Shown here: piece after piece, positions 1-64,000 of the stretch
Layout of the letters: each line of letters opens with the position of its first letter
Position numbering within the stretch: position 1 is the first letter of the stretch
From: Molanna angustata
Lineage: Eukaryota > Arthropoda > Insecta > Trichoptera > Molannidae
Assembly (NCBI GenBank): GCA_963576475.1
Contig: OY754972.1
Coordinates: 14,925,572 to 14,989,571 of the forward strand
Direction of reading: 5' to 3'
Length of the DNA stretch: 64,000 nt
Program-made: the position numbers and the translations under genes
Notes under the pieces: generated by a model
Told to the model about the DNA's origin: nothing
What the model saw: the letters and a program-made list of their open reading frames with translations, nothing else
Database searches by the model: none

Positions 1-40
1 AAAGTTATAAGGGGGGGACGGACACACACACAGACACACA

Positions 41-77
<37 letters not shown>

Positions 78-281
78 ACGAAATGTTCTACTCCGAATTC
101 TGAGTAAATCCGTGTATGGAACATATATGCTGCGAAGCCTCTAAGTTGGTGTTTTTTGACTTCAAAGTTGGAAAAGCCGTGAAAAAAGTAGACCTCTCCA
201 TACAATTCTCGCGTATTCTGGCTTGATACATTGTCGATATGTTAAGAGAACAAAGTTCTCCTGAACAAATCGACAGTTGGA
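1..281. repeat. (CA)n-containing interspersed repeat, copy 1
   Basis: Begins with a G-run followed by a (CA)n tract at about 21-79, then about 200 bp of unique-looking sequence. The same block recurs at 1121-1399, identical by eye except in the length and interruptions of the CA tract, and a diverged relic without the tract lies at 14864-15008. The open frame across it on the minus strand is a low-complexity artefact of the GT repeat. The window begins inside the repeat, so its true start is not seen. Family not recognised; it behaves like a microsatellite-bearing transposable element. Confidence 0.8.
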
Positions 282-1120
282 TTAAGTAAATTTTGACTGA
301 CGAGTTGTAAGAAATTGCCTTATTACAATAAACTCGCCATTGTACACATTATTGCACATAAATTTAAATGAAATAATTAAGTGTTATAACTAGTTGCATG
401 TAACACATGAGATCCAACTGTCGATAGCGATAGTATGTATAGTTGAAGAATAAGAATCAAACTATAAACCCATAAATCCAAATTATTGAAAATTTTAACA
501 CATGTTGGTATGTTTGTCAAGATAGGACAGTATGGAGTTCAGTCCTGTTTTCCTACCCGGAATATGAAAACAGCATGATGGTTCTGTATGTATGTTTGGA
601 GATTAAGTACCTATCAAACTATTAAGTCTTCTTACATGTGTATAGGCGACTGCCCTACAAATTGTATGAAGCGATGTCGTCACTAAATTCAATTTTTATA
701 AAAATTGTTAAAAAAAATTTGAGATGTACTGCTACAATGTTAATATTTTTTATATAAAATTAAATTATCTAGTTGGGGTGTTTCGGCTTTTTTCGATATT
801 TTAAAAATAAATGGAAATATAGGCAGTTAAACTCATAAATTTATCATAAAAAAAATATTTTTCTTAATAAAAAATGTTTGAGAAACCCTGGAATTTTTTT
901 GAAAAAACTAATTTGAGATTTTGTATTTGTCTATGTTTGTACCAATTTTCAGCGTTCTAGCGTTTATGGTTTCTGAGATATATGGAAAAATAAAATAAAA
1001 ATTCAAAAGTTGATAACCCCTGACTGAAACAAAAATTCAAAATTCCGAGTATAATTGTTTTGTAGGCCTGTAACTGTTTATATATTCTGAAATTTTAGGC
1101 TCTGTAAATTGAGCGGATCA
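282..1120. other. AT-rich spacer between the two (CA)n repeats
   Basis: No gene seen. The last 150 bases before the second repeat (from about 905) run without an obvious border into the G-run, so this stretch may be the body of the same mobile element, with the two (CA)n blocks being repeated parts of it. Confidence 0.4.
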
Positions 1121-1399
1121 AAAGTTATAAGGGGGGGACGGACACACACACACACAGAGACACAGACACACAGACACACACACACACACAGACACACGAA
1201 ATGTTCTACTCCGAATTCTGAGTAAATCCGTGTATGGAACATATATGCTGCGAAGCCTCTAAGTTGGTGTTTTTTGACTTCAAAGTTGGAAAAGCCGTGA
1301 AAAAAGTAGACCTCTCCATACAATTCTCGCGTATTCTGGCTTGATACATTGTCGATATGTTAAGAGAACAAAGTTCTCCTGAACAAATCGACAGTTGGA
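1121..1399. repeat. (CA)n-containing interspersed repeat, copy 2
   Basis: Matches 1-281 almost base for base outside the CA tract (1141-1198). Identity stops abruptly at 1399, exactly where the truncated LINE reading frame begins at 1400, so 1399/1400 is an insertion or recombination junction. Confidence 0.8.
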
Positions 1400-2740
1400 A
1401 AAATAGAAAATATTGGCATAGTCAGCACTGAATACAACTGGTTCAAATCATACATTTCTGATCGCTCTCACTCAATTAATGTAGGTAACGCAACTAGTTT
1501 CAAAAGAAATATTTCTTATGGAGTTCCTCAAGGAAGTACTTTGGGTCCGGTTTTATTTTTATTATATATTAATTCCTTATGCCAACTGAATTTTCAGGAA
1601 AAATCTATTTGCTACACGGATGACACTGTTCTTATTTTTACTTCCGACTCATGGACAAATGTATACAAGACAGCTACTGACGGTATTAATAAAATAAAAC
1701 AATGGCTAGATGCAAACCTGCTTACATTAAATATTGACAAAACGCAATACATGACATTCAGTATAGATTCTAGACGGCAACCTAGCCAAGACAAAAATTT
1801 AATCATACATGACTGTACTCACGAGCAAAGTTGCTTTTGCAAACCACTGACAAGGACTCGTATAAATATTTGGGTATCTACATTGATCACAACTTAAGAT
1901 GCACAGAACAAATAAACACAGTTGCAGGTAAAATAAGAAGGCTTATTTATATTTTTAAAAACATTCGCAACATAATGGCTAAAAAAGACTTAAAAACAAT
2001 ATATTACGCGTTAGCTCAATCGATTATAACACACGGAATGATTGGTTGGGGTGGCGCTGCTAAAATTAATATGGATCCTCTTATTAAAGCACAAAAAGCT
2101 TTAATTAAGGTTATAATAAAAAAACCATTTACATATCCAACAGTTCAATTATTTAATGATTTTCCAGTTTTCAACATTCCACAGTTATATATCAAAATTA
2201 TTTCTATACATTTTCATAAAGATAAAACAATTCACATTACACCGCAACACAATTACGAGACGGCACGCAGGAATTTTCTCATGACTCCAAAGACAAACAC
2301 GACATTCGGACAAAGACATTACTATTATTTAGCTCCAAAAATTTTTAATAAGATAAAAAGTGAAATAACGGACATACAGTTGATGAATAATTTGAAACAC
2401 AAGAAAACAATAGAAACATGGATTAGAAACAAGGACATTATATACTGCGGAAACATGATCAAGCTACAATAGTTTATATTTTATTTTTATAATAGGTATA
2501 TTTTATAACAAGTTTTAGTTAAATACAAGTTTAATATTTTTCTGTCAGATATAACGCAAAAAAAAAAAAAATCTGCCACCTCGGTACAGGCTCAGCCTAG
2601 TGAGGTGGTATATACCAAATAATCCTATAAAAAAAATGTTTCATATAACTTATTTAAATTGTACTTTTTTGTAATATTTTTATTGTTTGTAACTATATTG
2701 TTATATTTTGTTTGGTTTCAATAATAAAAATAAAAAAATA
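1400..2740 (+). pseudogene. 5'-truncated, frameshifted CR1/jockey-like LINE
   Basis: The reading frame is open from the junction at 1400. It gives an RT palm segment with a GVPQGSTLGPVLFLLYIN block and a YTDDTVLIF catalytic box (usually F/YADD) near 1610-1640. The frame shifts at about 1820-1831 and then continues to a stop at 2472 through a KYLGIYID block and the C-terminal region after the RT typical of jockey/CR1-group elements. A 3' UTR of about 250 bp follows, holding a hairpin (2576-2608) and an A-rich tail (2720-2740). The endonuclease and N-terminal RT are missing, as expected from 5' truncation during target-primed reverse transcription. Clade placement is by motif only. Confidence 0.85.
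2576..2608 (+). other. LINE 3' UTR hairpin
   Basis: CCACCTC (2576-2582) pairs with GAGGTGG (2602-2608), leaving a loop that ends in CCTAGT. A hairpin of the same 33 nt span, with compensating base changes, lies in the LINE 3' UTR at 35436-35468. It is probably an RT-recognition structure in the 3' UTR, which is an inference. Confidence 0.6.
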
Positions 2741-3140
2741 TATCGAAAGCAACGTTGCCAGTATTCAAAATGCATATTCCGAAAATATCTATGAGGATTA
2801 ATATTTTTTATAATTATTTTATTATATTAATGTATAAAATTCCTTCTTGTGAATCTAAACCATTCAGGGACTCACATAAACACACGTAAAATGTTTTCGG
2901 TTTTGCCGTTTAGGAGGAGTTCAGTGACATACACACGTACAGAAGAATTATATATATATAAAGATAAATAAATTATGAAAAATACTTTCTGAAAATTTTC
3001 TTCGAGGTGATCTGCATTATACCAACACTATTCAAAAATTTACAATTATGCTAAATGTGTTTTTGCCAAAAGTATTCTTTTCATTTAGACCTTGATAATG
3101 CCGAGTCACCTTGGCAAAAAAGTTCGGTCGTAAAGAATCG
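2741..3140. other. AT-rich DNA without recognisable genes
   Basis: Nothing recognised on either strand; only short AT runs such as (TA)n near 2950. Confidence 0.5.
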
Positions 3141-3430
3141 ACTTTGTGGCAAAATACTTGGTTATATTTTTTTTCATTAATTTTAGGATTAATTTCCACT
3201 GTGTTCACACAAAAACTAAAAATAAATAATATTTAAACTTTGTGGCAAAATACTATGTAATATTTTTTTCATTAATTTTAGGATCAATTTCCACTGTGTT
3301 AACACAAAAACTAAAAAATAAATAATATTAAAACTTTGTGGCAAAATACTTTGTTATAATATTTTTTTCATTGATTTTAGGATTTATTTCCACTGTGTTA
3401 ACACAAAAACTAAAAATAAATAATATTAAA
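3141..3430. repeat. Tandem repeat, 3 copies of about 96 bp
   Basis: Units start with ACTTTGTGGCAAAATACT at 3141, 3237 and 3333 and each ends in AAATAAATAATATTAAA or a close variant. Differences are point changes and 1-3 base indels. No coding potential. Confidence 0.92.
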
Positions 3431-4332
3431 ACACATATAAATGTTGAGGAGTGTTAAACCTATCTTCACTCCATATGGGAGGGCAAAAAAATTAAAACAA
3501 TTGAGGGAATGATCGTTCAAATTAATTCTAATGATTGATTTTCTAAAAGTGAGCGATTTATAAATTTATTATTTAATAGGGTTAGTATAATATACCATCA
3601 TGGGCAGAGTGTTTATTTGAGAGATAAATATTAATTTACAACACAGCTTTGCGTATGCATTATGAACATTTTTTCGCATCCTGTGCAATTGATGTATTTT
3701 CTACAAAATATGTTTTTACAACGAACCAGTGTTTATGGCCCAGACAATCAAGTATTCCGCGAAAAAATCATTTTTATTCAATTCTCCTCTACTGGGAATT
3801 GAACTGACTTTTTACGAGTTTGTTGATTTGCATACTACACCATTGCCTTTCATCTTTTTTGTGGCTATCATAAGAAACAGTCTGTCGGGATCGAGTGAAA
3901 TTAAATAATTCAGACAAAAAAATCTTGGCTTTTCTTGTTGACCGCATTTTTTTTTCTCTCGCTACCCTCCAACGAACTTCTTGTGAAGATATGTAATTTA
4001 GGTCTCTCTTAGTTTGTATGGATCCTCTCTGTAATTTGGAGTTTGTCTTAAGCACAGATGCCACTGAGTATCTTGGAAGTTTTCATTACAACTGAATGCC
4101 GGTGATTTATGGAATGTGTCACCCTAGTTGGTTTGTTAATTTATGATTCTTACGATTATAGCTCGGTTTTCATAAAAAAAATAGCATATATCTACCTAGA
4201 ACCATTAATTTCTATTGTTGTGAATCGACCCTAGATGACATATATATGATTGTGTTGATACTGAAATATTATTAAAACATGCAATACTTGAAAATCTGAT
4301 TTAGTAAATTTGAAAAGCTAATTGCATCAATT
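3431..4332. other. AT-rich DNA with one SINE relic
   Basis: No gene supported. The minus-strand 91-codon frame at 3789-4064 has no recognisable domain and overlaps the SINE relic at 3781-3825. Confidence 0.4.
3781..3825 (-). repeat. tRNA-derived SINE relic (B-box region)
   Basis: On the minus strand it reads GTTCAATTCCCAGTAGAGG followed by an A/T-rich extension. This matches the B-box region of the SINE at 4333-4440, including the bases just after the box. Only a fragment remains. Confidence 0.5.
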
Positions 4333-4440
4333 GCCGATCGCTGTGGCACAGTTGGTAAGCCGTTTGGTTTCTGTGCGGGTGTCCTGAGTTCGATTCCCAG
4401 TAGAAGAAAAATTTATTTAAATCAATTTCTCGCGCTAATA
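4333..4440 (+). repeat. tRNA-derived SINE
   Basis: The tRNA-like head carries an A box (TGGCACAGTTGG, 4344-4355) and a B box (GTTCGATTCCC, 4388-4398) about 33 bases apart, the internal RNA polymerase III promoter layout. The ends do not form an acceptor stem, so it is a SINE head and not a functional tRNA. Related fragments lie at 3781-3825 and 22205-22250, both on the minus strand. Confidence 0.75.
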
Positions 4441-6505
4441 TTGCTTCTCCGGACTGGAAACACTGGTTAGTTGGAAAAATTTGAATTATGGTAATAAACG
4501 CGCCACTTGCACAGGGTGCAAGGAAGTGTTTATCGTTATTATTATTAGTTTTCGAGTGATTGCGTCCATCAAGTATTTGATGGACGACAAGCAATATCAA
4601 ATGACTTTCAACAAAACAATGCATTTTGGGACTCTAGTAGGTACTTACTTTTTTTATAAGGCTCCTATATTCCTTTTTTATCATTCTTTATAAATAATAT
4701 TTTTTTCGGCCGAGAATAAAGTCGGGATTTTATTCGTGGAATATAATTTTTAAAATTGTCATTGTCAAAAAAAATAGAGGTTAAAAGTAAAGATTATAAA
4801 TTGAATAAACAAAAACATTTTTTTAACTTTGTGTGAGTTGTCCCTAATTTTAAATTTTATTTAAAGTTTTTACAAAATCCTATGCTTTCTTCAACTTTTA
4901 TTTGTCAAACCGAGATTCAAAACACATTTCAACAGTGTGTCGGCAATTGCGAGCAGTTGAAACTATTTGATATAGGGTTAAAACGCGGTTGCTGATTCGG
5001 TATTAAAGATGTCCCAAAAATGTAGTTTCCTACGTAATGTTGTCTACTGTGAAGGTTTTGTGTGCTCTGATTTTAATTATATTGGTGTATCTTGTTTTGC
5101 GGCACATCTTTTCGGCCATATTCAAACCCTTGGGTACCCTTAAGTGACGATGTTGCTCGTTTCCAAGGTCCGTTTTCCTTGAAATGACCAGAATATTTTG
5201 TCATTTCACCATTAGCTACAACCCTTTGCTATTTTCCACCTCAAAGCAAGAATTTCAGGGCACGCGAGAGAACAATGTTCTAGCCGTTGAATTTTCTGCT
5301 TTCGTGTTTGTTGAATATCTGCGGATACTATGACTTGAAATTTTCCGGTCTTTTATTCCGATTTAATAAAATAATTCAATAAAATTTCTTCAGCCACGAA
5401 TTTATGACCTGATTTCGAAACAACGTAAATTGAAACCATTCCCTGTTGTAAGTAAAAATTCCAGGGAGGTTAAATAAATAAAAATTCCACAAAATATTAC
5501 ATTTCACTATTGGTATGGACGCACTTGGTTTTTATAGAAAATAAGCCGAATAACTTTTTTATTTGCCTTATGAAATATAGCGAATATGACATATTATGTA
5601 TGTTATCCGTATAGCTCAAACAATGTTTCAATTGCGGACAAATTCATATGAAATACTTCTTTGAAGTTCATTAGCTTAAAACTAATATATACATACATAG
5701 TTCTCTGTACATGAGAATAATTTTTTTGTATGATTTATTCCGTCAAAATGCTTTGACGATCTCGATATTTTTTTATTTGAAGAATGTAAAGAGCTAAAAA
5801 GCTATCATCAAACATATTTACATAACACAATTCAGTCACGATTTCATTGCGTATTTATTAAAGACTTGTCTTATTCATTTATGAAATCAACACAAAAATC
5901 TTCAAATTGAAATTTTCTTCCTGTCGTTCAAGTATTTTTTCCTTAAACCTCTAACACGTGAACCGTACACATCCAAAGTACTTAAGAAGTGAAAATTAAT
6001 GATGTGTAAGAAGGATTTTCTTGTGTAAAGTTTACGAAATTGGATAATATGTGGTTTTAAGTGTATTGAGAAAACAACGAGGATATTTTATAAACACACA
6101 AGAAAGACTTAAATATATTTTTTTTGTGCGCGACACCTATACAAATTCTTTTTTACTATTCGAAATATATTTTTGATAATCATGTTACGCATTTTTCTCA
6201 TTATATTTTATAATTTTGTACCTACGTATACGGGCATTTTTTATTTTCTGTGAAGTAGAAATATTTTTAGATATAATTTTATTGTGTTTTTGCGTTTAAA
6301 TAAAACTCATTTCGGGATGAACTTTTTCCTAGGAATATGTATTTAAATATTAAGTACCTACCTTGGTCTATTTTTGTAAAAGCTCCTTGTTGTTTTTTGC
6401 AAAAAAATGTTATTACAGCTATAATGGTGTGTGACTCTTCATACAAAATTATTCGACGGAAATAAATTTATGATCTGTTCCTACGCAATTCTATTTCAAT
6501 GTCAT
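4441..6505. other. 2 kb AT-rich region without recognisable features
   Basis: Both strands carry only short frames with no recognisable motif. No repeat shared with the rest of the window was seen. Confidence 0.4.
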
Positions 6506-6509
6506 GGTG

Positions 6510-6875
6510 ATCAGTTCATCGTCATCATAATTCTCAGAGTCACAACCCTTGATGGTTCCTAGTTGCCTCCAAGAATCTTCTCCATACTGCTCTATCCTTC
6601 CAGTTCTGCTGGACAATCCGTGACAATGCCGTCCAACCATCGTAGTTAAGGTCTCCCTACGCTTCTTCTACCGGTTGGGTCATTAGACAACACCCTTTTG
6701 GGAGCTCCATATCATCCATACCGTGTAAATGTCCCAACCAGCGTAGTCTGTTAATCTTTATGAACTTGACTACGCTGTTGTCCTGCCATAGATCATAGAG
6801 CTCGGTGTTATATCTTTTACGCCACGTTTGACCGTCGGCGTCGTATCACCCAAATATTGAACGTACCATTAATTT
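6510..6875 (-). pseudogene. RTE-clade retrotransposon 3' end, decayed
   Basis: The minus strand encodes, with stops and frame changes, the C-terminal tail typical of insect RTE-like endonuclease/reverse transcriptases: an LRWLGHLHGMDD block, then a Trp-rich segment ending QNWKDRAVWRRFLEATR. A GATGA-rich tail follows at about 6510-6530. Only the last 110 or so codons survive. Confidence 0.7.
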
Positions 6876-7310
6876 GTTTATCGTCTTATAGGGTTTTGTT
6901 GTATTTTATTTTACGTCGATGAATGAAGAATTAAAAAGTGCATTGTCAACAAATAAATATTATTTTTCTAATTCTATGTCAATTTCAGAATTATTTTTGT
7001 ACTGAGCACGAGTGGGTAATTTGATACGGCCAGTTTTTTCATCAAACGGAGGACAACTGAAGAATAATGTATCGTATCAAATAACTCATTTGTAGCTCAA
7101 AACCATGTGCATTAAATTAAAATAAATTTAATATGTTTTAAGATTGACTGCATGTATACCTATATTTACTAAATTTTCGTATAAGCTTGAAATTACTACT
7201 TTTTATACGTAGGTACCTACTTTCATAAATATCTTAATTTCGTTAATTTTGTTTGAAGTCGTTTTCTTCTTTGTATATTTAATGTTACTGACAGAGACCT
7301 TTGGAAAGAA
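6876..7310. other. AT-rich spacer
   Basis: No gene recognised. It contains the palindrome-like string GTAGGTACCTAC near 7209, a motif frequent across the window. Confidence 0.4.
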
Positions 7311-7319
7311 TGTTGCTGG

Positions 7320-7650
7320 GTATTTCAATAAGGGACAGAATTCAGAATCTCACGATAAGATAAAGAACCAAAGTAGCCGATGTAGCGGAAAGGGTCGCTG
7401 GTCTTGGAGCTGGGCTGGGCATATTGCCAGATGCCAGGATTCACGATGCACCAAAAAGATCGTAGAATGGCGACCGAGAACAAGCCGAAGAGGTGTCGGC
7501 AGACCTCAGGCAAGGTGATTTCTGATGGAATCGAGAAATGTGCCGGAGGCACATGGATGCAGTGTGCCCAAGACAGAGAGTTGTGGAGGATCAAGGGGGA
7601 GGTCTATGTGCAAGAATGGAAAAAAACAGGCTGAAGAAGAAGAAGAATAA
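7320..7650 (+). pseudogene. RTE-clade retrotransposon 3' end, frameshifted
   Basis: The plus strand encodes in shifting frames WSWAGHIARCQDSRCTKKIVEWRPRTSRRGVGRPQAR and then CAGGTWMQCAQDRELWRIKGEVYVQEWKKTG with a stop near 7634. This is the conserved C-terminus of a different RTE family from the full-length copy next to it. A GAAGAAGAAGAAT tail follows directly (7634-7655), matching the simple-repeat tails of RTE elements. Several frame changes show it is dead. Confidence 0.8.
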
Positions 7651-7792
7651 GAAGAGGAATATAATCTAAAAGTAATAACCTTCGTATTTGCAAAATGTTG
7701 TAAGTTTCGCGTTATATAGTGTTTAATCAAATAATGTATTTGACTGATTGTTATCTCTGCTTGTTACCTACCGCCATTTGGTAATAATAATT

Positions 7793-10700
7793 CTTCTTCT
7801 TTTGTTTCAATCTTGAAGATTGGTTGGCAGCATTAAATTGATGCATCTCCTCCTCCACTCCGCTCGGTCTTCAGCGACTCTTTTCATCTCCGTGTAAGAG
7901 GTACAATGCATGTCGCGGCACACCTGTTCTAAATACTCCCGGCGGGGACGCCCTCTGCCAGTTGTACCCTCAACCATTCCCTCTAAGATGATATGTAGGA
8001 GATCCTCGTGTCGCAACACATGGCCTATCCAATTTGCACGCCTTTTCGATATGGTGTTTGACAGGTGCCTGGTTTCCTTAATTCTGCTGAGAACCTCATC
8101 ATTTGTTATATGGTCCCTCCAAGATATGCCAAGCATTCGGCGATAGGTCCACATCTCGAAGGCATCCAATCTTTTGCGTTCTCTTTCACCTATGCACCAT
8201 GTCTCACAACCATATAACAAAATACTCCATACAAATGTCTTCACTAGTTCCTTTCGGAGTTTAAGGTCCATGTTGTTGGACTCGAACATCTTGGATTTTT
8301 TGTTGAAGGCGAGTTTTGCCTGGTGAATGCGACTGTCCACCTCTCTACTTGAACGGCCATCCCATGTGATTCTACTCCCTAGATACACAAATTCTTTCAC
8401 ATTCTTGAGAGCTGCTCCATACATCAGTAGATTCATTTGGCGTTCATCCCTGCCTACAGTTAGTACCTTAGTTTTATCCTTATTTATTTTCATGTTGTAC
8501 TTTTCGTTTAGGACTAACTCCATAGTTTCTAAGGTTTCTTTTAGTTCTTCTTCACTATCCGTTATCAGAGCGATGTCGTCTGCAAATCTGATCATATCTA
8601 CCTTTTGTCCATGGATTCTGATGCCTCTTCTATGTTCCATTACTTCTCTTATTTCATCTATCGCACATTGAATATAGCCGTTAAAAAGCATTGGAGAGAG
8701 AGAGCAGCCTTGTCTCACACCTTGTCTTATATTTGCCTCTTTTTCTTCTTTTCCACATCTGATTATGGCGGCTTCGTTTTTGTAAAGAGCTTGGATGATA
8801 CGTCTGTCTCTATACTTTACACCAATCCTACCTAGTATTTCAAAAAGTTTCTTCCATTCTACTTTGTCGAAAGCCTTCTCTAGATCCACAAAGCCAACAT
8901 ACGTGTATTGATTTCTTTTTATTCTTTTTTCGAGAATTACGCGTAAAGATAATATAGCTTCTCTGGTTCCCATTCTCCTTCTAAATCCAAATTGATCTTT
9001 ACTAAGGATTGTCTCTATATTAGGATTGATTCTTTTTAGAATAATATTGGTTAGAATTTTAGATGCATGACATATGAGACTAAGCGTTCTATGTTGTTCA
9101 CATTTGGTTGTACCGGGTTTTTTGGGTAGAGTTACAATAACACATTTTTTAAAGTCCTCCGGGATTTTTCCTGTCTTATATATCATGTGGACCAACTTAT
9201 AGATAGCTTCCATAGTACCTTCGCCTGCAGATTTAATTAATTCAGCTGGTATTTCATCAACTCCTGGTGATTTTCTATCTTTAAGCCTTTTTATTGCGTC
9301 GTCAAATTCTTCTCTGGTGATTGGGTCGCCCAAAGTATCCGCATCTACATCAGATTCGCATTCTATCAGATTCTCCATGTTGACATAATTGTTTCCATTG
9401 TATAGCTCTTCCAAATATCTTTTCCATCTTTCGACGATTAAAGATTCTTCGAAGATTATTTTACCGTCTTCTCCTTCGATAGCATTACCTTTCCCGGTTT
9501 TTGTCCCAAAAAACTCTTTTACAGAAGCATAAGCTGATTCTACGTTTCCCCTTTTCATACATTCGTTTATTTCATAGCATCGTTTCTGATAGTATGCCTC
9601 TTTAGCTGTTCGGGATTCTCTGTTTATCTTGTTTCTCAATGCTTTGTACTTTTTTTGGGCTTCTTCATCGGGGTCGTTCTTTAGCTGTCTCCTCTCTTGT
9701 ATCATTTCAAGGAGTTCATTTGTTATCCATTCCTTCTTTGGTTGAGGTCTATCTTTTCCAATAGCCTCCGCTGCTGCAGTTTTGATTGTATTTTTAATAT
9801 TTTCCCATATCTGGTTTTCATTCGCTTCTTCACTACTTGTTATGCATTCTTGTGTCTTTTTAACAAATTCGTCTTTTATCTCTCTTCTTTTTAATGTTTT
9901 GACATTCCATCTCTGATTGTTTCTCTTTTTCAGTTTTTTCAATTTCAGTAGACTTTTGGCAATTACCATATTATGGTCGCTGTCTATATCTGGACTTGAG
10001 TAGCTTCTGCAGTCTTTTATTTGGTTTTTAAATCTGTTTTTAACCATAATATAGTCTATTTGCAGTCTTTGTCGATCACCTGGGGACCTCCATGTATAGC
10101 GTTGTCTTTGATGGTGCTCAAAACAAGTATTTGCAATTACTAATTTGTGCTTCACACAGAATTCTGTCAGTCTATCTCCTCTAGCATTTCTCGTTCCCAG
10201 CCCGTAAGGTCCAACACATGTTGTCTCTTGTCCTTCTCCGACTACCGCATTCCAGTCTCCCATAACTATCAGATTTTCTTCAGCTTTCACATTGAGGATC
10301 AATTTGTCCAATTCACTATATACTTCTTCGACAATTTCATCGTCATAGCGTGAGGTAGGCATGTATACTTGGATTAGCACAGTATCTACAGGTTTTGTTT
10401 CAATCTTGACTAGAATAATTCTACCACTATATTGCACATATCCCTTGACACGCCTTCCCCATTCCTTGTTCAGAACAACGCCCACACCTCCTTGTCCTGG
10501 TTTATTTTCAATACACCCTGTATGGATTACTCTATATTCGCCACTCCAGAAATCACCACAGTCTGGCCATCTCATTTCTGCTATACCTAAGGCATTTAAG
10601 TTCATTTTGTGCATTTCAAGTTTAAGGTTTTCTAATTTACTGTTCATCAGTAGCGTTCGAACATTCCATGTAGCGCATCTTGTTAATTGGGTTTTATCTT

Positions 10701-11121
10701 TTCCATTAGAATCTCGAGCAGTCCCCACCCGGAGATCCGAACGGGGGACTATTTTACCTCCGGAAGATTTCACTAGAGATTCATTCATTTTTTTGCTGTT
10801 TCTTGGGATGCCACATGGGCCTTTAATGTGGTAGTTTCCCGTTGCTTTCCACATTCTATGCCGTTGACCAAAGAAGTTCCTCCGCCTTTGGAGAGCATTT
10901 ACTTTCTCCAGGACAATAGAGTGCCCTAACCAACTTTACCTGGTGAAGTTAGTTGGGGTTCAGCTTATCCCGGCCAACACTCGGTCCCTGTCTATATTGG
11001 CCGACTGACGTCGTTGCTCACCCCCCACCGCGTGAAGGTAATAGATCAGGATTTTCCTTTCATCGAACCTGAGACCATAAGGCATTTCCCAGAGTCCTCC
11101 AGTACTTTTAATAATTACGGA
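7793..11121 (-). mobile_element. Full-length RTE-like non-LTR retrotransposon
   Basis: About 3.3 kb in minus orientation: a 5' UTR of about 270 bp (10855-11121), one intact ORF, and a very short 3' UTR of about 14 bases with an (AAGAAG)-type tail (7793-7803). AATAATAATT occurs just outside both ends (7783-7792 and 11122-11131) and is a candidate 10 bp target-site duplication, though low complexity weakens it. A single ORF with endonuclease and RT but no gag-like ORF, plus a simple-repeat tail, is the usual RTE layout. The lack of stops in 1015 codons, beside heavily decayed relatives, suggests a recent insertion. Confidence 0.88.
7807..10854 (-). CDS. RTE-type endonuclease/reverse transcriptase, intact
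   Basis: This 1015-residue protein should nick target DNA and copy its own RNA at the nick (target-primed reverse transcription). Residues about 56-300 form an apurinic-type endonuclease (EEP fold): TWNVRTL at 62-68, AEMRW with E93, GDWN at 199-202, IDYI at 266-269 and SDH at 292-294, so the main catalytic residues are present. RT spans about 510-800: KSPGVDEIPAELIK at 528-541, VDLEKAFD at 656-663, RQGCSLSP at 714-721 and the catalytic FADD at 757-760. The C-terminal part contains WIGHVLRHED and the GRGRPRREYLEQV region found in RTE elements. The first Met is assumed; the first 50 or so residues have no known domain, so a later start is possible. The sequence resembles database proteins often mislabelled craniofacial development protein 2. 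All key motifs are intact, so activity is possible but unproven. Confidence 0.92.
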   Translation of the reverse strand: MWKATGNYHIKGPCGIPRNSKKMNESLVKSSGGKIVPRSDLRVGTARDSNGKDKTQLTRCATWNVRTLLMNSKLENLKLEMHKMNLNALGIAEMRWPDCGDFWSGEYRVIHTGCIENKPGQGGVGVVLNKEWGRRVKGYVQYSGRIILVKIETKPVDTVLIQVYMPTSRYDDEIVEEVYSELDKLILNVKAEENLIVMGDWNAVVGEGQETTCVGPYGLGTRNARGDRLTEFCVKHKLVIANTCFEHHQRQRYTWRSPGDRQRLQIDYIMVKNRFKNQIKDCRSYSSPDIDSDHNMVIAKSLLKLKKLKKRNNQRWNVKTLKRREIKDEFVKKTQECITSSEEANENQIWENIKNTIKTAAAEAIGKDRPQPKKEWITNELLEMIQERRQLKNDPDEEAQKKYKALRNKINRESRTAKEAYYQKRCYEINECMKRGNVESAYASVKEFFGTKTGKGNAIEGEDGKIIFEESLIVERWKRYLEELYNGNNYVNMENLIECESDVDADTLGDPITREEFDDAIKRLKDRKSPGVDEIPAELIKSAGEGTMEAIYKLVHMIYKTGKIPEDFKKCVIVTLPKKPGTTKCEQHRTLSLICHASKILTNIILKRINPNIETILSKDQFGFRRRMGTREAILSLRVILEKRIKRNQYTYVGFVDLEKAFDKVEWKKLFEILGRIGVKYRDRRIIQALYKNEAAIIRCGKEEKEANIRQGVRQGCSLSPMLFNGYIQCAIDEIREVMEHRRGIRIHGQKVDMIRFADDIALITDSEEELKETLETMELVLNEKYNMKINKDKTKVLTVGRDERQMNLLMYGAALKNVKEFVYLGSRITWDGRSSREVDSRIHQAKLAFNKKSKMFESNNMDLKLRKELVKTFVWSILLYGCETWCIGERERKRLDAFEMWTYRRMLGISWRDHITNDEVLSRIKETRHLSNTISKRRANWIGHVLRHEDLLHIILEGMVEGTTGRGRPRREYLEQVCRDMHCTSYTEMKRVAEDRAEWRRRCINLMLPTNLQD

Positions 11122-11131
11122 AATAATAATT

Positions 11132-12415
11132 ACGGAAAACAATTAATAATTTTCCAATGCTCTCTAAATACATTGTAAATAAGTACAATGAAATGTTGTA
11201 CGTCGTTTGAAATACTTGAAACACAAATAAATGACGTATTGAAATATGAAGCAATTATTTATGTCAGTTACAGAATTCGTGCTTGAGAATCATAATATTT
11301 CATTTTAGAATATTATCTTATCGGTGGTATATGGAATAACGCCTCCCGCTGTATGTTATTTGTTAAGATTTACTTTTGATTCATTGAGTATATTCATTTG
11401 TCAAGAGACATTTAATATATTCCCATATTGATAATAAAGAAAACATAAAGCACACACTCGCAAGATTAAGTATCGTTGGGAATCTGGGATGAAGAACTCG
11501 TTTTCATTAGTAATTTAAACTACGGATGCTTGCTTTTCTATGTATGTAGGTACTTTTACGTCTGTTTGCACTGTTACTCTATTCAGGGGAGGAATCTTTG
11601 AAGTTTGTTCGAGAGCTAAAAGGGCCCTCAGGTGAAAAAGAACTGTTAAGTAAAAAATGTTTTTTTGATATTTTTTTACCATCGAAGATATTATAATGTA
11701 CTTATTTATATTTTAATTCAATTAATTGCCTAAGGAAGTTATCTATTAAATATAATAAAATTCATATTTGAAGTATTCTGAAAATAAAATCCTTATATGA
11801 AGATAAGTCATATTTGAAGATATTATAAAGAAAAATTTATAATTGAAGATATTATGAAGATAAAAAATATTGTTTAATGATAACATGATTTCGGATTCCG
11901 TTCACAAAAAAACTGCTATATATCGGGATTGAAATAAAGAATCTGACCGCAGTCAGAGATGACTAAATTCAAACGAGAAAAGGGGCGAATTGTGTTTTTG
12001 TGTTGTTGATATGAATGGACATATTAAGGATCCGAAACGCGAATCACTTGCAAAAAAACACAAATCTTTCCACGTAAACGGGGACACAAAACAAATGTCA
12101 GCCCTTTTTTGTTCTCTTGACTTGCGTATGGAAATGAATGAGTCTCGAAATATTCTCTACAACCGGAACATTTTACTTTAGCTATTTTATAATTGAAATT
12201 CTTAAAGAGATCGTCTTATGGCATGATATCGGTTGCTACGTTTTCGCTTTATGCGTTTTATTTTATGTTATTCAAAGTATACAAACAATAACTGGACAAA
12301 ATATACAGGTGATACAAAATTAAATAAATGTAAATAGAAGAAAGCATTTTTGGCTATGTTAAAATTTAAAAACTGAATTGTAAATGATATAATTAACAGC
12401 TGTAGCTTTCTGACA
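11132..12415. other. AT-rich DNA without recognisable genes
   Basis: No protein motif on either strand. Around 11750-11880 the phrase GAAGATATTATAA recurs loosely, a weak local duplication. Frames of about 60 codons at 11990-12323 show nothing recognisable. Confidence 0.4.
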
Positions 12416-12418
12416 GTA

Positions 12419-12470
12419 AATAAATAAATAAATAAATAAATAAAATAAATAAAATAAATAAAAAATAATC
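12419..12470. repeat. (AAATA/AATA)n simple repeat
   Basis: A run of AAATAAATA units with later AAAATAAAT variants. It is probably an expanded retroposon tail, but the element upstream is not recognised. Confidence 0.8.
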
Positions 12471-12513
12471 ATGCCCAGCATCACTTTTGCGTAACGTTCA
12501 TAAAAATTGTCAT

Positions 12514-13055
12514 ACATACATACATACCATCACGCCATGTCCCTTACGGGGTAGGCAGAGAGAACCGAACGCCACTTACTTCTATCTTGACATACATTCA
12601 TCGCCTCGACAGCATTCATACATCGTCTTATACATACATGTTCGTCTGTTGTTCACGCTTCTAACATTTCCGTCTTTCAAAATACCGTTCACATGGACGT
12701 GGCATCCCTTCCTTGGGCGGCCCCGACCTCTCATTCCATTCCTGTCCGCAATGTATATTTTCTTCGTCAGGCGTTCCTCATTCATTCTCCCCATGTGGCC
12801 AAACCCTCTCAATGTGTTCACTTTCATTCTTTATCCGACATTCTTTCCTTATGTCCTCATTTCTGACCCTGTCATACATCGTTCTATTACAGATTCTTCT
12901 AAGAGATCTCATTTCAACTGCATTTATTCTACTTTCGTGCGACTTCTGCCATGTCCAGGTATCACTTGCATACGTCAAGGTTGGCACTAAGATAGCATTA
13001 TTAATGGCAACTTTAGCATCCTTAGATATGTTGCGGTCATTCGTTCATTCTCAAT
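12514..13055 (-). pseudogene. RTE-clade 3' end, (TATG)n-tailed family
   Basis: The minus strand encodes, across a frame change near 12780-12830, LVPTLTYASDTWTWQKSHESRINAVEMRSLRRICNRTMYDRV..., then KVNTLRGFGHMGRMNEERLTKKIYIADRNG and the GRGRPRKG block. It ends in GGGACATGGCGTGATGGTATG with a TATG repeat. Same family as 51152-51740. ATTGTCAT flanks both ends (12506-12513 and 13056-13063), a candidate short target-site duplication, so this is probably a 5'-truncated insertion of about 540 bp that has since decayed. Confidence 0.82.
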
Positions 13056-13063
13056 ATTGTCAT

Positions 13064-13485
13064 TAACAAAATTATCATATCTATAGTAAGTAGTAAAGTA
13101 TGTAAGTAAAGTATATCAATTCCATTTTGAAAGAAGCAGTTTTTTTATATATTTTTATTGAAAATAAGTTCAATTTGATATGTAAATTCTTTATTTAAAT
13201 AATATTATTTATAAAAAATAATAATTTAAAAAAACGCAAAAATTATACCTTAAATCACATGTCCGAAATTACAAACGTTTGGAATCACGTCAATAAATAT
13301 GTTTATCGAATAAGTTTGACAAAGGTTTGGTTTATACATAAATAACAATCGTCTTGCTTTCGGCTTTCATCTGGTCAGTTAATCAAAAGACCTATACCTT
13401 TATAAATTTTGTGTTTTGTGTCTTCATTTGTACGAGTATGTTCTTTCTGCCAAGCACAGAGAAGACATGATGAGGTTATATATTA
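13064..13485. other. AT-rich spacer
   Basis: No gene or shared repeat recognised. Confidence 0.4.
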
Positions 13486-13925
13486 TAAAAACAAGTGGGT
13501 TGTGGCCAAAGCTAAACTCTTCAATACCAAGTCACTCTACAAAGTATTCTAAGTATGTATGGAAAATTTTCAGTATTTTCATAAAAAGTAGTTTTGTTAA
13601 ATTATTTTTGATTTCGATATTTTATAATGAAAACATGATAATTCTTCAATGCCATTTTATGAAAGTGATGTGCTTTTTTACCAATTTGAAAATAAAAATA
13701 TCAAAATTCAATTTTCCTGAGTTTGGGGTCATTTCGAAATATTTGACAGTTAAAAAAAATGTGAAGCACTATTTAGATATCCCTCAAAATTAAATTAGAT
13801 ATACAAATTGGAAAACAATCCTATGATGAAATAAACAATACACTGTGATGAAATTTTCAGAATACAATCTCACAAGTTGATAATCTGCAATAAAAAAAAA
13901 TCCTTAAAAAGTGCTTATTGATAAT
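13486..13925 (-). repeat. Family S repeat, minus orientation, start truncated
   Basis: Begins with the reverse complement of the family S terminus (AACAAGTGGGTTGTGGCCAA) and runs through segments shared with 17206-17775, including TTTCAGAATACAATCTCA and TAATCTGCAATAAAA. The opposite end, CTCCTCACTA, is missing. The 125-codon frame at 13416-13793 is an accident of this repeat. Confidence 0.75.
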
Positions 13926-13945
13926 TCACCACTACATGTGAAATA

Positions 13946-14172
13946 ATGCGCAGAGATGTCGATTATTCAATAAAGAAAGCGTTCAACATCCCAGCTAGAC
14001 CTATGGATAGAGGCAGACCCACAGCAACATGGTGGTTCAGTATTGAGAAGGAGCTGGCGGCTCAGAGCGTTCCCGTTGTGAAAACCCAGGACAGAAGGTC
14101 CTGGCGCATACGTACAAGGAGGCTTGACCCTGGATAAAACAGGAAAGAGGGACAAGAAAAAGAAGAAGAATG
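13946..14172 (+). pseudogene. RTE-clade retrotransposon extreme 3' end
   Basis: A 63-codon frame ends in GRPTATWWFSIEKELAAQSVPVVKTQDRRSWRIRTRRLDPG, stop at 14137. The GRPxxxWW region and the QDRxxWR motif just before the stop are typical of RTE C-termini. An AAGAAGAAGAATG tail follows. It is 5'-truncated and differs from the other RTE relics here, so it is a further family. Confidence 0.72.
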
Positions 14173-14860
14173 TATCTGAATATAAGTATTGTTTTAGGAA
14201 AATTACTTTTAACTTTTAAATAACATATTTTTTGTGTGAAAATAATGACATTACTCTTCACATACCTTTTGACACATATTTCCATGCTATCTCTAAGTAA
14301 AAATAAATTCCTAAAAATATTTCAGGTTTTGTTAACTTTGAATACAATTATTAACTGATTATAGTTATTTACTGATCGGAGGGCTAGTTAAAAATCAATT
14401 GCAAAATAACAATAGACAGATATGTGAAGTTAATTAAAAGGATGTGATGGAAAGCCACGCGTATAATATACAGATCAATATTTTTATAGAAAATTATATA
14501 CGTCAGCCAAAATATGTAATGTTTTAGACAAGAAATGTTGGCTAATTAGATACTTAATTTATACCGTACTAATTACCATCATGACTAAACAATATTTATG
14601 TTATACACAATATTCACAGGAGAATTACGTAGGAGTCAAACTATGGATTATGATAGCATTTTAATTACCAAGCTTAGTAATTCAAATACTTACATAAATA
14701 ATAATATATCTTTTCTTAATATGAGTTATAAGACACTTGGGTTTATTTTGTATAAATTTGCTGTTAAATATATTAAGTTTGTCCAAACGAAACGAAAAAT
14801 AACCTGTAATTGCGACCATACTTTGAAAAATCTTTAGTATTTCATTGATAATTAATTTTA
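14173..14860. other. AT-rich DNA without recognisable genes
   Basis: Frames of 74-82 codons on both strands lack recognisable motifs. Confidence 0.4.
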
Positions 14861-14863
14861 AAA

Positions 14864-15008
14864 GCCTCAAGTTGGTGTTTTTTGACTTCAAAGTTGGAAA
14901 ATCCATACAAAAAGTCCATTACTGCATACAATTCGCTCACACGGGACTAAGGTTACTGTCGATTCGTTAAGAGAAACACATTTTTTTTGAAAAAATTGAC
15001 AGAAAGTT
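14864..15008. repeat. Diverged relic of the (CA)n-containing repeat
   Basis: Shares GCCTCAAGTTGGTGTTTTTT, GACTTCAAAGTTGGAAAA and the order of the downstream segments (ATACAATTC, GTTAAGAGAA, TTGACAG) with 121-281 and 1261-1399. The (CA)n part is absent. It shows that the repeat is dispersed and older than the near-identical pair at the start of the window. Confidence 0.7.
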
Positions 15009-15775
15009 GATGATATTAATGAAATTATGTACTTTCATAAACTCTATTATGGTTAATTACTTTGGTAAATGATAGAACGAGTTAAAGTTAATTTCGATGT
15101 TTTGGGTCGGCGAACGATTTTTCATTATCATTCTGTGGTCTATTTTCAGTACTAAAACAATGTCTTGGTGTTTCAATTTTCTTTTCATAGAAATAACAAC
15201 TTTATATTCAGCTTGAAAAAATCTTCCATTTTATAATTTATGATGTGAAAACTGGCTTCTTAAAAAGTAGGATCTTGCATTTTTTTGTCTGTTAGTAGGA
15301 AAATTATTTTGTTATAAACAGAGAAATTTCTCAACAAAGATTTTCCTCTCGCTGGTATCTCGGTACATTTCGGTATCTTTAAATATTCTTTTAATGAGAC
15401 ACTAATGCAGGTTGTTACGTTATGTTTGAAATTACCTGTTTTCACGAATGCTAAATACTTCTATAGACGTTGATATATATATTTCACTACATGATTTCCT
15501 AAAAAGTGTGCATATTTCGAAGTACTGAAATACCATATAATATATATTTGAATGTTCATTTCAATAAAACTCTCTTATTATTTCTGAAGAAACAATTATT
15601 ATATGTTTAGCTCATCCACTGACATCATATTTTTAAGTTTTAATCTGAGGCAATAGTAAAATAATGTCTCGATTGAAATATTTTATTTTAAAAATTGGGT
15701 AGTTTATACCAATTTTAAAACATCGTAGGGTAATAAAACGTACCTAATTAAAATAAATATTTTATTTTTATTTAA
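15009..15775. other. AT-rich DNA without recognisable genes
   Basis: Nothing supported on either strand. Confidence 0.4.
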
Positions 15776-16318
15776 GATCCTCACTACCCGAAGGGGATAT
15801 TGTGGGGAGTAATTAATTCGCAATTTTTACGACTATTTTTTTATTGCAGATTATAACTAGTTTGCTGATATTATATTCTAGAAGTTTCATCACAACGTAT
15901 CTGTGTGCGTGTAATATGTGCCATGTACTATGTAGGAAGGGTTTATTCTATTTTATCGATTATAGCTTGTAGTGTTTGTTTAATTCTTTTTAAATTTTAC
16001 AAATTTGTATATCTAATACTCGCATAGACCCCATTAGATTTTAAGGAATACCTGATCGGTGCCTCTCAATCTGTCAAATATATCAAAGTGACTTCAAGCT
16101 CAGGAAACTTAAAAATTGATATTTTATTTACGAATTTGCTAAAAGACATAGAAGTGCATTGAAGTTTTATCAAGTTTTCATTGTAAAATATTTAAAAAAT
16201 AAAATTTAACAAACGCATTTCATGAAATTGCTGAAAATTTTCCATTAAAAATTTGAATACTTTGTGAAGTGACTTAGAAGTGTGGAGTATAGCGTTGGCC
16301 TCAACCCACTCGTTTCAA
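15776..16318 (+). repeat. Family S repeat, short subfamily
   Basis: Starts with CCTCACTACCC and a GAATTCGCAA-like phrase and ends at GTTGGCCTCAACCCACTCGTTT. Internal segments (TGCAGATTATAACTAGTTTG, AGTTTCATCACAACGTATCTG, CATTAGATTTTAAGGAATA) match the copy at 46348-47050 in order. No coding capacity. The class of element is unknown. Confidence 0.78.
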
Positions 16319-16915
16319 TAATGAACGCGTGATTTTAACTGCTGTACTTTATTTTTACTGCCACTCCCCTAAAAATACAGAGCTATTTTGGAAGCTGTTT
16401 TATCAATACATAGGTACTCGTACCTTCTCATTATTATTATTCAAGAAGAAATGGAAAAATAAAAGAGACATGGTAATTTTATACCAGGAAAAGCATGAAA
16501 AAGCTTAATATTACATCATGTTAAAAGGTTAATTCACCAAAGCGCCTTTCAAAACACAATGCATCCAAAATTTGGCCTCAAATAACATGTGAATATCAAA
16601 CAATAGAACTTGGATGACAGATACTTTCTTAATTCAATGAATATGTTATTCATTTTTATGACATATATTTTTGTTTGACAAAATATTTTTTATTATGACA
16701 TATATTTAGTTTGACAAAATATTCGAAAAGTGAACAGCCTTTTTTTATTTATTTTTTATAAACAATAAAAATATTATTTAACAAGTTAATAACTGAACGG
16801 ATGCCTTGAAATATGGCAAGGATAAAAAAAAATTCACAAATACTTTGCAAAAAATACATATTTTTTTTATTGTTTATTTTGCGTTCCGTCATTCTCTTTG
16901 TAAGATTGAATAGAT
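16319..16915. other. AT-rich spacer with a short direct duplication
   Basis: ATGACATATATTT..GTTTGACAAAATATT occurs twice in tandem within about 16658-16723 (unit about 35 bp). Otherwise nothing recognised. Confidence 0.5.
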
Positions 16916-17060
16916 GGGTGTTGGTAGAGCGGATAGCGGGTTGGTTGGTTGGTAATCCAGTGGTCGCAGGTTCGAATCCTGCCATGACCGATTTCGTTGA
17001 TCTATTTATTATTTATTTATTTATTATTATTACACAAAAACAAATACAACATATACAAAC
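16916..17060 (+). repeat. tRNA-like SINE head
   Basis: An A-box-like TTGGTAGAGCGG (about 16921-16932) and a perfect B box GGTTCGAATCC (16969-16979). The T-arm pairs perfectly: GCAGG (16966-16970) with CCTGC (16978-16982) around a 7 base loop. The 7-base acceptor halves pair poorly and a TTGGTTGGTTGG run sits where the anticodon arm should be, so a functional tRNA is unlikely. An A/T-rich (TTTA)n stretch follows. Confidence 0.6.
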
Positions 17061-17205
17061 TAACTAATAACGCCCCACTAGGCAAAAGCCTATTCTGGGA
17101 CTGTTATTTTACACAGTTGAGTATCTTTATTCAGCTGTTATTTAATCAATACCACTTAGTTTAGGAAATGTATGAGGATGTATTTGTACTTGATACAAGG
17201 ACATT

Positions 17206-17775
17206 AAAAACGAGTGGGTTGTGACCAACGCTAAACTCCTCCCTAACAAGTCACTCCATAAAATATTCAAATTTTTCTGCATTTTCATTAAAAGAGTTTG
17301 TTCAAATAATCTTTTTTTTAAATATTTTACTACTTGATGATTCTACAATGCCATTTTATGAATGTGATGTGCCTTTTTACCAATTTGAAAATAAAAAAAT
17401 CAAATATTATGTTTCTAGAGCTTGGGGTCACATTGAAATATTTGATACTTAAAAAAATTGAGAAGTACTATTCAGATATCCTTTAAAATCTATAATCTAA
17501 TGAGGTCTAAGCAAGTATTAGATATACATATTTGCAAAATATCGAATGAGTACTTTAGTCTATAATTGATAAAGTAAAATGAACATGCCGTACATAGCAC
17601 ACAGCACGCAGCACACAGCACATAGCACACACACACACACAGATACATTGTGATGAAACTTTCAGAATACAATCTCAGCATGATACTACATAATCTGCAA
17701 TAAAACAATAGCCTTAAAAATTGCGAGATCATAACTCTCACTCCCTTGGGTTAGTGAGGAGAAAAAAAAGTTTAT
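17206..17775 (-). repeat. Family S repeat, short subfamily, minus
   Basis: Both ends are present: AAACGAGTGGGTTGTGACCAA at the left and GGGTTAGTGAGGAG at the right, the reverse complements of the family S termini. The interior matches 13486-13925. A CA/GCACACA-rich microsatellite has grown inside (17595-17642). It lies 37 bp from a plus-oriented family S copy, forming a head-to-head pair. Confidence 0.8.
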
Positions 17776-17811
17776 TATTAAAGTATATTTATTTACCAGA
17801 ATTTGTATATA

Positions 17812-18415
17812 ATATTTTTACTCTCCACACTATGGGATAGTGGAAAGTCATGATTTCACAATTTTCAAGCATTTTTTACATCAATTTCTCAACGGGTATC
17901 ATGTAGAGAGTGCACACTGTGTGTTTCGTCGTGATTTGTTTGTATGTATGGCGTATATGGCGTACGGCGTTCGGCGTACGGAATTATCCTTTTTGTGTCG
18001 TCTCTACAGCCCAAACTATAAGTCCGATCGACTTCATATGAACATCATAATATATGTAAAGTGCATACATAGACCTAGAGCTGATGAGTTTTTCATAGAT
18101 ATCCGTTAATGTCTTCTCTATGATTTCATCTGTCCAAATTTTCAAAATGCTCTCACGGTCTGGAAAATCGAGCTGTTTGTATACTGCTTAAAATTTCGAT
18201 ACAACAAAAATACACTCATCAAAAATGCATTCAAGGATTGTCAAAATTAAAAAAAAAATCTATGGTTTCCCATATCAATGTGAAATAAATTTCATATTTG
18301 TAGAGAAAATTTATATAACAAGTAAAATAGCTTCTGTAAGGGAAAATTTAGTGATCAACTTCATATTGATGTGGATGTGTCTCTATAGACAAGTGTATTT
18401 TTTATTCTCCACTTC
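17812..18415 (+). repeat. Family S repeat, long subfamily, unexpanded, 3' part missing
   Basis: Starts with TTTTTACTCTCCACACTATGG and shares with 52645-53200 the phrases CATGATTTC.CAA, GGGTATCATGTAGAGAGTGC, the GTACGG/GGCGT-rich short run and CAGCCCAAACTATAAGTCCG. From about 18140 (ATGCTCTCACGGTCTGG) it holds one diverged copy of the sequence that forms the 313 bp satellite monomer. It is cut off by an RTE fragment at 18416. Confidence 0.8.
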
Positions 18416-18535
18416 TTTCTTCCTTAAGGGGTAGGCAGTGAGAAACGAACACCGCATTCTTCTATTTTGACACATACATCGCCTGATCAACATTGATACA
18501 CTGTCTCATACATGATCATCTTGCTAGTAATTTTA
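18416..18535 (-). pseudogene. RTE 3' end fragment, (TATG)n-tailed family
   Basis: AAGGGGTAGGCAGTGAGAAACG followed by TTCTATTTTGACACATACATCGCC and CATACATGATCATC matches the 3' terminal 120 bp of the elements at 12514-13055 and 51152-51740. No coding frame remains. Confidence 0.7.
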
Positions 18536-18536
18536 C

Positions 18537-18775
18537 TTAAAATTTCTCAACAGGTATCATGTTGAAAATACAAACTATGAGTTTCGTGACAATATTTTGT
18601 GTGTATGGTGTATTGTGAAAACTTTTGTCCTCTGGGAATCTTATATTTGTTTAAGAATCTTATAGAAATGCACTTCATTAAAATGAATTTAGAGATTATC
18701 AACATTTCAAGATGAAAAAATGAACGCTTACTATGGTGTGGAGAGTTTAGTGTTGGCCACACCCCACCCCTTTGT
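18537..18775 (+). repeat. Family S repeat, partial
   Basis: Contains TTTCTCAACAGGTATCATGTTG and a GAGTTTCGTGAC-type phrase near its left end and finishes with GTGTGGAGAGTTTAGTGTTGGCC at 18737-18760. The reverse complement of its middle (AGAATCTTATAGAAATGCACTTC) recurs at 19590-19757 and 20215-20440. Confidence 0.75.
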
Positions 18776-19069
18776 TTCTATTTTCAACGCTTATTATTAC
18801 GAGTAATTGCATTGCTCTATGTACTTATATGAAATAGGTATATTGCCATTAAAGCCTCCTTCATGAAAAATTTTTCGCCGCAAATTGCGAAGCACTCTGT
18901 ATTTATTCGGCCTATTTTTTGGTATGGTAACATTTTACATTTGTATGGCTTGTGTAAACTTGCGGTTGATACCTATTCATGTACCCAGTATGTGTAGGTT
19001 ATGCCCTTTATTTATTCGTATACATCAAATGAGAGCGCTTCTCAAAGATAATAAATACATTCGTGAAAA
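18776..19069. other. Unannotated spacer
   Basis: Nothing recognised. Confidence 0.4.
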
Positions 19070-19108
19070 AAAACGAGTGGATTGAGGCCAACACTAAACT
19101 CTCCACTA
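19070..19108 (-). repeat. Family S terminus, isolated
   Basis: AAACGAGTGGATTGAGGCCAACACTAAACTCTCCAC is the reverse complement of the family S 3' terminus. The rest of the copy is interrupted by RTE sequence and probably resumes at 19590. Confidence 0.75.
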
Positions 19109-19139
19109 GATAGAAAGTGTACATTTATTCTTCTTGATA

Positions 19140-19600
19140 GATTTTTCTTCTTCGTTTCCTCAATGCTGAGGGTCGTGATCTATGGGGCCGCCAATGGACA
19201 GAACGAGTCGCCTCCAGTCCTCTTTGCCCTCCGAAGTTCGCACCGCCGAATAAAGGTCGTTCCCCATCATCTCTTTAATTTGGTAACACCATTGTGCAGA
19301 AGATCTGCCTCTACTTCTTTTGCTTGGTACACTTCCTGTGATAATACTTTTTTCCTGGCTCTCTCCTGGCGATGTGACCAAAGAAGCTCAATACCCGGCG
19401 GCTGCATACTGTAGACAATCATTCTTTTATTTTGAGCTCTTTAAGGATCGAGTCATTCGTTCTTCTTGCAGTCCACAGAATCCTCAGCATGCGACGCCAA
19501 TACCACATTTCAAATGCGTCAATACTGGCTCGATCACGATACTTCATTGTCTAGATTTCGGCTGCATAAAGGGATATTGGGAAGATGAGAGTTCTGATGA
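19140..19600 (-). pseudogene. RTE-clade 3' end, decayed
   Basis: A 73-codon minus-strand frame reads VTSPGESQEKSIITGS, then KRSRGRSSAQWCYQIKEM, then KEDWRRLVLSIGGPIDHDPQH and a stop, the C-terminal signature of another RTE family. Upstream (19385-19600) a decayed YAA.. and a segment equivalent to RMLRIxWTARRTN can be followed in other frames. TTCTTCTTC at about 19145-19153 is the reverse complement of its (GAA)n tail. Confidence 0.75.
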
Positions 19601-19757
19601 TTTTAATTTTGGTGGATTTGGAAATATCTTGATAGATTGACAATCCCTAAATGCATTAATGAAGTACATTTCTATAAGATTTTTAAACAAATATTAATTT
19701 TCCAGAGGACAAAAGTTTTCATACACCATAGACACAAAAACATTGTCATTGTCAGGT
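19590..19757 (-). repeat. Family S internal fragment, minus
   Basis: Nearly identical to 20225-20390 in direct orientation (GTTCTGATGATTTTAATTTT, then ATGAAGTACATTTCTATAAG and CAGAGGACAAAAGTTTTCAT). The part from about 19655 is the reverse complement of 18590-18680. Confidence 0.7.
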
Positions 19758-19905
19758 CCGCAATGTATATTTTCTTCGTCAGGCGTTCCTCATTCATATT
19801 CCACATGTGGCCAAACCATCGCAATGTGTTCACTTTCATTCTATTAATAACATCTTTCTTTATCCTACATTCTTTCCTAATGTCCTCATTTCTGATCCTG
19901 TAGGT
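19757..19905 (-). pseudogene. RTE fragment, (TATG)n-tailed family
   Basis: TCCGCAATGTATATTTTCTT to the ATGTCCTCATTTCTGATCCTG region matches 12745-12865. The minus strand gives the remains of RMKVNTLRWFGHMWNMNEERLTKKIYIAD in one frame. Confidence 0.72.
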
Positions 19906-20214
19906 ACTAAACCATCCATAACATTACCATTCACAACTCTGTATGTTTCAGCTCTTCCTTTGCAATCAGCTAAGACATCAACCATTGATGATATAACATC
20001 ATCTCAATCTGTTGTAGAAGTTTTTAAAAAAGTATATTTATCTAATAATTCGTAATTTGAATAAGTTATTCTTATATTCATTGTTAATTAAGTGCATTTA
20101 AATTGTTACGAAGTTGGTTTCAAAAAGGAACATAGACTATCGATCAATGAGACTTCACATGGCTTGGATTGGTTAGAAAATCGTATTGGCAGTAAATCCG
20201 TCTTTGTAATTTTG
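19905..20214. other. Unclassified; possible LINE C-terminal scrap
   Basis: The plus-strand frame ending at 20055 reads ..SAKTSTIDDITSSQSVVEVFKKVYLSNNS, which vaguely resembles the S-Q-S-(V/I)-x-x-F-K ending of CR1/jockey-like LINEs such as the one at 50318-50608. Too short to be sure. Confidence 0.25.
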
Positions 20215-20440
20215 TTTATATTATGTTCTGATGATTTTAATTTTGGTGGAGTTGGATATATCTTGATAGATTGGCAATCCTTTAATGCATTAATGAAGTA
20301 CATTTCTATAAGATTTTTAAACAAATAATATTAATTTTCCAGAGGACAAAAGTTTTCATACACCATAGACACAAAAACATTGTCTCGAAACTCATAGTAG
20401 GTATATGCACTCTTTACATGATTCATGTTGAAATGTTGAT
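20215..20440 (-). repeat. Family S internal fragment, minus
   Basis: A second copy of the 19590-19757 segment, continuing to CTCGAAACTCATAG and TGCACTCTTTACATGAT, the reverse complements of phrases near the start of the long family S subfamily (17880-17935). Confidence 0.7.
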
Positions 20441-20459
20441 GTGAAAAAAATCTTTATTA

Positions 20460-20600
20460 CCTACTAGCAAAATGAGCATGTATGACAAACTGTGAATGTT
20501 GATGAGGCGATGGATATGTGTCAACATTGAAAAATACGGATTTCGGTTCTCTGTGCCTACCCCTTGAGAAAGACAGTAGTGGAGAGGAAACGAATTCACA
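20460..20600 (+). pseudogene. RTE 3' end fragment, (TATG)n-tailed family
   Basis: GCATGTATGACA, TGAGGCGATGGATATGTGTCA and GGTTCTCTGTGCCTACCCC read as the plus-strand counterpart of 18416-18535. Non-coding. Confidence 0.65.
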
Positions 20601-21955
20601 TATCTTTACATGACAGGTATTGTTCTTTCAAATATCAATATTAGAGTGATTTATTGTAGTGTTTGTCCTATCTTCACAATTTGGACAAATATCAATAATT
20701 GATTTAAATTGTATCGATGAAAACTCAACATGAATTAGTATATTGATGATAAGCATGAAACTAATAAGAGTTTGTAAAGAGTAACCGCAAATATTTTGAG
20801 GATGAATTGTTTTTTGAACCGTTTTTCAAATACAGTTTTGAAAATAGTTTACACTTTTCAAAATATGATCTGTCTTAATTGTTTTCTATAAAATTTGTTC
20901 TATAAATAAATCAAAGTCTATAAAAATATTTAAGAACATCTGATATTAAAGTGTAGGCTTTTGAGGACGTCTCTGGTGACGTCTCTTAACGATTGTTTGC
21001 CTTGGCTAGTTATATAGTTATCTTCTGCTTGAAACAGAGCATTGACATAAAGTTAGATAATGTCACAATATCATAAGAAATGGGGACTCTCATAACTATG
21101 GCGGTACCCTGGTGACTTCAATTTATGTTCGTGAATGTAGACTAAAACTACAGCGTACATTTTTGTAGTATTCTTTTATAAATATGTCTTTATCTTGTTA
21201 GACCAGAATAGGAGACCTACCGTCCAATTTATGAATTCTTTCTTTTCAATTTCGTTTGGTGAATCGAAGTCGCTATGTTGCTTATAGCTGATTTACAAAA
21301 AAAAAATGTCGTCTCTACGAGAAATATTCTTTCTCTGAGCAGTATTTTAAATATAGATATGTAGACATTTGTTTCACAATAAATGACAATAAAAAGTTCT
21401 CAAAATATAACCATGTCAATTTCTGATTGTGCCATTGTCATTCTTTGCTGATTTTTTTTGTGTTAATCATTGATTTTTTACGTGCAATCCACATATTCTC
21501 TGGATCCAATGGATCCAAAGAAATTCCTTCGAACATCATCGAAACGGAGATGTTAGTGCAACGTTTCACGTTTATCACAAAGCTGACAACATGAGGACGA
21601 ATCGAATAAAGGAAAACGAAAAAGATACATTTTGAAACTGGCGTGTCCAGAAATAAATTGCGTGGTCCAATAATCAGGAATAATCCACTAAGATTAAATT
21701 GGAGTCCTCACATCGGGAAGAAATAGATACATTAAATTGATTCTAACAGCAACTCACAAGGGGGTAGGTACTGTGAAAATCAAAAATATTGTAGGTACCA
21801 ACATGGACAAGTCAAATTTGTAACAATTGGAATTATATTGATATAAGAATATGTTTGTCACATACACAATTCATTATAGTTTGATTTCAAAATATTATTA
21901 GTATGTACTTCCCATTCTATTTTATTAGTTGCATTAGTTTTTTTTTTTTCAATCT
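20601..21955. other. 1.35 kb AT-rich region without recognisable features
   Basis: No gene, no repeat shared with other parts of the window. Confidence 0.4.
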
Positions 21956-21959
21956 ATCT

Positions 21960-22200
21960 CTTCTTCATCCTCTGGTTTTAGGTCGAAGGCCGGTTTTTTC
22001 AGTCGGTGACTGCCTTTTGTGATCTGGATGTCCATCTGTCACTCCATCTTTTTTCTTTTTTCATTTTTTTGCTGGTCTCCCCCTTACTCTACGACCTCCC
22101 GGAACTTCCTTGGAGACAATTTTTGGTAGTCGATTGTCTCCAGTTCGCTCAACAAGGTCTCTCCATTGACGCCTTCGCCCTCTACCCCAGTATAATATTT
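21960..22200 (-). pseudogene. Probable LINE C-terminal relic
   Basis: The minus strand gives WRDLVERTGDNRLPKIVSKE, then VPGGRRVRGRPAKK before a stop, in a stretch richer in G/C than its surroundings. The order RLPKxVxxxE..G.R.RGRP is seen in RTE/CR1-like C-termini. No RT box survives, so the assignment is tentative. Confidence 0.4.
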
Positions 22201-22204
22201 ACGT

Positions 22205-22250
22205 GAGAAATAAATTTCTCCTCTGCTGGGGATCGAATTTAGAACCCCAA
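22205..22250 (-). repeat. tRNA-derived SINE relic
   Basis: On the minus strand TTCGATCCCCAGCAGAGG is followed by AGAAATTTATTTCTCAC, matching the B box and following bases of the SINE at 4388-4430. Confidence 0.5.
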
Positions 22251-23097
22251 TTAATAAATTTTCAAAGGTATATGTCGGGGGGTTTCCACCAATGTATGTC
22301 TGTTAATGGAAGTCGTAATTTATAATAGTCTTTCGCGGTAAATATAAAATAGTCATGCTTTATACTAGTACGCTTCATACTTAAACCGACGTATTAAAAG
22401 CAATTTTCGACATTTTGAAGACTGTATTCGACCAAAAGCACCACTATTCGTGTCCATTCATCTATACCTGCTGTGGTATTCTTCAAAAATTAAATAATAA
22501 ACCTTGTAACTATGACGTTAGTCTGGCAGTCGATATCTCTTTGTTTATAAGTTTCATCGTTATCCTTATTGTACATATGAGAGAAATAAGATTTGCGTGT
22601 TCCATGCGGTATGAATTTGCATACATGACCCAATTAATAAATTTGTAAATAATGAAGTTTCTTGGATATACCCGGGGACCAGCGACAGCATCCTTAAGCA
22701 AATGAACAAACCCTTTGAAGTGACTCACAATAATTAAGGAATGGAAATTTGAACATCACGGCCATTTTGTTGAGACTGACATGTGTTCACAACGAAATAT
22801 GTTACACTTATTAATGAAAAATATTCTCCTAAGCATGACTTATAAGGAAGTAAATAAGACATTGCCAATGTAGAACTAGGTTAGAGATTGTCTTTAAAGC
22901 AATATTGACATAAATTAAATCAGATGCCGCAACTATAGCCGTATTCATAATATTTCCTTATATTGTTGTAAAAACATTATATGTACCTAGGTATAACTAA
23001 ATGATCTGTGTTCAGATACAACACTCGACGTCAGGTGTCGGATATACCCGAAGTTGTAGATTATGGCGTTTCAATCTGAACGCAGCGTCGAGCGTTT
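22251..23097. other. AT-rich spacer
   Basis: No gene supported. Confidence 0.4.
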
Positions 23098-23220
23098 CAA
23101 ATGTCAAATGTCATTTATCATACACGTGTCTTCAAATCATACAAATGTCAAATGTCATTTATCATACACGTGTCTTCAAATCATACAAATGTCAAATGTC
23201 ATTTATCATACACGTGTCTT
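23098..23220. repeat. 44 bp minisatellite, 2.8 copies
   Basis: Units start with CAAATGTCAAATGTCATTTA at 23098, 23142 and 23186 and contain ATACACGTGTCTTCAAATCA. The copies are identical where they overlap, indicating a recent expansion. Each unit has a CACGTG palindrome. Confidence 0.95.
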
Positions 23221-23502
23221 TGTAAATTATAATTTCATCGAAAGACAACAATTGGGCAGTGGAGTAAATAATGATCTCTGACCTTTTATTGGAAATTTTT
23301 GAATCATATTTGTATAAAATAACCTCTTCGTGAATGCAAATTGTCATCATAAATAATGTCAACTGATACTAATGGACAAAATAGATATCACAAAAATAAA
23401 CATAAGTCATCTCTCCGCAGATGAAATAGAAGTCAACAGATACTATAACTGTAAAATCGTTTTTCATCCGACAATTTTACAGAGCGTTTGGTGCGTACAC
23501 TC

Positions 23503-23521
23503 GACGTTCAATCTGAACGTC
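23503..23521. repeat. Short perfect inverted repeat
   Basis: GACGTTCA, 3 base spacer, TGAACGTC. Similar phrases (ACACTCGACGTC and TCAATCTGAACG) occur at 23023-23085, so 23020-23530 may be a DNA element with related ends. Confidence 0.6.
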
Positions 23522-24460
23522 ACAGAGTGTCTATCGAGCGTCTTTTTCCGGTCATTATGATATTATGAACGGCTTAGAGCATCACGTGTACTCGGCGGCA
23601 TTTCATTTTTAGTAATGTTGTTAACAAGTACATATAAGCATATGCTTGTGTTTATATATACGAAATTGGCCGTGACAGGATATTATTTTGGTATGTCATT
23701 TTAGAAATATTTTTTATGGCCACTGGAATGAACAACAACGTTAAAAAGCATAAAATTTTCGATATTTCCTAATTTTCTCTCAGGGTTTGCCTAGTTCAAA
23801 GGTTCTAGGTTCGCCCCTGCTACCTACATAATTTAATTACGACAGTTCAAATTACTATTGTCAGAAACTACGTAAAAATATTAGTTAATACATGGTTCGA
23901 AAAATTCTTAATATCATTCGATTCGATATTATAAATAAATATAAGCCATCATAATTATTTTGATGATGAGATATTCAATATAAAACATATTTGTGTCAAT
24001 CAATCAATCAATCAATTTTGTGAATGTAAAAAAAAAATAATAATGTACATTGTAGGTAATTCATTAGTTTGATTATCAACAACGAAATTGATACAATCAA
24101 GACCAACTAAACAACATAAATATAATAACCAAGACTTAATCTAGCATTTTTCATCACTTATTGATGCGATTACCAGTCTTTAGTAGAAAAAGAACGGAAA
24201 AAAATACTTTATAATATTATGCTTTAAGTTTTCTGAAATCTCGTTTGTTTACTGCAAGATTCTTCCTCAACTTGAAAAGTTGTTTGCTAAATTATCTGGA
24301 AAAGTTTAAAAATTGTAAATATTGTGTATGTTCATCTTGTAGAAACATGAAAATATTTTTTGATAGGGTACGTATATTTTCTTAGAATTATCCAATTATT
24401 AAATATATATTATGAATAACTATTTTGAAAGTATGATTGCCTGAAAATTAATTTTTTATT
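23522..24460. other. AT-rich DNA with a (CAAT)n run
   Basis: A (TCAA)n tract lies at about 23996-24016. Nothing else recognised. Confidence 0.5.
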
Positions 24461-24783
24461 TGACAAACTTTTGAACATCTCAATAGAGACGAAGTTGGAA
24501 CTCAAGGCACCTACATGGCTTACGACCTGTCATCGGCTAGTTTACGCGATCACTTTATGCGCTTGCTCAACGTTCACCAATTATGCCTACTTATTGAGTT
24601 CCCTTATCAACTAAAATTTTGAAAGTTCTATATATATTTGAATAATGAGTAACTAATCACCTGAAAATAGGACATCATTACTATTGCCATCGTCTATTGA
24701 GACATTGGTTTATTTGTAAACAAACCATATTCTTCTATAATATCCCAACTTCGTTTCTATTGAGATGTTAAAAAGTTTGTCAA
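24461..24783. mobile_element. MITE with terminal inverted repeats of about 38 bp
   Basis: The left end TGACAAACTTTTGAACATCT and onward to GACGAAGTTGG (24461-24498) is the reverse complement of the right end CCAACTTCGTTTCTATTGAG...GTTTGTCA (24746-24783) with a few mismatches. It is 323 bp long and non-coding. No clear target-site duplication could be fixed because the flanks are A/T-rich. A second, rearranged copy lies at 34380-34640. Confidence 0.85.
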
Positions 24784-26234
24784 AAAAATATTCGATTTAC
24801 GTATGTACCTACTTTTATATATTTTTTTTGTTAAAACAGATTTTAAATCTGTGATTGATAAAAAGAAGCACTAATATAAATTGTAATCGTAAATAATAAA
24901 CTAACGAGAAAAATATCACGTGAAATTAAAAAAAAAACGAAAATGAATAATTGGACATCATAATCAAATTCAATACCTACTTCAAAAATCACTTTACGTG
25001 CTTGCGTAACTTTCAATATCGTGTCTTAAAATTGAGTCATTAATAGTATTGGCTCACTGTACAGAAATTGTGTCAATCGATAATAACTCACTAGGCAATA
25101 AGTAGGTACGCATAAATTTTAGCTACGTGAATTCTTAATAAATTCTAAAAAATATAAAAAGTACAAATAATAAAGTACAAAAGTACACATTCTAAGACAT
25201 AAAAAAATACAAAAAAAGTACATATAGAATACAATAGTAGGTACATGAAAAATTAATCAAGTGTCTTTGTGTTTTAGTTAACGTGAGGGTGTTTGCGTGT
25301 GTGTATATGTGTAAAAAGGGTGTAAGAAAAGATTTTGAGTGTAAATTTTATTAAAATTATCTTAGGACAAACGTCAAGTCTCTCTTTGACTCTTCCCTCC
25401 CTCTCCGAATCAACCAATCAGTAACCAGCTTTCCAAAATTATGTTCACTCGGCTGTACTAAGTCCAAGATATATCAGACATAACCATATTAATATTCTGG
25501 GTGCTAAAAATGTGTAGTGTCTCTGGGCAAAAGTAGTCTATGTTTGAGTCGGTTGCAGCAAATGTCTATTTCTTGTATTAAAAGTAAGGGTGTATTGTGG
25601 TGTATATATTGCTGGGTACTAATTCGTGAATTACTTGCTTTAAGATCGTTCCTATTTCAGCGTTATAAAATATCAACATGGACTAAGTGGAACATGAACG
25701 CGCTTATTTTAGCCGGGACCTTCTTAAAAAGTTATAGAAGCGGACGTTATATTTGATGTCATAGAATTTTTTACAACAAGGCACGAATAGAAACAAAAGT
25801 CTTTGACAAAAAATACCTTGAGGACAATTTGTGTGTTTTGTACATTCTTATCCAACAAAGACAACACATGCGATGGACTGTATCCCATGTTCAACGTTTA
25901 CATTAAATATTCCGAGAACTTTGTCAGTATCAACCTATAAATATGTTGTATATTTATTCTTTAATTTACTTGGTTCAACGGTAAGATGACTCTAGGGAAA
26001 ATACCTCAGAGCTCCCAAAGCTATTTGTTCTTCCTTGTATGATTCGCTGAGAACTAAGAATATCGCACGAAAACGTGTAGAAATAAAATATACTTTGTAC
26101 AGTATGACATGATATTGTATAATAATGAATATAGAAATTCTTCTTCTTATATAATGTGCTACCATTTTAACAAAATACAATATTTAGCGTTAACAACAAC
26201 TATCATTTTATTCAAAAATATTTAAATAATAGAC
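24784..26234. other. 1.45 kb AT-rich region without recognisable features
   Basis: A 79-codon plus frame at 25517-25756 shows no known motif and uses a non-ATG first codon, so I do not call it a gene. Confidence 0.4.
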
Positions 26235-26236
26235 CT

Positions 26237-26775
26237 ACCGTCTTACTTATAAACGTTAACTGTCTATAGTACCTGGTAATAAAGCGTGATTAATGAAAAA
26301 GTTTACTTACAAATCGTGACTATCTTAATTACACCTACATTTAGTAGAAGTCAAGTTAGGACGGACGACTAACGCGTCATACCAAATATTCAAAATGGTG
26401 GATCCTTCACATATGATTCGATGCATATTTGAGATTGACAGAACGTTTTTCCTTGTTATTCTTCATCGCAATCGTGTTTACATTAACTTAACATGGAAAA
26501 ATGAAAACGCACAACGCGGTGTGCGTTTTCATTTTTCGATGTCAGTTATCCAAAGATTACATGCATTTGTCTATTTTTTGACATCTGTGAAGCCAATGCG
26601 GTCATATGAAAAAAAAATGAAGGTGTTTGTAAAAAAATCGTTGAACTAGTTAGTCACATCTTAGTATACGTTTATAAGTAAAAAAAATAATACCGGTCGT
26701 AACTATTTTATTCGTGATTATCTTGTTGCGCGTTTAGTAAGCTTTTAACGAAATCTATTAAGTAAGACCGTTAAT
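26237..26775. mobile_element. Degenerate foldback element (MITE-like)
   Basis: Ends carry CGTCTTACTTATAAACGTTAA (left) and the reverse complement of GGTCTTACTTAATAG (right, 26752-26768). Inward, paired segments recur in inverted order: ATCGTGACTATCTT with ATTCGTGATTATCT (in partly inverted form) and CATATGATTCG with CGGTCATATGA. The centre is a perfect 17 bp stem (26497-26536). The arms are too diverged to be young. Confidence 0.5.
26497..26536. repeat. Perfect 17 bp hairpin with 6 base loop
   Basis: AAAAATGAAAACGCACA (26497-26513) and TGTGCGTTTTCATTTTT (26520-26536) are exact reverse complements around ACGCGG. It lies near the centre of the foldback element and is far better conserved than the outer arms. 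Confidence 0.93.
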
Positions 26776-27843
26776 TTTTCAGAAGTAAAATTAAAGAGTT
26801 TTTTTTACTTATAAAAGTAGCTATCAATTTATTCATTAGTTATTTGGCATTTATTTAGTTAGTTATAGTTCCCGCGGAGGAAGTGTCAAACTACCTTAAC
26901 CAACATGGAGAGCGCTCAATAGGCTGAGAACATGTGTCTCCTGTTGATACAGTGACCTCGAGAAATGAGGTTACAGAGAGGAAGACACCTGCGAGTTTGG
27001 CTCTAAACAGAACATCGTATACCTACAGTCATGTCCCACGTCAGGAGAGCCATGACACAGTGGTAGCAAATACCTACTAGTGGAATCCGTTAGTCGAATA
27101 ATGGAGCCTACGATTATGCTGATGTTCCGGACACGGAAAGTAAGCTATTTATTACGTGGGTAATATGAGAGATAACGAAAATAGTACATAATTTACCGTA
27201 TGTAAAACAAATTAAACAGAAAATAAAAAATAATTAACACATCAAAAATGATTAAAAATAAAAAATAACTAGATAAATAGAAAAGCATAAATCTTTTCTT
27301 AGATGTATAGATTATGAATAAAAAAAACAATGAAAATGGTATTTTTACTGAAACTTACAAAGTACAATGTTCCTATAACAATTTAATAAAATTGTCTCGC
27401 AAATACTCCTTAGAAAAAGCGTTTTCTTCTTATCTGTACAAGATAAGTTGACAATGACAAATTATATTTTTATGTCATTTACTAAGACTCAAGAGTAATG
27501 CCCCTAAGAAAAGGTTATTGCACGAAGTAATAACTCTATTTTTGTTGAAACTTTAACATCTACTGTTATAACGTAGAACTTTTGCCTCTTGCATTTTCAC
27601 AACATACAATAATACATTTTTACACTACTTTAATCCTTACTTCAAATGCCTTTCAACATATTTCTCAAAATGCGTTTTCATTTTATGCGTAATCTTATTA
27701 TTTGTATATTCTCTTTCTAAGAATTAGGTATCTTCTTATAGCATAAAGTACGCAAGAAATATTCCTTTACACAGTTCTATAGTAAAGAACAACTTCAAGA
27801 CTGTTCTGGCTGATACTGAATTTTGGTATCGTCTAAGCAATAT
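26776..27843. other. Spacer with a G/C-richer island
   Basis: About 26870-27150 is clearly richer in G/C than its surroundings but has stops in all frames I followed and no known motif. The rest is AT-rich and featureless. Confidence 0.4.
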
Positions 27844-28684
27844 GTACTTAATGCTTAATACACTAAAATGAATTATTTTGCCATATATGTAGGTATGTAA
27901 AACCTTTGAAAACATTTTATATTTTATCATAATGACAAACAAACTAATAACTTTTAGTAGTGAGACCTGAATTATTGGCATTTGCAATAAATCCGATTTT
28001 ATTCGCGACATTTTAAAACATTAAAAAAACAACTTGGCTACAATGGCGATTCTTAATTTTGAATCTTATTAAAAAAATATGAAATAAATTAATTAACTTA
28101 TAGAAAATGCCGTTTAAAACGTGTTTTTTTCAATTATTTATCATTTATAGTGAAAAAGAACCTGCAAATGTTAATTTTTTCATAATTTTTTATATTTTTT
28201 TTACAGAAAATAAAATTGTTTTCTTCAAAGTGTCACCCTTTTAGTGAAAAATAACACCGCTTTTCATAAAAATAACTACTTTTCGCTTTTACATAAAATA
28301 ACGCGAATAATATCATCCCTTTTATACAAAAATTGCACCCCTTTTTGAAAAAAAACTAATGCGAATTTTTAAAGTCTCTACTTATAAGTAGTTATTGATT
28401 AGCTTCAGGATTCACTGTTATACATTTTTAAGCCACGAAAATCAATCAATCGTACAGCTTCATGAAATTTTCATTTCATCAGCGAGTAAAGATGGTGTTT
28501 ATATTAAAGGTATTAATGATTCAATAATTTTATAGCGTTAGATGGAATTGTTATTAAAATATCCTGCGCTCTTTGTGGGCGGATCTCTAAGAATCTTTGG
28601 ATGGAAAATATTATCTTAGTGGTGTATTTGAAAGTAGGTAACCACAAATACGTTGGTAGATAAAATACCAAATTGTATCGGAAA

Positions 28685-28841
28685 ATGTTTACGAAAAACA
28701 TGTTTATAATATTGCTTTCTCTTTGGTTTAATCTAACAAAAGCGTTAATAAATATTGTGAAGCAACAACACATGGACCAGAACGAAATTCGATTTACAAA
28801 ATTTATTTGCAAAATTGTAAGAATGGAAACACCATCTGGTG
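28685..28841 (+). other. Possible first coding exon with signal-peptide-like start (speculative)
   Basis: From ATG at 28685 the frame reads MFTKNMFIILLSLWFNLTKA, a Lys/Asn-flanked hydrophobic stretch like a secretory signal, then 32 more residues to SG. At 28842 a GTAAGA matches a splice-donor consensus (GG|GTAAGA-like). Without a donor the frame ends 16 codons later. The duplicate at 37642-37798 keeps the frame and donor with one Asn-to-Tyr change. No homologue is recognised and no acceptor or second exon was found, so chance is quite possible. The 150-codon frame on the other strand (28513-28965) is broken by a stop in the copy. Confidence 0.15.
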
Positions 28842-29404
28842 GTAAGATATTATTTTGTTCACATTTAGGTATACAGAGATAGAAAGGAATGAATATATTT
28901 ACATTGCTAATGATACAGAAACTCAAAACACGCTTGAACCAATAAATAATTATACAGAGTTTCAATAATTTATCTGAACATGAATTTATTTAGCGTTATT
29001 AGGGAATGAGAGCACTAGAAATCCATATACGTATAAATTGTCTATGTTTGAGAAATGACTTTAGCGTTAAATAAACACACTTATACTATTAGTAGAAATA
29101 TGTAAATAGTACATAGGTACCCCTTGTCCCAAATGGGAAAAACAGAGAGAATCACATGCCACAGTTTTCTATCTTGGTACCAATCCACCGACTCATTTGC
29201 ATCATCGGATTTACTCTCAACACTCAATTTCAATCTCAATATTGAATTGAAGCTACGATCCTTACTTTGTAATGAAGCATAATGTGGTAGATGGGTATGT
29301 TATAGTCTTAATATTAATTATAATGTACGCCTATTATGTAGAATCAGGCACCGGGTAGGTAGGTTGGTTGTATGCGTAGATTTTGAATGGAATTATAACC
29401 TTAT

Positions 29405-29925
29405 TTCGAGAGAAGGGCCCCATGTCCGTCTATTGTTCATGCTTCCTTATATCAGGATATCTTTCACTTGGTCGAGCCATCCCTTTTTAAGATGATCTTG
29501 GTCTCTTGTTCCATTACTAATCGTGTTTTAGTATTGGATACATATCACTAATTATTTTACTATTATCATAAATTAATTATTTTCGTAATAATAAATTTAT
29601 GATAATATTTACATAAAAAGTTTGAACAATCGACGAGCATGTATGAGACGATGCATGGATGTATAGGAAGCCAGAAATGTGTGCAAAAATAGAGAAGTAT
29701 GGCGCTCGATTCTCTCTGTCCCGTACCCCGTAAGGGACATGGCGTGATGGTATGTATGTATGTATTATTTTCGTGCGGCCATACCATATCAACGGGTTTG
29801 CTTTCATTCTATTAATTGACGAAGTTCAGTTCTTTATCTTAAATATTTTTCTCAGCGATCTAATTTCAGCTGCATTTAGGTGTTAAGTGTTTTCTGTCAT
29901 TTCCAATACCCATGTCTTAATACTT
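29405..29925 (-). pseudogene. RTE fragment (minus), interrupted by a second insertion
   Basis: Minus-strand translation gives SETWVLEMTENT, LNAAEIRSLRKIF and NRMKANPLIWYGRTKI from 29925 to 29775, then resumes at 29520-29405 with KKGWLDQVKDIL and SMNNRRTW. The order matches the 188-codon frame at 51175-51741. The gap is filled by target DNA and the plus-strand RTE end at 29587-29763. Confidence 0.72.
29587..29763 (+). mobile_element. Nested 5'-truncated RTE end with 11 bp target-site duplication
   Basis: Reads ACATAAAAAGTTTGAACAAT...GGGACATGGCGTGATGG(TATG)n on the plus strand, the final 150 bp of the family at 51152-51740. ATTATTTTCGT occurs at 29576-29586 and 29764-29774, flanking it. The first 20 or so bases at the 5' junction are not LINE sequence: 29594-29607 is a perfect inverted copy of the upstream target at 29561-29574. 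The duplicated copy is at about 38548-38724. Confidence 0.8.
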
Positions 29926-30483
29926 AAAACTAATTCAATTCGGTATTTTTTTGTACTCGATATACCTACATGTACAATATTGTACCGTATAATCACGGGG
30001 TTTACGGAGAGTTATTAAAACGATTGATTTTGCGAGTTTTACAACATTCTGTTATTGTAGCTTTGTATTGATTAGTTTATACCTACCCTTATCTTGATGT
30101 ATTATATAACACATATACATATCGATATTAAACATTAATATTTATCTGAAGTAAACGTGTTAGTTGTACGTTGGTACATGATTTTAGTCGGTACATTGAT
30201 TTTACTATTATGAATAGTTTGTGCGATACAAAGTCAAATCGATCACGTATCAATTTAAACTTCGACGGAAAGCGTTTAATTAACGAAAGTGTAGGTATTT
30301 CTCTAACACCGTTATCATAAATACCTATTCCCTCTATATATACAGGATGTCCAAAAAAAATGCACACGTTCATATACATTTTTTTAAATAGAAAGATCAG
30401 GACAGAGAACCCAATGCTGAAAAGGCACGGAGAGAAGAAAAAGATAATATAGGTTTGTTATTTTAATTTTGTATTGATTTTCG

Positions 30484-30560
30484 AATAGGTATCTAACAGG
30501 TACTATGTCAAGTATTAATTTTACTATGGTACTTTGTCAAATATTTATTTTTAATGTTCA
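30484..30560 (-). repeat. SINE 3' end scrap
   Basis: CTAACAGGTACTATGTCAAG and TATTAATTTTA match the left (3') end of the minus-strand SINEs at 35551 and 36332, followed by a second, weaker TACTTTGTCAAATATT. Confidence 0.5.
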
Positions 30561-30916
30561 CCTACATAGTTGGACTCCAATGAGACAATATAAAAATAAT
30601 ACCGAATTTTAAAGTGATAAAAAGAATATGCAACAATTAATGACAATTTCATACTAAACGTTGATATTAATATTTTTTTATGATTAAATGTGGATAAAGG
30701 TTAAGATGAGATAATGATCGAGGATATATTTTTTTAGGAATAAGCCAAGGTTAGAACGTATTTAGAACGTATCATGAGTAGCCGCCCTGTTCATAGTATA
30801 ATGAAGTATACTCTTGGAGCATTTTGTCGGTGGCAGCATAATATTCCAACATTCCCATGTTGTAATATAAATTGCACTATTGCATTATTGTTATTCTGTA
30901 CTGTTTATGTAAAGTA

Positions 30917-31103
30917 AAAGTAATAAATAAAAAATACAACACCCACCCAACAACAGGTTGCCACATCCTGCAGACTTATGGTTTTTACCGTCTCAGGAAT
31001 TCAGGCTGAAAACACAATTGAAAACTTTGTCTCCATCGGGAATTGAATTCGGGAACTTGAGCTCAGCAGTCAGTTATCTTCCTAACTGAGCCTCATAGGT
31101 CGA
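30917..31103 (-). repeat. tRNA-derived SINE, copy 1
   Basis: On the minus strand it starts GTCGACCTATGAGGCTCAGTT (decayed A box) and has TCAATTCCCGATGGAGACA at the B box. It shares the body GTGTTTTCAG...TGAGACGGTAAAAACCATAAG with the other SINEs of this family. Confidence 0.78.
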
Positions 31104-31104
31104 C

Positions 31105-31240
31105 AATTATTTCATATATTACACAAAAAAAGAAAAAAACACACAAGAGATGCACATAAATAAACAAGTCAAGATCTCAAAAGGACAATGCGCAATACTC
31201 AGCTATCTTGTGGGAGGACAAACTTCCAGTAGCTGATTTT
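31105..31240 (-). repeat. LINE 3' UTR fragment with hairpin
   Basis: The reverse complement (ATCAGCTACTGGAAGTTTGTCC...GATAGCTGAGTATTG...GTCCTTTTGAG) matches the 3' UTR at 50851-50910. The TCAGCTA/TAGCTGA stem spans 31199-31236, exactly 38 bases, as at 50854-50891. Confidence 0.65.
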
Positions 31241-31684
31241 TTAAAATTATTTTTATTTCTAAAAATAATGAATATGTCCTTGTAACAATTATATGTAAAT
31301 ACATCTTCATACATTCCCTAAATTAAGCATTAATTCTATAGGTGAACTAAATCGGTCGTGGCAGAATTCGAACTCGTAGCCGCTATATTACTTGAGTTCG
31401 CTGTAGAAAATGTCAAGCCGAGTATGAGGACTGTCATTTTCATCAAGGAGCACAACTCTTCAACCCTCGTGATGTCAGAGCATGAAAATCTGCCAAACAT
31501 ATTGGGCAAGGTGATATCTTCTAATGTCCACTTACGTTCATGATTTTTTTTAGGATTCATAATAAAATATCAGGTTTATCTGTTAAAAATGGCATCAGTC
31601 GATCCATTGAATACAGAAATGAGTCGAGAACGCAGCGAATGAAATGATTAGCCAAGATTGCAATTCCATTGATTCGTGCTATCA

Positions 31685-31859
31685 GGGGGGCAAGTCTGGT
31701 CCGATCGGCGAAATCAAAACCCTAGTGATTACCCATATCATGGATATAATTTTCATATGGAGTTCTATGACATCTAAAGATATTAAAGAACTCCATACAA
31801 TAATTATATCCATGATCACGAGGGTTTTGATTTCGCCGATTTAACCAGACTTGCCCCCC
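31685..31859. mobile_element. Palindromic MITE (GGGGGGCAAGTCTGG family)
   Basis: The two halves are inverted copies: GGGGGGCAAGTCTGG...CGGCGAAATCAAAACCCT at the left and its complement AGGGTTTTGATTTCGCCG...CCAGACTTGCCCCCC at the right, and pairing continues to about 31770. At 175 bp it can fold into one long hairpin. Copies: 40647-40821 (segmental duplicate), 52176-52361 and a half copy at 52408-52483. Confidence 0.88.
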
Positions 31860-32584
31860 AGGATTGTTTCGATATAAAAAAGAATTAGTTTGAAATTTGC
31901 GCTGACTGTAAATAATTGTATCTATCTTTTATACTAATTTGTAGTATCTACATCAACATGTAGGTATACTGTATACTACCATACCATTATCATCACGGCT
32001 TAATTTCACAATGTGGTGTAATCAACGGCAGGTGTCTAGGTGTGCATCACATTATAAAAGGAAGCACGTCATATTTATGTATCCCCACATCAGCTTTGTC
32101 ACTCCTTAAAAGGCACTACATTCATAATGGTTGAACTATGTGAGATCCGTGGTTTACCTCATTGGTGAACTAAGTGAGATGCTAATTTGCCTATAATATA
32201 TTTGATTACTCGGCTCATACGAGACACCCGATGAGGCAGAATGTGTACACACAGTAAATATATACTATATATAGGTTACTAATGTATTATTTTAAATCAT
32301 GCGAATAGTATAATATATAATTTTAGGAAACCCCCTGTATATCGTTTCACGCCAGTATCAATATTCATTTTATATTGAAATTAATAGATAGGTCGGTGAC
32401 GGAGCGATAAGTGAGATAGACTAACAATTCATTTGATTCGGATTTGAATTCAGCCTCTTCAGATTTATTTTACTTTTATCTTCTTCCTCTTCTTTTCTTG
32501 CATTTCACGCTTCTGTCACCTACCCTCCTTAATTGTTTCAACGACATATTCATATTAAAAAAATAACTTTGCTTCCGTTAACGA

Positions 32585-32728
32585 TGAGGTTACAGTACAT
32601 CTTTTTAGGAGGGATGAGACTGATGTATATCGTGCTTCCGTGCCTTTACAAGGCAATGCACACCCGCAAACCTGTCGCTGGCTATCATAAATAATGGAAT
32701 ATGCCGTGATGGTATTTATTTATTTAAT
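32585..32728 (+). repeat. Retroposon 3' end, CCGTGATGGT(ATTT)n type
   Basis: GGGATGAGACTGATG, CAAGGCAATGCACACCCGCAAACC and ATATGCCGTGATGGTATTTATTTATTT. The same order is found at 34085-34245. The 3' motif CCGTGATGGTAT is shared with the (TATG)n-tailed RTE family. Non-coding. Confidence 0.6.
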
Positions 32729-32732
32729 ATTG

Positions 32733-32919
32733 ATTCTCGGGCAACTAATAGCTACTATGTCAAATATTAATTTAACATGCATCCAATAACAAGTTACCAC
32801 ATTCTGAAGACTTACGGTATTAATCGTCTCACAGATCCAGACTGAAAACACAATTGAAAACTGTGTCTCCACCGGGAATCAGCAGTCAGATATCGAACCA
32901 ACTGAGCCACCGACAGTGG
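32733..32919 (-). repeat. tRNA-derived SINE, copy 2 (B box deleted)
   Basis: Body and A-box end (GTGGCTCAGTTGGTT on the minus strand) match copy 3 at 35551-35744. About 20 bases covering the B box are missing between CCACCGGGAATC and AGCAGTCAGA. Confidence 0.8.
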
Positions 32920-34084
32920 TATGAATGAATGCCGTGATGTTATGAGTAATAGTAATTGTCGCTTTAATAAACATTATATAACCGAACACAGCATTTTCCA
33001 TAACGTTCCACTATAGGTTCCGACCTTCATATCCACAGTGAAATATTTGGATAGTTAGGTTAGGTTATATGTATATAGGCTTGTCGGGATAAATGAAAGA
33101 CTACAATATATGTAGGAACAACATCAATATGACGAGGCGATAGGCTGGTCACGACCATGATGATGAGATAATAAAATAATATAGAAATTTCATTAATGAG
33201 GTTAGTTTAAAACATTTCAGAATTTATAGAAAAAAATACTACTAAAATTTTAACTTTTTACGTTTTATTTTCAACCAATGTTAAAAAATAAATTTTCTTT
33301 CGAGTAAACACATACGCACAAAACGAATTCCAAGTGAATGTACGTAAAGATATGTATTATAGACATCCATGATTTATTCAAGGATTGAACCAGAATTGTA
33401 ATCCCATATAAATCTATTCAATATTCAAACAATAGGCCGATAAATTACCCTTCAAACTCAGAAGCGATATTGCAATTATGGAATCATGTAGGCGTTATGT
33501 TTCATCCACTCAAAATGGTTTTGATATTGTTAGAACATTATTAATATATTTTTTTTCGCTTTGCTTTTCCACTCCGAATGATATTAACAATGAATTCATT
33601 TAAATGATAATAACCACCGTTGAGAGATTAAAAATAAATTTATCTCAATGTTTGTATTTCTATACATTTAGCAAGACGAGAAGATGTAATTAGAATTGGA
33701 TTTTTTATTACTCTCGTAATAATCTTCACTCGTTTGACTGGAGGCAGACTTATCTTGTAATTGAATTTTATTATATTTTGTTATAATAAATTGCGATGTA
33801 ATCAAAATACAACGAAAGAATAGAACCTACGTAGAATTTCATAGATAAAACTTTGGTAGGTATATGTTTTAGTTTCACAACAAGTCGAAGTCTGGTTGGA
33901 AACCTTTTGGATATAATATTTATATAATATTTTTTTATAATATTTAGATATTGAGGCACCGGCTTAGAATAGTGCTTCCATTCTTTTAAATCATTATGTT
34001 TTCGAGTGTCCCGTAAAAGCCGGGTAATCGAAAATACAACAGGCAACAATAACATCTCACATAGTTCAGCAATGAGGTTCACCA

Positions 34085-34245
34085 CCCATTCTGAATGAAG
34101 TGCCTTTTTTGGTGAAACGAGACTGGTGTGTGGGTATACATAGATGTGTTGTTCTACCTTTTATAAGGCAAGCACACCCGCACACCTTTTGCTGGTTACC
34201 CCACATTGTGGGATATGCCGTGATGGTATGAATGAATGAATATTT
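34085..34245 (+). repeat. Retroposon 3' end with (TGAA)n tail
   Basis: TGGTGAAACGAGACTGGTGTG, TATAAGGCAAGCACACCCGCACACC and GGATATGCCGTGATGGTATGAATGAATGAAT. It is the better-preserved relative of 32585-32728. Confidence 0.65.
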
Positions 34246-34379
34246 AGATATAATATTTTTATTACAGCGTTGCAATGCAACCCTCTTTAGCACATTGTTA
34301 TAGAGGTTCAGATGACATCCATCCTGAGGAAGATGCAGTCACTTAACTGTTCAAATGAAATCACTCATTTGTGGTCTTT

Positions 34380-34640
34380 ACTTCATAGATGGCAATAGTA
34401 ATAATGCATTTTTTTTCAAATTAATTGTTACACATTATTCAAATATATAGAACTTTAAATACAATTTCATTCATAAGGGAGCTCAATAAGAAGGCATAAT
34501 TGGTGAACGTTGCGCAAGCGCATAAAGTGTTAACGTAAACCAGCCGATGACAGGTCGTAAACCCTGTAGGTGCCTTGAGTTGCTGGTTCTTCTATAATAT
34601 CCCAACTTCGTCTCTATTGAGATATTAAAAGTTTGTCAGT
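34380..34640. mobile_element. MITE, rearranged second copy
   Basis: Reverse complement of most of 24461-24783 (GATGGCAATAGTAATAATG, AACGTTGCGCAAGCGCATAAAG, CCGATGACAGGTCGTAA, GGTGCCTTGAGTT). It ends with the same terminal arm, AACTTCGTCTCTATTGAGAT..GTTTGTCA. The other arm is missing. Confidence 0.75.
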
Positions 34641-35384
34641 AAAATATATGAAAATATAAGAAAATATACTATTCATCAATTGTGACGATCAATAATTGAT
34701 CATTGATATTTAATTTTTTTTTCACAGAACATCCTTGAATCATGCCTGCCATGTATGTACATTGTACATTCCCATTTTTTAAAAGAGATCAAACATTTTT
34801 TTATTAAAAAAATGTTAAAATATTTCTTTTGACACGGGTAACCATTTTCTCTTTAAAACCATACCGACTTAACCATAAGATATTATTATTAAAACAAACA
34901 GTGGAACTCTTCTACATTTTCTCGCAATATAATCGAGAAAACCAATTATTAATATGGGACTTCCATATTCAATGATGTACTTTTATTGCGGAGTACCTAC
35001 TTTATTTAAACGATGTAGGTATTATGTACCTACATCATACAAAATTACACAAGGGGTGGTATAAATAATGTTCAAAATGATTAATAGATTTTAACGAACA
35101 TATGTACGTTAAAATATTTTACAACAGGTTACATACCAACGTCATTAAAATATATTTTAATATATACATATCAAAATATTAATTTAAATTTAGAGAGGTA
35201 TTAATTAATAATCAGCGTACCATTAATAGGTACCTACCTGCTTTTCATTAATTTATTCTTATTTTTAAACGATGTTTTTTTTATATGATATGATATCTAT
35301 ATTTAATTATTTGATAAATATGAACAGGAATAATATTTGCAAAGACTTTTTACGAAATTAAATGTTGGTTTGTCATGGAAAAAC

Positions 35385-35550
35385 TAAAATTGTGTAAGTA
35401 TTTTATTAAAATGTATTTAGTAATTATTGTTAGTATTACCTCAGAACAGACATTGCCTAGTGAGGTAAGAATTCCATTATAATATTTATTTTTTTGTTAC
35501 ATTGAATTTATTGTACCCTATTATGGAAAAAAATAAATAAAAAAAATATA
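35385..35550 (+). repeat. LINE 3' UTR with hairpin and A-rich tail
   Basis: Contains TTACCTCA (35436-35443) pairing with TGAGGTAA (35461-35468) around a loop ending GCCTAG, then TTTATTGTACCCTATTATGG and an AAATAAATAAAAAAAATATA tail. Layout as in the LINE at 1400-2740. No coding part is recognised upstream. Second copy at 42526-42691. Confidence 0.65.
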
Positions 35551-35744
35551 TAACTGGAGCAACTTAGAGGTACTATGTCAAATATTAATTTCACACTCAC
35601 CCAAAACAAGTTGACACATTCTGGAGACTTACGACATTAATCGTCTCACAGATCCAGACTGAAAACACAATTAAAAACTGTGTCTCCACCGGGAATCGAA
35701 CCCGGGACCTTTAGTTACCTAACCAACTAAGCCACGAAGGCCGA
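35551..35744 (-). repeat. tRNA-derived SINE, copy 3 (best preserved)
   Basis: The minus strand starts TCGGCCTTCGTGGCTTAGTT, giving an A box TGGCTTAGTTGG and a B box GGTTCGATTCC about 30 bases later, both close to consensus. A 120 bp body follows (GGTGGAGACACAGTTTTTAA..., ending at AAATTAATATTTGACATAG). At about 190 bp this is the reference member for the six or so SINE copies here. Confidence 0.88.
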
Positions 35745-36331
35745 CTGTTGTAAGTTTTGTTTGTATTGTTGTTAGTTTTGATTATTTTGTTTATAAAACA
35801 TTATATTATATTTGTCAAGACTAGGAATAAAACCACTGAGTATTGGGTTGTAGAAACGTAATAAAATCAACGTATTATTTTGTACGCCTTTTTGTAAAGT
35901 CAAATTTATTTTATTGTGACAAGTGTTACTGATAGAATTTCCCCCGTATTGTGACTTTGACATTTGGCGAAATCATTTTTCTTCAAAAAAATATATACCT
36001 TTGGGTACAGTCAACGTTTTCTGCGACGTTTTATAAAGATGATGAAAGAAATGAAAACATACGCAAAAATTGGATTGTACAGAAGTATTTTTCCTCTGTT
36101 GCTTCGTTCAGGACATGGTTTGATTATGTGTACGTACAATGTACATAAAATTATATTTCAAAGAGGTTTTCATTTTGATCAGACATGAATATGAAAAACT
36201 TCCCTATGTGATTTCAACACGAAATTACTTTTTTTTTATTATTTCCACACGCTATAGAAATAAACGACTAATACTTAGTTCCTGTATATCCTGCCTCAGA
36301 ATATTCCATTTATTTTATTTATTTTATGTAG

Positions 36332-36534
36332 CTTATCGGGCAACTAACAGGTGCCATGTCAAATAATTATGTAACACGCACCCAATAACAAGTTGCCACA
36401 TTCTGGAGACTTACGATATTAATCGTCTCACAGATTCAGACTGAAAACAATTAAAAACTGTGTCTCCGCCGGAAAGGGAACTCGGCACTTTTGGCTTAGG
36501 AGTCAGATATACAACCAACTGAGCCACAAAGACC
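36332..36534 (-). repeat. tRNA-derived SINE, copy 4
   Basis: The A-box end GTGGCTCAGTTGGTTGTATA and body match copy 3. The B box is damaged (AGTTCCCTTTCCGGCGG). It extends left to CCCGATAAGC on the minus strand, giving the full 3' end of the family. Confidence 0.85.
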
Positions 36535-38365
36535 AATATTGAATATTAAAGAAAGCCATTGTTTCGGTTATCAGTTATCATTAAATAATCACTTTTTTCA
36601 TGTTTTCTAAAATAATAATATCCTTGCATATTATAGTATTTTAGACCTGGAGTAGGTTAGCGTTTGATAGGGTTCCACGTGAACTGATATGCGATGCACT
36701 TATAATGCAAAATGTTTCTGAATACTATATAAAACTTGAATACAATATAAACCTTCTTAAAGACAACGATTAAAAATAATAGGGGATTTCATATAGCGCC
36801 GTACTTAATGCTTAATACACTATAATGAATTATTTTGCCATATATGTAGGTATGTAAAACCTTTGAAAACATTTTATATTTTAACATAATGACAAACAAA
36901 CTAATAACTTTTAGTAGTGAGACCTGAATTATTGGCATTTGCAATAAATCCGATTTTATTCGCGACACTTTAAAACATTAAAAAAACAACTTGGCTACAA
37001 TGGCGATTCTTAATTTTGAATCTTATTAAAAAAATATGAAATAAATTAATTAACTTATAGAAAATGCCGTTTAAAACGTGTTTTTTTCAATTATTTATCA
37101 TTTATAGTGAAAAAGAACCTGCAAATGTTAATTTTTTCATAATTTTTTATATTTTTTTTACAGAAAATAAAATTGTTTTCTTCAAAGTGTCACCCTTTTA
37201 GTGAAAAATAACACCGCTTTTCATAAAAATAACTACTTTTCGCTTTTACATAAAATAACGCGAATAATATCATCCCTTTTATACGAAAATTGCACCCCTT
37301 TTTGAAAAAAAACTAATGCGAATTTTTAAAGTCTCTACTTATAAGTTGTTATTGATTAGCTTCAGGATTCACTGTTATACATTTTTAAGCCACGAAAATC
37401 AATCAATCGTACAGCTTCATGAAATTTTCATTTCATCAGCGAGTAAAGATGGTGTTTATATTAAAGGTATTAATGATTCAATAATTTTATAGCGTTAGAT
37501 GGAATTGTTATTAAAATATCCTGCGCTCTTTGTGGGCGGATCTCTAAGAATCTTTGGATGGAAAATATTATCTTAGTGGTGTATTTGAAAGTAGGTAACC
37601 ACAAATACGTTGGTAGATAAAATACCAAATTGTATCGGAAAATGTTTACGAAAAACATGTTTATAATATTGCTTTCTCTTTGGTTTTATCTAACAAAAGC
37701 GTTAATAAATATTGTGAAGCAACAACACATGGACCAGAACGAAATTCGATTTACAAAATTTATTTGCAAAATTGTAAGAATGGAAACACCATCTGGTGGT
37801 AAGATATTATTTTGTTCACATTTAGGTATACAGAGATAGAAAGGAATGAATATATTTACATTGCTAATGATACAGAAACTCAAAACACGCTTGAACCAAT
37901 AAATAATTATACAGAGTTTCAATAATTTATCTGAACATGAATTTATTTAGCGTTATTAGGGAATGAGAGCACTAGAAATCCATATACCTACGTATAAATT
38001 GTCTATGTTTGAGAAATGACTTTAGCGTTAAATAAACACACTTATACTATTAGTAGAAATATGTAAATAGTACATAGGTACCCCTTGTCCCAAATGGGAA
38101 AAACAGAGAGAATCACATGCCACAGTTTTCTATCTTGGTACCAATCCACCGACTCATTTGCATCATCGGATTTACTCTCAACACTCAATTTCAATCTCAA
38201 TATTGAATTGAAGCTACGATCCTTACTTTGTAATGAAGCATAATGTGGTAGATGGGTATGTTATAGTCTTAATATTAATTATAATGTACGCCTATTATGT
38301 AGAATCAGGCACCGGGTAGGTAGGTTGGTTGTATGCGTAGATTTTGAATGGAATTATAACCTTAT

Positions 38366-38886
38366 TTCGAGAGAAGGGCCCCATGTCCGTCTATTGTTCA
38401 TGCTTCCTTATATCAGGATATCTTTCACTTGGTCGAGCCATCCCTTTTTAAGATGATCTTGGTCTCTTGTTCCATTACTAATCGTGTTTTAGTATTGGAT
38501 ACATATCACTAATTATTTTACTATTATCATAAATTAATTATTTTCGTAATAATAAATTTATGATAATATTTACATAAAAAGTTTGAACAATCGACGAGCA
38601 TGTATGAGACGATGCATGGATGTAAAGGAAGCCAGAAATGTGTGCAAAAATAGAGAAGTATGGCGCTCGATTCTCTCTGTCCCGTACCCCGTAAGGGACA
38701 TGGCGTGATGGTATGTATGTATGTATTATTTTCGTGCGGCCATACCATATCAACGGGTTTGCTTTCATTCTATTAATTGACGAAGTTCAGTTCTTTATCT
38801 TAAATATTTTTCTCAGCGATCTAATTTCAGCTGCATTTAGGTGTTAAGTGTTTTCTGTCATTTCCAATACCCATGTCTTAATACTT
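38366..38886 (-). pseudogene. RTE fragment, duplicate of 29405-29925
   Basis: Same nested arrangement; one substitution (GTATAGG to GTAAAGG near 38624) lies in the inserted plus-strand RTE end. Confidence 0.72.
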
Positions 38887-39877
38887 AAAACTAATTCAAT
38901 TCGGTATTTTTTTGTACTCGATATACCTACATGTACAATATTGTACCGTATAATCACGGGGTTTACGGAGAGTTATTAAAACGATTGATTTTGCGAGTTT
39001 TACAACATTCTGTTATTGTAGCTTTGTATTGATTAGTTTATACCTACCCTTATCTTGATGTATTATATAACACATATACATATCGATTTTAAACATTAAT
39101 ATTTATCTGAAGTAAACGTGTTAGTTGTACGTTGGTACATGATTTTAGTCGGTACATTGATTTTACTATTATGAATAGTTTGTGCGATACAAAGTCAAAT
39201 CGATCACGTATCAATTTAAACTTCGACGGAAAGCGTTTAATTAACGAAAGTGTAGGTATTTCTCTAACACCGTTATCATAAATACCTATTCCCTCTATAT
39301 ATACAGGATGTCCAAAAAAAATGCACACGTTCATATACATTTTTTTAAATAGAAAGATCAGGACAGAGAACCCAATGCTGAAAAGGCACGGAGAGAAGAA
39401 AAAGATAATATAGGTTTGTTATTTTAATTTTGTATTGATTTTCGAATAGGTATCTAACAGGTACTATGTCAAGTATTAATTTTACTATGGTACTTTGTCA
39501 AATATTTATTTTTAATGTTCACCTACATAGTTGGACTCCAATGAGACAATATAAAAATAATACCGAATTTTAAAGTGATAAAAAGAATATGCAACAATTA
39601 ATGACAATTTCATACTAAACGTTGATATTAATATTTTTTTATGATTAAATGTGGATAAAGGTTAAGATGAGATAATGATCGAGGATATATTTTTTTAGGA
39701 ATAAGCCAAGGTTAGAACGTATTTAGAACGTATCATGAGTAGCCGCCCTGTTCATAGTATAATGAAGTATACTCTTGGAGCATTTTGTCGGTGGCAGCAT
39801 AATATTCCAACATTCCCATGTTGTAATATAAATTGCACTATTGCATTATTGTTATTCTGTACTGTTTATGTAAAGTA

Positions 39878-40064
39878 AAAGTAATAAATAAAAAATACAA
39901 CACCCACCCAACAACAGGTTGCCACATCCTGCAGACTTATGGTTTTTACCGTCTCAGGAATTCAGGCTGAAAACACAATTGAAAACTTTGTCTCCATCGG
40001 GAATTGAATTCGGGAACTTGAGCTCAGCAGTCAGTTATCTTCCTAACTGAGCCTCATAGGTCGA
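39878..40064 (-). repeat. SINE, duplicate of copy 1
   Basis: Same sequence as 30917-31103 inside the segmental duplication. Confidence 0.78.
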
Positions 40065-40066
40065 CA

Positions 40067-40202
40067 ATTATTTCATATATTACACAAAAAAAGAAAAAAA
40101 ACACACAAGAGATGCACATAAATAAACAAGTCAAGATCTCAAAAAGACAATGCGCAATACTCAGCTATCTTGCGGGAGGACAAACTTCCAGTAGCTGATT
40201 TT
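40067..40202 (-). repeat. LINE 3' UTR fragment, duplicate
   Basis: Copy of 31105-31240 with small changes (CAAAAGGAC to CAAAAAGAC, CTTGTGGG to CTTGCGGG); the second lies in the hairpin loop. Confidence 0.65.
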
Positions 40203-40646
40203 TTAAAATTATTTTTATTTCTAAAAATAATGAATATGTCCTTGTAACAATTATATGTAAATACATCTTCATACATTCCCTAAATTAAGCATTAATTCTA
40301 TAGGTGAACTAAATCGGTCGTGGCAGAATTCGAACTCGTAGCCGCTATATTACTTGAGTTCGCTGTAGAAAATGTCAAGCCGAGTATGAGGACTGTCATT
40401 TTCATCAAGGAGCACAACTCTTCAACCCTCGTGATGTCAGAGCATGAAAATCTGCCAAACATATTGGGCAAGGTGATATCTTCTAATGTCCACTTACGTT
40501 CATGATTTTTTTTAGGATTCATAATAAAATATCAGGTTTATCTGTTAAAAATGGCATCAGTCGATCCATTGAATACAGAAATGAGTCGAGAACGCAGCGA
40601 ATGAAATGATTAGCCAAGATTGCAATTCCATTGATTCGTGCTATCA

Positions 40647-40821
40647 GGGGGGCAAGTTTGGTCCGATCGGCGAAATCAAAACCCTAGTGATTACCCATAT
40701 CATGGATATAATTTTCATATGGAGTTCTATGACATCTAAAGATATTAAAGAACTCCATACAATAATTATATCCATGATCACGAGGGTTTTGATTTCGCCG
40801 ATTTAACCAGACTTGCCCCCC
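40647..40821. mobile_element. Palindromic MITE, duplicate of 31685-31859
   Basis: Identical by eye except AAGTCTGG to AAGTTTGG in the left arm, which introduces one mismatch into the terminal pairing. Confidence 0.88.
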
Positions 40822-41546
40822 AGGATTGTTTCGATATAAAAAAGAATTAGTTTGAAATTTGCGCTGACTGTAAATAATTGTATCTATCTTTTATACTAAT
40901 TTGTAGTATCTACATCAACATGTAGGTATACTGTATACTACCATACCATTATCATCACGGCTTAATTTCACAATGTGGTGTAATCAACGGCAGGTGTCTA
41001 GGTGTGCATCACATTATAAAAGGAAGCACGTCATATTTATGTATCCCCACATCAGCTTTGTCACTCCTTAAAAGGCACTACATTCATAATGGTTGAACTA
41101 TGTGAGATCCGTGGTTTACCTCATTGGTGAACTAAGTGAGATGCTAATTTGCCTCTAATATATTTGATTACTCGGCTCATACGAGACACCCGATGAGGCA
41201 GAATGTGTACACACAGTAAATATATACTATATATAGGTTACTAATGTATTATTTTAAATCATGCGAATAGTATAATATATAATTTTAGGAAACCCCCTGT
41301 ATATCGTTTCACGCCAGTATCAATATTCATTTTATATTGAAATTAATAGATAGGTCGGTGACGGAGCGATAAGTGAGATAGACTAACAATTCATTTGATT
41401 CGGATTTGAATTCAGCCTCTTCAGATTTATTTTACTTTTATCTTCTTCCTCTTCTTTTCTTGCATTTCACGCTTCTGTCACCTACCCTCCTTAATTGTTT
41501 CAACGACATATTCATATTAAAAAAATAACTTTGCTTCCGTTAACGA

Positions 41547-41690
41547 TGAGGTTACAGTACATCTTTTTAGGAGGGATGAGACTGATGCATATCGTGCTTC
41601 CGTGCCTTTACAAGGCAATGCACACCCGCAAACCTGTCGCTGGTTATCATAAATAATGGAATATGCCGTGATGGTATTTATTTATTTAAT
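41547..41690 (+). repeat. Retroposon 3' end, duplicate of 32585-32728
   Basis: Same sequence with GATGTATATC to GATGCATATC and CTGGCTATC to CTGGTTATC. Confidence 0.6.
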
Positions 41691-41694
41691 ATTG

Positions 41695-41881
41695 ATTCTC
41701 GGGCAACTAATAGCTACTATGTCAAATATTAATTTAACATGCATCCAATAACAAGTTACCACATTCTGAAGACTTACGGTATTAATCGTCTCACAGATCC
41801 AGACTGAAAACACAATTGAAAACTGTGTCTCCACCGGGAATCAGCAGTCAGATATCGAACCAACTGAGCCACCGACAGTGG
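41695..41881 (-). repeat. SINE, duplicate of copy 2
   Basis: Carries the same B-box deletion as 32733-32919. Confidence 0.8.
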
Positions 41882-42525
41882 TATGAATGAATGCCGTGAT
41901 GTTATGAGTAATAGTAATTGTCGCTTTAATAAACATTATATAACCGAACACAGCATTTTCCATAACGTTCCACTATAGGTTCCGACCTTCATATCCACAG
42001 TGAAATATTTGGATAGTTAGGTTAGGTTATATGTATATAGGCTTGTCGGGATAAATGAAAGACTACAATATATGTAGGAACAACATCAATATGACGAGGC
42101 GATAGGCTGGTCACGACCATGATGATGAGATAATAAAATAATATAGAAATTTCATTTATGAGGTTAGTTTAAAACATTTCAGAATTTATAGAAAAAAATA
42201 CTACTAAAATTTTAACTTTTTACGTTTTATTTTCAACCAATGTTAAAAAATAAATTTTCTTTCGAGTAAACACATACGCACAAAACGAATTCCAAGTGAA
42301 TGTACGTAAAGATATGTATTATAGACATCCATGATTTATTCAAGGATTGAACCAGAATTGTAATCCCATATAAATCTATTCAATATTCAAACAATAGGCC
42401 GATAAATTACCCTTCAAACTCAGAAGCGATATTGCAATTATGGAATCATGTAGGCGTTATGTTTCATCCACTCAAAATGGTTTTGATATTGTTAGAAATT
42501 AAATGTTGGTTTGTCATGGAAAAAC

Positions 42526-42691
42526 TAAAATTGTGTAAGTATTTTATTAAAATGTATTTAGTAATTATTGTTAGTATTACCTCAGAACAGACATTGCCTA
42601 GTGAGGTAAGAATTCCATTATAATATTTATTTTTTTGTTACATTGAATTTATTGTACCCTATTATGGAAAAAAATAAATAAAAAAAATATA
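42526..42691 (+). repeat. LINE 3' UTR with hairpin, duplicate
   Basis: Copy of 35385-35550, lying 28 bp to the right of the microhomology join; hairpin at 42577-42609. Confidence 0.65.
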
Positions 42692-42885
42692 TAACTGGAG
42701 CAACTTAGAGGTACTATGTCAAATATTAATTTCACACTCACCCAAAACAAGTTGACACATTCTGGAGACTTACGACATTAATCGTCTCACAGATCCAGAC
42801 TGAAAACACAATTAAAAACTGTGTCTCCACCGGGAATCGAACCCGGGACCTTTAGTTACCTAACCAACTAAGCCACGAAGGCCGA
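42692..42885 (-). repeat. SINE, duplicate of copy 3
   Basis: Appears identical to 35551-35744, with both Pol III boxes kept. Confidence 0.88.
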
Positions 42886-43472
42886 CTGTTGTAAGTTTTG
42901 TTTGTATTGTTGTTAGTTTTGATTATTTTGTTTATAAAACATTATATTATATTTGTCAAGACTAGGAATAAAACCACTGAGTATTGGGTTGTAGAAACGT
43001 AATAAAATCAACGTATTATTTTGTACGCCTTTTTGTAAAGTCAAATTTATTTTATTGTGACAAGTGTTACTGATAGAATTTCCCCCGTATTGTGACTTTG
43101 ACATTTGGCGAAATCATTTTTCTTCAAAAAAATATATACCTTTGGGTACAGTCAACGTTTTCTGCGACGTTTTATAAAGATGATGAAAGAAATGAAAACA
43201 TACGCAAAAATTGGATTGTACAGAAGTATTTTTCCTCTGTTGCTTCGTTCAGGACATGGTTTGATTATGTGTACGTACAATGTACATAAAATTATATTTC
43301 AAAGAGGTTTTCATTTTGATCAGACATGAATATGAAAAACTTCCCTATGTGATTTCAACACGAAATTACTTTTTTTTTATTATTTCCACACGCTATAGAA
43401 ATAAACGACTAATACTTAGTTCCTGTATATCCTGCCTCAGAATATTCCATTTATTTTATTTATTTTATGTAG

Positions 43473-43675
43473 CTTATCGGGCAACTAACAGGTGCCATGT
43501 CAAATAATTATGTAACACGCACCCAATAACAAGTTGCCACATTCTGGAGACTTACGATATTAATCGTCTCACAGATTCAGACTGAAAACAATTAAAAACT
43601 GTGTCTCCGCCGGAAAGGGAACTCGGCACTTTTGGCTTAGGAGTCAGATATACAACCAACTGAGCCACAAAGACC
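43473..43675 (-). repeat. SINE, duplicate of copy 4
   Basis: Appears identical to 36332-36534. Confidence 0.85.
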
Positions 43676-43954
43676 AATATTGAATATTAAAGAAAGCCAT
43701 TGTTTCGGTTATCAGTTATCATTAAATAATCACTTTTTTCATGTTTTCTAAAATAATAATATCCTTGCATATTATAGTATTTTAGACCTGGAGTAGGTTA
43801 GCGTTTGATAGGGTTCCACGTGAACTGATATGCGATGCACTTATAATGCAAAATGTTTCTGAATACTATATAAAACTTGAATACAATATAAACCTTCTTA
43901 AAGACAACGATTAAAAATAATAGGGGATTTCATATAGCGCCGTTTATTGATTCA

Positions 43955-44330
43955 AGATCATTCCAAAGGCGCTGATAGTTTAGTAACGTGCTGCTCTACA
44001 AAGCCCTTTTTTGTCCTTAAGTGAAAGTGTAATAGTTGATTTGAGCACTGTGGACAACTGGAGGCAGCGCATTCCAATTCACACCGCTCACACACCAAAG
44101 CATCTGTTTTAACTCTGTCAAACTCCTTTAGGGAGTCGAGCCTGAGTGTGAGATGCCTCCCATGAAGCTGTTTTCTCTCACACAGATCTTGAATGTATTG
44201 TGGTGCTAGATTATTTAAATCATTAAACACCGTCAAAATAATTTTTCCATCAATTTGGTCTAGAACCTTCAACCAGAGTAATATACGTACTACGTACTCA
44301 TATATCAGTGAAAGATATGCATACATATAT
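43955..44330 (-). pseudogene. CR1/L2-like LINE C-terminal relic
   Basis: The minus frame begins VLDQIDGKIILTVFNDLNNLAPQYIQDLCERKQLHGRHLTLR, resembling the (L/F)xxLxxLAPxYLxDL region near the end of CR1/L2/jockey-type polymerases. Farther on, a second frame gives WNALPPVVHSAQINYYTFT and a stop, equivalent to the WNSLPxxVxxAxSxxxFK ending. A frameshift lies between them. The Cys-rich reading (CERCELECAASSCPQC) in the first frame is therefore an out-of-frame artefact, not a zinc finger. Confidence 0.6.
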
Positions 44331-44404
44331 TTTTACAAGAGTTAGAAGCGCATCTGTTTAAGTCCGTTACTGTTTAATTTAGTGATGGACTACATAACAG
44401 CGGA

Positions 44405-45175
44405 TATATAAAGGCTGGATCCATGGTATATGCTGTATGTTGATGATGATGTGGTGCTGATGGATAAGAGACTCCACGGTTTGATGTGTGCCCTGAGTAG
44501 GTGGCAAGAGGCATTGGAAACAAATGGGTTACGAATCAGCAAATCAAAGACAGAATATGTACATGCCATCTTACTTTTCTGGACAGCGACCATTTTAGCC
44601 ACACGTGAGCATATTCACAACGAACCAGTCGAAAGGCTGGAATCAACGATCACATTAAGTTTGGCTGGATTAAATAGAGGTCTATCTCTTGTGTATTGTG
44701 TGACAAGAAAATACAAAAAAAAGGGTCACGTATATAAAAATGGTGGTCAGACCAACAATGACCAACTCATCTGAGTGCTTGGCACTAAAGAACAACCATG
44801 TCCAGACTCTTCATTACAGCGAGATGAGAATCCTCAGATGGGCTGGAGGTGTTACAACGTTGGACAAGGTGGAAAACGTGCATATCCGTGACAGCTTCAA
44901 AGTCACACGCCAATCAGCGAAAAACCTTGATATGGTATGGACACATTATGAGACTGCCACAGGATAAAATAATAAAAAGAACGATGGACAATGGACATAG
45001 AGGTGGGGCCCAGAAGACCAGGTAGACCATTGACTTTCCTCCATGTCCTCAATAATCAGAGATTTCATGGAGGCAAGGCTTCGTTCGCAAGACAGAATGT
45101 CTTGGAGGATAAAGATAAGAAGAACCGACTCCTAGTTAATAAGACAAAGGCTAGGGCAAAGAAGAATAATAATTA
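44405..45175 (+). pseudogene. RTE (BovB-like) retrotransposon relic
   Basis: From about 44410 the frame gives DPWYMLYVDDDVVLMDKRLHGLMCALSRWQEALETNGLRISKSKTEY, the RT catalytic box region (usually YADDVVL; here Ala is Val and there is an extra Asp). A frameshift near 44740 leads to VRPTMTNSSECLALKNNHVQTLHYSEMRILRWAGGVTTLDKV..HIRDSFKV, the post-RT region, and then to decayed C-terminal sequence with several stops and a GAAGAATAATAAT-type tail at about 45160-45175. About 170 codons between the RT and post-RT blocks are partly missing. Confidence 0.82.
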
Positions 45176-45605
45176 TATACTTCAATTTTGTCTTGGCATT
45201 GAAAAATAAAAAAATACGGGTAGGCACTAAGTTATGTAACCACCAACCAATGTGGTAGGGTGTATGGCTATGTAAAGGATTGCATTAGATAGGAAATATT
45301 CAGTATTATAATATGAAGTACCATATAGAGGGGATGTATCGCTAGGTATAATTAAATGCGAGCTGGTAGCGTTTAATAGGCAATTATTGTCGCTAACCTA
45401 AAATAATTTTGCATGTTAATTGTTAAATAACTTGTATTTGCCTGTACATATTGAATTATTAACAAAGTACGGGAGTATTTATTCAATATATTATAAATGT
45501 GCTTTCCATTTAATGATAATAACCAACTAACACTTCGTAAAGTGGTGAGTTGATTCGCAAATGACAATTTGTTCTAAGTAGTAATATTTTATTTGTATTG
45601 ATTCT
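45176..45605. other. AT-rich spacer
   Basis: Nothing recognised. Confidence 0.4.
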
Positions 45606-45724
45606 GAAGGAACACATAGGCACTATATTAAATATTAATTTGTGACGTACCGAACAACTAGTTGCCACATTTGGACGATGTTTATTGTCCCACAGATTCA
45701 GAAGGAAAACACAATTAAAACAAG
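45606..45724 (-). repeat. tRNA-derived SINE, 5'-truncated
   Basis: Body and 3' end only: CACTATATTAAATATTAATT, AACAACTAGTTGCCACATT, CACAGATTCAGAAGGAAAAC. The A and B boxes are missing. Confidence 0.72.
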
Positions 45725-46347
45725 ATTTTGCAAATTAAGATACGTTTTCATTCAGGTAGACAATATGTGTTTTAGACATTTACGTTGGTAGAATTTTCTG
45801 CGCGTGTAGCTATGGTACCTACCTCATGTATTCAATCACAGCTTACGTGAATACTTAATATAAATCGATGAATTCACACACCATAAGGCATTGCTTTTTT
45901 TTTTACTTCAAGGACGTTGTATTTAATAAAATAATAAAAAAATATAAAGTATTAATTAAGTGTCGAATTTCGTTTGAGAATTCTGGTACCATTTAATTTA
46001 AGTACGTTGACCTAGATTATAATATATAAGTGAAAACGTACGCGTATCATGAATTTATTAGTGGGTAGCACATGTAATTGTTTAATAAATGATAAGGTTA
46101 ATACAACATTAAATACGCCCTTGAAACTAAATAATACATATTTATATTTATTACTCGGCAAAAACGTGGTATATACAAATGAAAAAAAAGTTTTAATGAA
46201 GGGAAAGTTCAAAAATACACAAGTTGTATTTTTTTTGTATGAAAATATTATTATTTATACTTCGTAAATCTGTTTTAATTTTTGCGTAGCTCTGAAATTA
46301 TTTTGATCACTATCTATTAACTCAATGATTGTGCTTTTTTCTGACTT
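45725..46347. other. AT-rich DNA without recognisable genes
   Basis: A 72-codon plus frame at 46049-46267 has no recognisable motif and overlaps a frame on the other strand. Confidence 0.4.
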
Positions 46348-47050
46348 GTTTTTACTCCTCACTAACCCATGAGGGTAGTAGGGAGTTATGAATTCGCAAA
46401 TTTCAAGGCTACATTTTATTGCAGATTATCAACTTGTATCATGTTGAGATTGTATTCTGAAAGTTTCATCACAATGTATCTGCATGTGTGCTGTATACTA
46501 TGTGCTTAGTACGGGGCGTGTTCATTCTACTTTATCGATTATTGACTTAAGAACTCATTCGATTCTTTCAAATTTCACAATTTTGTTTATCTGATACTCG
46601 CTTATACACCATTAGATTTTGAAGGATATCTGATCAGCGTATGTAATCAGCGCAATATGTTTATCTGATCAGCGTATGTAATCAGCGCAATATGTTTATC
46701 TGATCAGCGTACCTATGTAATCAGCGCAATATGTTTATCTGATCAGTGTATGTAATCAGCGCAATATGTTAAACTGCCAAATATTTCAATGTGACCCCAA
46801 GCTCGGGAAACCTAAAATTTGATATTTTTATTTTCAAATTGCTAAAAAGACACACTTCTTTCATAAAATGGCATTGAATAACTATTAAGTTTTATTAATA
46901 AAATATTTAAATCAAAAATAATTCAACAAACTCATTTCATGAAAATGATGAAAATTTTCCATACTATATTTGAATACTAAACGAATGATACAGGACTTTG
47001 TTGAGTTACTTGGAAGGTGAGGAGTGGCCACAACCCACACGTTTTCCAAG
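46348..47050 (+). repeat. Family S repeat, short subfamily
   Basis: Starts TTTTTACTCCTCACTAACCC with GAATTCGCAAATTTC after it, and ends GGTGAGGAGTGGCCACAACC followed by CACACGTTTT. The tract TTTAGTGT expected between GGAG and TGGCC is deleted. The interior matches 15776-16318. It holds a 35 bp minisatellite at 46628-46770. Confidence 0.8.
46628..46770. repeat. 35 bp minisatellite, 4 copies, inside family S
   Basis: Units start with ATCTGATCAGCG (or GTG) at 46628, 46663, 46698 and 46737 and contain ATGTAATCAGCGCAATATGTT. The third unit has a 4 base insert (ACCT). The related copy at 15776-16318 has a single ACCTGATCGG in this position, so the expansion is local. Confidence 0.93.
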
Positions 47051-48240
47051 TGTGTGTTTTGCATTTATTTTTTTTCTTTATTTTTTGAAAAGGTTGTTAT
47101 TATATTACTTGTACTGAATTGGATTGGGGCTTTACGTTGCCGGGGATAGTCTGTCAGTTGTGCTCAAATGTTTATATAACTACATTTAAAAGGTTAAAAA
47201 TATTATATTTATTGGTGAAAAAAAAAAGTAATACTTACATACTATAACAGATGTACACTTTTCATTTATCATTATATTTTTAAAGGATTAAAATTTTACA
47301 GTATGCTTAAAACGATTACGATCTATTTTGATGAAGAGTCTATAGTAGGCTAAATAGTTTATTTTGAAAATATTTTCCACAGTAGGTACACCCAAATGCT
47401 GCGTCTTTGAAATAAAGAATATTTTATTTTTACATATTTATTCTATTGCGTGATTTTTTTGAAAATTGAATTTGTTCAATACGTTCCTTTAAAAATTAGT
47501 TTTCATAAAACCCTTTTTTATTTTTATATTCTAAGTTTTAAAATACTACAAGGTATGAATAGATTTTTACTTCAATCGAAAGAGGATATGCAAATCTAAT
47601 GGCTGAGTTTTTTCATATTTAAAAATGACTCTTAATTTTACCAATATATTACATATCACATGTTTGGTGTTATACTGTATTTTTTTCTTGCTTCATACAT
47701 TAGAAGGTAATTTAGTTTGCATATAATTTGTGTACATCCATATTCCCTAAGTATACAATCGTGTCTTATTGTTTTCGTCGATTCACTTTTGTATTCGTAT
47801 GTATATACTCAATTAAAATCATATGAAGTAAGTAGTTATTTTTCATTCTTGAACAACTCCGACTGTGTTTATGTTAATGGTTTAGATAAAAAATTGAACA
47901 CCTGCCAAAAATACGAAATACTAATGACCAATCCAATGCAACATAATTAATTGCTGCAATGCACAAAGTAATACAACAATTTGTTAAAAGTCTTCTATTT
48001 GTTTCCACTTGGTTTCGGCTTGGTAGCACGAAAGTAGATACGTGTATTTTGTGTTCGTTTTAATTTTATTGTGTTCATTTTAAGTTCTCCCTAAGCTTAC
48101 TTTTGTTCATGAATAAAACGCCTCAAAATTCCGTTCATGTTACGGTGATGTATTTTACATTTTCAAAATTATATCTGTGAGGAAAGCATTATGAAAAGAT
48201 TTACAATATTATTTTCTAAATATTGTGAAAGCATTATGAA
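47051..48240. other. 1.2 kb AT-rich region without recognisable genes
   Basis: A 77-codon plus frame (47717-47950) lacks any known motif. GAAAGCATTATGAAA occurs twice at 48182-48240. Confidence 0.4.
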
Positions 48241-48252
48241 ATTATATACAAT

Positions 48253-48440
48253 ACTAGCAGACCCGACCAGACGTTGTTCTGCCACATATTGCATTTTATA
48301 TAGACCTCATTTTACGTATTGTTCTGTTATATACCGCCTTTTATGTAGATCGCATTTTAAGCCTATAGAATATATGTACCTCATTTTATGTATTTCTCAT
48401 TTTTTTTTCATTTCTAGATGCATAAAAATAAATAGATTTG
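48253..48440 (+). repeat. Repeat end with AGCAGACCCGACCAGACGTT motif
   Basis: ACTAGCAGACCCGACCAGACGTTGTTCTG resembles a phrase I recall from many arthropod interspersed repeats. It is followed by three loose repeats of a TTGTTCTG..TATA..CATTTTA / CTCATTTTA phrase. The element class is not known to me; the identification is from memory. Confidence 0.35.
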
Positions 48441-48539
48441 ATCACATCGCCATCTATAGAAAGATTACACATCTTAAAATGAATAAAGACCCTTTTTTCC
48501 GATAAAAAAACTCTTGGCGGGGTGTAGGGAAGCCATCAC

Positions 48540-48985
48540 ATGCCACGGCTTTCTATTCATCATCCTTTACTGTCCATGTGTCCATGCTGCCCGGTTATGG
48601 AAAAACTTGGCCTTTGACATTAGAACTGACCAACGTTAGCAACCTTCAAACTAGATCCAAAGCGCGCGCTTCTACTTTCTATTTCTTAACCAACATACTT
48701 CCCTTTATTTCCCTCTTTTTTTCCCTTCCCTCCCATAGTGTTGTCACAGGTTTCATCTAAGATTTGTTTAATTGTCATTTATGTACATATTTTTATTCTT
48801 CTTATTTTTTTGTCTTAAAATGTAATTGGTTTATAGTTTTATGTAGGTTTTCTTTTTTTGTACATGTACCATTTTTCACTCATAATTGTTACAGATGTTT
48901 GTATGGATGAAATTGCCACTAGGCAATAAGTCAGCCATTTGTTCTAGCTGATAAGTTATGTACAATAAAGTGTTAAAATAAATAA
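48540..48985 (+). repeat. LINE 3' end with (AAATA)n tail
   Basis: A decayed C-terminus (CCCGGTTATGGAAAAACTTGGC, then ATTAGAACTGACC..AGCAACCTTCAAACTAGA; compare LWxNLPLxLRxxxxxxxFK) is followed by a 3' UTR of about 300 bp. The UTR has an ATTGCC/GGCAAT stem around ACTA (48912-48927), an AATAAA signal and an AAATAAATAAAT tail. Confidence 0.55.
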
Positions 48986-49930
48986 ATAAATATAATTCTT
49001 AGTTATTTATATTTTTGGAGGAGAAATGCAATAAAAATATTAAAAAAAAAATATTATCTCGAAAACAACCTCAACTATCGGGTCCAAAACTATCGTTTCT
49101 TTCAATCCACAACCAACCATAATATAAAAATCTAGAAAATTTCCATTTGGTAAAGTATTAGTTATTTAATACATGGTAGCAGTCGTGCCTAGTGAATTTC
49201 TATGATAATATCATAGTTCCCTGTTTTCTTCCGCTACTATGCCATCAACTCTGATATTTAAAATAAATTATTTATATTTCTCGTTCCGCGGAATTCAACG
49301 TAAATATTTATGATGTCTCAGACAAGCGAACAGGTTTGTTTATATAGATTCCCGCAAATATATTGCGAGTAGGTATCTTTTAGTAATAAAATTTTCTTTA
49401 AAGCTTGGCGCAGGTACGTACTTTCTCACAAAAACGGGGCATAAGTAATATGCTGTCACCGTATCGTTAGCGTTTAGGCTTTTTAATTTAAATAAATTAC
49501 ACAACCATGTATACGTTATTATGTATTACTTACCCACATAGCCTGTGTGAACATATTTACCTACTATATATTAGAAGCGTGCCATGAAAAAAATAATCAC
49601 AAGTAGGTATATGTAGGTTGAAATATTACTTTTTTTGTAACAAGTAAATACCCACCAACCCGCCCGGTAATTAAATATATCATTTTGACTAACAGAAAAG
49701 GAACTTACATCCTCATTAGATTTTGTAACAATTAAAATAATGTAGAAATACAGATTAATATCCATGATTCTATCTTTAGTATATACCTACATTTGGTATA
49801 AAAGTGTATGTTCTATTTATAAATGAAGGTAACAATACTATATCAGATCACCGAAATGAAGAAAGAATTTGGGTAATTTAGGAAGTAAAAGAAAACAAAT
49901 TGAATATTATTTGAAAAATACGTTATTTTT
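48986..49930. other. AT-rich DNA without recognisable genes
   Basis: Nothing supported on either strand. Confidence 0.4.
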
Positions 49931-49932
49931 AT

Positions 49933-49997
49933 AAATTTCTGAAATATTTGTTCAGATTAAACTGAACGAAATTTCTGAAATATTTGTTCAGATTAAA
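49933..49997. repeat. 36 bp direct duplication
   Basis: AAATTTCTGAAATATTTGTT and CAGATTAAA occur twice, 36 bases apart, just before the RTE relic. Confidence 0.85.
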
Positions 49998-50275
49998 ACG
50001 ATTCTCTTGATAGTGCTGACCACTATCAAAAGAAGTGCAGTTGCATACTTTGGCCACATATTCCGTGGTTATAAATATGCCCATCTACAGCTTATAGTGT
50101 TGGGAAAGATATAGTATGGGGCGTAAAATAATATCGTGGCTTCAAAATCTCAGGTAGTGGTTTCGGATTCCGGATGCGCCGTAACTATTAAGGTTGGCGT
50201 AAGATCGGGACGAGTTTGGTGTGATTAGTCGCCAACTTCCGTTAGGATCGGCACAAGAAGACATATACTTGGTTG
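49998..50275 (+). pseudogene. RTE-clade C-terminal relic
   Basis: KRSAVAYFGHIFRGYKYAHLQLIVLGKI, then after a frame change GRKIISWLQNLR, stop, WFRIPDAP, stop, LLRLA, stop, DRDEFGVISRQLP. The spacing matches the FGHIxRG...GRKxxSWLxNLRxW...LxRxAxDR ending of RTE elements. Three in-frame stops. Confidence 0.72.
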
Positions 50276-50317
50276 GCCAAATATACGATATCGTCGTAAC
50301 GTTCAGCTACTGCCTAT

Positions 50318-51030
50318 TTGAACCATAACGTCGTTTCCCTGTCTAATCACGGCCAACCCCTTCTATCTGCTGAACGTTCCACACTAGCTATACCCATTAA
50401 CAATACAGAAGTTTTCAACTCTTCTTTTCAAGAACAATCAGCTAGACTATGGGATGGCCCAAGTGATAAGCTAACGTCATCACAATCCATACAAATATTT
50501 CAAGGTAAACTAAAAAACTTTATAGTATGTCAAATATTTTCTGAATATTCCTTCTATATCCTTCCGTACCCTCCTACTTTTCCTCATTGCTATGATCAGT
50601 GTTATTAGTTTTTATTCTCTCATTGTTTTTTTAATTTATTTATTTATTTAAAAAAATCTATATTTTATACTTTTAGCCATGCTTTTTTTTACGAGCGATA
50701 TTTTTAGCCTCGCAATCATAGAGTGAAGTAACTAAGAATTTATTTGTGTGGGTGTGTATGAATAAATGTGTGTATGTATATAGTTATCTTAGTACATTTT
50801 TGATTTATTTCGTTTTTTGTTTTGGAACATTTTTCTACTAACAGTGTAATATATCAGCTACTGGGGGCATGTCTTCCTGCAACATAGCTGAGCATGGTCC
50901 TTTTGAGTAGGAAAAGATGTTATTATTTTTCATTTGTAGACATATTTCTCTTGTATTTGTGTTTAAACTTTTTTTTTGTCTGAATAATTGTTTCATTATT
51001 TATTATTTTTATTTGTTTATTTCTCCGTAA
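50318..51030 (+). pseudogene. CR1/jockey-like LINE 3' end
   Basis: A 96-codon open frame contains NTEVFNSSFQEQSARLWDGPSDKLTSSQSIQIFQGKLKNFI, equivalent to the SARLWNxLPxxIxxSxSxxxFKxxLK ending of these polymerases. It is followed by a 3' UTR with a TCAGCTA/TAGCTGA hairpin (50854-50891). The catalytic domain is absent. A UTR of the same kind lies at 31105-31240. Confidence 0.7.
50854..50891 (+). other. LINE 3' UTR hairpin
   Basis: A 7 bp stem TCAGCTA/TAGCTGA with a 24 base loop; stem sequence and 38 base span are the same in the diverged copy at 31199-31236. Confidence 0.6.
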
Positions 51031-51136
51031 ATACCTACATATGTTCTATTGTAACAATTTTAAAAAATAGATACTTCACGTTGCTCTGGTTGGTTTGAGA
51101 AAACTGCCTTATGGCATAAACCCGTCTTTGTGCACT

Positions 51137-51755
51137 TATAGTATATAAATACATACATACATACATACATACCATCACGCCATGTCCCTTACGGGGTAAG
51201 CAGAGAGAACCGAGCGCCATACTTCTCTATTTTTGCACACATTTCTGGCTTCCTTTGCATCCATGCATCGTCTCATACATGCTCGTCGATTGTTCAAACT
51301 TTTTATGTTTCCTTCTTTCAAAATATCATTCACATGGTCATGCCATCCCTTTCTGGGGCGACCTCTGCTATTCACTCCATCTCTAGCACCCATGTATATT
51401 TTTTTGGTCAGTCGTTCATCGTTCATTCTTTCTATATGTCCAAACCACCTTAAAGCATTCACTTTCATTTTACATATAATATCCTTCTTTAACTTGCATT
51501 CTCTCCTTATGTCCTCATTTTTTATTCTATCATATATCGTTCTATTACATACTCTTCTTAGTGATCTCATTTCTACAGCATTTATTCTACTTTCATGTGT
51601 TCTTTGCCAGGTCCATGTTTCACTTGCATACGTCAAAGTAGGCACCACAATTGCATTGTGTATTGCAATTTTGGCTTCCTTTGAGATGCTTGGGTCGGAC
51701 ATTACTCGTCTAAGTGCTCCGTTTATTCTATTCCCTGCCATATAGTATATAAATA
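51137..51755. repeat. Target-site duplication pair around a truncated RTE
   Basis: TATAGTATATAAATA occurs exactly at 51137-51151 and 51741-51755, directly abutting the two ends of the RTE insertion. Length and position fit target-primed reverse transcription. Confidence 0.93.
51152..51740 (-). mobile_element. 5'-truncated RTE insertion, (TATG)n-tailed family
   Basis: 589 bp with a 188-codon open frame on the minus strand (51175-51741). It reads RINGALRRVMSDPSISKEAKIAIHNAIVVPTLTYASETWTW, INAVEMRSLRRVCNRTIYDRI, KMKVNALRWFGHIERMNDERLTKKIY and SRGRPRKGWHDHVNDILKEGN. It ends in REVWRSVLSAYPVRDMA, with the stop next to GGGACATGGCGTGATGG and a (TATG)n tail. Only the post-RT C-terminus is present; the first Met partly uses target-site bases, so this is not a functional gene. 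The frame is intact and the target-site duplications are perfect, making it one of the youngest insertions here. Confidence 0.92.
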
Positions 51756-52175
51756 AATAAATAAATAATAATAAGAAGATTGATTATTTATTTGAACTAA
51801 ATAACAATATCATACAAAAAAGAACTTATAAATCCACTATTTTTTAATGTAAAATTTACTCGTTAATAATGAAATCACGCTTTTAGCTTTCCAATTAGAT
51901 ATCTACATAGTTGATACCGAAATATATCAGGCGAAATTAGTTTTAATTTGCAAGTTGATGTGTGTTGAGTATGACAGAGTAATGTATTTAGTTATTTTTG
52001 GATTCACGTGGGTCGAATAAGAGAAGGTATATTTTGTTTTATTATAAAAAGGCAATTCTATTTTAGTTTTCACTATATTTTTATTAATCACACCAACGAA
52101 TTTTGGTGTATTAAGTGCCTTACTAATTTAGAAATGTTATTTTAAATACAATTTATGACAGAATATTTATATCCT
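51756..52175. other. AT-rich spacer
   Basis: A (AAAT)n run at 51751-51770 extends the right target-site copy. Nothing else recognised. Confidence 0.4.
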
Positions 52176-52361
52176 GGGGGGCGAGTCTGGTCGACCGGCG
52201 ATATCAAAACCATCCATGTTTACCCATATCATAGATAGAATTATCATATGGATTTCTATTATATTTTAGATATTATAGAACTCCATATTATGATAATTAT
52301 ATTCATGATATGGGTAAACATGGATGGTATTGATTCCGCCGGTTGACCAGACTCGCCCCCT
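52176..52361. mobile_element. Palindromic MITE, diverged subfamily
   Basis: GGGGGGCGAGTCTGGTCGACCGGCG at the left pairs with CGCCGGTTGACCAGACTCGCCCCC at the right; pairing runs on through CCATCCATGTTTACCCATAT and its complement. Same architecture as 31685-31859, with G/A changes matched in both arms. Confidence 0.87.
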
Positions 52362-52407
52362 GGACTCTTTAACTAACATCTTAATGTGGTTTTTAAGCAT
52401 TATACAG

Positions 52408-52483
52408 AGGGGGCAAGTCTGGTAAACTGGCGAAATTAAAATCATCCATGTTTACTGTTTATCCATATCATGGAGTTATCAAG
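52408..52483. mobile_element. Half copy of the palindromic MITE
   Basis: GGGGGCAAGTCTGGTAAACTGGCGAAAT...ATCATCCATGTTTACTG..CATATCATGG is one arm only. It lies 47 bp from the full copy. Confidence 0.8.
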
Positions 52484-52793
52484 AAGTTAATCGGGAAAGG
52501 ACGGAGAGCATTCTTTATAACGAATATTTGCCACACATAATGATGTAAAGAACTCAGGGATTGTACGGCGTTGGCGGACTAACGTGTTTTCTTTTGTATA
52601 AACTGTCTTTCAGTTTGATTTTTGTTTTAATTTGTAATGCACTTTTTACTCTCCACACTATGGAATAGGGGAGAGTCATGATTTCGCAAAATTTAAGCGT
52701 ATTTTTTTTACATCAATTTCTCAATGGGTATCATGTAGAGAATGCACACTATGAGTTTCGTCGTGATGTGTTTGTGTGTATGGCGTATACGCT

Positions 52794-52821
52794 GTACGCC
52801 GTACGCCGTACGCCGTACGCC
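52794..52821. repeat. Heptamer repeat (GTACGCC)4
   Basis: Four exact copies. The matching place in 17812-18415 has irregular GTACGG/GCGTTCGG units, so this run is variable between family members. Confidence 0.92.
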
Positions 52822-53143
52822 GTAGCATTTATCTTTTTTGTGTCCTCTCTACAGCCCAAACTATAAGTCTGATCGACTTCATATTAACATCATATGTGTA
52901 AAGTGCAAAGACCTAGAGCTGATTAGTTTTCCATAGACAACTTTTGATTTCTTCTCTATGAATTCATCATTTACGTTGTTTTTTTTTTGTGTCCTCTCTG
53001 CAGCCCAAACTATAAGTCCGATTGACTTCATATTGATATCACATGTGTTAAGTCCATAAACTTAGAGCTGATTAGTTTTCCATAGACAACGGTTCATTTT
53101 TTCCCAATGTTTCTTTATGATTTCATCTATTAAAACTGAAAAA

Positions 53144-56100
53144 ATGCTCTCACGACCTGGAAATTAGAGATATTTTAATTTGGTTTCAACTATTTATACA
53201 ACACCAAGAATCTTCATAAAATTGTATTCAAAGTTGGTCAATGTTAAAAGAAAAATATTCAACGGTTTCAAAAATTATATTTTATTTAATGGATATTTGT
53301 ATGAAACTTATATGTAACAAGAGAATTTTTTTATATTTGGCAATGATCAGTTCATTGATTTCATATTGATAGAAGAATATTAATAGCTTGAACTTAGAAC
53401 TGATTAGCTTTTCATAGATATCATATAATTTCTTCATATGATATCACGTGTCAAAATTTTGAAAATGCTCTCGCGTTCTTTAAAACAAAATTTATCTGCT
53501 TTTTTTAAAATATTTCATACAACATAAGCATTCTTCACTATACTGCATTAATAGTTTGTTTATCATAACATAAAAATATACTATCGGAAGAAAATTTATA
53601 TTCCTGGTAGTAACATTTAGTATGAATAAAAATGTAATTAGATAAATTTCTATGTATGGAAACGTGTAGTAATTTGATTTCATGATATAATGTAAAGAGC
53701 TTGAACATAGAACTGATTAGCTTTCCATAAATAACAAAAAAATTCTTCATATGATATCACCTGTCAAAATTTGAAAAATGCTCTCGCGTTCTTTAAAACA
53801 AAATTTATCTGCTTTTTTTAAAATATTTCATACAACATAAGCATTCTTCACTATACTGCATTAATAGTTTGTTTATCTTAACATAAAAATATACTATCTG
53901 AAGAAAATTTATATTCCTGATAGTAACATTTAGTATGAATAATAATGTAATTAGATAAATTTCTATGTATGGAAAAGTTCAGTAATTTGATTTCATGTTA
54001 AAATGTAAAGAGCTTGAACATAGAACTGATTAGCTTTCCATAAATAACAAAAAAAATCTTCATATAATATCACGTGTCAAAATTTTGAAAATGCTCTCGC
54101 GTTCTTTAAAACAAAATTTATCTGCTTTTTTTAAAATATTTCATACAACATAAGCATTCTTCACTATACTGCATTAATATTTTGTTTATCTTAACATAAA
54201 AATATACTATCGGAAGAAAATTTATATTCCTGGTAGTAACATTTAGTATGAATAAAAATGTAATTAGATAAATTTCTTTGTATGGAAAAGTTCAGTAATT
54301 TGATTTCATGTTATAATGTAAAGAGCTTGAACATAGAACTGATTTGCTTTCCATAAATAACAAAAAAAATCTTCATATGATATCACCTGTCAAAATTTGG
54401 AAAATGCTCTCGCGTTCTTTAGAACAAAATTTATCTGCTTTTTTTAAAATATTTCATACAACATAAGCATTCTTCACTATACTGTATTAATAGTTTGTCT
54501 ATCTTAACATAAAAATATACTATCGGAAGAAAATTTATATTCCTGATAGTAACATTTAGTATGAATAATAATGTAATTAGATAAATTTCTATGTATGGAA
54601 AAGTTCAGTAATTTGATTTCATGTTATAATGTAAAGAGCTTGAACATAGAACTGATTAGCTTTCCATAAATAACAAAAAAAATCTTCATATAATATCACG
54701 TGTCAAAATTTTGAAAATGCTCTCGCGTTCTTTAAAACAAAATTTATCTGCTTTTTTTAAAATATTTCATACAACATAAGCATTCTTCACTATACTGCAT
54801 TAATATTTTGTTTATCTTAACATAAAAATATACTATCGGAAGAAAATTTATATTCCTGGTAGTAACATTTAGTATGAATAAAAATGTAATTAGATAAATT
54901 TCTATGTATGGAAAAGTTCAGTAATTTGATTTCATGTTATAATGTAAAGAGCTTGAACATAGAACTGATTAGCTTTCCATAAATAACAAAAAAAATCTTC
55001 ATATAATATCACGTGTCAAAATTTTGAAAATGCTCTCGCGTTCTATAAAACAAAATTTATCTGCTTTTTTTAAAATATTTCATACAACATAAGCATTCTT
55101 CACTATACTGCATTAATATTTTGTTTATCTTAACATAAAAATATACTATCGGAAGAAAATTTATATTCCTGGTAGTAACATTTAGTATGAATAAAAATGT
55201 AATTAGATAAATTTCTATGTATGGAAAAGTTCAGTAATTTGATTTCATGTTATAATGTAAAGAGCTTGAACATAGAACTGATTAGCTTTCCATAAATAAC
55301 AAAAAAAATCTTCATATAATATCACGTGTCAAAATTTTGAAAATGCTCTCGCGTTCTTTAAAACAAAATTTATCTGCTTTTTTTAAAATATTTCATACAA
55401 CATAAGCATTCTTCACTATACTGCATTAATATTTTGTTTATCTTAACATAAAAATATACTATCGGAAGAAAATTTATATTCCTGGTAGTAACATTTAGTA
55501 TGAATAAAAATGTAATTAGATAAATTTCTATGTATGGAAAAGTTCAGTAATTTGATTTCATGTTATAATGTAAAGAGCTTGAACATAGAACTGATTAGCT
55601 TTCCATAAATAACAAAAAAAATCTTCATATGATATCACCTGTCAAAATTTGGAAAATGCTCTCGCGTTCTTTAGAACAAAATTTATCTGCTTTTTTTAAA
55701 ATATTTCATACAACATAAGCATTCTTCACTATACTGCATTAATAGTTTGTTTATCTTAACATAAAAATATACTATCTGAAGAAAATTTATATTCCTGATA
55801 GTAACATTTAGTATGAATAATAATGTAATTAGATAAATTTCTATGTATGGAAAAGTTCAGTAATTTGATTTCATGTTATAATGTAAAGAGCTTGAACATA
55901 GAACTGATTAGCTTTCCATAAATAACAAAAAAAATCTTCATATAATATCACGTGTCAAAATTTTGAAAATGCTCTCGCGTTCTTTAAAACAAAATTTATC
56001 TGCTTTTTTTAAAATATTTCATACAACATAAGCATTCTTCACTATACTGCATTAATATTTTGTTTATCTTAACATAAAAATATACTATCGGAAGAAAATT

Positions 56101-59100
56101 TATATTCCTGGTAGTAACATTTAGTATGAATAAAAATGTAATTAGATAAATTTCTTTGTATGGAAAAGTTCAGTAATTTGATTTCATGTTATAATGTAAA
56201 GAGCTTGAACATAGAACTGATTAGCTTTCCATAAATAACAAAAAAAATCTTCATATGATATCACCTGTCAAAATTTGGAAAATGCTCTCGCGTTCTTTAG
56301 AACAAAATTTATCTGCTTTTTTTAAAATATTTCATACAACATAAGCATTCTACACCATACTGCATTAAAAGTTTGTCTATCTTATCATAAAAATATACTA
56401 TCGGAAGAAAATTTATATTCCTGATAGTAACATTTAGTATAAATAATAATGTAATTAGATAAATTTCTATATATGGAAAAGTTCAGTAATTTGATTTCAT
56501 GTTATAATGTAAAGAGCTTGAACATAGAACTGATTAGTTTTCCATAAATAACAAAAAAAATCTTCATATAATATCACGTGTCAAAATTTTGAAAATGCTC
56601 TCGCGTTCTTTAAAACAAAATTTATCTGCTTTTTTTAAAATATTTCATACAACATAAGCATTCTTCACTATACTGCATTAATATTTTGTTTATCTTAACA
56701 TAAAAATATACTATCGGAAGAAAATTTATATTCCTGGTAGTAACATTTAGTATGAATAAAAATGTAATTAGATAAATTTCTATGTATGGAAAAGTTCAGT
56801 AATTTGATTTCATGTTATAATGTAAAGAGCTTGAACATAGAACTGATTAGCTTTCCATAAATAACAAAAAAAATCTTCATATGATATCACCTGTCAAAAT
56901 TTGGAAAATGCTCTCGCGTTCTTTAGAACAAAATTTATCTGCTTTTTTTAAAATATTTCATACAACATAAGCATTCTTCACTATACTGCATTAATAGTTT
57001 GTTTATCTTAACATAAAAATATACTATCTGAAGAAAATTTATATTCCTGATAGTAACATTTAGTATGAATAATAATGTAATTAGATAAATTTCTATGTAT
57101 GGAAAAGTTCAGTAATTTGATTTCATGTTATAATGTAAAGAGCTTGAACATAGAACTGATTAGCTTTCCATAAATAACAAAAAAAATCTTCATATAATAT
57201 CACGTGTCAAAATTTTGAAAATGCTCTCGCGTTCTTTAAAACAAAATTTATCTGCTTTTTTTAAAATATTTCATACAACATAAGCATTCTTCACTATACT
57301 GCATTAATATTTTGTTTATCTTAACATAAAAATATACTATCGGAAGAAAATTTATATTCCTGGTAGTAACATTTAGTATGAATAAAAATGTAATTAGATA
57401 AATTTCTTTGTATGGAAAAGTTCAGTAATTTGATTTCATGTTATAATGTAAAGAGCTTGAACATAGAACTGATTAGCTTTCCATAAATAACAAAAAAAAT
57501 CTTCATATGATATCACCTGTCAAAATTTGGAAAATGCTCTCGCGTTCTTTAGAACAAAATTTATCTGCTTTTTTTAAAATATTTCATACAACATAAGCAT
57601 TCTACACCATACTGCATTAAAAGTTTGTCTATCTTATCATAAAAATATACTATCGGAAGAAAATTTATATTCCTGATAGTAACATTTAGTATAAATAATA
57701 ATGTAATTAGATAAATTTCTATATATGGAAAAGTTCAGTAATTTGATTTCATGTTATAATGTAAAGAGCTTGAACATAGAACTGATTAGTTTTCCATAAA
57801 TAACAAAAAAAATCTTCATATAATATCACGTGTCAAAATTTTGAAAATGCTCTCGCGTTCTTTAAAACAAAATTTATCTGCTTTTTTTAAAATATTTCAT
57901 ACAACATAAGCATTCTTCACTATACTGCATTAATAGTTTGTTTATCATAACATAAAAATATACTATCGGAAGAAAATTTATATTCCTGATAGTAACATTT
58001 AGTATGAATAAAAATGTAATTAGATAAATTTCTATGTATGGAAACGTGTAGTAATTTGATTTCATGATATAATGTAAAGAGCTTGAACATAGAACTGATT
58101 AGCTTTCCATAAATTACAAAAAAATTCTTCATATGATATCACCTGTCAAAATTTGAAAAATGCTCTCGCGTTCTTTAAAACAAAATTTATCTGCTTTTTT
58201 TAAAATATTTCATACAACATAAGCATTCTTCACTATACTGCATTAATAGTTTGTCTATCTTAACATAAAAATATATTATCGGAAGAAAATTTATATTCCT
58301 GATAGTAACATTTAGTATGAATAATAATGTAATTAGATAAATTTCTATGTATGGAAAAGTTCAGTAATTTGATTTCATGTTAAAATGTAAAGAGCTTGAA
58401 CATAGAACTGATTAGCTTTCCATAAATAACAAAAAAAATCTTCATATAATATCACGTGTCAAAATTTTGAAAATGCTCTCGCGTTCTTTAAAACAAAATT
58501 TATCTGCTTTTTTTAAAATATTTCATACAACATAAGCATTCTTCACTATACTGCATTAATAGTTTGTTTATCTTAACATAAAAATATACTATCGGAAGAA
58601 AATTTATATTCCTGATAGTAACATTTAGTATGAATAAAAATGTAATTAGATAAATTTCTATGTATGGAAACGTGTAGTAATTTGATTTCATGATATAATG
58701 TAAAGAGCTTGAACATAGAACTGATTTGCTTTCCATAAATAACAAAAAAATTCTTCATATGATATCACCTGTCAAAATTTGAAAAATGCTCTCGCGTTCT
58801 TTAAAACAAAATTTATCTGCTTTTTTTAAAATATTTCATACAACATAAGCATTCTTCACTATACTGTATTAATAGTTTGTCTATCTTAACATAAAAATAT
58901 ACTATCGGAAGAAAATTTATATTCCTGATAGTAACATTTAGTATGAATAATAATGTAATTAGATAAATTTCTATGTATGGAAAAGTTCAGTAATTTGATT
59001 TCATGTTATAATGTAAAGAGCTTGAACATAGAACTGATTAGCTTTCCATAAATAACAAAAAAAATCTTCATATAATATCACGTGTCAAAATTTTGAAAAT

Positions 59101-61460
59101 GCTCTCGCGTTCTTTAAAACAAAATTTATCTGCTTTTTTTAAAATATTTCATACAACATAAGCATTCTTCACTATACTGCATTAATATTTTGTTTATCTT
59201 AACATAAAAATATACTATCGGAAGAAAATTTATATTCCTGGTAGTAACATTTAGTATGAATAAAAATGTAATTAGATAAATTTCTATGTATGGAAAAGTT
59301 CAGTAATTTGATTTCATGTTATAATGTAAAGAGCTTGAACATAGAACTGATTAGCTTTCCATAAATAACAAAAAAAATCTTCATATAATATCACGTGTCA
59401 AAATTTTGAAAATGCTCTCGCGTTCTTTAAAACAAAATTTATCTGCTTTTTTTAAAATATTTCATACAACATAAGCATTCTTCACTATACTGCATTAATA
59501 TTTTGTTTATCTTAACATAAAAATATACTATCGGAAGAAAATTTATATTCCTGGTAGTAACATTTAGTATGAATAAAAATGTAATTAGATAAATTTCTAT
59601 GTATGGAAAAGTTCAGTAATTTGATTTCATGTTATAATGTAAAGAGCTTGAACATAGAACTGATTAGCTTTCCATAAATAACAAAAAAAATCTTCATATG
59701 ATATCACCTGTCAAAATTTGGAAAATGCTCTCGCGTTCTTTAGAACAAAATTTATCTGCTTTTTTTAAAATATTTCATACAACATAAGCATTCTACACCA
59801 TACTGCATTAAAAGTTTGTCTATCTTAACATAAAAATATACTATCGGAAGAAAATTTATATTCCTGGTAGTAACATTTAGTATGAATAAAAATGTAATTA
59901 GATAAATTTCTATGTATGGAAACGTGTAGTAATTTGATTTCATGATATAATGTAAAGAGCTTGAACATAGAACTGATTAGCTTTCCATAAATAACAAAAA
60001 AATTCTTCATATGATATCACCTGTCAAAATTTGAAAAATGCTCTCGCGTTCTTTAAAACAAAATTTATCTGCTTTTTTTAAAATATTTCATACAACATAA
60101 GCATTCTTCACTATACTGCATTAATAGTTTGTCTATCTTAACATAAAAATATACTATCGGAAGAAAATTTATATTCCTGATAGTAACATTTAGTATGAAT
60201 AATAATGTAATTAGATAAATTTCTATGTATGGAAAAGTTCAGTAATTTGGTTTTAATGTTATAATGTAAAGAGCTTGAACATAGAACTGATTAGCTTTCC
60301 ATAAATAACAAAAAAAATCTTCATATAATATCACGTGTCAAAATTTTGAAAATGCTCTCGCGTTCTTTAAAACAAAATTTATCGGCTTTTTTTAAAATAT
60401 TTCATACAACATAAGCATTCTTCACTATACTGCATTAATAGTTTGTTTATCTTAACATAAAAATATACTATCGGAAGAAAATTTATATTCCTGATAGTAA
60501 CATTTAGTATGAATAAAAATGTAATTAGATAAATTTCTATGTATGGAAACGTGTAGTAATTTGATTTCATGATATAATGTAAAGAGCTTGAACATAGAAC
60601 TGATTAGCTTTCCCTAAATAAAAAAAAAATTCTTCATATGATATCACCTGTCAAAATTTGAAAAATGCTCTCGCGTTCTTTAAAACAAAATTTATCTGCT
60701 TTTATTAAAATATTTCATACAACATAAGCATTCTTCACTATACTGCATTAATAGTTTGTCTATCTTAACATAAAAATATACTATCGGAAGAAAATTTATA
60801 TTCCTGGTAGTAACATTTAGTATGAATAAAAATGTAATTAGATAAATTTCTATGTATGGAAAAGTTCAGTAATTTGATTTCATGTTATAATGTTAAGAGC
60901 TTGAACATAGAACTGATTAGCTTTCCATAAATAACAAAAAATTTCTTCATATGATATCACCTGTCAAAATTTGGAAAATGCTTTCGCGTCCTTTAAAACA
61001 AAATTTATCTGCTTTTATTAAAATATTTCATACAACATAAGCATTCTACACCATACTGCAATAATAGTTTGTCTATCTTAACATAAAAATATACTGTCGA
61101 TAGAAATTTATTTTCCTGGTAGTAAAATTTAGTATGAATAAAAATGTATATAATAAGATAAATTTCTTATGTATGGAAAAGTTCAGTAATTTGATTTCAT
61201 GTTATAATGTAAAGAGCTTGAACATCGAACTGATTAGCTTTTCATAAATAACAAAAATTTCTTCATATGATATTACGTGTCAAAATTGTCAAAATGCTCT
61301 AACGTCCTTTAAAACAAAATTTATCTGCTTTTATTAAAATATTTCATACAACATTAGAATTCTTCACCATACTGCATTAATAGTTTGTCTATCTTAACAT
61401 GAAAATATACTATCGTTAGAAAATTTATATTCTTGGTAGTAAAATTTAGAATGAATAAAA
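53144..61460 (+). repeat. Satellite array, about 26 monomers of 313 bp
   Basis: Using ATGCTCTC as anchor, monomers begin at 53144, 53465, 53778, 54091, 54404, 54717 and onward every 313 bases to 60038, then 60352, 60665, 60978 and 61294. Twenty-three of the intervals between 53465 and 61294 are exactly 313, one is 314 and one 316; the first (53144-53465) is 321. Inner monomers differ by a few per cent or less, while the first one and the last two are clearly diverged. Two main types differ at ATATCACCTG with ATTTGGAAAA or ATTTGAAAAA (A) versus ATATCACGTG with ATTTTGAAAA (B). Frames of 60-80 codons inside are by-products. Confidence 0.97.
55600..57890 (+). repeat. Four-monomer higher-order repeat (1,252 bp) within the satellite
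   Basis: Monomers at 55656, 55969 and 56282 share private variants with those at 56908, 57221 and 57534: ACTATCTGAAG (first), TTTCTTTGTATGG (second), and TTCTACACCATACTGCATTAA plus CTTATCAT (third). The offset is 1,252 = 4 x 313 in each case. Confidence 0.88.
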
Positions 61461-61527
61461 TATTTCATTGTCAATATTTGTGGTGTGGAGAGTTTAGTGT
61501 TGGCCACAACCCACTCGTTTATGTAAG

Positions 61528-61745
61528 TATTTATTTTAAATGTTATTTCTTATTTTGTTGTTGTATACTATTTTTATTTGTATTTCTATTTTTGTGAATG
61601 TTTTGTTAGTTGGCATTCACTGTAAAAAGTATAATTATTTCAAAATGCTTTAGCACCGGCACAGGTTTTTTATCTAGTGGGGAATTGCAGTTAAGAATAT
61701 TATTTGTCAATTATGTATATGTATGAATAAATGAATAAATATTCG
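61528..61745 (+). repeat. LINE-like 3' UTR with A-rich tail
   Basis: GCTTTAGCACCGGCACAGG and TATCTAGTGGGGAATTG resemble the AGGCTCAGCCTAGTGAGG region of the LINE 3' UTR at 2576-2608, and a TGAATAAATGAATAAAT tail follows. No coding part is present. It abuts the end of family S. Confidence 0.45.
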
Positions 61746-62640
61746 ACAAAAATGAGCATAGTGAAGTAATTTTTTTAACTGTCTTGCTAAATAAATAAAC
61801 ACAAGAGAAACCAAACCTAAGCGAATAATTTGTTCGAGTTTATCGTAAAATCCTGTGTTGTTAGCACTAGAAAAGCGATCACGCAATTGAAGTTTGTTTT
61901 ATATAGGTAGGCCTTTCCAAGTTTTATGGCTTGTTCATTTGTGTTGTTAAAACGTCAAATTTACTACCGACCAACGATTTTACCCACGTAACACTAACTT
62001 AACCACATTGTGAAATTTCTTTTGTGACGATTTTTAACGCACTTTTTTTACAATTATTGTGTGAAAATTGCTGTTTCGATAGTATGTCAAATAAAAAATG
62101 TTATCTTGATTGAATTATGGAAATATTTTTTCAAACCATATCGGTCAGTTTTTGTTTATTTTTTATGGTACCTAAATGTTAAAAAAAAAATTTTCATTTG
62201 ATATCTAATCAACGATATGAGATTTGTTCTATTATGTTCATTTTCATTCACATAATACAAGTCTCATATTTTGTGATTATTGCTACTAAAAATAAATAAT
62301 ATTAATCAGTTTCCAATCTGTCTATTTAGACGGCTTCTAATATATAGAATTCCGTAATAATTATGAATAAGAATATGAACATATTGTTCCACAAAGTACC
62401 TACTTAATCCGAAACGGTCATCAGTAGACGAAATCAATACTTTATGGAATATATATTCATATTTATTCTAAGTTAAAATAATCAGAATTACCTATACCTA
62501 CAAAGTTATTGTAAGTATACATTTTTATATATTTAAATATTGTAAAAAAAAGTATATAAGTCAAATGTTATTAATATTATTATGTAGTTTATATAAATAA
62601 TGGTATAAGTACATTTTTTGTTAAATCACTATACAATTTA
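61746..62640. other. AT-rich DNA without recognisable genes
   Basis: Nothing supported on either strand. Confidence 0.4.
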
Positions 62641-62641
62641 T

Positions 62642-63015
62642 GCAACGGAAATGAGGTTTCTTAGAAAGATATACAAAAAAAACGATGTATGACAGTAAGA
62701 AACGAGGATAAAAGAGTATATCTTGAAGAAGGATATTGTTAACAGAATGAAAGTAAACACACGACGGTGGTTTGGTCACATGAAAAGAATGATTTAAGAA
62801 CGACTGACAAAGAAAATATATAGAGGTGAAAAAAAAATAGGGGCCGACCAAGAAAACATTGACACGATCTTGTTAACAATATTCAGAAAGAATAATGTAA
62901 AGATGTATGAAAGTGAGTGAGGCAAAGAATTAATTGAAATACAGAAGTGTAATTACCTCTTTCTACCTACTCCAGTAATAGGGACATGGCGTGATGGTTT
63001 GTAGGTGTGTGCGTG
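62642..63015 (+). pseudogene. RTE-clade 3' end, decayed, (TATG)n-tailed family
   Basis: The plus strand gives EMRFLRKIYKKNDV, then RMKVNTRRWFGHMKRM, stop, ERLTKKIYRGEKK in shifting frames, ending in GGGACATGGCGTGATGGTTTG and a TGTGTGCG tail instead of clean TATG units. It is the oldest-looking member of the family at 51152-51740. Confidence 0.75.
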
Positions 63016-63350
63016 TGTGAATATTCATAATTTTCAGTTGTAAAAAATATACTTGTTTTTGAATTTCGCTATAGCAAAACACGTTCATTTGATTGTTTGT
63101 GAACGAACAAAGTAAAGTTGAGTGTTTGTGTGAAGTGGGAACGATCCTAGAATATTGAAAGCTCTGCAATGTACCGTCATAAGTGAAAACAACTCGGAAT
63201 AGTAGATCAACATGACTGACGAGGGTCTGCTTATAGTCCGTTGCATATACAATTACCATTGGTAACTTTAACACCGGTTCCATCTCTGCTAACCGCCTTT
63301 TAACCGATGCGGGACGGGTGGTATACAGGCACAAGTGGGTAAACTAATAG
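63016..63350. other. Unclassified segment, richer in G/C
   Basis: The minus strand is open for 123 codons (62963-63334), but the last third of that frame runs into the antisense of the RTE tail and no domain is recognised. 63120-63340 is denser in G/C than its neighbours and may be a repeat not otherwise present in the window. Confidence 0.3.
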
Positions 63351-64000
63351 AAATTGAGGATTTTCGATAATATATGTTCACATTTCCGAGTCAACTATCA
63401 TGATTTATTTAATAGTATATCTATTAAAGTAATATTATATTCAACATTTATAAAAAACTACCTATCAAATTACTAACACAATTGTTTCCAAACAACTACA
63501 TCATTGTTTAAAAAGCATTGGTTCGGAACATATTCATAGCATAAAAATACCAATCCATACTTAATAAATTACTAGGTACATTGATTCCACAAAAAATAAA
63601 CAAATAAATTTTATACATATCTATTGTGTACTTCTTTAAAACACTTAACGGAATAAATAATCACCTCACACAGAATTTCCTAGGGAGGTTATCATTAAAC
63701 AATCACAATTACACATACCTACACACAATTTATCTAGTATGTAATTATAATGTACAATGTCATAAATAGTAGGTAATTTTTAATAAATAAATTCTAGATT
63801 TCTGTGGCCGCGATTGCCGACTAACGGTTTGAATGAGCTGCTGTTGTGTTGTAAGAATAATCCTATACTAGGTTTCACTATAATACATAGATACATGTTA
63901 GAATACTGTAATTGTCACTTTAAAAATTATCATTATATTTTTGTATAATTTTGTTGTTGTTGTTGTATTCTATTAAATAAATAAAATAAAAATACATACA
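63351..64000 (+). repeat. AT-rich sequence ending in a retroposon-like tail
   Basis: ACCTC (63663-63667) and GAGGT (63685-63689) form a short stem with CCTAGG in the loop, similar to the LINE 3' UTR hairpins. The window ends in TATTAAATAAATAAAATAAAAATACATACA, a typical tail. No coding frame is recognised; the end is cut by the window. Confidence 0.35.

Follow-up and report, generated by a model that had tools for sequence, protein, structure and literature searches.

The window analysed here, a 64,000-nucleotide stretch of DNA from Molanna angustata that contains no N, holds a long tandem repeat. TRF reports it at 53385-61460, with a period of 313, 25.8 copies and 96% matches. The repeat lies inside a larger element with two defined ends, and a relative without the array is found elsewhere in the window (Table 1). 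No ORF of at least 150 aa is listed within 52648-61517.

The initial annotation had described about 26 monomers lying wholly between the termini of one element, and this arrangement holds. It had put the termini at 52645 and 61527; both ends are real, but each lies a few bases away. Its array start, 53144, falls within the diverged unit that precedes the array.

Table 1. Positions of the element, its parts and its unexpanded relative in the window.
Feature	Position	Strand	Remarks
Element holding the array	52648-61517		left end ACTCTCCACAC from 52648, right end CCCACTCG to 61517
T run, left boundary (target and/or element)	52643-52647	+	TTTTT in 16 of 18 printed left ends, TTATT in 2
Palindromic 5' end	52648-52676	+	DNA fold z -2.66; ACTCTCCACAC is the left 11-bp subterminal inverted repeat, inverse of 61483-61493
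(TACGCCG)n microsatellite	52788-52824	+	TRF; left segment 743-806 bp long across copies
Direct copy 1 of 2, 149 bp apart	52834-52960	+	86.6% to 52983-53109
Direct copy 2 of 2	52983-53109	+	86.6% to 52834-52960
Single diverged monomer-like unit ahead of the array	53059-53371	+	68% to monomer; score 160 vs shuffle maximum 68
313-bp monomer array, 25.8 monomers	53387-61460 (8,074 bp, phase adopted here)	+	final monomer truncated at position 245
Short tail, array to right inverted repeat	61461-61482	+	identical in 21 of 21 printed copies
Right 11-bp subterminal inverted repeat GTGTGGAGAGT	61483-61493	+	inverse of left ACTCTCCACAC
3' end terminating CTCG	61494-61517	+	small palindrome GTTG-GCCA-CAAC at 61499-61510, fold z -0.26, not significant
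TTT, right boundary	61518-61520	+	21 of 21 right ends; bases further out vary
Unexpanded relative	17820-18396	+	81% to 52629-52968; left end at 17820 real; right part uncertain, another left-like end from ~18399
Single monomer-like unit in the relative	18073-18372	+	72.7% of aligned letters; score 146 vs shuffle maximum 64

The element is likely a non-autonomous Helentron (HINE). Its subterminal inverted repeats reach the length of at least 11 bp seen in HINEs (ACTCTCCACAC and GTGTGGAGAGT), and the 5' one is palindromic (left fold z -2.66). It also carries a microsatellite, (TACGCCG)n, and a central tandem array without coding capacity. Three empty sites are readable, their joined-flank partners being taken from among the matches listed. 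Nothing beyond T is duplicated at these sites, which show 8, 7 and 5 T vs 5+3 at the element. The inverted 11-bp ends, the palindromic 5' end, the microsatellite and the insertion in T runs all fit the HINE reading. A palindrome near the 3' end is a further HINE trait, and the small one at 61499-61510 has no significant fold (z -0.26), a point against this reading.

Inverted 11-bp ends would also suit a foldback element or a terminal-inverted-repeat DNA transposon, either moving by cut and paste. This is quite unlikely, as the three empty sites lack any duplication beyond T runs, the two ends are asymmetric, and the compound elements described below retain several left ends with one right end.

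Canonical Helitrons, as characterized in the available sections of PMC4067079, begin with 5' TC, end with 3' CTRR and insert between A and T. This class was rejected, since the ends here read ACTC... and ...CTCG and lie beside T runs. An autonomous Helentron has a Rep with GSPH, a helicase and an endonuclease. In an autonomous partner of the present element, the end sequences to expect are ACTCTCCACAC and GTGTGGAGAGTTTAGTGTTGGCCAC. An autonomous Helentron was looked for among 20 Rep loci, but these are Helitron-type (GLPH) and lack such ends. Nine candidate loci with long ORFs match the model at 82-190 or 84-190. The element ends are also absent from 2.5 kb beside one long-ORF Rep candidate.

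In the 995-Mb genome, the exact junction between satellite and right end, which is specific to this family (family S), has 1,765 matches, and its reversed control has 0. Because of these junctions, the array is a property of the family and not of one element. A unique amplification in place is thus rejected, and the earlier idea of amplification inside one single element is not supported. The exact left end has 2,917 matches, a count that includes compounds and may include copies of a sister family, and the monomer tag has 29,704; both reversed controls gave 0.

The exact 37-base right end has 2,637 matches, a number too high for this element because the sister family shares that sequence. At 27 of the 34 sister-family right ends with letters shown, GCTTACTATG stands ahead of the 37-base end. 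By hand comparison, 18 of the 76 right ends listed for C1 (0-31.3 Mb) also belong to the sister-family list. The first pairing of ends therefore mixed families, and was replaced by an S-specific pairing. A 23-mer from the right end has 0 matches in IMG/VR viral contigs.

The listed monomer tags, 100 of the 29,704, cover C1 up to 8.7 Mb. Of these, 95 fall in clusters that have an exact element end no farther than 4 kb away, and the remaining five lie directly upstream of a compound locus. A classical satellite, or a free satellite merely touching an element, is rejected, since none of the 100 tags lies outside element copies. In this part of the genome there is thus no support for an array mostly outside the element, the outcome that the initial annotation had named as telling against it.

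The homology of the monomer to sequence within the element supports the view that the monomer is paralogous to the element's interior. Almost the full length of the monomer is homologous to the single unit retained ahead of the array. This unit and that of the unexpanded relative, which indeed carries one diverged monomer-like segment in the same place, were aligned with the monomer and tested against 300 dinucleotide shuffles. Their scores of 160 and 146 exceed the shuffle maxima, and a control stretch, 62200-62600, gives background (score 55, null mean 55). The two single units form one group and the monomers another, with the monomers only ~60-66% identical to both. The seed duplication would therefore be old and the large amplification later. 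The origin of the satellite had been held to be directly readable, and this is upheld as far as homology to an interior unit goes, but not for the timing. The relative is a cousin, possibly without a right end of its own, and not the direct ancestor.

Monomers just 60-66% identical to the single units would also suit an element that captured a pre-existing satellite (the "filler" route) and now merely disperses it, and the accessible part of PMC7492417 describes capture by Helitrons. Capture is nevertheless unlikely, given that the monomer is homologous almost throughout to a unit occupying the same position in element and relative, and that none of the 100 listed tags lies outside element copies.

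Array length varies from copy to copy. On C1 (0-31.3 Mb), 50 of the 53 S right ends have a partner left end no more than 30 kb away, and the pairing uses 70 of the 99 listed left ends up to 31.3 Mb. Paired lengths lie within one fifth of the 313-bp phase in 42 of the 50 (p = 4e-22), and 8 are off phase. Nearest-left estimates over the same region give 1.2-67 monomers per copy, with a median of 11.

The flanks of the array are nearly identical between copies, with a mean difference of 0.19% and a maximum of 0.81% among 18 left segments. The 20 copies were picked by right-end match, and are therefore biased to intact young ones. For the monomer analysis, matches shorter than 200 bp or below 85% identity were dropped, and the readable part of locus L022, which contains 5,000 N, was retained. 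The first monomer of the array is type F in 16 of the 19 copies with a visible start, and the last is type E in 18 of 21. Interior order is largely reshuffled: shared runs average 1.33 monomers vs 1.04 when shuffled. This comparison drew on 13 of the 21 copies, those with a single left end and both ends visible, and on 45 pairs, those with fewer than 4 interior monomers having been dropped. Between copies, the second-last monomer shows no greater similarity than interior monomers do (median 3.2% vs 3.5%, 13 intact copies).

Tandem arrays are often misassembled, and array length and order could for that reason be an unreliable artefact. This is highly improbable here. Lengths along one chromosome range from 1.2 to ~36 monomers, monomers within one array are several percent apart and irregular in order, and an assembly of 995 Mb in 131 contigs suggests long reads.

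Some elements are compounds in which several 5' ends go with a single 3' end. One fusion junction, J1, is identical in loci L013 and L022, has 567 matches dispersed genome-wide, and looks like one event. The same J1 is found at many separate places, and therefore compounds do transpose. In 18 of 61 J1 loci there are 2-10 J1, up to ten in one locus, with near-constant spacings; 28 of 39 spacings lie within one fifth of the 313-bp phase. The J1 period sets, 3170/1919/3177, are whole numbers of monomers apart (4 x 313). Another fusion junction, J2, has 17 dispersed matches.

The array is probably the repeat at the centre of a transposable element, likely a HINE. A rolling circle is predicted to copy this element whole, its monomers likely being gained, lost or reordered during or after copying. 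This explanation rests on sharp common ends, T-run insertion, the shared 313-bp phase, near-identical flanks, recurring edge monomers and the retained homologous unit.

An internal unit would have been duplicated long ago. One copy of it may later have been amplified by slippage or unequal exchange, giving a few monomer types, and a recent burst would then have dispersed the element. Where an element lay downstream of one that had lost its right end, transposition from the outer left end to the first right end could form a compound. Homologous arrays flanking J1 might then let left end, array and junction be multiplied together as one tandem block, which would be a second level of satellite formation.

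Alternatively, array length changes and the J1 series may be purely post-insertional, produced on site through slippage of replication or unequal exchange, with no part played by rolling-circle copying. This is a serious possibility, though not one we would favour. Peaks of near-identity, found in several copies at certain lags (for instance, 4 or 7), point this way, and so do the whole-monomer differences between J1 period sets. However, the same J1 occurs at many separate places, and with flanks so similar and interiors largely reordered, very fast turnover would be needed if change were post-insertional alone.

A further reading, somewhat less likely than not, sees an animal Helentron turned into a two-level satellite factory. 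The 313-bp satellite derived from the interior would be reshuffled at about every new copy. The single chance fusion J1 would then have made left end and array a larger tandem unit of ~2 to 14 kb. This unit would multiply and disperse through the genome by a rolling circle that starts at the outermost 5' end and runs to the only 3' end.

HINEs that bear a satellite are already known from the oyster, as are Helitrons with more than one 5' end from plants and fungi. What is new here is the compounds, and among the papers listed by the literature searches none combines a HINE-borne satellite with several 5' ends.

Cg_HINE of Crassostrea gigas, in the text available from PMC7492417, is likewise a dispersed non-autonomous Helentron with subterminal inverted repeats, a microsatellite, a central satellite-like array and T-rich insertion without target duplication (here none beyond T, at three empty sites). 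Its monomers measure 138-181 bp vs 313 here, and its arrays hold a mean of 3.6 and a maximum of 29.3 monomers vs a median of 11 here. That text leaves open the origin of the repeat, and whether Helentron satellites are captured or self-made, whereas the homologous single unit surviving here bears on the question. It notes no multi-5'-end compounds for Cg_HINE.

DINE-1 and mite HINEs, in the sections seen of PMC4067079, likewise have subterminal inverted repeats that are palindromic and insert in T runs with no target duplication (here none beyond T, at three empty sites); some of their copies carry tandem repeats. In mite HINEs the right inverted repeat lies 38-60 bp from the 3' end, vs 24 bp here, and both groups have known autonomous partners, unlike the present element.

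Plant tandem Helitrons also show several left ends, one right end and periodic units (Xiong et al. 2016, as summarized in part of PMC12628747). There they are canonical Helitrons; here an animal HINE has a satellite array in each unit and one fixed fusion junction. For composite FoHelis of Fusarium oxysporum, an excerpt of PMC5148889 proposes that several 5' termini arise when an element inserts into itself and the product then transposes, starting at the outer 5' end and stopping at the first 3' end. The compound model above follows this proposal. Duplicated 5' parts are typically <200 bp in FoHelis according to that excerpt, and ~0.7 to 14 kb, including the array, here.

The young copies number well over a thousand and differ in their monomer counts, so that the rate of array change can be measured against point mutation. 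J1 serves as a natural mark that makes the multi-5'-end model, with its one 3' end, testable in an animal.

Two LINE sequences also appeared in the analysis. The relatives of one, a fragment, are from Lepidoptera where an organism is named; those of the other, among the best 120 listed, are from psyllids and aphids where one is named.

The 313 bp satellite array in the window does lie between the two ends of one element, as the initial annotation proposed. The element belongs to family S, which is likely a non-autonomous Helentron, or HINE. The array breaks off at position 245 of its final monomer, after which come a short tail and the right end.

Features of the window copy of S and of its surroundings (window positions)
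Feature	Position	Details
Left end of S, ACTCTCCACACTATGG	begins 52648	five T just before
(TACGCCG)n microsatellite	52788-52824	between left end and array
Pair of direct copies	52834-52960 and 52983-53109	149 bp apart, 86.6%; between left end and array
Single diverged monomer-like unit	53059-53371	between left end and array
Satellite array	53385-61460	period 313, 25.8 copies, 96% matches (Tandem Repeats Finder)
Right end of S, ...CCCACTCG	finishes 61517	three T just after
Monomer-like unit of unexpanded relative	18073-18372	
Right ends of relatives	16294+, 18752+, 47023+, 19092-, 17229-, 13510-	
Direct duplication	27844-33540 / 36801-42501	5.7 kb, 99.6%
Direct duplication	35354-36802 / 42495-43943	1.45 kb, 100%
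LINE ORF	7807-10854, strand -	open, 1015 aa, endonuclease and reverse transcriptase domains
Second LINE fragment	51175-51741	

Growth of the satellite had been attributed to this single element. Instead, it marks a whole family: the junction that joins the satellite to the S right end has 1,765 exact matches in the genome (995 Mb, 131 contigs; the window is C8:14925572-14989571). The 37-base right end has 2,637 exact matches and the 35-base left end 2,917, and the reversed controls of all three have 0. A sister HINE family has GCTTACTATG ahead of the same right end, for instance at C1:230985 and C1:6181268; in all, the bases preceding this right end differ from those of S at 1,027 places.

Allowing up to 2 mismatches, a 42-base tag of the monomer has 29,704 matches genome-wide (control 0). 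Since 245 tags represent 348 monomers in the loci compared, the genome total is estimated at about 42,000 monomers, or about 13 Mb and 1.3% of the genome. The 100 tags listed, all from the first 8.7 Mb of contig C1, are not mostly outside S copies. They fall into 17 clusters. In 16 of these, with 95 tags, an exact element end is no more than 4 kb away, on both sides for 64 tags and on one side for 31. The last cluster (5 tags, C1 172717-174281) lies immediately upstream of a left end at 175334 that carries the fusion junction J1, and is thus part of a compound locus.

Array length can be read from paired ends. Of the 53 S right ends on C1 from 0 to 31.3 Mb, 50 can be paired with an exact left end that lies on the same strand, no more than 30 kb away and with no other S right end in between. 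Distances to the nearest left end are equivalent to 1.2-67 monomers, with a median of 11.1 and a mean of 13.7. Copies differ by whole monomers, with the remainder of the length falling within one fifth of the 313-bp phase in 42 of 50 pairs (p 4e-22). The other 8 are off phase, the largest value among them, and may contain other insertions. More than one left end is found in 9 of the 50 pairs, whereas by chance each right end would have about 0.04 additional left ends.

The ends were compared in the window copy and the 20 best matches to the right end, a choice that biases the sample towards intact young copies. TTT follows the right end in 21 of 21, while the sequence further out varies. TTTTT stands ahead of ACTC at 16 of 18 left ends, and the two with TTATT are the J1 ends of loci L013 and L022. 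The T run measures 2 (2 cases), 5 (13) or 6 (4) at 19 left-end matches, and 3 to 7 at 22 right-end matches.

The flanks of 17 copies were joined and matched against the window and the loci; for at least four, a partner extends across the junction, and three of these were readable. The filled site of L017 has 5+3 T, and the paralogues serving as its empty site have 8; the partner of L014 is the window, with 7 T, and that of the window copy is L024, with 5 T. No target duplication beyond T was seen in these three sites. Like the HINEs described in PMC4067079, S has 11-bp inverted repeats, a palindromic 5' end (DNA fold z -2.66) and insertion in T runs. In the mite HINEs described there, the right inverted repeat is 38-60 bp away from the end, against 24 bp in S. 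The small palindrome near the 3' end does not reach significance as a fold (z -0.26).

The monomer is homologous to both single units, at 68% to that of the element and 72.7% of aligned letters to that of the relative (44 of 319 columns with gaps), each far above 300 shuffles. An origin from the element's own interior, as first suggested, is therefore favoured, but the seeding duplication is old. A small tree joins the two single units with each other and sets the monomers apart as a separate group. Identity is 64-66% and 60-62% from single units to monomers and 67% from unit to unit. Monomer and single unit are about as deeply separated as the element and its relative. A motif around AGAGCTGATTAG, spotted by eye, recurs ahead of the array and may have been the seed.

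The copies themselves are much alike. Left segments, from the end to the first monomer, differ by 0.19% on average and 0.81% at most (18 segments, 742 ungapped columns). Among 348 monomers from 21 copies, three types (110, 91 and 64 members at a 1% cut) form the bulk of the interiors. Type F opens the array in 16 of the 19 copies whose array start was fetched, the window copy's first monomer falling outside the F cluster. Type E closes it in 18 of 21, preceded by type D in 15 of these.

Median distances between 13 intact copies are 0.3% for the first monomer, 0.4% for the last and 3.5% for the interior. Second-last monomers (3.2%) do not stand out, because D is there in just 9 of the 13. The longest interior run common to two copies averages 1.33 monomers with one mismatch (1.04 shuffled) and 2.64 at a 1% cut (1.75 shuffled); common prefixes and suffixes are short, yet above chance. 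Thus, the outermost monomers are inherited, while the order of the interior ones has changed since the burst, either during transposition or afterwards.

Some loci are compound, with several left ends and one right end. The same J1 occurs in L013 (C1) and L022 (C15): a broken-off monomer, about 26 bases of filler and a new left end. J1 has 567 exact matches and a 28-mer from its filler 606, so the filler seldom occurs without the J1 left end. The first 100 J1 are spread over 61 loci, with 2-10 apiece at 18 of them. At C1:11228206 the spacings are 3171, 3170, 1919, 3177, 3170, 3177, 1919, 3177 and 3177, and along it ten left ends match exactly, with a single exact right end (11259375). Irregular spacings also occur (C3:8825957). 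Of 39 J1 spacings in all, 28 share the same fifth of the 313-bp phase. At C3:11045184-11073828, where J1 recurs after 14,320 and 14,324 bp, the tandem unit measures about 14.3 kb.

In a second junction, J2 (17 matches, 13 contigs), a left end sits in the single unit's T run. In L012 (4503-5100), the left end of a diverged HINE, together with a piece of a right end, immediately precedes an S single unit and array. This looks like a third compound kind, as though an unrelated 5' end had fused to the 3' part of S.

The founding dimers may have arisen as proposed for Fusarium composites in PMC5148889, by self-insertion followed by transposition from the outer 5' end to the first 3' end. The longer J1 series may be either rolling-circle multimers or products of unequal exchange. 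For plant tandem Helitrons, the model of Xiong et al. 2016 is described in the review PMC12628747. Neither satellite-bearing HINE compounds with multiple 5' ends nor the S satellite are described in the titles and abstracts searched, in a collection with few subscription papers and bioRxiv preprints.

An autonomous partner was sought with the PF14214 (Rep) profile, which has 141 genome matches. All 20 Rep loci read contain GLPH, a Helitron signature according to PMC4067079, and no S ends lie within about 3.5 kb of them. Nine matches span only model positions 82-190 or 84-190, in ORFs of up to 2,436 aa, and are candidate Helentrons; beside one of these, no S ends were found in 2.5 kb. Of the 141 matches, 43 score equally, with loci among L033-L048, and represent a Helitron family with GLPH. 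Several lie in open 1,546-aa ORFs, and the family looks young and possibly still active.

Other elements in the window include two LINEs; the host is probably an insect, and the two suggest moth and psyllid or aphid affinity alike. Psyllid proteins are the best named relatives of the longer one among the matches listed (58% identity), with aphids also present, and the shorter fragment has relatives in Lepidoptera.
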